A stretch of DNA of 64,000 nt from the NCBI GenBank assembly GCA_025094145.1, contig JALLLS010000055.1:124001-188000 (forward strand), in the 5' to 3' direction. The DNA comes from Spinellus fusiger. Its lineage: Eukaryota > Mucoromycota > Mucoromycetes > Mucorales > Phycomycetaceae. A program made the translations under genes and the position numbers. This document shows, piece after piece, positions 1 through 64,000 of the stretch. The first letter of the stretch is position 1, and each line of letters begins with the position of its first letter. The notes beneath the pieces were generated by a model. The model saw only the letters and a list, made by a program, of their open reading frames with translations, searched no databases and was not told the origin of the DNA.

Positions 1-637
1 GCAACAGGAGAACCAATCTTCTCAATACCTTCCGCAACCAAGACATCAAACTGGAAAAGAATCATCACTCTATAGAAAAGAAGCAATCATAATAAGTAAA
101 CAGCAACAGCAACAGCAACAGCAACAACACTTGTTAACGTATACCCCCATAGTTAAAACTACAGTAGGAATTGGACTTACTTTCTGCCTTGGAGTGAATT
201 GCTTGATATTTTATGGAGCTTGATAATGCTGTTTTTGAATACTTGTTTAGTCTCCACCATATAATTAAGACTTGTGGCCAACATGGCTATAGGACCACCA
301 TAATAATACATATACATAGATACATAGATAAATAATAGATGGAAACAGATAGAAACATAAATATAAAATAAATATTAATCAGTCATCCACAGTCCCCAAC
401 AAGTATAGAAATAAAGTCTGTTTACCTTGCATAAAAAATTCACCGTCAGATATCACCATTCTATGTCTTGTTGAATATACAATGGTACAAGCAAGGTAGA
501 ACTTACCTGTAGCGCATGCCAGACGAGGTGTCCATGGGCTTGAGATTGATAATCTGAATCACTGGAGTTGCAAGTTCGGGAGTTGCATAGGTCTCTGTAT
601 GGAGTGCTTTGATGGCATTCTTAGTGAGATCCATCAT
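1..637 (-). CDS. RPA1: Replication protein A large subunit (RPA1), 5' part, runs off left edge
   Basis: Large subunit of the heterotrimeric single-strand DNA-binding complex RPA, used in replication, repair and recombination. Four exons read on the minus strand: 637-507, 460-426, 286-181 and 69 to beyond 1, all with GT-AG introns and continuous phase. The first about 110 residues show the RPA1 N-terminal OB fold in order: PVIQIINLKP, then MVISDGEFFMQ, AMLATSLN, and FDVLVAEGIEKIGSPV, matching the human segments around VINIRP, MSDG, FMLATQLN and KIGNPV. The 35-bp second exon is easy to miss. For exon 4 the acceptor CTATAG at 70-75 was chosen because it keeps the family match GRKVMILFQFDV. Two ATG codons are adjacent at the start (637 and 634); either may be used. 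The DNA-binding OB folds and zinc ribbon lie outside the window. Confidence 0.9.
102..129. repeat. CAGCAA/CAACAG microsatellite in RPA1 intron 3
   Basis: A short run of CAA and CAG triplets inside the 111-bp third intron (70-180) of RPA1. It lies between good splice sites, so it is intronic and not translated in the model given. Confidence 0.7.
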
Positions 638-692
638 TGTGAGTGAACAGGTAGGAAATGCTTGGTTCAAAGAATAGCACTTTAAAAAGTAA

Positions 693-721
693 ACGCGCAG
701 TAGACAATAAGACGTCACGCG
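693..721 (-). promoter_or_regulatory. Two ACGCG cores (MBF/MCB-like) upstream of RPA1
   Basis: ACGCG occurs at 693-697 and again at 717-721, about 56 and 80 bp upstream of the RPA1 start codon. In yeasts ACGCG is the core of the MCB element bound by MBF, which drives G1/S expression of replication genes including RPA subunits. Seen: the two cores and their spacing. Inferred: S-phase control. The motif is short and could occur by chance. Confidence 0.45.
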
Positions 722-2116
722 GACTTATTCTCACTCGACGTGTCTCTCTTCTTTCCTTGAAGTGGTCACGTGAAATAAGCAGTAAAGACCAAGGCTTGTC
801 TTTCTCAATAGTGTATTGATAGTTGTGTATTCAATAAACTGTCCCATTTTGGTATATAAAGAGAGGGAGAAGGAGGGAAATAAGGTTGATAAAATAGTAG
901 AGTATATTAACACAAATTAGCGCTCAATAGACTTTATCAAAGCACTATTGAGTTATGATTACAAAATACTTAGTTTATTCCTTTCTGTATGAACTAGTAT
1001 AAGAACATGTGCTATCATCTTCTATCGTCAACTGAGATAACATAACAAAAATGTTCAGCCGTAGAAACATCTATTGTTTATATTAACTACAGAAAGAGGC
1101 TGTGTTTATTTCTCTAATGAAACACAGAGTGAATAAATCAATAAGGCATTCATTTCCGATGGACTTTTGTTGGAAATAGAGTGATATACTCCTGTAACTT
1201 GATGACTCACTTTGTTCTTATTATCTATGGATAAAAGTAATTGAAACAAAAATAGATTTGATATTTTTGCATAATGACTATTAGAATGGATAGACATCAT
1301 AGACAGTAAAAGAGTATACAAGTAAGCCTAAAAACAAACATATATTGAAACAAGATGCTTTTATTTATATCGAATATACTCTTTTGTGTCTGCTATTCGA
1401 ATACTCTGTTGATGAATAAACGGCATTAGAGAAAGACAATAAATGATATCCTAAAACCACTCTCCATAAGGAATTCAAAATATACAACTGCGAGATATCT
1501 AATAAAGCTGGGGTAGAAACAATACTCATTGTATTAAAAAGAAAGAAGAAAAAAAGAGATTTTGTGGCTAGAGCGTTCAAAAAGGGGCTTCATCTTGTCT
1601 TGTGGTAAATAGACAGTATAACTACATATCCTAAAGACAATGATATAAATAAAGATCCTGATTCAGACACTCAGTCAAGATGATTCAACAAAAAGGGGTC
1701 TCACTAGACTATTCCAATCACCTATAGCATTGACTAACATTTAAAGACAGTGTAGGTTATAGGCATAGGCATATTATTGCACACTTGTCCTAATTATTAT
1801 GAATACAACTGAAATTGAATCAGTATTGGATGGATAGATGGATAGATTGATTAAACACACCAGGCTATCGGCTATAACTACTTTTGAATGCAGAAAGTCC
1901 ATAGAGTAGAGTAGGCATCAGTTTCATATGAATACATTACATAAGTAGCATTGTATTTATTCTTGAACCGTATGACCCTTGTATCTATATCTATATTATT
2001 ACTATTACTATATTTCTTCTCTATGAAGGATGAGTCCTATTCTTCCAACAATCATCTGAGATCTATTGAGTGAACAATTATCAGAAAAAACCATCCTCAT
2101 ACTAATGTCTTGAATA

Positions 2117-2117
2117 G

Positions 2118-2156
<39 letters not shown>
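2117..2156. repeat. (CTAT)n microsatellite
   Basis: About ten uninterrupted CTAT units in intergenic DNA. Confidence 0.9.
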
Positions 2157-2157
<1 letters not shown>

Positions 2158-3194
2158 ATGATGAAACAGATAAACTAAAACTAACACTGCCCATGGATAA
2201 GAGTGCAATGACCAGAAACACACCAAAAGATAGAATAAATACATTACACTGTCCATCTTCCCATACATTTAAATTAAAGTTTTTTAGTACTTTCTCATCA
2301 ACACAGCCATTTTATTTTGATAGGATGTTCTTCAAAATAAATACAATGAAATGTTGACTAATATCTTTAGAACCATGTCATTGAAATGAGAACTACCACC
2401 TATTGACGAAATGACTAGTCTAGCTTGTGTTTTCAAATTAAATTGATAATCAAAGTAAACAGAGTATATGCTTTGCTTTGGTCAGATGTCTTTCAAACCA
2501 GTACAGAATAGACTGTTTGGTTTTACAACTATTCTTTTTCTCAGATTCTATTGTATTGTTCAGTATGAATAAAGAAACCCATGAAAATTAGTAGTGAGTC
2601 ATTCAGGCTTTAGCTGTCTTTTTTCTCGTTTTCTTGCTATACTTTTCTGTCATATAATTTTGTATACTCTACAGAGACAGAAATGATGCCTTTACACAAT
2701 AGAAAAAAGTATTCTACTATTATAATTGATTTATTAAAAAAGTACTGAATATCTTGTATGCCTATAAGTATCCCCATTTGATAGCTAAAAAGGCTGTCAG
2801 AATCTGAAAGGTCATAACTTCTGATAAGCCACTCTATAAAGGAACAATGTCATTAGAGACTCTTGTTGATCTATAATCACTGCCCAATATCATGTTTAAG
2901 CCCACACTGTCGTGTTCCGACTTCAATCTAAAGACTCTCCATGAATTGGTCAACAATGAATAGTGTGCTGTGACATTCAGAATACTCTATGAAAGCTTGA
3001 GTGCACACAAGTACCATAGTACATCTCTGTATCAATCTCACTGATTGGTTGTAACTACAAATCAACCTTCTTAACTGAGTGTACTATCGGACACTTAACA
3101 AGAGCTACTATCATCTATATATCCTAACAAGGACAATAATGACCTATCAGAGTCAATTGAGTGAAGACTCATAATAACTGATGGTTTCAATAAT

Positions 3195-3352
3195 GGAGTG
3201 CTTATCCAATGAACCAACCATAGGGTTGTATCTATTAATACTACCATAAGGTAGAGAAATTAGCCAACCATAAAGGTTGCATCTATGAATCAGCCCTACT
3301 ATGGACTAATAAAAAACCACAAGGTAGAAGGCCACTGAAGGATAAGCACCCC
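3195..3352. repeat. Small inverted-repeat element with internal hairpins (MITE-like)
   Basis: The ends are GGAGTGCTTATCC (3195-3207) and, in reverse complement, GGGGTGCTTATCC (3340-3352): a 13-bp inverted repeat with one mismatch. Inside are at least three short perfect stems: CAACC/GGTTG at 3215-3228, CTACC/GGTAG at 3241-3254 and CAACC/GGTTG at 3265-3279. It has no coding capacity. The right end runs into a C9-T8 stretch and the TAA tract. No clear target-site duplication was found, so the mobile-element reading is tentative. Confidence 0.45.
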
Positions 3353-3365
3353 CCCCCTTTTTTTA

Positions 3366-3626
<261 letters not shown>

Positions 3627-6612
3627 ATCCCTATTCAATCAATAAAAATCATCTTTGTTCAGTCTTGTTATTTATACTTGTCTGAATAATCTCATAAGGG
3701 CAGAACAAAAGAATAAAGAATGACTTGATGAAAACTTTAGATATGTATATTGATGGTCATTTCTAATGAATTTCTTAAATAAATAAAAATAAAAATAAAA
3801 AATAAACAAAGTTGAGATCAAAAGTTATATTTTTATTTTCTAAAAATTCTATTTTCAAACGCAAGACACTATAGTATTTTATAGACTCTTGTCTATAAGT
3901 GTAAGGGACCACTGCCAGCAGGTGGAAAGACGGTACTAGGTGTTGTGTGTAGAAGACAAAAGATAGTGTAGAATGAGTCTGATAGCAGATATCAGAATAC
4001 CGATTTTATTATGACAATTGGATATGTATTTATACTTTTGTTTCCATGTTACTATTCAATTTCTAAAGGGTAAATGCCAAGTGATAAATAAAAGAGTGTA
4101 TAATTCATGGTATGAAGGAGTGATTAAATGCAACGGGAGAAACCGAGAGTTGTTGTGATAAATGTAGTCATCAAAATAAGAATTGGTTATTTTATGTCTT
4201 GGTAATACTCTATCCATATCACTTGCATGACCATTGATCTTTTTCTTTCATAGAACAGACAGAAATTGACACAAGATACCCGACTTTAGAAAGGAGTGAG
4301 TAATATGCCTATGATTATTATGATGGTGTTATTATAAGCATAATTGTATAGTGAGAAACTAGGCATCTTATTCAATATGACTACAAAGCTAAGACATGGT
4401 TGATGAGTATGAAAGTGTATGAAGGTATGCATAGAATCCCAAGTAGTGTACACTAATTAGCAACACATTAGTCTTAAGAGTAACGGTCAAGTATTAAAAT
4501 AGTTTTCTGCTTTTTATTCTTTTTCAGATAGACTCATTTGGGGAAAACAAATAGTGTACATCTATTGTAAGTCTATCATCTTAATACTAAATGGGCCCCT
4601 GTAATGCCATCAGATAAGCTTAGTAGAATTACAGTCAATTTATGCATACTGTGCAGTGTAAGGTAATGAAAAGTAATATTTCAGTGTAGTTACTGTTACT
4701 CCTGATCAATTTGTGGTTACAGAGATAGGTATTTGGAATGGTCTCATTAGATCATTGGGTTAACACTATCATAACTTAATATACTCTTTAAATAATGATA
4801 TATAAAGAGTATATTAATAAAGAAGGCAGTCATTTATTATCAAACAGACACTTTCGAATAGATAAATCTATGCCGTTTATAACTTGGATCCATCGTAGGA
4901 ATATCTATCTCTTTGGAGAATTCTCTTCTCTTGTCACTAGAACAGTCTATTTCTGTTGCTTAATGTAAAAATATGTATTCCGCTGCATGGCCCTTTTTTA
5001 ATAGAGTAATTCAACTACATGGCTAGAAAAAAGTCCACATGAAAATTAATGTGACAGTAAACCTCTTTAAGCTGTCAGTGTAGTTTTCGGAATAAATTAG
5101 ATTTTTTTACAAGGCATAGATGTTTAGCATATGTATCCTTGAAATAGCAGCCAGGATACTAATACTATTACATTCTCGTTTTAAACATCGGGTGATTTTA
5201 CAATAGTGTGTTGTTTATTACCATGTTCCCCTATGAGGATATTAATACTCACCATTTGATAAGGAGTCATTGAATGAACAGTAGAGCATCTGTACTGATA
5301 AAGTCCGTCTACACGTTATCTCTCAGCATTTATTTATATCTGTTTCTAACAGATACTTATACTTTTTAGTAATATCTTGCGATGTTGTTTCTTTTTTAAG
5401 AGAGCAATTCAAACTTTATATTTATCTACGCACACAATGCATTAGATGGTGATATTAGTTGATAGAAGATCGAATCTCTATTCAAAACAAAAAGGAGAAT
5501 ACTACGGCTCTATATGAACCTGTATTGAATTGAGAAAGCTGTATCTCATTCATTCAAAGAAAATTCCTAACAATCCATTTACTCAGTATTCTCTTTTCAT
5601 ATTCTTTTTTATGGTTAAGAACATTTTCCATGTATATGTTATTGTTACACGGCCATAACCAAAAAGTGTGGCTAACAATAAATATCGAAAAAATATCTTG
5701 CAAGCTATTCTATAATTTTACTCTTATAATGATTACTTGTTAATTAAAGACGAGTATTCATTTGTATATCCATAATTGAATTTTTTTTTAAAAAAAACCA
5801 AGTTCAATAAATCTCAGTTGGAGGTTCTAGGCAGTAAAAGTGGTAAAATAAGAGACGGGTTAATAAACCTCTTACACAGTCTCATTGACCAAGAAAGAAA
5901 GGAGTGACAAGAATATAAGTTTTATCAATGAAAACATAGTATTGAAACTCAATTTCATCTTTTACGATAGTCACAGTATTATTTTTATTTTCATTTTCTT
6001 AATGATTAAAAAAGGCAAGTTATCAGAAAGCAGTCTCTTCTTTGTCATGTTCTGGAATAATGAACAGACGAGATCATCAACTGCTGAAAATCAATCCCGA
6101 AGGAGAGATGATCAGCACACTTCACTCTAGAGAAGGTCTGCTAGTATTCATCTACTAACTTGATAAATGTGTCTAGTTTAAAAAACGTAGAACGGTTATG
6201 TACTGCATACAGATCCTGTAGAGTACGGTCACTAAGGAAAAAAAGTGTTCAAAGTATGGAGCCCTTTATATAGTTTTTTGCGAATCATCGGTGTACGAAA
6301 TCTAAATTATTGAGCCAATAGAAGGTAGGCGAGTCATCATCTGCGGACATACACTGTCCAATCATTGTACTGTTTAGTGACTATGGATTATGTAATAATA
6401 AAAAGAGAGTCATGGATTGTGACTCTTTTCTTTTGTGTCTCAATGATTGCCTCCAATAGATGTACTAAAGTTGGCTGGTATTTTGGCAATTCAGTGCTGC
6501 TGTTATGAATTCACATTTGATTTCTTATTTCACTCTTCAGGTTGTGACTGTCAAATACCTTATTTTCACCTTTTCATGGTATTCTCCATGACACTTGCAC
6601 TAATATCAAAAC

Positions 6613-7641
6613 ATGTCTCATCATTCCGATGAAGAAGAGGGCTTTGCAGGGGATCTTTTTGGGGTATGAGCTTATTTCTGTCTATAAAAGAATTCTTTTT
6701 TTTTTGAAGTTTATCTCATACTTTTTATTATTAAAAAGACAGAAGAGGAGACCCCCACTGAGCCTGAAGCAACCTTTGAAGTTTACACTCGCCAGCCAGA
6801 CTGTATTGAACAAGGTAGCCTACAGACAGAGAATATAAATGTTTCTATTCTTTAACCCATTGGGTAGATGATAGCATCTCTTCTTTGTCTATTCGTCTTG
6901 TAGGTTCCCATCCACTGTGGGCCCACCACCTATGGAATGCCTCGAAAGTGTTTGCAAATTTCATTGACAAGAACAAAAAGATATGCCGCCACCGCACTGT
7001 TCTTGAGCTGGGTGCTGGTGGATCACTCCCTAGTTTAATAGCAGCTGCTAATCATGCTACTAAAGTCGTTGTGACCGATTATCCTGATGATGATCTGATT
7101 GATAATATCTCCTACAATGTAAACCAGAATCTTCAACATCTTGCCTCTCATGTCTCTGTAAAGGTAAAATAATAATAATAATACAAACAGTCAATGAAAA
7201 GAAAAGAGACAGGTTTAGCTCATACAGTTCTTTATGTCTTAGGGTTATATATGGGGAACATCAGCAAATGGACTGAGGCAACTACTTCCTGAGGGACAGA
7301 CTACATACGATGTTATCATTCTTAGCGATCTTGTCTTTAATCACTCCCAACATCATGCTCTATTAAAGACATGCAGAGAGTTGCTCACACCTATTACAGG
7401 TCGTGTCTATGTATTTTATACACACCACCGACCTCATCTTGCTCATAAAGATCTGGAGTTCTTTGAAATTGCACAAAGACCTGTATTGGAAGATGCTGAT
7501 CCTGAAGACAGAGAACTCCTTGGCTATGGGTTTAAAGTAGAACATTTTGTCCAAGAGAAAATGAACGTTATGTTTGTAGAGGATTCTGGAGATGAAGAAG
7601 TCCGATCTACCATCCATGGCTGGCAATTGTGGTTACCCTAG
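6613..7641 (+). CDS. EFM7: EF1A N-terminal/lysine methyltransferase, EFM7 (NNT1) family
   Basis: Class I SAM-dependent methyltransferase; the yeast orthologue methylates the N-terminal glycine and adjacent lysine of elongation factor 1A in the cytosol. Four exons: 6613-6663, 6739-6814, 6868-7163, 7243-7641, giving 273 residues (yeast Efm7 is about 260). The acidic N-terminus is followed by the family signature LRLVG-type segment SIRLVGSHPLWAHHLWNAS (about 50-68), SAM motif I VLELGAGG (87-94), VVVTDYPDDDLIDNI with the acidic residue after beta-2, and IILSDLVFNHSQHHALL in the post-II region. The start at 6613 was chosen because it gives an N-terminus of family length joined in phase to exon 2. 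The upstream frame at 6447 is not needed. Plus-strand neighbour of ITPK1, 372 bp upstream of it. Confidence 0.9.
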
Positions 7642-8013
7642 AACATCCGTCATACCTAATTCCATTCTCATTTTCTTTCTCTATTTGTTTTATATGTTTT
7701 ATTTTATATATTTCTAAAATGCATATTTGTTAGTCGTTTTTGTATTTCCTATTTCTATTTCAATAGTGAAAATAAAAGAATTGATAGAAAATAAAAGTTC
7801 TATAAAAGCTTATTCTTTAATGTATATCCAAGGATTCTTTATTTATTTTTAGGGATCTTTAGGTTGAATATCTTCTACAGAAATAATACTTTGCAGGCAC
7901 GACCTCCACTCTAGCCACATAAATCCTTGTGACTGCGAGCACTGACCAGGATCTTTTCTAGCTTATATTTGTGAATCTGATTAGCTTTATACTTCTCCCT
8001 GGAATAAGTATTT
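7642..8013. other. Intergenic, EFM7 to ITPK1
   Basis: AT-rich spacer between tandem plus-strand genes. It should contain the EFM7 3' end and the ITPK1 promoter. No distinct element was recognised. Confidence 0.5.
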
Positions 8014-9379
8014 ATGAGTACACAAGTCATAAAAACTGTGGGCTTGATCTTCACCCCTAAAAAGATAAAACAATCTGGATTTGTTGGCTTAGTGGAATAT
8101 GCAGCGTAAACATTCCATCCAGCTAAGAGGCAGCTCTAATATTCTTTGTCAGCCAGCATCAAGTTTGCGTTGTATTTATTGACCTAGACTTACCCTTGAC
8201 TGAGCAAGGACCTTTTGACCTGATTGTGCATAAAATGACAGATATCGTCAGTAAAATGAACTCTGGGGATTCCAATGCACAGTTACAATATGATAATTTT
8301 TGGGTAATGATGAATACAGCATTTCTTGTTTAATAATATCACTACAAAAAGAGATATATCCAATCTCATCCTAAAGTCATTCTCATGGATGCCTGGGAGA
8401 ACATCGAAAAAGTCCTCGATAGATCTCGTCTCTACCTTTGTTTGAAACAATACAGTGAAAGAGGGACAGAGAGAGGTTAGCATTCTCAATCCAGCCTTCT
8501 AATTCATAGAAAGAACCTCTATTCTATGTACCCAACAGTACTATCTTGAACTCTTTTGATGCATGGTCAGAAGAAGAGATCCATTTTCCTGTAAGGTTTT
8601 ATTTATTTATATTTTATCCAAATCATACCTACTTATTCTCTACTCTATAAAGGTAATATGCAAGAGATCTGTGGCATGTTCATCAACAGCATCACACCAG
8701 ATGGTAATTATTCCTTCAAAAGAAGATATGTATTTGGTTCATGGCTATGGTAAAGAGGAGCCCGTGATTCTCCAAGAATTCATTTCACACGATGGGACTC
8801 TTATTAAGGTCTATGTTTTGCAAGACAAGATCTATGCCAAAACAAGACCCTCTTTTAAGAATGAGCTAACAGACAGTGGTAAGACTAGAGAAGTAGATAT
8901 AGAATAATGTCCTAGACTCATCTATTCCAAGCACTCTATTTTGATAGTCAAACAATGCCAAAGTCATTTGCTGTCGCCATAGACCCTACCAATGATTTGA
9001 GCAAAGTACTCAGAGTCAATGGGACCAACACACCACAACTCCAAGAACAGCCTTTCTTAGACTATGATAGACTGAAAAAGATGGCAGACGATTTAAGAAT
9101 TGAGCTAGTAAGTCACTGATGCATCCTATCAACAAACAGAAGCTGTTTCTTTACACTATAACTCCACATTCTAGGGATTGACATTCTTTGGCTTTGACGT
9201 GCTTATTGAATCAGCGACACTCAAGCCCTATATTGTGGATGTTAATTATTTTCCTAGTAGGTTAATACACCACCCTTCCTACAAAAACCTACTTATCTAC
9301 TGTATATGTTTTAGGTTTTTCTAATGTACCAAACTTCCAGTCCATATTTCTCTCTATTCTTCTACAGGAGAATAAGTAG
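8014..9379 (+). CDS. ITPK1: Inositol-tetrakisphosphate 1-kinase (ITPK1 family)
   Basis: ATP-grasp kinase that phosphorylates inositol polyphosphates in the cytosolic inositol phosphate pathway. Eight exons: 8014-8105, 8153-8303, 8352-8475, 8514-8590, 8653-8878, 8932-9107, 9175-9256, 9315-9379; 330 residues, normal for the family. Recognised blocks in order: EQGPFDLIVHKMTDIV, the SHPKVILMDAWENIEKVLDR region, VICKRSVACSSTASHQM (ATP-grasp beta strand), VILQEFISHDGTLIKVYVL, KTRPSFKN, and near the C-terminus TFFGFDVLIE with IVDVNYFPSF, where the D-x-N pair binds magnesium. Intron 3 (38 bp, acceptor AAAG) and the exon 7 donor were chosen to keep phase; intron 3 is the least certain. Canonical yeasts lack this enzyme, using a different route (Ipk2/Ipk1), so its presence suits an early-diverging fungus. 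Confidence 0.9.
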
Positions 9380-9576
9380 TAGAATAAACAGTAGAATAAG
9401 TAGTAGAGACCACAAGAGTCTTATATCTTTCTGCTTCTTCCCTGTCTCTTCTCCACAAACCCCGATATACTTAAGCCACTCAAGAAGATAGTCCCAGGAA
9501 ATAGACTTTTTTTAAAATTTGGCAGTCATTCCTTTTCTTTTCTCTCTCTCTCCCCTTCACATTGACCCTCAACGCC

Positions 9577-10449
9577 ATGCCAACTGACGAAAAGAAGCGC
9601 AAGCATAAGTCTGAAAAGACTCATAAAGAAAGCAGTGAGAAGCCTCACAAGCAAAAAAAACAAAAAACAGCCAAGATTGTCCAAGTACAATCGGCTGCAC
9701 CCTCAACCTCACCTTCTTCGTCTTTCACTGAAATGGTTGTTAAGCTGTACCTTCACTTGGCACCCATGTGGTCAGGAAAAATAATGGAAGGAATCAACGA
9801 ACAACTCAATGCCTTTTTGATGAAGTAAGCTTTTCTAATGAAGCAAGAGTGATGAACACTACTTTAGGTATGTCTCTGAAGTGGACGGCATTATCCTTGC
9901 CCATAGTGACATACAGCTGCCCACCAACAAAGGAAGGATTCTTCATGACTCTCCCTTTTGCCATTTCTTCATCAATGTTAAGTTTCTTGTGTGGAAGCCA
10001 ACCAAAGGCTCTCAGCTTGGTAATTTTGGATCAAAAATGAGGTGGACTCAACTCTTTTGTAGTTGGACGCATTAACTTGCAGTCACAAGATCATGTTGGA
10101 TTGTTGATCTACGGTACATTTAATGCTTCTATTCCACGCTCTCGTATACCCTCCGATCGTTATGAATGGCGTGCATCAGAAGAGGAGACAGCAGAGAATG
10201 ATTCTACCGAGGAGACAGAGAAGGAAGAGCGAAAACGAAGTCATTATGGTGAATGGGTGAACAAAAGTACAGGTGCTGCTATTGGCGGTGATAAAGGCAC
10301 ACTAGAGTTCACTGTAGAAGAGTATGTATTATATCATATTGCATCATTTTGTTGTGCGTTGTATTGGATACATGTACTTATAGGCTTTGTTTATGTTGTG
10401 TAGTATTATAGAAGCCAATGACATTCTTACTGTGGCTGGATCACTGTAG
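9577..10449 (+). CDS. RPA43: DNA-directed RNA polymerase I subunit RPA43
   Basis: Stalk subunit of RNA polymerase I (partner of RPA14 in yeast) that contacts Rrn3 during rDNA transcription in the nucleolus. Four exons: 9577-9824, 9868-10019, 10063-10321, 10404-10449; 234 residues. A lysine-rich N-terminus (nucleolar-type) precedes the Rpb7-like N-terminal domain: VKLYLHLAPMWSG, KYVSEVDGIILAHSDI, GRILHDSPFCHFFINVKFLVW. The OB domain follows with QSQDHVGLLIYGTFNASIPR and the C-terminal strand DIIEANDILTVAGSL. Human and yeast RPA43 share the HVGLL and FN-SIPRSRIP blocks. The last intron's acceptor (TAG at 10401-10403) was chosen because the next AG gives an early stop. The start is the first ATG of the frame. 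Confidence 0.88.
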
Positions 10450-10746
10450 CCCAGGGATCTTAATAAAACAAAACGCCGCCTCTCTATAGTATACAAGATC
10501 ACAACCACCATCAGTGGTAGCAAAAAAAGTTAAATCCTAGAACAACTGCAGACCCCACCTACAATTCATGTTCATTCTTATCCATTGATATGCATGTCTC
10601 TGGAACCACTTTATACAAAATAAATATAATGTAAAATATATGCATTAAAATATATGTCCTTGGCACTATTCTGAGTTTAGCCTATACAATGTTTAACAAA
10701 AAGCATCGTTGTCACTATTAATATCTGTTGATATTCGCAGATCCAC
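10450..10746. other. RPA43 3' flank up to the palindrome edge
   Basis: Single-copy AT-rich DNA; its sequence does not recur beyond the right arm. No gene seen. Confidence 0.5.
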
Positions 10747-10754
10747 TATTATAG

Positions 10755-10955
10755 CCACACTATCAAGACCATCGAGGTGTTGCACAACCACTCAATGGCA
10801 TGAATCGAGCTTTTGCGGCTATACTTACTCTCAAATGTTTGTTATTAAAGAAACAGCATGTCATTCGCAAGGAGTGGCATGCTCTATATGAGCGAGAGAC
10901 GCTTATTCATTTTTGTGGGGGCGATTGCATGCGACAGTTATACCAAGTCTTCTAA
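10755..10955 (+). pseudogene. Unidentified coding-like fragment at outer end of left arm
   Basis: A 66-codon open stretch beginning PHYQDHRGVAQPLNGMNRAF and ending CGGDCMRQLYQVF before a TAA stop. Composition (CGGDC, WHALYERE) looks protein-like rather than random for such AT-rich DNA. It has no start codon and sits directly at the arm edge, preceded by TATTATAG that could be a splice acceptor. I do not recognise the family. It could be an exon of a gene truncated when the arm boundary formed. The same frame is present in the right arm. Confidence 0.3.
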
Positions 10956-13914
10956 AAGACCATACTACATACATTGCCTCGTACTAAAGATATAAAGTTT
11001 AAACTCGTATGTCATGTTTATGCAGTGTGAAGGATTTGGATTCTCAAGAGTGCGTATACGAGGCAACTTTTAGTCTAGAAAGAGCAGTCCAAGTTCAACT
11101 TTGTTTAGTAATGGTAAAATAAAATAATAATCCTGTGATAAACAATGATTGCTTGACTCTTGTACTAGAGTCTGCCAAAAATTACTATCAGAGCATTGAG
11201 GTGTGATGGATGATCAGTCCACGGCAGCTCAACTGTCAAGGAGAGTAGTCATCAAATCCACCCAACTTTACAATGTCTGCTTAAACAGGTCTACAGGGCA
11301 CGATGTAGTTTCCAAAGAGAGTTGTTTTTGGTGATATAGTCCCGGTAAACTAATCATTTATAAAAGCACATTTATAATTTCTATTAAAAAAACCACAACC
11401 ATTTTCCTAGTGATATCTGATTTCAGTCTTTAGTCTGTGTAAATAGGTTTCAAGAGAGGAGTAGTGCAAGGAAAATGAGGGTACTATAGGATGCACTGGA
11501 GAAGAGTGAATGAGTTTTGATAGCAGATGGAAATGCACCGATGGTGTCTACTGTCTTAAAGGCAGTGAAGTAAAATAAAATAAAGTAAGACTGTGGTTGA
11601 GTCTAATGATGACTAGACTTTGTAGTAATGATCATTGTCGTTGAATCGTAATAAAGCAACAGACAATTCGATGAAAAGTATAACCATTAGGCTTGCTAAC
11701 ATTACACTTTATATATGAATTTAACAAATAAGCATCACAGAAAACAACTCACATTGGGCTTACACATAAGCAGGCATTTGAAAGGTACTATCAGACTATT
11801 GGCTTAATGTGAAGACCCCTCTTTGACGGGTATGTTCTTATTATATTAATAATGATTTATTTCTATTTTCTACTCTACACTATAGTTAGTGGAATTTTAG
11901 AAAGACAATATATATATATATAACATAATCATATAATAGTCGAAAATGACTTGGCACTTCAAGGATGAGTCTCTCTTCTTCAAAAGATGTAAAGAAGTTA
12001 TAATAAGATAAAGAAAAAAAGAAAAAAGAAAAAGACAATTTTGATCGCTAGTTTATAGTTTTTTTTAAAAAAGGAGTCTATCTGTTAGATTCGTGACTTC
12101 ATCTGCTTCGATGGAGGAAACCCCCCACCTAAATGAATTTTTAAAATAAAATAAAATAAAATAAAAAACAGCAACAAAGACAACAACAACAGTAGCAAAA
12201 TTAAAGCTAACACAAAGGTTTATCTTTTGGTAACATATTCTATGATTCCTTTGGACTTATTGAATTTAAAGGAAGCAGTAGTATAGGAATATTTTCATAA
12301 TATACATGTATGTGATGAGTTCAGCAGACAAGAAAGATCCTATCATGCCATCAGTTTAAAAGGAGATTCTAACTATATAGTCGGAGTGTTACTCACAACC
12401 ATACACCAAGTACTGGCTATGGATAAGATGAATAGCACTGTACATTTTCTGCCCTTTTTTCTTTTCTCTTGTTGTGATAAACGTAGTCTATAAAACTAGA
12501 TAGTTCCTCATATGAGTATTGATCAATGTAGGCGTATTTGAATAAGAGCTATTATTTGTATAGAGATGGTGCGTATTTGACAACAGCAGAGGAATCGGCG
12601 AAAAGAAATTATCGGCATTATGTAAGTCTACAGCTAACCCTCTCACTCTATTACCTCTCTCATACAACCAGACAAGCCAACAGTAGTTTAATAGCTCAGA
12701 GAACACATATATCCAATGGATTTAATAGATTGGTTTAGTTGTTTTTTCATTTATATTTATAAATAAAAACTCACATTGATTGTATTGACAGTGTTTGATA
12801 TTGCAGCCTCAATGAGCAAGCCACAAGCTGATGGCTATATCACAAAGCTGATAGTAATAGTCACTTTCAATCGCCTGTAATTGTGTTAAAAAAAACTTGG
12901 TTACAGCCTTTGTCAATTAACAAACAGTAAGTCTATTTGTTGAAACAAAATCAGACAGTGACAGATAGAATGAGCATTCTCTGTGGATAAAGTGGAAAAG
13001 AGAAAAGAAAACTTAGACGTTTGTGATCAACAAATGGATGCTCTATAAAACTGCCTCAATTGTCATCCAGAAAGCTTCCTATTTCATCATATAATATTTC
13101 TTTCTATGTCTGTACAGTGACATGAATATTACATTTCATCTGGGTCCACAAAATCTATGTAGTTCATAGACTACTGATATATATGTGATGGATTCTCTAG
13201 TTATATTCACAAAGAAAAGTTAATTTCCAGCTGACTCATTTGTTTGCTATCATTAATAGCATCATTTTTGGTTTTTAGTTGTGAAAATGAAATTTCTAGC
13301 TAGCCTGGCCTTATTATAGAGATAAAAGTATAAATGCTAGAGAAGGTGTGTACAATAAGGTATGCTATTTTTTTTCCTTCCAAACCTTAGGTCCATCATC
13401 TGCATAGGTTGTGGTTACCGAGTTTTATGTATGTCCCGCGTGAGTTTACAAGTCATTATTAGCTGATACATGATCTCATCCCCCTTATCATATTGACTCT
13501 TTCTGTATCTTACGTTCAATTCAAGATATACTTTTCTTATTTGTAAATATAATTTTTTTAGAATAATATACATCTATGGTCAAGTGTTGCCGTTGGGTTT
13601 TTATTTATTTATACACAATAGGGTTTAAATATTAGCATATATTTATGATAGACCGGACTTGATGGACTTTATACAAATATTGTTTATTAATTGCTTTAAA
13701 GTGTCTCGAATAATCTCTTCTTTTCAGATATACCCTTACTATCTAGTAATGTTTTTTTAATATAAAGAAGAAATGGACGCTACTCGATGGTGTCTTTATG
13801 TATCAAGTCTGTATGATTAAATTTATATAATTCAATAGAACACATATACAGAAGGTATATATATGTACTTTAGAACAGGCACAATCTTGGTGATATCTGT
13901 ACCTTACTCTATTA

Positions 13915-13940
13915 TTCTTTCTTTCTTTCTTTCTTTCTGG
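13915..13940. repeat. (TTTC)n microsatellite, left arm
   Basis: About six TTTC units, mirrored as AAAG units near 21541-21565 in the right arm. Confidence 0.85.
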
Positions 13941-14118
13941 ATTAATAGTAATGAATACAGTTTAAGCTATGTTGTGTAGAAAGATATCTTACGTTTAAAT
14001 TTATCAGTTTATTAAAACCTACAACTTTGATATAGCTCCAAAATTAAAATAGAAAATCTCATCAAGAGAACGTGTGTATGAATAAATTAAATTAAATTAA
14101 ATTAAAATGAGAAAGTTC

Positions 14119-14574
14119 TTAAGCCCAGTTCCACCAGACCTTGACACGACCCTGATCACGGTTAGCAATGCGGTCGAAAGCAACAGGACTGAGATCAATA
14201 GCTCCCCATTTGCATCCAGGGCAGGTGTCAGTCTAAGAAGAGAAGAGTGAGTGCCCATTCGATAAAACGTCAATTTTTACATATCAACTTACAATCTTAG
14301 CTCTGACATATCCCTTGGGACCCCATACGTTGATGTACTTGTTGCACTTGGAGTTATTGTTGGGGTTAGCACCGTTGGCCATTTGCTGCCAGTTGATAGC
14401 AACAATAAGTTCAGAGTCATGGTGGAGCTGACCGCAAGAGCCAAGACCGACACCGGGGTTGTAGTAGGTGGCATCACCATAGATGTTGCCGCGCTTTTCA
14501 GCATCAGAAGCAGAAGCTATTTGAGCAGCAGAAGCAAGAAGGAAGAAGGAAGCAAAGCGAACAATGGCGTACAT
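14119..14574 (-). CDS. Small secreted double-psi beta-barrel (expansin/RlpA-like) protein, left copy
   Basis: Two exons on the minus strand, 14574-14293 and 14232-14119, encode 131 residues. Residues 1-22 are a clear signal peptide. A Lys-Arg at 27-28 is a likely Kex2 processing site just before the mature start GNIYGDATYYNPG. The fold markers are GDATYYNPGVGLGSCG, the DTCPGC motif (98-101) and DLSPVAFDRIA, typical of barwin-like/RlpA-like double-psi beta-barrels such as small fungal expansin-like proteins. Four cysteines (47, 77, 98, 101) could form two disulfides. Such proteins act outside the cell, often on walls or as protease inhibitors; the exact role cannot be read from sequence. An identical copy lies inverted at 20906-21361. 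Confidence 0.88.
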
Positions 14575-14580
14575 GTTTAG

Positions 14581-14666
14581 AGAGAAGAAGATGATATTGA
14601 GTTTGAGATAAGTATCTATAGAGTTTGAGATAAGTATCTATAGAGTTTGATGACAGTGCTTATATA
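14581..14666 (-). promoter_or_regulatory. TATA box and 22-bp tandem leader repeat, left copy
   Basis: TATATAAG at 14659-14666 (minus) lies 85 bp upstream of the start codon. Between it and the ATG is a 22-bp unit (CAAACTCTATAGATACTTAT and two more bases) present twice plus a partial third copy, probably in the 5' UTR. It mirrors 20814-20905. Confidence 0.6.
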
Positions 14667-15544
14667 CTCTTTTACCTTTTCCGTGGTTTAAAAACATCAG
14701 AAAAAGCTACATTTACAAATCTATCTCGATTGCTTGTTCTATGCAGAATAATTTCACTTGAAACTTAGGTGAGAGATGATTGGATTAGAGTATGATTACT
14801 TTCCATTTTTGGAATAATATAGGGGCTTTACAGACAACAATTAAAGGGCTCTATAATAGGCCTGTAGTGTTCAATTGAAGTATATTGGGATCTACTTTTC
14901 TAACATTGACATTGTTTATTTTCTTGTACTTTGTTATATTAAATCTCTCTTCTCTACATATAAAAGGCTGATAGCAGACTCAAGCTATAGTGTTGGCTAT
15001 AGGAACATACATGAAATTTAAATTGACAGTTGTGTATATCATATCATATCATATTTAATTAACTCCAACATGATTTTTTTATTCATTAAAAACACAAGTC
15101 TTCTGTTCATTGTCTTGTCCATGTTTCTTTTTTTCATTTAATTTAATTGAACATTAGTTCTCAATTTTCTATTACTTTACGTGTAACCTAAATTGACTGG
15201 CAGCCGTTTGTTTCTTTTCTATTGTGTATCTTTGGGATCAGATCAAATGAGGAAATATTTTTTAATTTTTAAATGAATTCCGGGGATGGTGCCAATTGCT
15301 TTGTTGATTTTGGTATAATTTACATCTATAGTTAATAAGAGCGCTGTAAGCAAAAGGTGTAATAATTTTAGCAGTTTGAGGAAAGTAATATAAGACGATA
15401 GAATGCAGTAAAACATACTTGGATAAAGACACAGATACCAATATGATATAAGATAGATTTGAATGAAAAAGACTTATGATATCTAAAGTTTCAACTAAAC
15501 AAAAGAATATGAGAAAACAGTTGTTTATCAATGACTGTATGGCT

Positions 15545-15645
15545 CTCATATATATATCTCATATATATCTCGTATATATCTCATATATCTCTCATATATC
15601 TCTCATATATCTCTCATATATCTCTCATATATATGTATATATATG
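15545..15645. repeat. TATATCTC-type tandem repeat, left arm
   Basis: About ten imperfect units of CATATATCTCT type. Mirrored at about 19835-19935. They underlie spurious Ile/Ser/Tyr-rich frames. Confidence 0.85.
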
Positions 15646-17085
15646 TATAAAACAGTACAAATTAAAATGGTACTCTCTAATATTAAATCTAAAACTCTAT
15701 CATAGAGCTAGAGATCTCTTTCGTGTTAAATTATTTATCCGGTCTAATCAGTTACACCGAAAGATCTTTCTATTTATTCTACTATTACACACTGGAGAAA
15801 TATGTCAGTGTCAGTACTTTTGGTACTCGACTCTCTCGTTTATTTTCAAGATTTTCTCTTGCGTGATTGTCACCTACATTAAGACCCAAGTTCAATACTA
15901 GGAGGTTTATCCAATCATTTCTAGAAGCATTAATCAAGCCATTGACAATATTCTAATAGTTCTTTTTTTGCTAAATATATCTACTTAATATAAATAAACA
16001 TTAATATCTAAAGAGCCAATGTTATATGCACATTAAAAGCTATTGAATATTATTAGTTTCTCAGTAAAATGTAACGGATATAGCATCAATGTATTTTGTG
16101 AAAACAATGGCCGGGTGTTTTGACAAACCAATTTTAATAGATATATCATCTTGCATCTAAAGAATTGTGTATGGTCATTCTGTTTATGAAAATAAAAATA
16201 AAAAGCCGTATTTAGATAAGATAGACATCGTATTACTACATAAAATTAGACTCTAACGCGTCACTTCTAGTCTTACTACATTTAAAATAAAATACAACCT
16301 TATTATTTTTTGTTCATATATAAATCACCTCTCAAGGCTTATGGAAAATGGTTTGGATACAGATATAATGATAAAAATACCAAACAAAGTATTGTAATTT
16401 GTCTTTCTATTACTTTGTGTGTGTGGAAATAGACAAGACCTTAAATAAACTATTATAAAATGAAAATATTTCAAGTCATTTTTGGTGAAAATCAAAACCT
16501 ACAGTTGTAAATAAACAGTCTAATGCCATAAACAGGTATCTTTATCACAAGTATTTCACAGCCATATTCCCAGGTTCTATTGATATATCACAGTCTTTGT
16601 ATTGTTACTATCTGCTAAACTCAATCTCAAAGCAATTCAAAAAGAGATGTTTATTACTTCACGTCTTTGTAGTCCCAGGCTATGACACTTTTTATTATGT
16701 TTTTGCCTTAGTACTCAAATAATTTTTGAGAATACGATTTAGTCGTACAACAATTTACTTTCTTTTAGGTTATTTTCGCTTATTTTGTCGTCAATGGCTT
16801 GTTAGTCCAAAGGAAATCCGGTCAGTTAACAGGTAGTTAAACTCTGATGTTTATTATTTCATAACATTGTGTCTTTTATAATTTTCTACTACTAGTATTT
16901 AGCTTCAGGGGTATGTTATTGAATACTACAAACTATCATCATCCCTTAGTATTCAATGGCATCCCCTTCTCAGTTTAGTAGTAGGAGTTGGTATTTCCAA
17001 AAAGGGTTGTAGTTCCAATTATAGAAAATGTCTTTACGACAATTTTCATTTATTTATTATTAATTCTCAAAGCTGATAACTTATA

Positions 17086-18393
17086 CAGTCACACAACATT
17101 AGAAAGGGTACGACCTCATAAGTTATAAAATTTTAAACATGATTCATCTTCCTTTTACCAAAGAATCACATTCCATTAAATAATCTCAACTGTTAAACAT
17201 AGAATATTCAACTAAAAACTCTATAGTTTATAATAAGCTGGAAGAAAGAGAGCAATAGGGTGTTTACTGACTTAAATAAGAGAAATACTCCATGGGTAGT
17301 ATTTCAAAGGTCATTGGCATTAGTAAGACTACTGGTACACTTCTACCTAAGCCTCGTTCTGGTGCACCAAAAAAACTAAACGAGAGAGACCTCATACAGC
17401 TTAAGGTTATTCTAAGAGGCATCCCATTTGCCTCGTATAACTATATAATTTTGGAGCTTAAGGCACATGAAATAATCATTTGTAGAGCAACATTAATCAA
17501 ATACATACACCAGATTGGGTCTGGTTCCTACTTTTCAACACACAAGCCAAGGCTTTATGAATAAAACATGAAAAAAAGACTTCATTGAGCGAAGGAACGG
17601 GTCAATTGGACCCTTAAGGACCAGAGACGCGTTGTATGGTCTGATGAGTCACTGTTCGAAGCAGAAGGTTACCAGAGAGGAGAAAAAGTAATTCAAAAGA
17701 TTGGAGAAAGATACAAGGCTGATCATATCATACCTACAACAAAATAGGGGAAAGTTAGCATAATTATTTAGAGCTGTTTCTTGGCTGGTGAATTTGGGCC
17801 TTTGGTCTTTGTTGATGGCACTGTAAATCAAAACATATATGTCAACATTTTGGCAGGAAAATTTCTGCCATGGTTCATTGAATTGTATCATAAAGTAAGA
17901 TAGTGAGTTTCTGTTACAATAAAAGGGTGATATATGTCATACTGGGGACTATGCCAGAGGGTGGAAAGAGACGCATCAAATTAAGGTGCTTTGAGTACTG
18001 GCCCACACAATTCTCTGACTTGAACTCAATTGAACACATATGATGAGCCTTGAAAAGACAAATTGAAGAAAAAATATTATCTAGTACCAATGTATAAAGT
18101 GTGAGGGCTCTACTTGCAGAAGAGTGGGAGAGAGTTGGTGTTGAACTTACACAACAATACATTCAAAGTATGGACGGCAGGTGTCAGGCAGTTATTGATG
18201 CCAAAAGTGGCCTAAAAATATTAAATAAAACCTTTTATATATAATAATATAAACAATATGTTAAACCAACTTTGTGTTGAATTTGAGGTCATTAGTATGT
18301 ATTTTGAAGCCGTAGCCTTTTCATATATAAAGCATATTCTTTCTCAGGATTTCAAAAAAGAAAAACTGTACCCTTTCTAATGTTGTGTGACTG
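17086..18393 (+). mobile_element. Tc1-like element at the exact centre of the palindrome
   Basis: Terminal inverted repeats of about 26 bp begin CAGTCACACAAC at 17086 and, in reverse complement, at 18393. TA dinucleotides flank both ends (17084-17085 and 18394-18395). Total length 1308 bp, standard for Tc1 elements. The inside (17112-18367) is the only sequence in the 10.7-24.7 kb block that is not mirrored. It encodes a broken transposase on the plus strand. Removing the element and one TA leaves a perfect palindrome centred on TTATATAA. Confidence 0.85.
17292..18230 (+). pseudogene. Degenerate Tc1 (DD34E) transposase in the central element
   Basis: Recognisable pieces lie in order but in different frames with stops. 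A helix-turn-helix-like start (17292-17564) carries KPRSGAPKKLNERD and a TLIKYIHQIG second helix region. Then comes a first catalytic segment with VVWSDESLFE around 17635. Next is VFVDGTVNQNIYVNIL near 17805. Last is a C-terminal block near 17990 with FSDLNSIEHIWALKRQIEE carrying the catalytic glutamate. Canonical Tc1 has PQSPDLNPIEHLW here. Stops and frameshifts mean it cannot make an active enzyme. Confidence 0.75.
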
Positions 18394-19834
18394 TATAAGT
18401 TATCAGCTTTGAGAATTAATAATAAATAAATGAAAATTGTCGTAAAGACATTTTCTATAATTGGAACTACAACCCTTTTTGGAAATACCAACTCCTACTA
18501 CTAAACTGAGAAGGGGATGCCATTGAATACTAAGGGATGATGATAGTTTGTAGTATTCAATAACATACCCCTGAAGCTAAATACTAGTAGTAGAAAATTA
18601 TAAAAGACACAATGTTATGAAATAATAAACATCAGAGTTTAACTACCTGTTAACTGACCGGATTTCCTTTGGACTAACAAGCCATTGACGACAAAATAAG
18701 CGAAAATAACCTAAAAGAAAGTAAATTGTTGTACGACTAAATCGTATTCTCAAAAATTATTTGAGTACTAAGGCAAAAACATAATAAAAAGTGTCATAGC
18801 CTGGGACTACAAAGACGTGAAGTAATAAACATCTCTTTTTTGAATTGCTTTGAGATTGAGTTTAGCAGATAGTAACAATACAAAGACTGTGATATATCAA
18901 TAGAACCTGGGAATATGGCTGTGAAATACTTGTGATAAAGATACCTGTTTATGGCATTAGACTGTTTATTTACAACTGTAGGTTTTGATTTTCACCAAAA
19001 ATGACTTGAAATATTTTCATTTTATAATAGTTTATTTAAGGTCTTGTCTATTTCCACACACACAAAGTAATAGAAAGACAAATTACAATACTTTGTTTGG
19101 TATTTTTATCATTATATCTGTATCCAAACCATTTTCCATAAGCCTTGAGAGGTGATTTATATATGAACAAAAAATAATAAGGTTGTATTTTATTTTAAAT
19201 GTAGTAAGACTAGAAGTGACGCGTTAGAGTCTAATTTTATGTAGTAATACGATGTCTATCTTATCTAAATACGGCTTTTTATTTTTATTTTCATAAACAG
19301 AATGACCATACACAATTCTTTAGATGCAAGATGATATATCTATTAAAATTGGTTTGTCAAAACACCCGGCCATTGTTTTCACAAAATACATTGATGCTAT
19401 ATCCGTTACATTTTACTGAGAAACTAATAATATTCAATAGCTTTTAATGTGCATATAACATTGGCTCTTTAGATATTAATGTTTATTTATATTAAGTAGA
19501 TATATTTAGCAAAAAAAGAACTATTAGAATATTGTCAATGGCTTGATTAATGCTTCTAGAAATGATTGGATAAACCTCCTAGTATTGAACTTGGGTCTTA
19601 ATGTAGGTGACAATCACGCAAGAGAAAATCTTGAAAATAAACGAGAGAGTCGAGTACCAAAAGTACTGACACTGACATATTTCTCCAGTGTGTAATAGTA
19701 GAATAAATAGAAAGATCTTTCGGTGTAACTGATTAGACCGGATAAATAATTTAACACGAAAGAGATCTCTAGCTCTATGATAGAGTTTTAGATTTAATAT
19801 TAGAGAGTACCATTTTAATTTGTACTGTTTTATA

Positions 19835-19935
19835 CATATATATACATATATATGAGAGATATATGAGAGATATATGAGAGATATATGAGAGATATATGAG
19901 ATATATACGAGATATATATGAGATATATATATGAG
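19835..19935. repeat. GAGATATA-type tandem repeat, right arm
   Basis: Mirror of the TATATCTC tandem repeat at 15545-15645; about ten units of ATATATGAGAG type. Confidence 0.85.
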
Positions 19936-20813
19936 AGCCATACAGTCATTGATAAACAACTGTTTTCTCATATTCTTTTGTTTAGTTGAAACTTTAGATA
20001 TCATAAGTCTTTTTCATTCAAATCTATCTTATATCATATTGGTATCTGTGTCTTTATCCAAGTATGTTTTACTGCATTCTATCGTCTTATATTACTTTCC
20101 TCAAACTGCTAAAATTATTACACCTTTTGCTTACAGCGCTCTTATTAACTATAGATGTAAATTATACCAAAATCAACAAAGCAATTGGCACCATCCCCGG
20201 AATTCATTTAAAAATTAAAAAATATTTCCTCATTTGATCTGATCCCAAAGATACACAATAGAAAAGAAACAAACGGCTGCCAGTCAATTTAGGTTACACG
20301 TAAAGTAATAGAAAATTGAGAACTAATGTTCAATTAAATTAAATGAAAAAAAGAAACATGGACAAGACAATGAACAGAAGACTTGTGTTTTTAATGAATA
20401 AAAAAATCATGTTGGAGTTAATTAAATATGATATGATATGATATACACAACTGTCAATTTAAATTTCATGTATGTTCCTATAGCCAACACTATAGCTTGA
20501 GTCTGCTATCAGCCTTTTATATGTAGAGAAGAGAGATTTAATATAACAAAGTACAAGAAAATAAACAATGTCAATGTTAGAAAAGTAGATCCCAATATAC
20601 TTCAATTGAACACTACAGGCCTATTATAGAGCCCTTTAATTGTTGTCTGTAAAGCCCCTATATTATTCCAAAAATGGAAAGTAATCATACTCTAATCCAA
20701 TCATCTCTCACCTAAGTTTCAAGTGAAATTATTCTGCATAGAACAAGCAATCGAGATAGATTTGTAAATGTAGCTTTTTCTGATGTTTTTAAACCACGGA
20801 AAAGGTAAAAGAG

Positions 20814-20905
20814 TATATAAGCACTGTCATCAAACTCTATAGATACTTATCTCAAACTCTATAGATACTTATCTCAAACTCAATATCATCTTCTTCTCTC
20901 TAAAC
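20814..20905 (+). promoter_or_regulatory. TATA box and 22-bp tandem leader repeat, right copy
   Basis: TATATAAG at 20814-20821, then a 22-bp unit at 20831-20852 repeated at 20853-20874 and begun a third time, then a CT-rich leader to the ATG at 20906. Seen directly; promoter role inferred. Confidence 0.6.
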
Positions 20906-21361
20906 ATGTACGCCATTGTTCGCTTTGCTTCCTTCTTCCTTCTTGCTTCTGCTGCTCAAATAGCTTCTGCTTCTGATGCTGAAAAGCGCGGCAACATCTA
21001 TGGTGATGCCACCTACTACAACCCCGGTGTCGGTCTTGGCTCTTGCGGTCAGCTCCACCATGACTCTGAACTTATTGTTGCTATCAACTGGCAGCAAATG
21101 GCCAACGGTGCTAACCCCAACAATAACTCCAAGTGCAACAAGTACATCAACGTATGGGGTCCCAAGGGATATGTCAGAGCTAAGATTGTAAGTTGATATG
21201 TAAAAATTGACGTTTTATCGAATGGGCACTCACTCTTCTCTTCTTAGACTGACACCTGCCCTGGATGCAAATGGGGAGCTATTGATCTCAGTCCTGTTGC
21301 TTTCGACCGCATTGCTAACCGTGATCAGGGTCGTGTCAAGGTCTGGTGGAACTGGGCTTAA
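20906..21361 (+). CDS. Small secreted double-psi beta-barrel (expansin/RlpA-like) protein, right copy
   Basis: Exons 20906-21187 and 21248-21361 encode 131 residues, the same protein as the left copy. Signal peptide, Lys-Arg at 27-28, GDATYYNPG, DTCPGC and DLSPVAFDRIA are all intact. Promoter, leader repeats, the 60-bp intron and 3' flank are duplicated too, so both genes should be expressed alike. The palindrome therefore doubles the dose of a secreted protein. Whether both copies are transcribed is unknown. Confidence 0.88.
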
Positions 21362-24300
21362 GAACTTTCTCATTTTAATTTAATTTAATTTAATTTATTC
21401 ATACACACGTTCTCTTGATGAGATTTTCTATTTTAATTTTGGAGCTATATCAAAGTTGTAGGTTTTAATAAACTGATAAATTTAAACGTAAGATATCTTT
21501 CTACACAACATAGCTTAAACTGTATTCATTACTATTAATCCAGAAAGAAAGAAAGAAAGAAAGAATAATAGAGTAAGGTACAGATATCACCAAGATTGTG
21601 CCTGTTCTAAAGTACATATATATACCTTCTGTATATGTGTTCTATTGAATTATATAAATTTAATCATACAGACTTGATACATAAAGACACCATCGAGTAG
21701 CGTCCATTTCTTCTTTATATTAAAAAAACATTACTAGATAGTAAGGGTATATCTGAAAAGAAGAGATTATTCGAGACACTTTAAAGCAATTAATAAACAA
21801 TATTTGTATAAAGTCCATCAAGTCCGGTCTATCATAAATATATGCTAATATTTAAACCCTATTGTGTATAAATAAATAAAAACCCAACGGCAACACTTGA
21901 CCATAGATGTATATTATTCTAAAAAAATTATATTTACAAATAAGAAAAGTATATCTTGAATTGAACGTAAGATACAGAAAGAGTCAATATGATAAGGGGG
22001 ATGAGATCATGTATCAGCTAATAATGACTTGTAAACTCACGCGGGACATACATAAAACTCGGTAACCACAACCTATGCAGATGATGGACCTAAGGTTTGG
22101 AAGGAAAAAAAATAGCATACCTTATTGTACACACCTTCTCTAGCATTTATACTTTTATCTCTATAATAAGGCCAGGCTAGCTAGAAATTTCATTTTCACA
22201 ACTAAAAACCAAAAATGATGCTATTAATGATAGCAAACAAATGAGTCAGCTGGAAATTAACTTTTCTTTGTGAATATAACTAGAGAATCCATCACATATA
22301 TATCAGTAGTCTATGAACTACATAGATTTTGTGGACCCAGATGAAATGTAATATTCATGTCACTGTACAGACATAGAAAGAAATATTATATGATGAAATA
22401 GGAAGCTTTCTGGATGACAATTGAGGCAGTTTTATAGAGCATCCATTTGTTGATCACAAACGTCCAAGTTTTCTTTTCTCTTTTCCACTTTATCCACAGA
22501 GAATGCTCATTCTATCTGTCACTGTCTGATTTTGTTTCAACAAATAGACTTACTGTTTGTTAATTGACAAAGGCTGTAACCAAGTTTTTTTTAACACAAT
22601 TACAGGCGATTGAAAGTGACTATTACTATCAGCTTTGTGATATAGCCATCAGCTTGTGGCTTGCTCATTGAGGCTGCAATATCAAACACTGTCAATACAA
22701 TCAATGTGAGTTTTTATTTATAAATATAAATGAAAAAACAACTAAACCAATCTATTAAATCCATTGGATATATGTGTTCTCTGAGCTATTAAACTACTGT
22801 TGGCTTGTCTGGTTGTATGAGAGAGGTAATAGAGTGAGAGGGTTAGCTGTAGACTTACATAATGCCGATAATTTCTTTTCGCCGATTCCTCTGCTGTTGT
22901 CAAATACGCACCATCTCTATACAAATAATAGCTCTTATTCAAATACGCCTACATTGATCAATACTCATATGAGGAACTATCTAGTTTTATAGACTACGTT
23001 TATCACAACAAGAGAAAAGAAAAAAGGGCAGAAAATGTACAGTGCTATTCATCTTATCCATAGCCAGTACTTGGTGTATGGTTGTGAGTAACACTCCGAC
23101 TATATAGTTAGAATCTCCTTTTAAACTGATGGCATGATAGGATCTTTCTTGTCTGCTGAACTCATCACATACATGTATATTATGAAAATATTCCTATACT
23201 ACTGCTTCCTTTAAATTCAATAAGTCCAAAGGAATCATAGAATATGTTACCAAAAGATAAACCTTTGTGTTAGCTTTAATTTTGCTACTGTTGTTGTTGT
23301 CTTTGTTGCTGTTTTTTATTTTATTTTATTTTATTTTAAAAATTCATTTAGGTGGGGGGTTTCCTCCATCGAAGCAGATGAAGTCACGAATCTAACAGAT
23401 AGACTCCTTTTTTAAAAAAAACTATAAACTAGCGATCAAAATTGTCTTTTTCTTTTTTCTTTTTTTCTTTATCTTATTATAACTTCTTTACATCTTTTGA
23501 AGAAGAGAGACTCATCCTTGAAGTGCCAAGTCATTTTCGACTATTATATGATTATGTTATATATATATATATTGTCTTTCTAAAATTCCACTAACTATAG
23601 TGTAGAGTAGAAAATAGAAATAAATCATTATTAATATAATAAGAACATACCCGTCAAAGAGGGGTCTTCACATTAAGCCAATAGTCTGATAGTACCTTTC
23701 AAATGCCTGCTTATGTGTAAGCCCAATGTGAGTTGTTTTCTGTGATGCTTATTTGTTAAATTCATATATAAAGTGTAATGTTAGCAAGCCTAATGGTTAT
23801 ACTTTTCATCGAATTGTCTGTTGCTTTATTACGATTCAACGACAATGATCATTACTACAAAGTCTAGTCATCATTAGACTCAACCACAGTCTTACTTTAT
23901 TTTATTTTACTTCACTGCCTTTAAGACAGTAGACACCATCGGTGCATTTCCATCTGCTATCAAAACTCATTCACTCTTCTCCAGTGCATCCTATAGTACC
24001 CTCATTTTCCTTGCACTACTCCTCTCTTGAAACCTATTTACACAGACTAAAGACTGAAATCAGATATCACTAGGAAAATGGTTGTGGTTTTTTAATAGAA
24101 ATTATAAATGTGCTTTTATAAATGATTAGTTTACCGGGACTATATCACCAAAACAACTCTCTTTGGAAACTACATCGTGCCCTGTAGACCTGTTTAAGCA
24201 GACATTGTAAAGTTGGGTGGATTTGATGACTACTCTCCTTGACAGTTGAGCTGCCGTGGACTGATCATCCATCACACCTCAATGCTCTGATAGTAATTTT

Positions 24301-24522
24301 TGGCAGACTCTAGTACAAGAGTCAAGCAATCATTGTTTATCACAGGATTATTATTTTATTTTACCATTACTAAACAAAGTTGAACTTGGACTGCTCTTTC
24401 TAGACTAAAAGTTGCCTCGTATACGCACTCTTGAGAATCCAAATCCTTCACACTGCATAAACATGACATACGAGTTTAAACTTTATATCTTTAGTACGAG
24501 GCAATGTATGTAGTATGGTCTT

Positions 24523-24723
24523 TTAGAAGACTTGGTATAACTGTCGCATGCAATCGCCCCCACAAAAATGAATAAGCGTCTCTCGCTCATATAGAGCATG
24601 CCACTCCTTGCGAATGACATGCTGTTTCTTTAATAACAAACATTTGAGAGTAAGTATAGCCGCAAAAGCTCGATTCATGCCATTGAGTGGTTGTGCAACA
24701 CCCCGATGGTCTTGATAGTGTGG
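24523..24723 (-). pseudogene. Unidentified coding-like fragment at outer end of right arm
   Basis: Mirror of 10755-10955: the same 66-codon frame on the minus strand, with the A/G difference silent for the encoded Arg. Family not recognised. Confidence 0.3.
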
Positions 24724-24731
24724 CTATAATA

Positions 24732-25049
24732 ATGTTAAAGTGATAAAAAGAATGTCTTAGGATATTTTAAATGTATATTTTCTTCTTTAGATTCACAATT
24801 TTCTTAATAATTCTATAACTTTATGAATTCATTAGATAGAGACAGAAATATCAATACATAAAGATGATAGGGTTTATAATAAAAATAGTTTTATTTTTAG
24901 ACCACTTTGTAGCTACTGTGACTATCCTTGGCATCTATGACAGCCTGACATCTCCGCTCCATGCCAGCAATGAGAGTGTATGTTATTTCCTTTGATATTT
25001 TGCCCTATTCCAGAATAGGGACAGTCTAACTTTTTCTTGGTGGAATATA
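24732..25049 (-). mobile_element. Tc1-like relic A, first half (interrupted)
   Basis: Minus-strand remnant of a Tc1-like element. The segment near 24911-24985 (CATCTCCGCTCCATGCCAGC) is clearly homologous to 27495-27535 in relic C and to 35875-35915 in relic D. The element is cut at 25049 by insertion of element B and resumes at 26743. Its left part starts right where the palindrome ends. Confidence 0.65.
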
Positions 25050-25188
25050 CACTATTTTCACTTATTATTGTCGCACTTTTAGAGAAAAATATGTCGCATT
25101 AATTAATTAAAATTTGGCATAGTAAAAGATTTAAAACTGGCATATTCTAAGTACTTGAGGTTTTCTTACATTTTACTTTTCTTAAAAA

Positions 25189-26508
25189 ATGAATAACATT
25201 GTGCACGGAGACGGCCAAGGAAATATCTATAATGATGAAGGCATGGCCGTTACAGTAGTGGAGATGGAGGTAGACGAGGAGACGTACCTCATTGAGACGG
25301 TTACAAATTTCGGGATGTACCTTGACCTCAAACCACCCGAGAAGCCAGAAAGAAGAACTGTACAACAATCCGTAGACAAAGATGTCAATACAGAAGAGGA
25401 TAACAGAGCTCCTGGTATCCACAGGCATTACAAAGATTCCGAAAAAGAGCAGTTGTTTGTATTGATTTATGAAAGGGGTATGAGCGTCAGAGCTGCTGCG
25501 CTGAAACTTCAAATCCACCCACGCACTGCTCAGCGATGGTACTCGAACGATCAGCAGAACCCTCAGACATTCATTGCCAGAAAAGAAGGTAGTGGAAGGC
25601 CAGTTGGTAGACCAGCACTACTTGACGATAGCCATAAAAGATTTTTGGTCGATTTATTGGACGATCAGCCCTCTTTAGTCCTGGATCAAATGATGGAGAG
25701 TTTGAGAACGTCTTTTATTGATTTAGAGATATCGAAAACAGCTCTCTACAATTTTGTCACCAAAAATTGTAAGATCAGTCTGAAAAGAGCCCATTTTCAT
25801 TCAGTTGATCGTAATAGTCCTGAAAAGATCAAGAATCGAAAGGAGTGGGTACAGAAATGGATGGAGACAGACATGGACTACATGAGCAACTGTGTCTTTA
25901 TAGATGAGGCGGCATTCCACATCAACATGAAGCGTACTTTTGCTTGGTCAAAAGTAGGTACTTGTGCAGTAGTAAAAGTACCAAGAACGAGGGCTAAAAC
26001 AACAACCATCCTGGGAGCAACATCTGCTCAGGGCATTGTCAATATAAAAGTAAGACGGCCTCGAATGTTGCCTGTTTCAAAGAAGAGAAGAACTACTGGA
26101 TCTGGTGGGCCTTCTCAAAAACAAAGCAAAGGCACTGTTACTGGCCACTATATCAATTTCTTGAGCGATACAATGGATGTCATGGACAATTTTCCAGATG
26201 TCTTCAAGGATAATTACTTGATTATGGACAACGCCCCCATCCACATGAATGAAGACATTAAAAGCTTCATTGAAGGCCGTGGGTACAAGTGTGTTTATCT
26301 TCCCCCTTACTCACCAGAGTTGAATCCCATTGAGCAATTCTGGTCTGTTTGCAAAAGCAGGTTAAAAAGAGAAAGACTCTTGAAAGAAGAAACTCTGTCA
26401 TCTAGAATCGCCGATGCATCTAACCAAGTTCTTCTCGGTGACCTCAGAGGGTTTTGCAAATACTCTGTCGATAGATTTGAGGATTGCTTACAAGAGAAGC
26501 CTCTTTAA
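25189..26508 (+). CDS. DDE transposase, IS630/Tc1-mariner superfamily, full length
   Basis: Intronless 439-residue transposase that should cut and rejoin element B at its TA-flanked ends. An N-terminal acidic stretch (1-80) is followed by a helix-turn-helix at about 95-118 (GMSVRAAALKLQIHPRTAQR) and a second DNA-binding block to about 215. The catalytic domain has D239 in FIDEAAFH, D347 in YLIMDNAPIH and E382 in YSPELNPIEQFWS. There are 34 residues between the second D and E, the DD34E spacing of Tc1. All catalytic residues are intact and there are no stops. A basic insertion at about 285-315 (RRPRMLPVSKKRR) is longer than in classical Tc1 and may be a nuclear localisation signal. Confidence 0.92.
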   Translation: MNNIVHGDGQGNIYNDEGMAVTVVEMEVDEETYLIETVTNFGMYLDLKPPEKPERRTVQQSVDKDVNTEEDNRAPGIHRHYKDSEKEQLFVLIYERGMSVRAAALKLQIHPRTAQRWYSNDQQNPQTFIARKEGSGRPVGRPALLDDSHKRFLVDLLDDQPSLVLDQMMESLRTSFIDLEISKTALYNFVTKNCKISLKRAHFHSVDRNSPEKIKNRKEWVQKWMETDMDYMSNCVFIDEAAFHINMKRTFAWSKVGTCAVVKVPRTRAKTTTILGATSAQGIVNIKVRRPRMLPVSKKRRTTGSGGPSQKQSKGTVTGHYINFLSDTMDVMDNFPDVFKDNYLIMDNAPIHMNEDIKSFIEGRGYKCVYLPPYSPELNPIEQFWSVCKSRLKRERLLKEETLSSRIADASNQVLLGDLRGFCKYSVDRFEDCLQEKPL

Positions 26509-26642
26509 AAATAAAACATTTATGTCGCATTTGTCGCATCCAACTTATACGCCATCTTTTAATTTATTAATGCGACAAGTTTTCTTCCAAAAGTGCGACA
26601 TATTTTTTTCCAAAAGTGCGACAATAATAAGTGAAAATAGTG

Positions 26643-26742
26643 TACCATTTCCGAAAAGTAATGTCGCATTCACTTGTCACATCTGCGTATATATTGTATT
26701 ATAAATATTTATGAAACGCGACATTAATTTTTGGAAGTAGTG
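26643..26742. repeat. 100-bp MITE-like block at right end of element B
   Basis: Begins TACCATTTCCGAAAAG and ends, in reverse complement, CACTACTTCCAAAAATTAAT. The two ends share the core TTCC-AAAA-TAATGTCGC inverted. Flanked by TA on both sides. Either a subterminal part of element B or a separate tiny non-autonomous relative inserted beside it. Confidence 0.5.
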
Positions 26743-27296
26743 TATACTCTTCTGTCTTTTCTAATGAATTTTTCAAGATGAGCCCATAAACGCTCTATAG
26801 AATTGAGATCTAGACTTTGCGAGGGCCAGGGAGAAATAGTTTCCACACCATTTAATATCTTCCATTCTCGAGTCTTTTTTTTTACTCGTACGGGGTCTAG
26901 CATTGTCCTCCTATAGACGATAACTGACTACAAAGTATAGAAAAGAGACGCTTGAGTTTAGGGCAGTAGTTTTTTCTCAAAATATTGATATAATTGTTGG
27001 AGTTTATCCTACCCTCCACTATGATCTACCTCTCAGCACCCTCTCCACTAAAACAGTTATATACCATCGCACCATTGCCTCCAAACTTCCTTGTTTCCAG
27101 GATATTCTTAGGATAGAAGGCCGTGTTGTGCTGCCTCGACCTGAGTAGATTTCACACTTAGCACCCGGTAGATAATGGTTGAGTGAGTCTAATTTATGTT
27201 ACACTTCTTATGCATCTCACGGGTCTCGGTGAGGATGTTTACAGTGTTGGATGAGTTAGACATTATAAGAGAAAAGGTATATGTTATTTTAATATA
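26743..27296 (-). mobile_element. Tc1-like relic A, second half
   Basis: Continuation of relic A after element B: reverse-strand transposase remnants around 26775-26830 (GAGCCCATAAACGCTCTATA) match relic C near 27650-27665. Degenerate, with stops. The far end (27230-27270, GTTTACAGTGTTGGA) is shared with relic D at 36025-36045. Confidence 0.6.
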
Positions 27297-28622
27297 CAGT
27301 GGGTTTCAAAAGAATAAGGAAGATTATTTAAATTTCGATATGCTTCTGTAATAGGAAATACTTATTCTTTGTAATAAAAACACACTAAACACACAGTAGA
27401 GACTTGAAATTGGATGAAGTATAAAGTCAACAGTATAATATATAAATATTTATTGGGTAGAAACACTAGATACTAAGGGGTTTCACCCTTGGCCTCTATC
27501 ACAGTCTTGCATCTCCGCCCCATGCTGGCAATAAGAGTGTCTGTGGTGTTCTTGGGAATATCCTTCCATTCATTTAACAAGAGTACCTCCAAATCTTAGA
27601 GATTACTTTTTGGGGTCATTCTCATTTTTATTGACCTGTCAAGCTCCTCCCACAAATGCTCTATGGGGTTGAGGTCGGGGCTTTGTGAGGGCCACCCCTT
27701 CATAGTAGCAATGTTCTCTTGTGCCTTCCACAACCTGGACCCTTTACTCTTGTGGCGGATGGAATTGTCCTATTGAAGAACTTAATAAACCTATGGATTT
27801 AGTGCCTTGAGTCGAACCAACCCAAGGCAGTAGTTATCCTTTAAGATTTCAATGTATCTTTTGCTGTCTATACTGCCCTTCACAGGCACCAACCTTCCAA
27901 CACCTTCACTAAAGAAAGAACCCCACACCATTAAACTACTGCCACCAAACTTCATAGTGGGCTTGAATTTCTTTGGGTGCAGCTCCTCCTTCTTTCTTCG
28001 CACCACTCTGTTGAAGTTGTTGGTCCTCATCAACTAGTACTTTAACTCATCGGATCAGATGACCGCCTTCCAGTCTTCCTCAGTCCAAGCAAGCCTCAAA
28101 TTCCTGTACTTATTAGTGAAGGAAGGTTTCTTAACCACCTTGAAAGAAAACAGGACAATCTTCATCATTTTTCTAAAAGTGCTCATGCACACTTTGGTGG
28201 TCATCTGCTTGCAAAGCTAATTGATTATCTGAAATGAATATCTTTCTAAATTGTGTCCAATCTCTCTCGTCCCTCTAACTAAGAATGGGCCTACTCCCAG
28301 TGCTTCCTTTGGCCTTGAAATATCTATTCTTTATATATCTCTTTACGATACGGGAAATTGACTGCTTACTAACTCCAAACCTAGCAGAAATAGAGACATG
28401 ACTGGTCCTATTTACGGTGTTCTCTTGAGCAATGAGACAGAGGGTGGTCATCAATATTTATTTTCCCTGTTTCCAAAATGTCTTTTTATTTTTTCGGTGG
28501 TGTTAGATGAGGTAGAAATTAGAGTATAACTGATAAATAAAGAGTTTTTTTTTTAAAAAAAAATTCAATGGGAAAACTATAGTATAGATTTGAAATGTCC
28601 CTTATTTTATTGAAAGCCACTG
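27297..28622 (-). mobile_element. Tc1-like element C, complete ends, dead transposase
   Basis: Terminal inverted repeats start CAGTGGGTTTCAAAAGAATA at 27297 and, inverted, CAGTGGCTTTCAATAAAATA at 28622, both bordered by TA. Length 1326 bp. The minus strand encodes transposase remnants including FGGSSLMVWGSFFSEGVGRL (27791-28033), a Tc1 hallmark, but frames are broken. It lies directly after relic A. Confidence 0.85.
27791..28033 (-). pseudogene. Tc1 transposase fragment in element C
   Basis: Open 80-codon piece of the catalytic domain with the MVWGSF motif and KRYIEILKDNY. The flanking reading frame is interrupted by stops on both sides, so this is a remnant. Confidence 0.75.
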
Positions 28623-29107
28623 TACCACAAGAAATTTGGTGTCCTGGTTTCCTTGATGACTTTATGGCCTTTTTGGATGTCTATTCATAATCCTCATTTT
28701 ACTATCATTTCTCATTTTTCATCATTTCTCTCTGATTTGAGGTTTTGTATTTCTCTGTTCTTCTGTTTCTCATTCATTTGCATTTATTTTTTCACTTTTG
28801 TATTTGAAGTGTTTCTATGTCTATCCCATTTTTTTCAAACAATCCCATAGGGTGGCTAATATGTCCAATGTGCGAATAGCAACCAGCACCCAAAAATAAA
28901 AATATTTTGAATTGTAGAAATAGCCCAAAATTTGAAAGATCCCAAGATATTCTTTTCATCGCTTTATATCAATAAATATCTAATGATATATTGTATAGTA
29001 GGAAGCATAATAATTTAAAAGGAGTCTCTCTTCTAGAGATAAGTTTTTATACTATACAGACTTTTTAGGGAATAAAAATACATCAGCTAATAGCACAGCA
29101 TATATTA
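28623..29107. other. Intergenic between element C and CDK5RAP1 3' end
   Basis: T-rich DNA with only a low-complexity open frame. Nothing recognised. Confidence 0.5.
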
Positions 29108-29900
29108 TTAACGAGAAGACATAGATGATGATGCAAATGCTTGGATCGAACTTGGGCCAATCATTCGACCTGTCAAACTGCCACTTGTTGCTGATATTAT
29201 CTCAACTGCAACATACTCTCCTATGGAGAGAGAAGCAGTTTCTTCCCCTTGGATGATAAATACTTTATGACCACCATCTGATAGTCCACTGAACTTGGTC
29301 TCTACACCACGTTTTGTTTGTGTCTTTTCATAGCTGATTAAGATGAGTTGGTGAGATCCAATAAGATTCTTATTTTTCTCAGCTGCATTCTTGTGAAATG
29401 TATCTATAATTTCATTCAGACGTCGCGCTTTGACTGTTTCAGGAACATCGTCTACATAACGGCGATGGGCATGTGTTTTTTCTCGCATACTAAATAAACA
29501 AAAGTTATTTATCACTTCTTTTTTTTAAAAAAAGAAAGAAAGAAAGAACAAGACAATGAAGGCTACCGACTGTTACCTATAAGCAAACATAAACGCAGTA
29601 TCGTATTTCACTTGTTCCATCAGAGATACTGTATCTCTATGTTCTTCCTCTGTTTCACCACAAAATCCAGTAATAAAGTCACTACTGATCCATACATCAG
29701 GGATAACACTTCGTATCTCTGCTACAAGGTCAAGGTAAGCCTCCCTTGAATAACCACGTCGCATTCTTTCTAAAACACTATTATTTCCGGACTGAATAGG
29801 CATATGAATTGAATTACACAAGTTGCTTCTGGATGCAATAAGATGAAGAAGTTCAGTAGGGAAGTCTTTTGGATGAGGAGAAGTAAATCTCACACGTATC

Positions 29901-29931
<31 letters not shown>

Positions 29932-31564
29932 AAATAAATCAGTAAATGCAAGACAGTTAAATATATTACTCTCGTCACTCACCTCAGGATTAACCAGACT
30001 AACTCTGTCAAGAAGTTCAGTAAACCTACGCCCTCCCTCTTTACGCTTATAGATAGTCTTGAAGCCAGCATTACTCAAACCAGAGCCCGTGGATTCTTGT
30101 GACATAAAATAAGTAGACTCGGATGTGTCACGGTAGGCTTTGGATAAACATAGCATTATTAGTTCTCTTCATCAAGCCATGGATCAATATCTTTACATAC
30201 AGTTTACATTCTGACCCAGGATAGTAACTAATAGGTCAGTAAGGATTAGCATATACAAAAACTTTCATATTGAACTTCATTACTTTCTTTGACCCCTTGA
30301 TCACTTAAATGGCGAACCTCATCGATAATAGTGTCAATGGATCTACTTCTTTCATTGCCTATAGTTCTTTCATTAATTCTCTATAAAAATTCGTATACGC
30401 CTTGTAATGAAAAATCACCTCTCGTGAATGGTACAATACAAAAGCTGCACATATTATTGCACCCTCTCATAATAGACACCCATCCAGAAACACTGTTTTT
30501 ATCTAATCGTATAGGCATCACATCAGCATAGGTTTCGTCTGCTGAGAGCATGACATTAGCAACACCATGATGATATTCATTTTCAGCCAAAGAAATAAGG
30601 TGTGGAATGGATCGATAGCCATCAGGACCACAGACAATATCTACAAGTTTGTCTTGTTCTAGCATTTTTGATTTTAGTCGTTCTGCCATGCACTAAATAG
30701 AGTGCATTGATTAGACTCCATCTAACAGTTCGCCAAGTCACTGTTAACCTACGCCGAGTACTCCGACCAAAGGGGGTTTTGTGTCCATCTTGGATTTGTA
30801 GTATCGCAAGTATTTGAGTCTTTCCCATATCTTTACTTCTGCATTTTCACGTATTGCACACTATGAATACCTTTTTTTTTAAATACATTATCCATTGTAT
30901 TTCTCTCTGTTCATTTGATTTACTTACAGTCACAAGGAATACTACTTCCGCATTGTCTTTTGTTAATGTTCTTACATATCCTGCCTTTGTCATGATGGCA
31001 TTTAATATTTCTGTATCATTAACATTCATCTATAGATAGAGAGATGTTTGTTAACGATTCTCCATCAACACACACACACACACACACTTCAATTGTTATT
31101 ACACTATTAACATCTATCTCAGAGTCTCTCCTTTTCTCTTTCCTTTTCATTCTCTCTTCCTTTCTTACCTGACAGCCATACACCTCAATATAAAATTTAC
31201 GTCCACGCCCCCAATCAGGTCCATGGGTAGTAAGATAAGGAATAGAGTCAGGGTGAACAAGGGCTGGATCCACTGGTTTTGTACTTTTGGCTAGAAAGTC
31301 CTGGAGAGAGGGTGAACGGTTATCAAGGACAAGTCGTTTATTGTAGGCGTTTTTCAATGTCTCTTTGTGTTGAGGTACAGTAGGTGTGTCTGTGTGAGCA
31401 GTCACATGAGCAGAAGAGGTAGAGGTAGAAGCATGTCGAGTAATGGCGTAGGTTGTGTTGATATGTCTCTGTGGAGTGTTGAAGCACAACCAAGTGTTTT
31501 GACGGACACTTTGACGGATGCTGTGACAGGCACTTTGACGAGTGCTGTAGAGAAGAGTATACAT
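29108..31564 (-). CDS. CDK5RAP1: CDK5RAP1/MiaB-type tRNA methylthiotransferase, probably mitochondrial
   Basis: Radical SAM iron-sulfur enzyme that adds a 2-methylthio group to i6A37 of tRNAs. Nine minus-strand exons: 31564-31169, 31029-30928, 30860-30753, 30692-30419, 30358-30284, 30227-30201, 30137-29983, 29899-29577, 29489-29108; 613 residues. The N-terminus is Ser/Arg-rich and fits a mitochondrial presequence. The UPF0004 domain has its three cluster cysteines in YGCQMN (131), TCAIREN (167) and LGCMAER (203). The radical SAM cysteines are in CNNMCSFC (280, 284, 287). ITILGQNVN and RVRFTSPHP follow, then a C-terminal TRAM domain. Exon 6 is only 27 bp. Intron 7 is mostly TTG/CAA repeats. 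Yeast lacks an orthologue, so retention here is notable. Divergent from ADE5,7. Confidence 0.92.
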
Positions 31565-31987
31565 GAGTTGGGTGTGGCCTTTACTATTTCTTTCTATTTT
31601 CCAAATATTGGATTTTTCCAGCCAGACAAGTAGACAAGACTGCGGTTGTGACTATTGTAAAATTAGGCACACTCATCTTCTGTCAATGCAGGGATCAACG
31701 GATGGACTATTGTCTGTGTAAATACATACTACTGTATTTCTAACATTATAAAGTACTATCATCTATCCTTCTTTTTCATTAGAAGTAATTTATCTCTGTA
31801 TCTATGCTTAGAAGGGCAGAGAATCCACTCATTATTAGCCATCGGATCTCATCTGCATTCGATTTCTGTCCTTTTTAGTGTGACTTTATCAGTGACTTGA
31901 AAGATCGGTGTCTCGAACCATGCCATCTATTCTCTGACAATGTTTTCCTTTTCTATCTTTTACAGCAGTTTACTCTTCTACAAAGAG

Positions 31988-32018
<31 letters not shown>

Positions 32019-32554
32019 GATAGAAGAAAGAGCATCTTTGGATAGTTGAACAGTAGATTCCACCAAAAAAGAAAGAAAGAAAGAAAGAAAGAAAGAATAC
32101 GAGTGATGTTGGTACTATTTACCTTTGGAAGTTCAAACCTCATCCAAAATGCAAGGCAAAGTGTTGAGCACTCCTGTCCTGTCTTTTTCTTTTTCTTTTT
32201 TGGAGTATCTCATTTTAGGCTATAACCCTATATCCTGCATGTAGTTTTCAAGAACAGCAGTTTCCGCTTGAGATGGGATCCACTGTATTTAACAAAAGGC
32301 CTTTCTTGCTTTCTGTGCTTAAGTTGAAATTATTAAGTCATTAAAGAAATAATTTTTATCAAGGTAATAAAGATCATTCATATAATACTAGAGTCCATTT
32401 TCTCACTTTCTATGGAGTTATAGCAAGACGACCCTAGAGCGAGGTTGGCGAAACCATTGATGGAGGGGTGGCTTGGTTGCTATGACTCAGTTCTCTCTGA
32501 CTTAAAGCTCAAATTTTCGATGCTTAGTTTGAATTATCATCCTTCTCTCACTCG
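31565..32554. other. Divergent intergenic region CDK5RAP1 / ADE5,7
   Basis: Shared 990-bp promoter region. It contains a GATA microsatellite at 31988-32025, an AAAG microsatellite at about 32070-32098 and the TGACTCA site listed separately. No gene seen. Confidence 0.6.
32483..32489 (+). promoter_or_regulatory. TGACTCA site upstream of ADE5,7 (Gcn4/Bas1-like)
   Basis: TGACTCA lies 66 bp upstream of the first ADE5,7 codon. In yeast, TGACTC is bound by Bas1 and Gcn4 and controls purine genes including ADE5,7. The match is exact; the control is inferred from yeast. Confidence 0.5.
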
Positions 32555-35524
<2,970 letters not shown>

Positions 35525-37622
35525 ACATTTGTACGGATATTTGTTTCTTCTCTATTCAAAAGAAAAAGAAAAAGTTCAGTTTACAGTGTAAATAGATAGT
35601 TTAGAATAAAAGACATTGATGCCATACGTTGGCTAGTGATAATTGTGGTATTATTATAAAGTGACCCACCAAAAGTAAGCACTCTTTTATATAAATATAT
35701 ATAAAAACGCAGCTTTTCTTTTATAAATATACCTTATCATGATAGTATTATAACTATGAATTCATTAGATAGAGACATGAAACTTTCAATAAATACATAG
35801 AATAGTGTTGATGATACATAAAAGAAGTTTTATTGTAAGGTTGTTTAGTAACTACTATCAGTTATTGGCACCAATGACAGTCTACTATGCCTACCTCATG
35901 CTGGCAATGAGGGTGTCTATTGTCTTTGATTTTTCACCTTATTCCAACACCCAGTGTAGGATAGTTGAGCAGGTCTCAATGTTAGTATCTTGTCTATACC
36001 TCTTGTGGTTTTTTAATGAGGAGGTTTACAGTGTTGGAGAGTACAGACATTACAAAGAAACTATTGTTATATAAAATAGTAGATAATTTAAAAGATCCAG
36101 TTTCTTTTTCTTAGTCACCTTATATTGGAATATAGAAATCTTTGTATTTGGAGTGTTTGTTCTTATATAATGTCAAAGCAACACAGTAAGATGTACTCTC
36201 ATTTCTATGAGCTCAATAGACATTCATATATCAACTACCTATGCATACATAACAATAAAAATAAACACCTTTATGAAGAATATTAAAAGCTAATAGTGTA
36301 TCAGTACTACACACCAGGAGATCTTTAGGATGTAAATGTAGGTGTAGGTGTAAATGATCTATCGAATTCATAGGGCATTATCAATACCAAACCATTGTGA
36401 TTTTTTCTATAATCCCTTTCTTTTTCCTCAAGTATTACTAGAAACAGTGCTGAGCAATTTAATTTAGCAATACCAATCGTCATTTTTATTCTTCTACCTT
36501 TATTATTTCATAAGAGTTATTGCTATTCATCATGACAAAAGAATACTATAGGCATCAAAAGTTTATTAAACTAGTCAATGTATTGAATTTAGATATAAAA
36601 AGAAATGGCCAATGAAGATGCTATTAGGATGCATAAAAGAGCCTATCAAACTGAATGATTTTCAATGATTTGTTAAGGTTATGAGTGTTTTCTTCTGTGA
36701 TATTTCATGATATAATCCCAAATATGCAGCCTTCTTAATCTTTCTAACTCATTCTACAATAAACAATTAGACTCGTTGATAACACTAGTCATAATAACAC
36801 TAATAGTAATAGTGATGAATGGTCAAGGGGATGTCTTTTAAGGTGAAGTTTTGATCTGTGGAATTTCGAGTCTACACTTATCTTTACTCTTATTCTTAGT
36901 CTATTAACATGAATAGTTATCAGAGGTTCAATACTCATGAGTGTGTGTTTTCCCTTTGTATAAGAATAGAGTACATAAAAAGGATGTTTGAATTGTTAGT
37001 TATATTATCTGTCCATGTTTCTGTCCAGTGAGGCAATTATAGGGACTTTATGATAATAAAGCGTACTATTTCTTATTCTTATGTAAATGTCTTATCTATA
37101 GTGGAGGTGTGTTTTACTGATTATCCCATCTGTAATATTCTATAGCACTCACTTAGTATTCCCCCTTTATAGCCTACCACGTTTTATCCTTGTCCAATGA
37201 GTGATATGCATGTGGCTACAGAACCACTGTTTTTTGTTTTATTTTATTTTGTTTTATATTTTTATTTATTTTTGCAGTAGCTGTTCATAGTCCATGCATG
37301 ATGACCAGGACAAACACATCCCACTCCATCTCTTTCTATTGACCATGGCCCTTTTATGGCCGTCTTCTTTCGTAGTGACCTGCTTCTAGGGTGCTCTACT
37401 GTGCTCCTAAAGAACAGTAAACCAATGTCCTCTATAGGCCAATCAATACCTCGTGCTATATTTAGACAGAGCAGTAAATAATAATAAGAAAAAACTCATG
37501 CCTTAGTCTTTTGTACCGTTCCGCGACTCATTTTTGAATTTCCAAAGAATTGCTTCCAATCCATCCAATAGAACTAGCCTCTTTTCTCCCGTTCTCTTTT
37601 TCCTTCTTTTGACTGCTTAATA
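35525..37622. other. Intergenic region after ADE5,7, containing Tc1 relic D
   Basis: Besides relic D it holds AT-rich DNA. Two CCAAT boxes (37422-37426 and 37439-37443) sit about 180-200 bp upstream of the next gene and suggest its promoter. Nothing coding recognised. Confidence 0.55.
35640..36090 (-). mobile_element. Short internally deleted Tc1-like relic D
   Basis: The block around 35755-35920 (GAATTCATTAGATAGAGACA, then a degenerate transposase end) matches relic A at 24825-24985. The block at 36020-36060 (GGTTTACAGTGTTGGA, then GACATTA) matches the other end of relic A at 27230-27270. The middle of the transposase is missing, so it is a deletion derivative of the same family. Exact ends are uncertain. 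Confidence 0.6.
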
Positions 37623-39348
37623 ATGTTCGCTACAGAAACAAGCGAGACTCCACCACAACCACCCCCTCACGACTTCTCCAGCCTAAAAACACCCCTCCCT
37701 ATACTACTCCAACCGCCGCTGTCTCCTACCACACCAGCCGCCATGCAGCGTTCTAAAACAGTACGTAATTTTGGTCATGCTGGTAACAAAGTACGGGAAT
37801 TCTTTAAGAAACAAACGAGCAAAGACGTCGACCACCCCAGTAGACCTGTGAGTCTTTATGAGGAGCCCAACAGTTACTCCTCTGCCCACCCACAGAAAGG
37901 ACGACCTCCCCTGCCTTCTTCTGCCTCATATACACCAAGAACTCAATATGAACACGAGTCCTTTGCTGCTATAGATGAGGAAACCCTACCAAGAGACAAT
38001 AGTAAGTGCGCTTGTTTACCAATGCTATAGTCTATCTTCTCCCCTTTTTTTTTCTTTCTTTTTCTTTCTTTTGCTATTGCTATTGCTATTGCTATTGCTG
38101 CTGCTACTCTTTTTTCTACTCTTCATAAAGGGCACAGTCATCGCATGTTGGACGGAGAATACTTTAGGTGCATCGTACGACCTCCCTGCCTTTCTTTTTC
38201 TTCTCTTTTTCTTCTCTTCTTCTCTCTTTTTCTCCTCTTCTCCTCTTCTTATTCTTCTCTCTTTCTCTTACGTGGACTCTCTTTACTCTTCCTCATTAGC
38301 AGAAGAAAGGATGGAGACAAGGCACTCTCATTCCATCGACGGACCTCAGCCTGAAAAGTGGGACTCACGCATAGATACTAAGTCACTTTCACCAGAAGCA
38401 GACGAGGTCATGCGAGAACTAGAACAAGTGAATGCCTCTATTGCACGTGTAAAACAAGACGTTGCAGTTCAGGCAGAGAAGAAGAAAACTCTCCAATCAA
38501 AGCTAGAAGAGGCCCGTCGTCTCTTCCAGGCACGAGAAGTGGAATATACACAAGTAGAACACAACTTCTTTGAACATACCCGTGTGATTCGAGCCACTGA
38601 TGACGATCTGTCCACCATCCGAGACTCGTTTAAACTGCTAAAGTACTCCATTACCCGTATGATTATGACATTGAACAAAAAGGCAGACAGAGACAAGGCC
38701 ACAGAGAAGCTGGTGGCAGCATGGCCTCATCTTTCTCTCCTGGATCCCACCACCACACCCCAAGCACTCGAGCCAAAGTACATCAATCTGTTGGTAGAGA
38801 AGCGGATTCATGAGCATCTTGTGCAGTCTGTGTTTCGATGTCCACTCTATCCTGGGCTGTCTGTGAATGAAGCTTATGCCTCTCTGAACGAGTGGTTAGT
38901 GGCGCATGAGTCTCGATTCAATGTACGGCTTCGGCAGCAGCTCGCCTCGATTGTGGCCAAGAACCGAAAAGAAGGAGTGATGTATGAGGCAGGCCATGCA
39001 GAAAAGAAAAAGATTGCAGATAGGATCTACAATGACCTTGCAGATATCTATGCGCCTTTTGTGCGTGAGAATGATGCTGCAGTAGAAGAAGAGAAGCGGT
39101 ACTCCCATAAGATTGCGGATATTGTGGATAAGGCCATGCAGTTGGTGGTGGCCATTCGTGGACAGGAAGTGGACATTGCTACTCTGGAGATTGAGGAAGG
39201 GAAACAGGCCTTTGATGAGGAGACGATGGTGGATGTCAAGGGAAAGACAGCAGGCACTGTTCTATTTTGTATCTGTCCAGTGTTTGTGGGTGGTGATGGA
39301 GAACACGGTTTCCTGGAGAAGGGAAAAGTGGTGGTGGGTGGTGTATAG
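37623..39348 (+). CDS. Coiled-coil protein of unknown function
   Basis: Three exons: 37623-38001, 38138-38167, 38300-39348; 485 residues. The N-terminus (1-125) is proline/serine-rich and disordered, with a basic stretch VRNFGHAGNKVREFFKKQ that might bind membranes. Residues from about 170 are alpha-helical coiled coil (VMRELEQVNASIARVKQDVA, then a long helical region), followed by a more globular alpha-helical part with conserved-looking CPLYPGLSVNEAYASL and YNDLADIYAPF, and a short Gly/Val tail. I do not recognise a named family. The small middle exon is chosen by phase and is the weakest part. Intron 2 is a 132-bp pyrimidine-rich stretch that stays open in frame, so retention would add a hydrophobic insert; splicing is more likely. 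Confidence 0.7.
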
Positions 39349-39917
39349 GTCTATATGAGCATATGAATAAGTGGGTAGGAAGCACCAAGACCAGGTAGAC
39401 ATGGCTCTGTTTCTATTTTCCCTGCTTATTCTATTCTACCTATCATTGCACTTCTTCACGTATCTATTCACCTATCAAAAGCCATCTTCTTTTTCCCTTG
39501 TTACTCCTTTTTTATTTTTTTACCCATTGTATCTTTTATTTATTGCCTCATCTTTGCTTATTTTCCTATCTTCCTATCTTGCTTATTTTATTTTCTTACC
39601 TACACTTCATAGATACATCATCGTTACCTACATTTCTACCTACATTTTGTGTAATACCATTTGCACCTGCAGTTGTTTTTCCTTGTTTACTCTTTCTCTA
39701 CGTATTTCTCCCTGTGTGCTTGTGTATTCAAGGATGTGTTCAATTAGAAGAAAACCCCTCTTATAAAAAGAACAAAAGAAAGAAGGAAAAACAGCCTTAG
39801 TCTATGTCGAGTCTTCATCTACTCATCTCTTCATGATCCATTTTGAAAGTCCGGGGATTGCTCTTTCGCTTTCTCTCTTTAGAATAACACACTTCACCTT
39901 CTCTTTGCTCATTTCTC
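39349..39917. other. Intergenic, T-rich
   Basis: Pyrimidine-rich spacer between tandem genes. Open frames here are Leu/Phe/Ser low-complexity and not supported. Confidence 0.5.
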
Positions 39918-42900
39918 ATGGCATTACCTGAGCGAGAGGTATGGCTCTCGAATATCAGTACGACGGTTACTGGGCATGTATCTCAGTGGGGATTTCCTAT
40001 TGATATCTGCCCGGGAATATTTGCATGTAATGGAGAACCTATTCCAGGCACTCCCATGTATTCTTCAAAGACAACGACAGGACTCCAAGCACAGTTAATC
40101 CTCTGTGGTAGTGTGGGGACCCTGTGCTTTTTATTATTTTGTTTTCTCCGAGTGAGGTGGGTGGAGAGAGAGAGAGCAAGAAGGAGAAAGAGAGAAATAG
40201 AGGGAGAGAAAAGAAGCCGTACAATTCTCTCTTTGTATGTACTTGTAGACTGACACAAATAGGGATTCTTGAATAGATGGAGTGCTATGTATTCTCCCAG
40301 ATTAAGCATGTCAAAGTAATGGATAATTTATAGGAATAGTAATATATATACACACATACAAAAAGAGAGAGAGAGAAACTCAACTATAGCGTTTCTTTTA
40401 TTTACTTTATCCTATAGACATGCCCCAGCAACCCTACCCAATTCCTTCTTTGGTTGGATATTGCCACTGATAAGGACACCCAATGAAGTTGTGCTTGAGA
40501 AAGTAGGATTGGATGCAGTAGTAGTAAGTCATCATACACTACAACATCTTGTCCAATACAACACACTGCACTGCACTCATAAACTCACTCTTTTGAATTC
40601 CAACAGATGCTCCAATTCCTTCTTATGGGATTCAAACTGTTCAGTCTCTGTGCATTCTTTGGTATTATTGTCCTGTACCCTGTCAGCAAAATGGGTGGTG
40701 ATTTATCAGACCCTATCATTGATCCTGAACAACCAGGGAATTCCACCATCACCACTAACAGCAGATTAAGTATGCCAGACACCTTATTTGCACTGGACCT
40801 TTCTTCCTATTCACCCACCTTCCTATGGGTCTATCTCTTCTTCACCTACTTTTTTTGCTTTGCTACCTTCTATTTCACATTTATGAACTACCGAGACTAT
40901 GTTTATATTCGACGTGAATTCCTACTACGAACAGCAAAGACCATTCCTTCCAGAACAATCATTGTCACTGGTATTCCCACTCAGTTACGCACCAATAGAA
41001 AACTAGCAGAATACTTTGAGAAATTGGGCATTGGTGTTGTGGAATCTGTTCATATTATTCGCCATGTCGACAGATTGCTCGAGTTTATCAAGGAACGGGC
41101 TCAATATTTGCGTCGTTTGGAAGCAGCTTATGCTGACTACTGGGGAAATCCCTGCCATGACAACAACTACAATCCAGAGGAGTTGTTGAGAGAAGCAGAA
41201 CGAGACCAGTCATTGCATGCCCTTGATTGGTCTACAGGCGGGGTAGACAGACTGCTCACTCACAGTCAACAGAGAAAGCGTCCTATGGTGAAAGATGGGT
41301 TTATGGGATTCTTGGGTCAACCTGTTGATGCTATTCAGTTTTATACTGAAAAATTCAATGCGATTGATGAAGTAGTATTAAAGGCAAGGAAGCATGGCAA
41401 ATTCATTGCTACCAATGTTGGATTTGTTACTTATGAAGATACCATCAGTGCTGTAAGTTTATTTCTATCTACCATGCCTCCCCCCCCTTTATTATTACAT
41501 CACGATGTTATTATATTGCTATAGTGCTATAGTGTTATATTGATGTAGACTCATTTCAATCGATATGTGCTATTGTGTATTATGGTGATCTAGTCAGTAG
41601 CAGCTCAAGTCCTTATTGCCTCGACACCCTTCCTTGTTCGCGTCAGTCTTGCTCCAGAACCCAGGGATGTTTTATGGGAGAACATTGCTATGCATGAACG
41701 TGAACGAGTCATTCGACAAGGCATCATGAGGGTAGTCATTCTGTTCCTCGTCTTTTTCTGGGTGATTCCTATTTCTTATTTCTCTGCATTGACCAACGAA
41801 GACTCCTTGAGAAATTACTTCCCATGGCTCATGAAGTTGGCAGAAAAAAACAAGATCCTACAACAGATTGTTCAGGGATTTTTACCTACTTTGGGTGTGA
41901 ATATTTTCATGGCCATTTTACCTTTGATATTTAATGGTAAGGTGTTGTCTTGGTGCCACGGTGAAGTTGTGCCTATAAGTAAAGAAGTATATTCTAATTC
42001 ATGCATGGGGGATGTTGTTGTTAGGATTGAGTGTAATTGAAGGGTTTTCAAGACGGAGTGAAGCAGAAGAGTCCACGTTTAAAAAGTAAATAACAAATAC
42101 TATTGATACTATGAATATAACTGATTACTATTGTTATCTTCTTTCTAGGCACTTTTTTTTCCTCATGTTCAATGTCCTGTTGGTATTTACACTGACAAGC
42201 ACTCTCTTTAAAACCCTCAAAGACATGTTGGAGGATCCTACCAAGATCGCCAATATTCTAGCCACTAGTCTTCCTCAAGTAGCACCCTTCTTTGTCAATT
42301 ACACAGTATTGCAGGGCATTATGTTGTAAGAACAACCACTCATGAGAAGGATGCATTGGCATTACTGATATTCTTTTCTCTTGTCTGCATAATAGACTTC
42401 CTATCCAATTGTTGCAGATAGGTCCAGTCTTTCTTCAACTGTTTTACCGCGCTTTTCTCTGTAAAACTCCCCGTGATTATTCGGAAGTCTTGGCTCCTCG
42501 CATGTACAACTATAGCATAGGCTACCCAATACCTGTATTTCTTTTTGTCGTTCTGTTGGTTTATTCTACCATCAGCCCCCTTATCCTAGTGTTCGGAGCC
42601 ATCTACTATGCCCTGGCCTATTTGGTGTTCAAATACCAACTTCTTTATGGTAGGCTAACAATGAATGGTGTGTTTCTCAACAATTTTATGCAAAAAAAGT
42701 ATATTTTCATCCTTACGAGGTAGCAGGCAGAATGTGGCCACTCGTATTTTCACGTATTATCACCGGTCTTTTACTGTTTGAGCTGACATCTTCTGGTCTA
42801 TTTGTCCTGAAGCGTGCCTATCCATTGGCCCTTCTCTGTATTCCGCTTATTCTTCTGACGATCCTGTTCAAGCTCGGCATGGATGCTGCTTATCAGCGCA

Positions 42901-43851
42901 ATACACAATTCCTTCCTCTTCAAATGCTTTCTGATAGGTTTGGTCCTATGTCTACAGTGGCTGAACCACTTAACAAGACTCCTATTCCTCACACGTCATT
43001 TTCCCAAGCGTCTTCACATCACAAGGATTCTATGGTGGACTCCTCTTTGCTCGATATTGCTATGAACCCTTCAGTAGATCCTTCAGTAGATCCTTCAGTA
43101 GATCCTTCAGTAGATCCTTCAGTAGATTCATCAGGAGATTCATCAGTAAATCCATCAGTAAATCTCTCCATGGAAACCACTCTTCTGAACTCAACAGTTC
43201 TTGCAAAGCCCTCACTACTAATATCTGTCTCATCTACACCATGCCCTCCTCCCAAGCCATTAAGACGTAGACGCACTGTTTTGGATGAAGATGACTATGA
43301 AGCAGAGCCACAGCAGTACACTGATTTCAAAGAACCCCCAATGACTTTATTGGATGGTATTCTTAATACTGGCATGAAACAGTACGGACATCCTGCTCTC
43401 CTTGGTGTTCTTCCTCAGTTGTGGTTGCCCATTAAAGCAGGATCTGTCAAAACATTAGGAAAATCTATTCTCAAGTCTTTCCAGTATGGATATATATTGG
43501 ACAGAACTGATGGTATTGTATTATAAGACACGAATACGAATAACAACACTATTCATTCACTCTTATTATTTATTTTTTTACCTTTATTTTACTTTTATTT
43601 ATATACAAATATTAGATACAAGCCATGAACAGCAGCCTTTGCTAGGAAATACCGATGTGCATAGTAGAGGCATTGCTATTCAGTCAAAAGGAAGAGAAAT
43701 AACACGACCTATTGTCAGAGAGGAGAGTGAAACAGAAGATGAATTTGAAGTGGGCACTTATTATCATCATCCTGAGAGACGCCATTCACGTACGAGTGGG
43801 AAGGTGGATGAAGCCACGCCTAGTATTTTAAACCGTACATCTTACTTGTGA
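39918..43851 (+). CDS. CSC1: CSC1/OSCA-type calcium-permeable stress-gated channel (DUF221 family)
   Basis: Multi-pass membrane protein of the TMEM63/OSCA family; members are mechanosensitive or osmosensitive cation channels. Nine exons: 39918-40156, 40418-40523, 40607-41452, 41594-41936, 42025-42085, 42149-42325, 42396-42649, 42700-43512, 43616-43851; 1024 residues. Order: late-exocytosis-type N-terminus with first membrane segment and HAPATLPNSFFGWILPLI; two further segments; a cytosolic loop starting RTIIVTGIPTQLRTNRKL (RRM-like PHM7_cyt); then the RSN1_7TM core with ASTPFLVRVSLAPEPRDVLWENI, LPTLGVNIFMAILPLIFNGLS, GIMLLPIQLLQIGP and AGRMWPLVFSRIITGLLLF. The C-terminal tail is cytosolic and has a PSVD tandem repeat (43068-43160), then PPMTLLDGILNTGMKQYGHPAL. 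The last splice was placed at 43512 to avoid a stop. Confidence 0.9.
43068..43160 (+). repeat. 12-bp minisatellite coding PSVD repeats in CSC1
   Basis: CCTTCAGTAGAT is repeated about five times perfectly and then degenerates, giving PSVD units in the cytosolic tail. Length polymorphism between strains is likely. Confidence 0.85.
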
Positions 43852-45001
43852 TGGGACTATTCTTGTGATATCTCTTGCAAGAGAAGAAGAAAGGGGGGGA
43901 GAAGTCTATGCTTATTAATTATCATTCCACTTCAATGTTTAAGGTAATAAAAGATAAGTTTATAAAATATACAGTAAGAATGGATGAATAAATAATTAAA
44001 TAATTAAATAAAACTAACCTACAGACTCAATGACAGATGATCTTCAATGAAGAAATAATAATAAACATCTATACCACCTTCACCATACCAAGTATATCAA
44101 TGCCTCTTGTTGTATTCTTGGTATGGATGGGATATATTCTTTTATTTATTCACTCCTATAGACATAATCTATTACTTACAATGACAAAAAGAAAAAGAAA
44201 AAGAAAACAAACACATACACACACATACACTTTCTTAGGGAAGGGGAGGGAGGGAAGAAGGAGCAGAGAAGAAAAGGAGAGTGGATGAATAAAGAAAAGT
44301 ATATTCTCTTGTATGGGTACATGTCAAGGGAGAAAGAGGGAGGACAAGTCTTTCTATCCAAAGAAACAGAACAGAAATGATGTCTCTTCCCTATGCTGGT
44401 GTGTTTCTTCTCATGAGAAGCAAGAAAATTAAAACAATAAGAGGCAAGGGAGGAAGTTGGAAGGAGAAGACAGTTGAAGAAAGGAAAAAAAAAGGAAAAT
44501 TAAGGGGGAGGAGGAAGAGGAGGAAAACAAGAAGGGGCAAATGCTATTATCAAGAAGTCCTTGCTGTAGAGGCATTGGATAGTCCTTACCAAATATACTG
44601 TAGCTACATGACTCTACATAATTTGCACAGTGTCCACTACTAACCACCACTCCAACTTGCCTCCATGTTATTCCACCTTGGCATTTTATCGATGCCTTAA
44701 GAAATAAGAAATGAACGCATACATATCCACCCACCCACCTACATAAACACATATACACACCTATACCCATACCCACACACACACACATATACATACATAC
44801 ACACATACATACACACATATATACATACACACACACACATACATACATACATATCAAAAATAATAATAAAATGTCGTTCTCATTTTAAACTGTTTATTTT
44901 TCTTCATTTATGCCTTTTTCTTATTGAAACAACAGCAACAAAAAAAAGGGTCTTTTCCTCTCTTTTTCTTCTTTCTTCTTTCTTCTTTCTCTTTTGTTAC
45001 T
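43852..45001. other. Intergenic between CSC1 and BUD14/TEA4-like gene
   Basis: Low-complexity DNA: AAAAG and GGAG-rich stretches, then a mixed CA/TACA microsatellite at about 44740-44855, then a pyrimidine-rich leader just upstream of the next ATG. No gene supported. Confidence 0.6.
44740..44855. repeat. CACA/TACA microsatellite
   Basis: About 115 bp of alternating CA and TACA units. Confidence 0.85.
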
Positions 45002-48000
45002 ATGAAACCCACTCACTACCTTAAACAGAACGAGGAACATGAAATATCACCTAGAAATCATCATACCAGCCGAATGTACTCTATACAACAGAGACAGCAA
45101 CCTGGTACTGGGCTTCGTGGCATTGACACTGGACTACAAGTGATTGAGGACGACGAAGATGAAGAAGAATTGATAATAGAAGACACATCCTCTATTTCTT
45201 CATCTCCCAGCATACCAGACGAAGACATCAACTTTGATCTTGTCTATGCACTCCACACATTTGTTGCAACAGTAGAAGGACAAGCCTCTGTCGTCAAGGG
45301 AGATGCTCTTATTCTTATGGAAGACACTAATATCTACTGGTGGCTCGTAGAAGTATTCAAGACACGTGAAATGGGCTATATTCCTGCTGAAAACATTGAG
45401 GTGTGTGTGGGTGTGGGTGTGTGTGGGTGTTTAGGGTGCTATTACAAACAAGTATTGATCCTATTCATTTTGTTGCTGTACACTCTAGACACCCTATGAA
45501 CGGCTTGCTCGTCTTAACAAGCATAAGAATGTTGAACTGACAGCACCCAGAGGAGATTATGATACAAAGCATCCTCCTCCTCACCCTCCTCCCAACCACA
45601 AACGGGTGGTCATTGCATCAGGCACAGGCGCAACTCAGATATTCCATTTTGAAGTGGAATCAGACATGGATGAGGAAAATGAAGATGATCAGGATGACCA
45701 AGACTCAGAGTTAATACAAGTGGATCAAGACAGAGAGGAAGAGTGTGGCATTGATCCTCATGAGACAAGAATCAGACCCAGTGCAAGCAATAGTGATTGG
45801 CAAGAACAGCACTGGGATCTTGACTCTCCTACACTTGCTCGAAAGTCATTGGAAGAAGTAGGGAAATCTCATGGAGAAACACAAGAATTGCGGGTGTTTG
45901 CAGGCAATATTGGAAGGGGTCCTTTGTTCCATACTTTTGCCATTACGCATGCCACTACAGCAGAGGATCTGGTCAAGGAAGCAGTGCTCCGCTTTTCTAT
46001 TCATGATTTTGCTACTGAGAGTCCATTGGATTGCACAATTGAACATTATTTGGCAGTGCAGGGACTGGATGGAGGTAAACACCAGTAAAATAGACACCCA
46101 CCCACCCAAACACATACCTGTTGCTATGCTTATATTAATGCTATGCGTAAGATGACTATATACTTGCAGCACAAGACAAGCCTCTCTCTATTTTCAAGAC
46201 ACTGACAGCCCCACTCACCACACCCATGCCCTCTCCGTCGCATATCCGTCGCATATCCCAGCCAGACTCGACAGAGACACGACAGAGACAGAGACCCCGT
46301 TCAAGTAGCTTTAGTAGCTATGAACAGACATCGTATGACGAGGACTCGGTGTTGAGATTCTACCTCTATCGACGCATTAAGCGGGCCCATGAAAGAGAGG
46401 GGCTAATTTACATCAAAGTCTCCTTATACCCAGAAGAAAATGTTGTTATCCCTCCAAGCCAGCAGTGCCCTCGCAACAATGTTTTTACAACAAACCCAAC
46501 ACCCGCTGCCTTTTCCTCAAAGAAGAAGTTCACCGTGCACCGTGCAGAGATAGATCGCATTGACAAGATTATTGCTGTCCGACAAGAGTTGCAGATTGGG
46601 GCTGTTGTGAATGCAGCTCTTGACAAATTCCATGTGCCTGATGCAGAAGCAGATAACTTTAGTCCTATAGAGCAATCGCACGACCTTAATGCACTCTCAC
46701 TCTCTCGCCAGTTTGCCAAATACAGAATGTCTGTGCGTGCAAGTGGAAAAGGTAATCCTTTTTTTTCTTTTTTTCTTTTTTTATGTCTATCTATTGTATA
46801 TGTGTATGTTAACCTAAAAAGAAAAAAGAGGAAGAAAAAAAGGAGGAAAAAAAGAGGAAAAACAAGGGGAAAGAGGAGAAAAGGTCAAAAGCATATGTAG
46901 AGTAGAAGGGTGTTTTCCAAGATGACAAGGAAGTGGGGAGGGTTTTGGTGTATTACAGAAAAGGACAGCGATAAAGAGAGAGAGTGTGAGTGTGTGTGAG
47001 ATTGATGGATCGATGGATCGATTAGAATCATGTGTGGAGAGATGGTTATGGGCATAATCATAGACATAACATAGACATATTTATCTGCGTGCAAAGGGAG
47101 GAATTCACTGATATTTTTAGAGTGGGAACTTAAGCCTCAGGATCTTATGTCGACCGTCCTCCAGCAGCAACATCCCTCATCACCACACGGCCCAGTGACG
47201 AGTGATCTTTTGTTTATCCTTCGTAGGTCTGATCTGGGCGCTCAAAAGCAAAGACAGTCTCCTCGTTTGGCAGGAGTGGGAAGAGCCTTGTCAGAGCCAC
47301 GCCTGCCGCCCATCCTGACAGCACAAGACAGACGTCCAAGCATTTTGGATATTCTTATGGACAGCCAAGATCGTCGTCCATCCGTCACGAGCTCACTTGA
47401 CTCTCCACGCGGAGACGAAAGAAGGCCTTTGGGTGCAATTCACCAGGAACGAAAAACATCCCTGGTTCAAGGAGCGAGTTCGGGGTCAAGCCAGGGCACG
47501 TCTTCTTATCCAAATTATCAAGGAAAGCTCAATTCACCTTCTTCTACTCTTTCTCCTCCTCTCCTTGGCTTCCGTCGGTCTTCCGTCACTTCTTCCAATA
47601 TTTCGGGCACTTCCCTCAATTCCGACTCACCTATCGACAGTTCTGCTATGGCACGCTCCAATTCACACCAACTCTCGCCTGTGGAGTCTGCCACCGAGGC
47701 AGGAAAGCGCAAAAAGGAAAGTAATTTCAAGCAGCAGTTAAAGAGACTGGTGGGATGGGGCTCCAAGTCAAGAAAGGCATCCCCCACGCCCCTCACACCA
47801 CAGTCGACTCTCGTCACAGCCACCTTTGATGTCCATCCACTCCAGCCCAGTATGTCCTGTACAAGTCCTACCCTTCTACAACCAGTAGACACTCGTTCTG
47901 ATTTCAGCTTCCAATCTGCCCCTTGTTCGGCACGCCCAGTGATGCCTGGCACTCCTCACTCCTCACACCATCCAAGCCAAAGCACACTCACTGTCCCCGA

Positions 48001-49478
48001 TGCCATAGGAGGTCTTTCGCTGGCCAGTGTTCCCTTTACCAGTGTCCATTCTGATCTGGCCAAAGCCACTCTATTGCAGCGTCTGTCTACTGCCTCCTCC
48101 AACACAGGCTCAGTGGAATATGATAGAGAGGAGGGCAAGCTACTAGTCCAGCAAGACATGTACTGTATGCCTGAAAACCCTGGTCTTCAAGAGGAAAACG
48201 GGAGACCAAGAGATAAGGAGAACATGTCAGCGCCTACTGTCTTGACAATGGGGGTCACTAGCATGACCAGTGCCACCACCCTCAGTACAAGTGCTGCTAG
48301 TACTGCTACAGTGACTCCACATTTACGCTCCTCTACCACAGATGAGGGTGACATGGCGGCTACACCAGGAACAACGACTGCCCCTGGAACTGACCGAGTA
48401 CTACCACCACCACCAGCAGCAGCAGCACCCATAGCAACACCCATAGCAACACCCATAGCAACACCCATAGCAACACCCATAGCAACACCCATAGCAACAG
48501 CAGCAGCAGCACCTGTTGTAGTACCAGAACCCCTACTCATGGATATCCAAACACAATATGCCATGTGGATTGGCAGTCAGGACACACAAGAAGAGTTGGC
48601 TCCACCAGTGCCTATCAACCACCGATCTGTGCCTAGTGCCACTGACAAGACACTCGCTACCAAGACATCTTCCTCTGTGGGTGCTAAGCAAGAGACATCG
48701 CCTGTTCCTGTTTCTTCTATGGACAAAGAGAACCCTTCCACTTCTCCTCCTGCAAAAACAGCTTCTGATCCAATGACTCCTGTTTCGCCTGTGTCTGTGC
48801 CTATGCCTCCCATTCAAGTAGCAGAGACACCTGAGGCTGTCCATAGTGCAGTGGTTACGCCTCCTGTGGCAAAATCTGCCCACCAGGCCCATCTCAGTGG
48901 CAGTGGATTGGATGACCTGTTCTTATTAGTAGCTCATGGTGTTGACTTTCTACAGACACGAGAGAACTCTCAATGGGAAGATGAGGGTGGCTATGAATAC
49001 CACCCCTGGAACAGAACAGAAGGCTCTTTTGCTGTTCGTAACAGTAAAAAGAACGCCAAACCCAGTATCTTGAATGACACTGCAGAAGACAGCACTCCCA
49101 GCAGTGTGGAGCAAGAAGAGCAAGAAATTCTGCCTAGCAGTGCAACACAGCCTACAGAAGAAGGAGAGATGGCTGTAAAAAAGGGTCTGACTGAGAGTGA
49201 GCCTACAGAAGAAGACAAGCCACTGTCTCCTCCCCCTACACCCTTGCCACGACAGCAGAAGCAAGAAGAAAAGAAGACAGCCAATACAGAGCATACAGTG
49301 CCATTGGCTGCCACTCATTTTGGAAGTAATAACAAGATGCCTCAAGCAGAAGGAAATATGGATGAGGTGAGTGCCTTGCCTTGCCTTGGATCAATTCTAG
49401 TCTTTTTGTTTGTCTGCCTGTACTGACTATTCTTCTTAGGAACTGCAACGCATTGTTGCTGCTCATATTGTGTTTTAA
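45002..49478 (+). CDS. SH3 polarity scaffold of the Bud14/Tea4 type
   Basis: Five exons: 45002-45400, 45489-46074, 46170-46751, 47121-49366, 49440-49478; 1283 residues. An acidic N-terminus is followed by an SH3 domain (about 76-133): FDLVYALHTFVATVEGQASV, YWWLVEVFKTREMGYIPAEN, and directly TPYERLARLNKHKNVEL, the combination seen in yeast Bud14 and fission-yeast Tea4. A Ras-association-like segment follows (ELRVFAGNIGRGPLFHTFAI to about residue 328), then basic regions and a long Ser/Pro-rich disordered tail. Bud14/Tea4 link protein phosphatase 1 to sites of polarised growth and microtubule ends; I saw no unambiguous RVxF docking site. The big exon 4 contains a PIAT tandem repeat (48420-48500). 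Exon 4 joins by G|AG to WELKPQDL. The short last exon is chosen by phase. Confidence 0.82.
48420..48505 (+). repeat. 12-bp minisatellite coding PIAT repeats
   Basis: CCCATAGCAACA is repeated about six times in frame, flanked by GCA alanine codons. Coding consequence: PIAT units in the disordered tail of the SH3 scaffold. Confidence 0.85.
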
Positions 49479-49998
49479 TAATGATAATGATAATAATGAT
49501 AATAATAATGACTCCAAAATATGAACCCTTTGCACACCCACCCACCCACATCCTTACACACAAATACACCTACAGAAAGAGGGATTATTCTCTCTTTCTC
49601 ATTCTCATTTATCCTCCTTGTCCATGTTCATGTATACACTCTACACAAGCACAAAAATATTCTGCATCCTACACCGGTCAGCACTACCTCCTCACACACA
49701 CGCACAAATGTAGAGTCCCTGTCTCTTCATTTGATAATTCATCAACTGCATTTTTTCACCAAACATCTACACCTCCCTATCTCCTCTTTCTTCCTCTTTC
49801 TTCTAATACACATGGCCATTTTTTCCTTTAAAGTGAAATGAAGCATATACCAATGTTTGTAATAAAGTATAAAACATAAAACTCTCTTTGTTTCTCCTGT
49901 GTAGGAATGAAGGGTGGCAGCAAGAAGAATAGGAAGAAGAAGAAGAAGAATAATAATAATAACTCTAATGATCACCAGTCGTAACATCATTATCAGTG
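49479..49998. other. Intergenic between convergent genes
   Basis: Contains GATAAT repeats right after the stop codon and GAA/TAA runs near 49925-49960. Should hold both 3' ends; no gene seen. Confidence 0.55.
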
Positions 49999-50542
49999 CT
50001 AATAACCCTGCATCAAGGCACTCTCTTCTAAATCAATCTCCTCTTCCATCAAGGCACTCTCTTCTAAATCAATCTCCTCTTCCATCAAGGCACGCTGATA
50101 TTCTGCTTCTTTCTTTCCTCCCCACCGACGCCTATGTTCTCTTCTTGTTGCAGATATATAATCAATTAAAAGAGCACTAAGGATCCCACTTGTTCCTCCT
50201 GCAACATTAGCAAGAATGTCGTACATATCAAATGTTCTATACTTTGATACAGCATCATCAATTCATCCATTCTTACTGATACGCCTACAGATCACTTACT
50301 GGAAGAAGTCCTTGCACACATTCACTTCCTACTGCAGCAGAGAAGAGGAATACAGAGGCAAGAAGAACATTACGCTTATAGGATAAATTCCATACAAAAT
50401 ACAGACACATCCCAAACAAACAAAAGCACACAAAATGAAGCACTTTGTCATTCACATACAGTTCAAGGCTCAAAGGTAAGAATCCAAGCAGCCCCATTAC
50501 CACCAATAAGATGGCCAGGACAATCAGGACCTTGAGTCTCAT
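49999..50542 (-). CDS. VanZ-like small membrane protein
   Basis: Two exons, 50542-50300 and 50241-49999, encode 161 residues. MRLKVLIVLAILLVVMGLLG starts a first membrane segment. VNDKVLHFVCFCLFGMCLYF carries the D-K-x-x-H-F motif of VanZ-like proteins. The later GSECVQGLLPYRTFDMYDIL and ANVAGG block is also typical. Fungal members are uncharacterised; bacterial VanZ gives teicoplanin resistance, which says little about this gene. The C-terminal tail has a 12-residue unit ALMEEEIDLEES twice. The frame is open upstream to 50701, so a longer N-terminus is possible; the ATG at 50542 was preferred because the first membrane helix follows directly. Confidence 0.75.
50010..50090 (-). repeat. 36-bp direct repeat in VanZ-like gene
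   Basis: A 36-bp unit beginning CATCAAGGCACTCTCTTCTA occurs twice in tandem and starts a third time, encoding ALMEEEIDLEES units. Confidence 0.85.
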
Positions 50543-50862
50543 TGGATAGAAAGAGAAAGCCAATAACAGTAGGCTATCTTCATAGAAAGAAGAAGAAAAC
50601 AAGAGAAACCTCAGATTAGAAAAATATACATCAGCGGAGGATCTGTTCCTCAATGCAATATCACATCTGCCTTTTTTAGGAGGGGTGACCTCATCAGTCA
50701 TAGAATCTTCTACGTGTCTCTCTCTTATTCACGCACTGCCTTTTTTCTTCTTCTTTTCTTTCCTATTCTCCTTTGTTACAAAAAACAAGAAAACAAACAA
50801 ACAGAGACAGAAACAAACAAACAAACAAACATCTTCCCTTTTCTATTGTAACATCTGCCATT
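50543..50862. promoter_or_regulatory. Divergent promoter region VanZ-like / SEC22
   Basis: About 320 bp between divergent start codons, with an AAACAAAC-rich leader just before SEC22. No defined factor site recognised. Confidence 0.45.
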
Positions 50863-51950
50863 ATGGTCAAAACAACAATTATTGCACGCTTGTCAGATGG
50901 ACTTCCTCTTGCTGCCAGTATGGATGATGAGCAGGTAGAGACCCTAACTAAGCCATGTTGACTGTCTGTCCGTCAATGAAAAAGAAAAAGATAAAAAGTA
51001 GACTGAATCGTTCTCTGATTAGATAGAAACAGAGCTGGTAGAATACAAAGGACAAGCAAAAAGCATCTTTAAACGCCTCAATGTGAACTCTGAACCGAGA
51101 TGTTCTATAGACTCCAATGCCTATCAATTCCAGTGAGTAAGCAAATCTATTTATCTATAGAGATGGACAGATCCCATCGATCTATCCATAGACAAAGAAA
51201 CGAGAGTCATTGATAGACCTCTACAACCCACCCACCCACCTATCTATGTATCTACCTGCATAAAAACACGACTAGCTACATCATCGAAGGAAGTGTATGC
51301 TATCTCTGCATATGCGACAAATCTTATCCCCGGAAACTCGCCTTTAGCTATCTCGAAGAATTGGCCAAGGAATTCAATATGAGTTATGGCAATGAAGTAG
51401 AGAAAATGGGACTGAGACCCTATGCCTTTGTGAAATTCGGTAAGCTTGTATTCCAAGGAAGCATGCACACGGATCTGTGGACTTAGTGTAGGGATGATTA
51501 GATACGTTTATGCAAAAGACGAAGCGTATTTACCAAGACACCCGAACACAGCACAATCTTACAAAGCTCAATGAGGATCTGCAGGATGTTACCCGTATTA
51601 TGACCAAGAACATGGAAGACTTGCTGTGGAGAGGCGACAGTTTAGACCGTAAGTAGAGAGTTCTTTTCTTCCCCCTCTTTCCTTCTCTTTTTGTGGGTGG
51701 GTGAATAGACAGAGACACCAAGACACTAAGAATACTAAACTTGGAGAATACTGATGTCTGTGTTTATTGGGGTGGAAAACTACTACTAGGCATGAGTCAC
51801 ATTTCAGGTGAACTCAAGGACAGCGCCAAAATGTTCAAGGACAAAGCACGCCATTTGAACCTACAAGCCCTCTATCGAAAATATGGACCTCCTGCCATTA
51901 TTGTTTTGTTTATCATGTTTGTATTGACTGTAAGATACTACTGGTATTGA
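50863..51950 (+). CDS. SEC22: R-SNARE SEC22
   Basis: Vesicle SNARE for ER-Golgi transport. Five exons: 50863-50934, 51023-51132, 51276-51439, 51502-51648, 51790-51950; 217 residues, the family's usual length. The longin domain starts MVKTTIIARLSDGLPLAAS and includes HYIIEGSVCYLCICDKSYP and KLAFSYLEELAKEF. The SNARE helix starts near QDTRTQHNLTKLNEDLQDVT and carries the zero-layer arginine in DLLWRGDSLDRM. A C-terminal anchor PPAIIVLFIMFVLTVRYYWY follows. All splice phases agree. Confidence 0.95.
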
Positions 51951-52374
51951 TGATGTACATGTGGGTTGATAACATGAGAGGAGGGTACACCCCATCATTT
52001 GAACGAGGCAATGGAAATAATAATAATAATACACTGTGGTAATAAAATATAAAAACAAAAACAAAAACAAAAGAGAGATCTACTCTAAGGAACTACTCTG
52101 ACCATCTCAGAGAGATGTTAGTGATAAGAGTGAATAAGACGTTTCTACCTATTCTCTACTGTACAATGGTCTATGGATGGGAAGTGATGAGTAGAACCAA
52201 GTAGGTTAGGAAGAGATTGACAAGCATGGGTTTATGTGACTGGATAGGCTTTGAGAAATCCCATGTTGAAATGCATAAGAGAGGAGAATGCCAAGCTATG
52301 TTTGTCTTTATTTTTCCCTCGTTCTGTCTGTCTTTTCTGTCTTTCTCTTTCTCTCTCTCTTTAATAGAGTAGGA
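51951..52374. other. Intergenic SEC22 to YAK1
   Basis: Contains AATAAT and AAAAAC runs after SEC22 and a CT-rich leader immediately before YAK1. No gene. Confidence 0.55.
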
Positions 52375-54774
52375 ATGGATGCTGATATGTCTCTCCATTC
52401 TCTTACGATTACTCAGTGTTCTCCCATAAACATAGACACGAAGAATCATTCTCCAGAAAATGAGGCTTCTTTACATAGAACAACAGCACTCTCAGTAGAA
52501 ACCACCCAAACTACACGTCATGATACAGCCCTCTATAATTCCACAGTCTATCCAGTCTTCAATCTTACACATAATACTTCAAGACAATCTTCAAATGCTA
52601 TCTCGAGTAACGGAGACAGTACACACAAAAGTGCCTTTTATAAACTATCAAAAAGTATAGAACAGACAAATGAAGTGCCTTCAATTTTCATGATGTCTCA
52701 TCGAATACCTAAACCCCCTTGGCTACCAGAAGAATGGAAGTGTGGAGTAATGCATACCAAAGATAGACAGAATGCTCGTAAATCATTCAGCACTGGTAAA
52801 CATGTAAGGTTATGTCTTGATAGTATGGACTCATATATATCCTCCAATAATCATACCTTATTGTATTGTATAATAGTGCTTGAAGCAACTGACAGTAGAT
52901 ATTTGCCAAACATTTGCACGTCGAAGCTCACTCTTTTGTTACGACCGGTCTAAAAATATACGGCGTATCCTCACATATCCCTATGAACCTACAGCTGAAA
53001 ATGAATGGGATAACCTCAATAATAATCTTATTCTCTGTGTGGGAGACATCATAGGCAGTGAAGAAGTTGGACAGTAAGTAAAGTGCTTCATTTCTCTTTT
53101 AATTCACTGGACTACTTCTCTTATCCATTGGGTAGGTACTATGTTATGAATATTCTTGGTGTAGGCACATTTGGACAAGTTTTCAAGTGTAGAGATATGG
53201 CTACAGATAGACTGGTGGGTGTAAAAGTGATCAAAAACATAACGAGCTTTTCAAAACAAAGTATTATGGAAATTGAGATTCTGAATTATGTAAGTGTATC
53301 TTTAACAGAAAAAGAACGGCAATAGTAGGGAGTATTAATGACTGGACTATAGTTAAAAGTAGCACGTGATCCTCATGATAAGCATCATATTGTTCGATTG
53401 CAAAACTCTTTCAAATACAAGAATCATGTTTGTATTGTGTTTGAACTACTTTCAATCAACCTTTATGAGTTTATGAAGAAAGATAATCACACTGGATTGG
53501 CGATGAACACTGTTGCTTATATGGCACAACAATTGCTTGATGCTCTATGTGTATTGAAAAGTGCAAGAGTCATTCATGCTGATCTGAAGCCTGAAAACAT
53601 CTTGTTAAAAAGGTACCTATAATAATTAAGAGGGAAAACACAGTGTGTGTGTATCTATATCTATCTATCTATCTATCTATCTATCTACATCTGTTGATAC
53701 AAAATATAATTATCTGTTGTAGACTAAACTCCAATGAACTCAAAGTGATTGACTTTGGTTCTTCTTTTTATGAGAAAGAGCGCCTTCATGCCTATATACA
53801 ATCCAGGTTTTACCGGTCTCCCGAAGTACTTTTGGGATTGAAATATACAACTGCTATGGATATGTGGTCTTTTGGCTGTATTATTGCTGAGCTATATCTT
53901 GGTACTCCTTTGTTTCCAGGACAGTCAGAATACAACCAAATAGAACTTATCATAAACACTATTGGGTATGATTCCTTTGATTCCACCATGGCCTACATGA
54001 AATTAAATCCTTCTTTCTTTTTCCACATAGACTGCCACCTGAAAGTATGATAAAAAAAGGAAAGAAAGGAAGAATTTATTTTAATCATCACAACGGCGCA
54101 TATACACTGAAAAGTGTTGACGAGTACTGCATAAGCATCAATGACACCAAAGAAAAGTTAGTTCAGAGATACCATCGTACAAAACTTCTTGAGAAATTGA
54201 TTCTCATGTGTGGAAGAGACATTAAGAATGACCAAGATGAAAGGCAAAACGATGGTTAGATTGACACAACCCAAGGCAATTGTACTGATTGGTTTTTCTT
54301 ATTACTCTTCTCTCTCTCTCTCTCTCTGTAGATATGCTAGGGAAAATATTCCTACTGGATTTCTTGGAAAAATCACTCACTATAGACCCTGATCAACGAC
54401 ATACACCTGAACAGGCATTAAAACATCCTTTTATTAAAAGATATTCAATGCCTCAGACATGTACTCAGCTGAACTGTAAAGAAACCAACACAGAAGGGTG
54501 CTCTCTGTCTTTATCTGATCGGCTCAGAGATAGCCCAGATCGCCTTTATCCAATAGTAGACATGGATAGGAAGCAAGAGAATCAGATGAGCAATAAGAAG
54601 AGAACCCTCAAGATATGTTGCTCTCCACCCATCAGTCCAGTAGCAGACACCAACAACGAAGAATTTACATTTGGTGTTTCAAGTGCTGTGGATCTACCTT
54701 TAAAAACTAGTGGAAAACAAAAGATACATCACAAATCTATGCATAGTCCCAGTTCCTCTACTTTTTTCTTTTAG
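52375..54774 (+). CDS. YAK1: DYRK-family protein kinase YAK1
   Basis: Growth-restraining kinase of the DYRK family, antagonist of the Ras/PKA pathway in yeast. Seven exons: 52375-52795, 52896-53073, 53136-53289, 53353-53612, 53723-53965, 54031-54254, 54332-54774; 640 residues (yeast 807). The N-terminus is Ser/Thr-rich. The Yak1-specific pre-kinase block includes [10 protein letters not shown] and [13 protein letters not shown]. The kinase domain (about 200-525) has GVGTFGQV, lysine in [35 protein letters not shown], the tyrosine-activation loop [30 protein letters not shown] and [18 protein letters not shown] replaces the usual HCDLKPEN; the catalytic Asp is kept. The tail is Ser-rich. Confidence 0.92.
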
Positions 54775-57700
54775 GCTAGTCATAAGAATGTTACTTATAT
54801 ATTTATATAAATATATTAAGTCTTTAAATATATCTTATTATAATGCTTGTTATAAGTTTTAAAGTGTCTTTTTATTATTATTATTTCTGCTCGTCATCAT
54901 GAATATGGCACTGAAATGATTAAAACGACTTGGTCCCTAATAATGTATCTACTGATGACACATAGAGTATAGTGTCTCCATGGTGATTATTTGTGACTCA
55001 TCAACTGATTTATTACTGCTAATACCCATTCAAGTTAAAGACTTTGACTTTTATGTGGCGTGATATTATCTCTCATTTTGTAATTTTAAATTTTAAATTC
55101 ATGAGATATATACTCTAAGCATACTAATTTTAGTCATCTGCTTAACATCATAAAAGACTAGACATATCTATAGTATACATTCTCATCATTATTATTGTTC
55201 ATTCCAAGGCCAAAAACTGGCAAAAGTTTTTTACCATCTCATCTCATTCAGTTACTAGACTGTCCTTAAGATGAATCGGATTATTTTATTAGGTACAGGG
55301 GTTTATTTTACAATTAGACGATGATAAAAATGAATTGAACTATTTTAAAAAATTGATTGGATGATCGTGAATATTATTATTTTAGGTACTGTCCATAGTA
55401 AAACTAGACATTATAACTTTTTTAGATCGCTTGTTTGTACTGTGGGCTGCCATCAGTCATTCAGCCAAGGCTCCATCGATACATGAAGTAGAGAAGGAAG
55501 AAAATAAACAGAAAAAGTTTTGGACTTTTTCTTAGTTCTGGAGTATAGTATGCATATTGGCGGTCATCTTTACTTTAGAGTGGATGGATCAAGATATGCT
55601 TGGAAGATGAATACGTATGAGAGACTAATTAATCGTGTTCACTAGATCTTGCAAAAATAAAATAACTATTCAGACTTCTGGCTAGTATAACAAAGGAGGT
55701 CTAGATTTTCATTCTTCTGATAAGATTGGTACCTAAAGAACTTGCTATAATCTCCTAATAATAATAATAAAGAACAAATAGATTTATAAAATATAGGTAT
55801 AATTGCAAGTAAAACTATAAAATAAGAATGACTAGAATTACGATAGGTTTCATTTTCATTTTTCTTTAGACAATACGTTATAATCCAATGTCTTGTGATT
55901 TTAAAGATTCGTAGTGCAAAAGCAATCCTCTTGAAACAATAGAATTACTTATGTAAATGTGGTAAGCACTTTTAGCAATGGCGTGATATAGAATAGCGAA
56001 CACTCCCATACACATGGAGGACTAGTAGAAGAATACAAATCAATTGAGATCTCTTGACTATTTCTACTTTGAATTAAGAGCTTTCCTTCTTGGTGTATCA
56101 GTTTGACTTTCTTGTCTGGAACATCATAGGCTCGGGCATTGCATTGTTGGTCTGGGGTCTATTTGTTGCTATCAATAAACCTTTCTTTAGGATTTATTCG
56201 TCCAAGCATCGTTCCTTCCTTCTTCTCGTTATTACTAACAAAGTAAACATCCTGATGGTGAGAGACATATTTATAATATAAACTTATTATTTTATCAGAA
56301 TAATAATTTATCATTTTATTGATAGTGTTCAAAAAATAATAATTATAAAACTTCCTTATATAATCAATAAATAGTTAATCTATCTGTTTGACACATTAGA
56401 CTCTATGAAATTACAAAAACAAATTCTCCAAAATTATAGAAAGGATACTTCTGCACACTTAAATATACCAGGGATAGAATACTTCTTAATTTGCAATAAC
56501 ACTACACCTTAATCTAATACTGTCCTAGCATCATTTATTTTGTTCCAGAAAAGTAGATGGTGTCTTATCTCTCTATTCTATTCCATGAAAAGATATTATA
56601 CTGCCGGTATAATAACGTAGATATGTAATAATATCCGACCCAAGAAGTTTTGCTGACTATGTGTTGAAGGAATGTTCTTCCGCTTTACCTTCTCTCTCTC
56701 TCTTTCTTTCATTGACCAAAATTACAATGGTCTAAATAATGTAAGATGAAATAATAAATATAAAAAACAATAAAGCCTCAAGTTTTCTATTAGCACCAAT
56801 ACTCAATTAAGCAGCTTAATTTTTTAGTAGGGCTATTAAATTCTTAAGTCAACCTATTTAGTCAGCTGATTTAGCGGACGATTATAAAATAACTTATTTG
56901 AAATGAGTGAATATTCACTATAAAAAATTGTAACAACATTTTGAGTGCGGGTAGAAAGGAAATTTATACCAGAAAAATCCTCCAAATGATATTAGAAAAA
57001 TAAGAAAAAGCCAAGACATGGAGAAAAGAAAGTATAGAACTGTGGATATTGCATGCACATTTCTATGTATAGTAAAATAGACCATTTAAAGTGCTAAACT
57101 ATACTACTGGAATGGATGTAACCATTTGGGGCTGTTTTCTGTAAAGGTAGAACATGAAAGAGAAATAAGTAATTTTTCATTCTTACAAAAGAAAAAGAAA
57201 AGAAAAGAAAAAAGAAAAATCAAATCAAGCCTTTGACGTGCTTTTAGAGTAAACTTGCCACGTTCTCGGGTCAATTTATTACATGTTAATTACTTTAATT
57301 AAATAATCAATTCAGTTACAAGCAATGTTTGTTGTATTACCTCTATACCAACAAATTAAGTCAATAGAACTTATATGATGAGTATGACTACAAACAATAA
57401 ACCTGCTTCATCTTTACTTTATTATAGATGAGCTATGTCTACAGTAGATACTGTATAAGAAAATGAAGAAAATGAAGAAGAGGAAGAAGAGGAAGAAAAT
57501 GTGAAATTATTCTTTAGACAAAATAAACTAAGTCAAAGTTCTCATTAACATTTGAATTTTCTTAGTCTCTAATTTCGGGCTTACCCTTGTAATTTTTATA
57601 TTTGATTATAATTACAAATGAGTATAATATCAAATTACACCTAGGAGGTGACATTGAGAAACAAACACAAAGTGACCAATGTAACCAATGGAGTGGACTT

Positions 57701-58475
57701 TCATTGTAACAGTACAAATAGGATTGGATTTTGAACGACATGATTAATAAAACTTTTTATATATATAAAAAAAATGATTCTTTTGTGGCCATTAACAATT
57801 GATACTTTCAAAAAGACTAATATAAAAGAGACCGAATCCAAGAGTAACTACAGGCACTTGATTGGTAGCTTAGCATTCATACTATAAGCAAGAAAAAGAA
57901 AAAGAAAAAGAAAGTGGAATCACTCGCTCCACGATTATTGTTGATAGAAAAATAAAGAGAAGAGGGAGTACTGTATTGAGTTGAATAAATCCACCCGTTA
58001 AAAGTCTAGCCCTTGTCTTTAAAGGACTAAAGGTCCAGACACATTAGCAAATGTCTAACTTTGTTTATCCCAGTCAATTGATAAATGCCTTTTTATTTTA
58101 TATAGAATAATAAAAATATTTTATGCAGTCTGATTATATCACATAGGGAAAATAAAGTCATTCTCTTTTTTTTTCGTATTCTATTGTAAAAATGAATTCT
58201 ACTTATTATATTATAATGCAAAAATAAATAAATAAATAAAAAGATAGATTAGCATTAGATAGCAGAGTTTTTATACAGATTAAAAAAAAAGATTATAATT
58301 AGTTTAAAGCTGTGTGATTAAATCTATATCACAAACTTTTCCTTGGGTCACATCTATGGTAGAGTACCAAGTAAGATAGGAAAAACTCTCCTGTACCATA
58401 AGAACAGTAAGTTTCTGAGCAAGTACCACAGAAAATATAAGTTAGAGATGAGTTTAGTAATAGAATATTTACTCT
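54775..58475. other. 3.7-kb intergenic region between convergent YAK1 and SANT-WD40 genes
   Basis: AT-rich with no supported gene. A hydrophobic frame at 56090-56281 (QFDFLVWNIIGSGIALLVWG) could be a relic of a membrane protein but has no partner exons. A Tc1-like trace lies near 57110. Microsatellites occur at about 57465-57500 (GAA) and 57890-57915 (AAAAG). Confidence 0.5.
56930..57180. mobile_element. Possible Tc1 transposase trace
   Basis: Around 57112-57150 the plus strand reads GMDVTIWGCFL, close to the Tc1 motif (S/D)-V-M-V-W-G-C-F that precedes the second catalytic Asp. Surrounding frames are ruined and no ends were found. Weak evidence. Confidence 0.3.
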
Positions 58476-61400
58476 TTATATAGTCCATATTTGGACATAG
58501 CCACCAGCACCAGAAACACCAGCTGCAATAGCCATAGCATTTTCATCCACTGCCAAACTAGTAATATCATTTTTGGCATGATATGCCTTGAGTAGTTTGC
58601 CATTTGCTGAAATGTCCCAAAGTTTGACCTAAATAATATAGATAAATAGATAAATATACAAATATACTTCTTAATGAGGATATTCTACCATGCCATCTCC
58701 TCCACTTGTTATCAGGGTATTATTGCTAGATAGCCAATGTATACCCGATATACCCATGTCCACTTCATGTGCAGTTCGAAAAGTATAGCTTGGTACTAGC
58801 CATAGAAATGATTGAGATATCTCTCACTGTAATGATCAATAATTACCATGGGAGAAGCGAAAAATGGGTTGATTCGGAAATCTGATATCAATGACTGCAA
58901 CTTCATTCAATGTATTTCCAGAAGCAGCATAGTTTGAGCAAGGACTGTAAGATGGTGAGATGGTGAGATGGTGAGATGGTAAGATGGTAAGATAGTAAAT
59001 AAATGAAAAACACTATAATTATCTGCTCTGTAGTTATAGTATTACCTGTAAGCAACTACATTGACATCCAAATGACCCGTTCTTGAAGAAATAACAGGAG
59101 TAGGTCTACGGTATTCATGAATATGTAAAAGCCCATCTCCTGTAGTATCGTCTGATGCGCCATAATTTCCAGTAACAAAGCGCCTTCCTAGTAGATTCAG
59201 TTCAGCCAACATTATACCATAAAGGATGCACAAACCTACCATCCTGGGAAAGTGCTAATGCACTAACAGCGCCACCCTTAGTTTTAAATCCAAAGTTGTA
59301 GCTTTCTTTTACCATTGCAGTGTTGACATCAAAACCTTGTATCTACAACAAAAAGGTAAAGTATTTTTCTAATGGAAAATAAAAAATAAAAAATAAAAAA
59401 TAAAAAGGGAAAAGGAAAAAGGAAAAGAAATGGCATTGAATCTTACCATACCAGGACAGTCGAGATGAGTATTCTTCACTCCAGCAAAAAGTAAATTGCT
59501 CGAAGCAAAGTGTCCAAATTCAATGCACTCAATGGCTGGTCTGAGCATATTTTCGTGATGAAGAATACATAAAGCACCTGTGCCTTCTGTTCCTTTTTTA
59601 TTTACGTGCCATATAACAGCATCCCCATCTTCCGACCCGGTAGCAAGAATATTACTTTCCCACTCTTGCTTAACAGCAATTTGATTAATCTTTTTGGAGT
59701 GGTATTCTATTAGGTTACTATTGTTAATGGGGATCACTTTTATCTGTCTACTGTCTGTATAGTCTATCCATTCATCAATCTACATATGATTTACTTGCCT
59801 AGCTTGGATAAGAATGTTCCAGTCTCAGCACACCACACCATTGCCCGATTGTCGTAAGATGCTGAAAATACCAACTTGTGATCCGTAGACACTTTAACAT
59901 CACTCACTGTTGTCCAGTAATCTATAGACTATGAAAACTCCTTTCATAAGAATAAGCCTTACCTTGCATTGAAGTATCTGGCTGTCGTATAGGTGTATTA
60001 TGACCAGGCAAACATTGAACAGTTTCTGATGATTGTGACCAGAGCCTCAAATTACCAGGCATGTTGTATTCTACTTGGGCATCACATGTAGATCCAGCAG
60101 CTATTTTGAGTGTATTTGTTTTGGGGTTTTGAAAGATACCCAAAGAAAATACATCCCCACTTCCTTCACCAAAAGTATATGCTGTTTTAAGACTGCACCA
60201 TGAGGCAATGTCCAGAGTTCTTTGAGAAGCAGTCTGAGATAGCTTATCTTCCAATAGTAAAGACCGAAATGAGCCAGATATACTTTTTCCTAGTCAATGT
60301 TAAACCAGCATCTTATACTTTATCCCTTACTTGCTGGACGTTTGATCATGACAGGGTGTGTATGAAGCGCATAGGTTTCTTCTCTGTAGTTGGTCCAGAA
60401 ATACTGACAATCTGATACCGTTCTTCCTGGTACCTTCATAGGGATACTATTCCAATCAAGATGTGCAATGTTTTTCTTTGAACGTAGTTTTGGTTCTATT
60501 AAAGAAATCAGTATATTCTTCTCACTCTCTGTGAATGGCCAATGGATAATATCCCCCACTTCAAATTGTGACCAGTCCTCCCAGTTGGAATCACTCCATA
60601 GCTCAGAAGGTATATACGGTTTTGCCAATGGTATGTCTGATATTGCATTTTTTGAAGGGCTTTTGGTGACAATTGGCTGTCGTGTTCGACTATTACGTGT
60701 GAATTTAGTGGGTATGATATCAGGAGAGACATCATCAGATACACAAAATGGCCCAATAGAGTCAAGGTAGGCGTCGAGTCTATCAAGCACCTCTCTTTTT
60801 GTCATGTTCTGAGGAATATATGTAGTGACAGGTTTCTGTATTATTCTATTATCGCTGTGGGCCTATGAATATATACATTGTTGAGCAGGCTTTAATGACA
60901 ATAAACAATTGACTTACGCGCTTCTTTAGTGATGTATTCAATTGGCTAATATAACCCCAACTCTTTTTCTTACGGATAACCTTCTTCTGTGGCTCCAGTG
61001 CTACTTGGCTAAATAACAATGGCAGGGTATGTGGTAGACGGAATGGAAGTGGTTCTGGTGTCTTTTCCGTGTATTGTTCCCATGCCTCTGCTTCTGAGCA
61101 TGACTCATTTACTGTATACTTTGTAGTAACTTTGGTAAGATCAATGTTAGTATCAGATATAATTACTGTTGAATATCTACCAGAGGCTACAGGAGATGAA
61201 CTTCTTCTAGATAGTGAGTCCATGTCCATGTCCATGTCTATATCTATATCCATATCCATATCCATATCTTTTAGCTCAATCAAAGGTTGGTTTAAATACG
61301 GTAAGTTATTGTCTTGGCTGATTGTCTTTTTATCATAAGCAAAGGGTGGAGAATAGCTTCTAATGAACTCAGTTATGATGTTATCTTCTGAAATGACCAT

Positions 61401-61964
61401 AAAGTCTTCTGTTTCTGAACCTGTTTCTTGTGTTTTCGCCCAAGGTTTCTCTTTTCTCTTTTCTTCTTCTTCCTCCTCCTCCTCTTCTTCATGAGTGTTG
61501 GTATTGTCCGCAGACTCGGTGTCAGAGTCAAGTACAATCGCGTTCGTTATGTCGGTGCCTCTCATATCTGATATAGTTTCGACTCTAGTATCTCCTGTGA
61601 AAACAGAGGACATATCCTCCTCCTCCTCCTCTTCTTCTTCCTCCTCCTCCTCTTCTTCTTCTTCCTCCTCCTCCTCATTCTCATTCTCATTCTCATTTTC
61701 TTCTTCCTCATCACTAACAATGTGTATGATATCGTCTTTTGCGGGCAAACTTGAATAGGTCGTAGTGGTGTTTGGAAGAGATGAGACAGAAGTATGAAAT
61801 GTAGGAAAAGAATGTCGTGTGTTTTTATGGGTGTGTGTTTTTTCCATCCTCTCCTTTTTAAAACTACTGGATGGTCCGTCCTCACTTAGTCTCTCCCGGA
61901 TTGACATATGATATCTGGTAAAAACCGTTTTAAAGCGTCCAAGATATGCTTCTTGATTTTCCAT
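58476..61964 (-). CDS. SANT/Myb-like plus WD40-repeat nuclear protein
   Basis: Ten minus-strand exons: 61964-60918, 60862-60331, 60289-59963, 59921-59795, 59747-59447, 59342-59240, 59187-59046, 58944-58847, 58795-58689, 58628-58476; 978 residues with all phases consistent. The N-terminal 350 residues are disordered and very acidic, with a long Glu run and an MDMDID repeat. A SANT/Myb-like domain follows at about 425-490: HWPFTESEKNILISLIEPKL, then VPGRTVSDCQYFWTNY. From about 545 to the end, WD40 blades can be seen: GNLRLW, VFSASYDNRAMVW, LATGSEDGDAVIWHV, GLLHIHEY, NTLITSGGDGMVKLWDI and GGYVQIWTI. The combination suggests a chromatin or transcription-linked scaffold. I do not recognise a named orthologue. 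The WD40 part could resemble a nucleoporin-type propeller. Confidence 0.85.
61600..61720 (-). repeat. GAG/GAA tract coding poly-Glu
   Basis: Coding triplet repeat giving an acidic run preceded by NENENE; part of the SANT-WD40 gene. Confidence 0.85.
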
Positions 61965-62265
61965 AGTATATACAGGTTTTTGAATTTCGGAAAGAAAGCA
62001 GACAAGAAAACAAAGTCAGCTCAAAGATGTGAACAGTGCAGAATAGATCAGAACAAAAAAAAAAAAAACAGAACAGAACAGAATAAGGCAGTGCCAAAGA
62101 ATAAATGAGCTTTTTTTTTGTTGCTGACTTCTAACAAGACAAGAGAGAAGGAAAGGGGAAAAGGACAAGTGGACCACAGTCGGAGATTCACTGTTTTGTG
62201 CATAATAGGTCCAAGCCACTCTCATAAGAGTTTCCTCAGCACACAAGCCACGGAGATAACAAGTC

Positions 62266-62447
62266 TCACTTCAAGGTAGCAAGTATGAATTCTCGGGCAT
62301 CCTTCATGTTCAATTGCTTACCAAGAATCACAAGTACATTCAAGAGAAAGAGGTGCCTATTTTCTATTGAAGAAATACTCAATTTTGAACTCATTGAACA
62401 TTCAAAAACGACAAAAACAAGTCTGTAAGAGTTCAATCGACATCTAT
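62266..62447 (-). CDS. Possible terminal exon of an unidentified gene
   Basis: Open minus-strand frame ending HLFLLNVLVILGKQLNMKDA and REFILATLK before TGA. Amphipathic and protein-like compared with its surroundings, with AG acceptors near 62391 and 62447. Family not recognised; no upstream exon was found. Confidence 0.3.
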
Positions 62448-63563
62448 TTTTATAAACTAAAGAAAAAAGGAAGAAAAAACGACAAACAGACAAAGCTTCC
62501 CCACACTATACATTCAGAAAACCTACTTCAGTGTACATACGATAGAAGGGTCGTATATTTCCGATACAGGAATAATATAAGCACAAAAAATAGTAGAGGT
62601 ACAAAAAATAGTAGGGCAGCGGAAGTACGTTTCTTCCCCTTTTCCATCTTTGCGTATAAATTTGGTATAGGCCGTAGTAACAATACCCATTTCCATTTTC
62701 AAACTATTTCCAATATAAAATCTAAAAGGAAAAAAAAAGCTAATCTTTGGACACTTTTGTTTCAGCTCTTTAGTCTTACAAGCAATAATAGATTTAAGAT
62801 AGAGTTAGAATTAGAATTTCCAGAAGACTCACTAATGGAATAAACAAATTATTATACACAAGCCAATGCATGTCTGTCTAAATAATTAATCTAATTAATC
62901 TAATTAATGACATTGATTACGCTAATACTGGATACCAAACCAAGTAAATAGACGTGTTTTTCGCAGAAAAAAAAGAGGAAACCCATCCATCATGCCAGTA
63001 AAAAGATTATTTACGCAAACAGATTAAATTGTAAATGAGGTTTTGTTTTATAAGGTGATATAGAATGAAGTCAATTTATGTTTAAGCTTAAATAGTGTGC
63101 ATAATGAAGAAATAGGGGATATAATAAAATATGAAAATATGAAGGTTACAAATGTATGCATCTAAACAATGGGTATACGCCAAGGATCATAAAAAGAACA
63201 GAAAAAAATATATTTCTAAAAGTACAAGTATATCATTCCACTTTTTCAATATCAAAGCGCAAATATAGATGTCGTGTAAATAACAATAAAAAAACAACGA
63301 TAGATCAATGCATAAATAAATTCAAACAAAGTGAAATTCAGACATAAGCCATATTAGGCAGGATAGTCATTGTCCGTGAGGCGATGGAGACGGAATACGA
63401 ATGCAGTAGGGATATATCATGATGTAGGTTGACGAGAGATGCTGGCTGAAGTGTTGTAAAGATGTATCATATAACAAAATAACAAAATAAAAAGATGCTG
63501 AGGTTCGTCTGTTTGTATAAATAAAATAGAAAGCGAGATGAGCAGCAATCAACACAGAGTGAA

Positions 63564-63746
63564 TTATGCATAAAATGGACAATCAGATGAAGCATGTTTT
63601 TTTGAGCCACAGAAGTAGCAGATTTTTCCGTCTGTTGTCTTTGTGGTGATAAGCTCTCGATCATGTAGAGTTGGCAAATTCGATAGGGTCTTATGGTGAT
63701 AACAGGGCATGATGTATTGTATATATTTGTATATATAAAAAGGGCT
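63564..63746 (-). CDS. Frame with a CCHC zinc-knuckle motif, unassigned
   Basis: A 60-codon minus-strand frame ends in DGKICYFCGSKKHASSDCPF: C-x2-C-x4-H-x4-C at 63579-63620, the exact spacing of a zinc knuckle, followed by a stop after three more codons. Such knuckles occur in RNA-binding proteins and retroelement Gag. No start codon or upstream exon is clear. Could be the last exon of a gene to the right. Confidence 0.35.
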   Translation of the reverse strand, partial: SPFYIYKYIQYIMPCYHHKTLSNLPTLHDRELITTKTTDGKICYFCGSKKHASSDCPFYA

Positions 63747-63972
63747 TTAAGGTACCGTAAAAAAGGGGGCTTAACTTGATGGTCAAAAGTACAAGAAAAA
63801 AAAGAAAAAGTAAACAAATCCACTATTTATACAAAAAATAAATAGGCGGTATAAGCTATAGAGCTGCTGAGCAGGAAAGGATGGATGAAGTTGGCAAGAC
63901 AGTAATTGCTTTTATAGAACTGAGGAGATTATAGGAAAAGTGAAAGTACACTGTGTAACAACAGCTCACTTG

Positions 63973-64000
63973 TAGCTATGCCTAAAGGACTGGCCATTTT
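63973..64000 (-). CDS. Possible exon end or gene start at right edge
   Basis: The minus strand reads ATG GCC AGT CCT TTA GGC, giving MASPLGIAT, then a good GTGAGC donor at 63972. Too short to assign. Confidence 0.25.

Follow-up and report, generated by a model that had tools for sequence, protein, structure and literature searches.

A 64,000-nucleotide stretch of the Spinellus fusiger genome (the window; contig JALLLS010000055.1 of assembly GCA_025094145.1, positions 124,001 to 188,000 of the forward strand) holds two copies of one 6.3-kb segment in opposite orientation, hereafter palindrome 1. Is this structure a genuine part of the genome and, if so, by what route did it arise? A sequence-only reading of the same DNA had described a giant near-perfect palindrome from a fungus and had put forward a very recent origin, ongoing gene conversion between the arms or an assembly artefact. 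The fungal source is borne out (Spinellus belongs to the Mucorales), and all three readings stand as candidates, with a recent duplication favoured.

Palindrome arms and their contents

Self-BLAST of the window returned one long inverted match, pairing positions 10747-17111 with 24731-18368 at 99.92% identity over 6366 columns. Since the second-longest inverted match listed (E up to 1e-10) measures 61 bp, a chance origin is not an issue. The left arm (10747..17111, plus strand) and its inverted copy, the right arm (18368..24731, minus strand), enclose a centre of 1256 bp (17112-18367), which is single-copy between the arms and not itself palindromic. The long near-identical arms are thus as had been described, but they form no closed hairpin, as a 1.26-kb Tc1/mariner centre stands between them. 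An arm-to-arm alignment with MAFFT, the check proposed along with the earlier reading, confirmed the near-identity over the whole length. Specifically, it revealed five differences instead of the four or so found by eye: two substitutions, at 10775 (A in the left arm, G in the right) and at 13015 (A in the left arm, G at 22465), the latter having been missed, and three indels of a single base, all in homopolymers (11325, 11386 and 16638). The inner ends had been set at 17085 and 18394; the arms so defined hold, but the 26-bp terminal inverted repeats of the central transposon lengthen each of them by 26 bp.

When the assembly (38.08 Mb, 197 contigs) was searched with the segment 10700-17100, the whole arm was found at exactly two places, both in palindrome 1, and the remaining matches were pieces corresponding to a gene and a short repeat (best 40 of 438 candidates). 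These results bear on the possibility of an assembly or library artefact, in which the contig would have incorporated a palindromic read, due to a missed adapter or to chimera formation during amplification, or else a false join made where an inverted repeat lies. The excerpted text of PMC6218980 lends weight to this idea, as it describes how whole-genome amplification introduces spurious palindromes into long reads and, in an assembly, inverted duplications, and how missed adapters yield palindromic reads. Moreover, all three arm indels fall in homopolymers, as long-read errors do. At this locus, however, the turn is made by a non-palindromic transposon of 1.26 kb, the inner ends fall on a transposon repeat, palindrome 1 lies mid-contig (134-149 kb of 249 kb), and no third arm copy appeared on another contig among the best 40 of the 438 candidates. 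Missed-adapter artefacts have little or no spacer at the turn and the same flank on both sides; neither feature is present in palindrome 1, with its spacer of 1256 bp and its unlike flanks. All together, we judge an artefact unlikely, though by no means negligible.

Each arm carries one intact two-exon gene, encoding a 131-aa protein with a DPBB_1 domain (Pfam, E 1e-7) which, judging from its N-terminus, is probably secreted. The left-arm gene maps to 14119..14574 on the minus strand (exons 14574-14293 and 14232-14119) and the right-arm gene, whose protein is identical, to 20906..21361 on the plus strand (exons 20906-21187 and 21248-21361); both are transcribed away from the centre of palindrome 1. 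Among solved structures, the kin of this protein include expansin-like proteins and a papain inhibitor. At its left outer end, the arm also contains a 64-aa frame with no genome match outside the two arms and no Pfam match; without matches beyond the arms, this frame gives no clue to the ancestral side.

In addition, both arms bear the same 256-bp solo LTR-like repeat, with TG...CA ends and ATTT on both sides (16786..17041, plus strand, in the left arm; 18438..18693, minus strand, in the right arm). As 26 of the 39 other matches listed in the assembly search are 95-100% identical to it, the insertion appears to be young, and palindrome 1 would therefore be younger than this insertion, if both arms acquired the repeat by duplication. 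The same observation speaks against an older palindrome whose arms have been kept identical by arm-to-arm gene conversion, since a repeat of a young family is present in both of them. Gene conversion is suggested by the extent of the near-identity, which spans the full 6.3 kb including non-coding DNA, and an arm identity above 99%, a feature of gene-conversion palindromes, is found here.

Central transposon and outer junctions

The centre of palindrome 1 lies within a Tc1/mariner element of 1308 bp (17086..18393, plus strand), which belongs to what we call family A (the labels family A and family B were coined in this analysis). The element presents the features of its class, namely terminal inverted repeats, a flanking TA on both sides, a Tc1-type transposase remnant and many copies in the assembly. 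Its transposase frame is broken, HTH_Tnp_Tc3_2 being matched weakly (E 0.0076; 16.9 bits against a cut-off of 31.5), and the long copies of family A are 76-83% alike among the best 40 of 762 first-look candidates. On these grounds we consider it an old Tc1/mariner copy. Its left and right 26-bp terminal inverted repeats (17086..17111, plus strand, and 18368..18393, minus strand) are identical to each other, and the inner ends of palindrome 1 coincide exactly with the inner ends of these repeats. The inverted homology at the boundary is a trait of the family, found in copies elsewhere, and probably predates the duplication.

We compared the two terminal repeats in 14 other family A copies, 2 of which had no readable right end and were dropped. 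The ends differ by 2-8 positions in 11 of the 12 copies kept (the count for one of them, L020, includes a shift by an indel) and do not differ in the remaining one, L019. In the central copy of the window, the identity of the ends weakly hints that one end may have been copied from the other.

The left and right flanks of palindrome 1 differ. On the left, the homology ends at 10744..10747 and gives way to single-copy DNA, the flank 10300-10743 matching only itself in the assembly search. On the right, the junction (24731..24737) consists of the arm end at 24731, 4 bp (24732-24735) and a TA (24736-24737), followed by the terminus of a family B element, whose position was set by alignment of ten other copies. 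This old Tc1-type element occupies 24738..28964 on the minus strand, with its far end placed by eye, and has two elements nested inside: a young 1.6-kb DDE_3 transposon with a 440-aa frame (25048..26644, plus strand), 92-98% identical to 39 other long copies among the matches listed, and, by eye, a further Tc1-type element at about 27297-28622. The interval 24738-28964 is, in other words, a nest of three DNA transposons. Because family B is abundant (439 first-look candidates, of which the best 40 were scored), a general association with it is uninformative, and only the presence of its terminus at the joint counts.

Elsewhere in the assembly, at C127:4826-7520, a family B element seems, by eye, to have inserted at a TA inside the right terminal repeat of a family A element. 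A nested model suggested by this locus, in which family B once sat inside the window's family A copy, was rejected: the predicted leftover family A end beyond family B did not score above chance, as about 10% of random 45-mers scored equally well, and a neighbouring second match reflected no more than the usual similarity of AT-rich DNA.

The arrangement of the centre recalls a possible aberrant transposition, whereby the right end of the family A element would have inserted into a TA beside the left end of the sister-chromatid copy, directly giving the order arm-TA-element-TA-arm. TA does flank the element on both sides, the inverted arms begin exactly there, and another Tc1-type terminus lies close to the right outer junction. 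Such an event is nevertheless difficult to reconcile with an element as old and decayed as this one, with long copies 76-83% alike, and it does not predict identical terminal repeats. We hold this route to be very unlikely.

Inverted duplications elsewhere in the genome

A search of the assembly with the DPBB protein detected 22 places, 9 of which cluster as near-identical neighbours in four groups: the pair in the window, C116:290353/297534, C116:17176/20755/28566 and C116:145588/153789. These counts rest on the protein search, since the Pfam DPBB_1 profile finds only 5 places.

The first of the C116 groups belongs to a second palindrome of 13 kb (palindrome 2, C116:287578-300527), with arms of about 6.4 kb around a spacer of about 130 bp. 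Its arms are 1 substitution and 2 homopolymer indels apart and each contains a DPBB paralogue; for the 2.7 kb of arm tested, no third close full copy was listed. Palindromes 1 and 2 have only the gene region in common, at 76-84% likeness, which indicates that they are separate events. This limited likeness also weighs against regarding the palindrome as a functional or mobile unit, for instance a source of hairpin RNA or a self-moving cassette. The recurrent association with DPBB-domain genes might suggest such a unit, but the genes face away from the centre and no further copy of the whole window arm, or of the tested part of the palindrome 2 arm, was listed; we give this idea next to no credence.

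An older paralogue of palindrome 2, 68-91% alike, is present at C179:1003-8847 and serves as an outgroup. It matches palindrome 2 colinearly across the boundary between the left flank (C116:287296-287578) and the arm. Left flank followed by arm is accordingly the ancestral order, which makes the right outer joint a new one; this comparison shows palindrome 2 to be the derived form. C179 tracks the right arm unbroken into the spacer, and its match to the left arm ends at C116:293993. There, C179 enters a Tc1-like element (8834-10169) whose terminal repeats are recognisable, though mismatched at 7 of 30 positions, and whose Tc1-type transposase frame contains stops. At the turn of palindrome 2, 16 bases match 12 of the first 16 of the terminal repeat of this element and then turn back; from this short match, the ancestor of palindrome 2 may have held a Tc1-like element. 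The element body is absent from the centre of palindrome 2, a further point against direct aberrant transposition. That the spacer is colinear with the right arm is compatible with a symmetric dicentric that broke there, or with a later flip through exchange between the arms. By hand count, about 24 bp separate the right outer joint from a diverged family-B-like terminus, whose exact position is uncertain. In addition, C179 has an independent inverted pair of its own around the Tc1-like element (7076-8215 against 11500-10361, 100% over the 1140 bp read), with inner ends that are not at a Tc1 terminus.

Further inverted pairs were found on C116, at 14663-17801/31345-28207 (99.6%) and 20539-22421/29045-27165 (99.2%). 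At 143.9-154.3 kb of the same contig, two family A elements face opposite ways, whereas the gene segments next to them share one orientation (99.1% and 99.5%). The two copies of this recent duplication (C116:143889-154277) differ in how the family A element is oriented relative to the adjacent gene segment, as if it had been flipped between its terminal repeats. Three more pairs, with no DPBB gene in the parts read, are located on C94 (2.7 kb, 99.93%), C189 (1.8 kb, 97.2%) and C18 (88-90%). C94 appears as a folded version of C189:16501-23500, in that one side matches with 100% identity along 3.5 kb, the other is its inverse and the spacer is flipped; this may be either a structural variant or an assembly fault.

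Together, the inverted duplications found outside palindrome 1 form a graded set, at 100, 99.9, 99.6, 99.2, 97.2 and 88-90% identity. Two of the alternatives introduced above are touched by these data. The folded C94 indicates that alternative folded structures exist in this assembly, which favours an artefact, whereas the stepwise divergence of inverted copies down to 88% argues against one. As for gene conversion, the flipped spacers of C94 relative to C189 and of palindrome 2 relative to C179 are what arm-to-arm exchange would give, but this genome also contains inverted repeats that are down to 99.2%, 97.2% and 88-90% identity, and conversion thus does not hold all of them identical. We consider it distinctly unlikely that conversion accounts for the identity of the palindrome 1 arms.

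As rough controls, the score lists of other protein families were inspected by eye for close like-scoring inverted pairs within 30 kb. None was seen for protein kinases (at least 153 matches, from 124 of 440 candidates) or for aspartic proteases (39 matches), and polysaccharide deacetylases (17 matches) gave one close inverted pair, that on C18. Inverted duplication thus also occurs outside the DPBB family. Loci cut around transposon matches contained no further inverted repeat of at least 200 bp above 90%. Matches on short contigs have the same scores as places on long ones (C86 and C91 against C187, C65 against C119), so the assembly may hold duplicate or allelic contigs.

Proposed fold-back origin and known counterparts

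The reading that we favour, and hold to be probable, is that palindrome 1 is a recent inverted segmental duplication produced by fold-back, that is, an inverted template switch, primed at transposon repeats. The locus would originally have comprised, in this order, the unique left flank, the arm, the old family A element and the right flank. Close to the element's right end, a stalled strand or the end of a broken chromosome would have folded back, the 26-bp terminal inverted repeats pairing, in whole or in part, across a 1.26-kb loop. Synthesis would then have copied the arm outward for about 6.3 kb, and the new copy would have been linked to the right flank, with 4 bp left before the family B terminus. 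The sequence directly shows the structure as assembled, the number of arm copies, the transposon repeat at the inner ends, the Tc1-type terminus at the right outer end and the parallel cases, whereas we infer the break, the fold-back and the rejoining. The single-copy left flank suggests that the left arm is the original and the right arm the copy; outgroup backing for the direction concerns palindrome 2 only.

This origin is favoured by the 99.9% likeness of the arms, the occurrence of the whole arm exactly twice and the position of the inner ends at transposon repeats. The copying of one end from the other would likewise leave identical terminal repeats, and both arms share the solo LTR-like repeat of a young family. 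A second palindrome of like design with a paralogous gene, derived by comparison with C179 and turning in a stretch similar to a Tc1-like terminal repeat, points the same way, as do the graded inverted copies elsewhere. Several observations run counter to it: the family A end looked for beyond family B did not rise above chance, 1 of the 12 other family A copies also has identical ends, the spacer of palindrome 2 follows the right arm and not the left, which is not the simplest fold-back picture, and the third case, on C179, has its inner ends away from a Tc1 terminus.

In each of the two well-resolved palindromes, the inner turn is located inside a Tc1-type terminal repeat, and no more than about 25 bp separate the right outer joint from a Tc1-type terminus. 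Over the 139.5 kb covered at these loci we counted 18 loose matches to family A or B termini, corresponding to a chance of about 0.8% that a random point lies within 30 bp of one (a post hoc figure from few cases). The true density of termini is higher than this count, since the scan missed the diverged B-like terminus of palindrome 2. Among the pairs on C116, C94 and C189, the sole end shown within a few bases of a family A end is C116:14663. A broader proposal, which we advance tentatively and as doubtful, is that in this fungus breaks and switches recur at Tc1/mariner termini and convert the loci of one secreted-protein family into long palindromes.

Several known systems offer points of comparison, drawn here from excerpts of the cited papers. 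Published fold-back inverted duplications have a single-copy spacer of mostly a few kb, bounded by 2-8 bp of inverted homology or by LINE/Alu sequences (PMC3907307), and in yeast, fold-back priming after induced breaks involves short repeats with spacers of 6-35 bp (PMC10622511). Palindrome 1 resembles the human and yeast cases in having arms around a single-copy spacer with inverted homology at its edges (PMC3907307; PMC10622511), and the human ones also in the few-kb spacers and the dispersed repeats at some boundaries (PMC3907307). It departs from them in its size of only 6.3 kb, its interstitial position, its occurrence in a natural genome, that of a fungus, and the Tc1/mariner-type termini at its edges. 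Inverted dimers form between repeats separated by 1.5 kb in a yeast mutant that has long single-stranded DNA (PMC10164571). These repeats are Alu sequences, and the pairing of 26-bp repeats over 1.26 kb has no direct counterpart in the excerpts of either PMC10164571 or PMC10622511, with its 6-35 bp spacers. Yeast ODIRA shares with palindrome 1 a switch at short, interrupted inverted repeats and the retention of distal DNA, but it generates an inverted triplication, as outlined in PMC4689423, whereas palindrome 1 has two copies only.

Among natural palindromes, those of Folsomia candida, and of Adineta vaga as cited with them, number several per genome, some with a change in gene copy number, as here; there they involve multi-gene collinear blocks with a wide range of Ks, in contrast to the single-gene arms of Spinellus, the newest of which are nearly identical (PMC5490193). 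Mammalian sex-chromosome palindromes also have arms more than 99% identical, but differ in that cross-species conservation, together with gene conversion, is reported for them (PMC8981503). Candida albicans provides a fungal example of rearrangement and amplification at long repeats; there, unlike in Spinellus, amplification occurs under drug selection, and the opening of the abstract makes no link to Tc1 termini (PMC7371428). A non-exhaustive literature search of titles and abstract openings recovered inverted amplification in yeast and Candida and no natural palindromes of filamentous or mucoralean fungi. The search returned no paper on the Spinellus fusiger genome and none joining a long palindrome, a fungal inverted repeat and gene conversion.

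In conclusion, palindrome 1 looks like a real inverted duplication of recent date with a transposon at its centre. It is one among several in the genome, belongs to a kind already known, and seems to reflect a repeated and probably repair-driven way of doubling genes. Two points merit closer attention, namely the recurrence at loci of a single secreted-protein family and the repeated joints on Tc1-type termini. If the broader proposal above were true, decayed transposons would drive fold-back events that double a gene family again and again in a natural genome, suggesting a route for the quick growth of a small secreted-protein family. The known fold-back duplications, as excerpted, come from patients and yeast strains, and a graded natural series from 100% to 88%, with several members at one gene family and some joints at transposon ends, would let the process be read from sequence.

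In the rest of the window, ARAGORN found no tRNA genes. A U3 snoRNA gene at 6018-6232 on the minus strand (62.6 bits) is the sole gathering-level Rfam match in the window, and positions 3364-3626 form a short-period tandem array with many self-matches at about 90% and short offsets.
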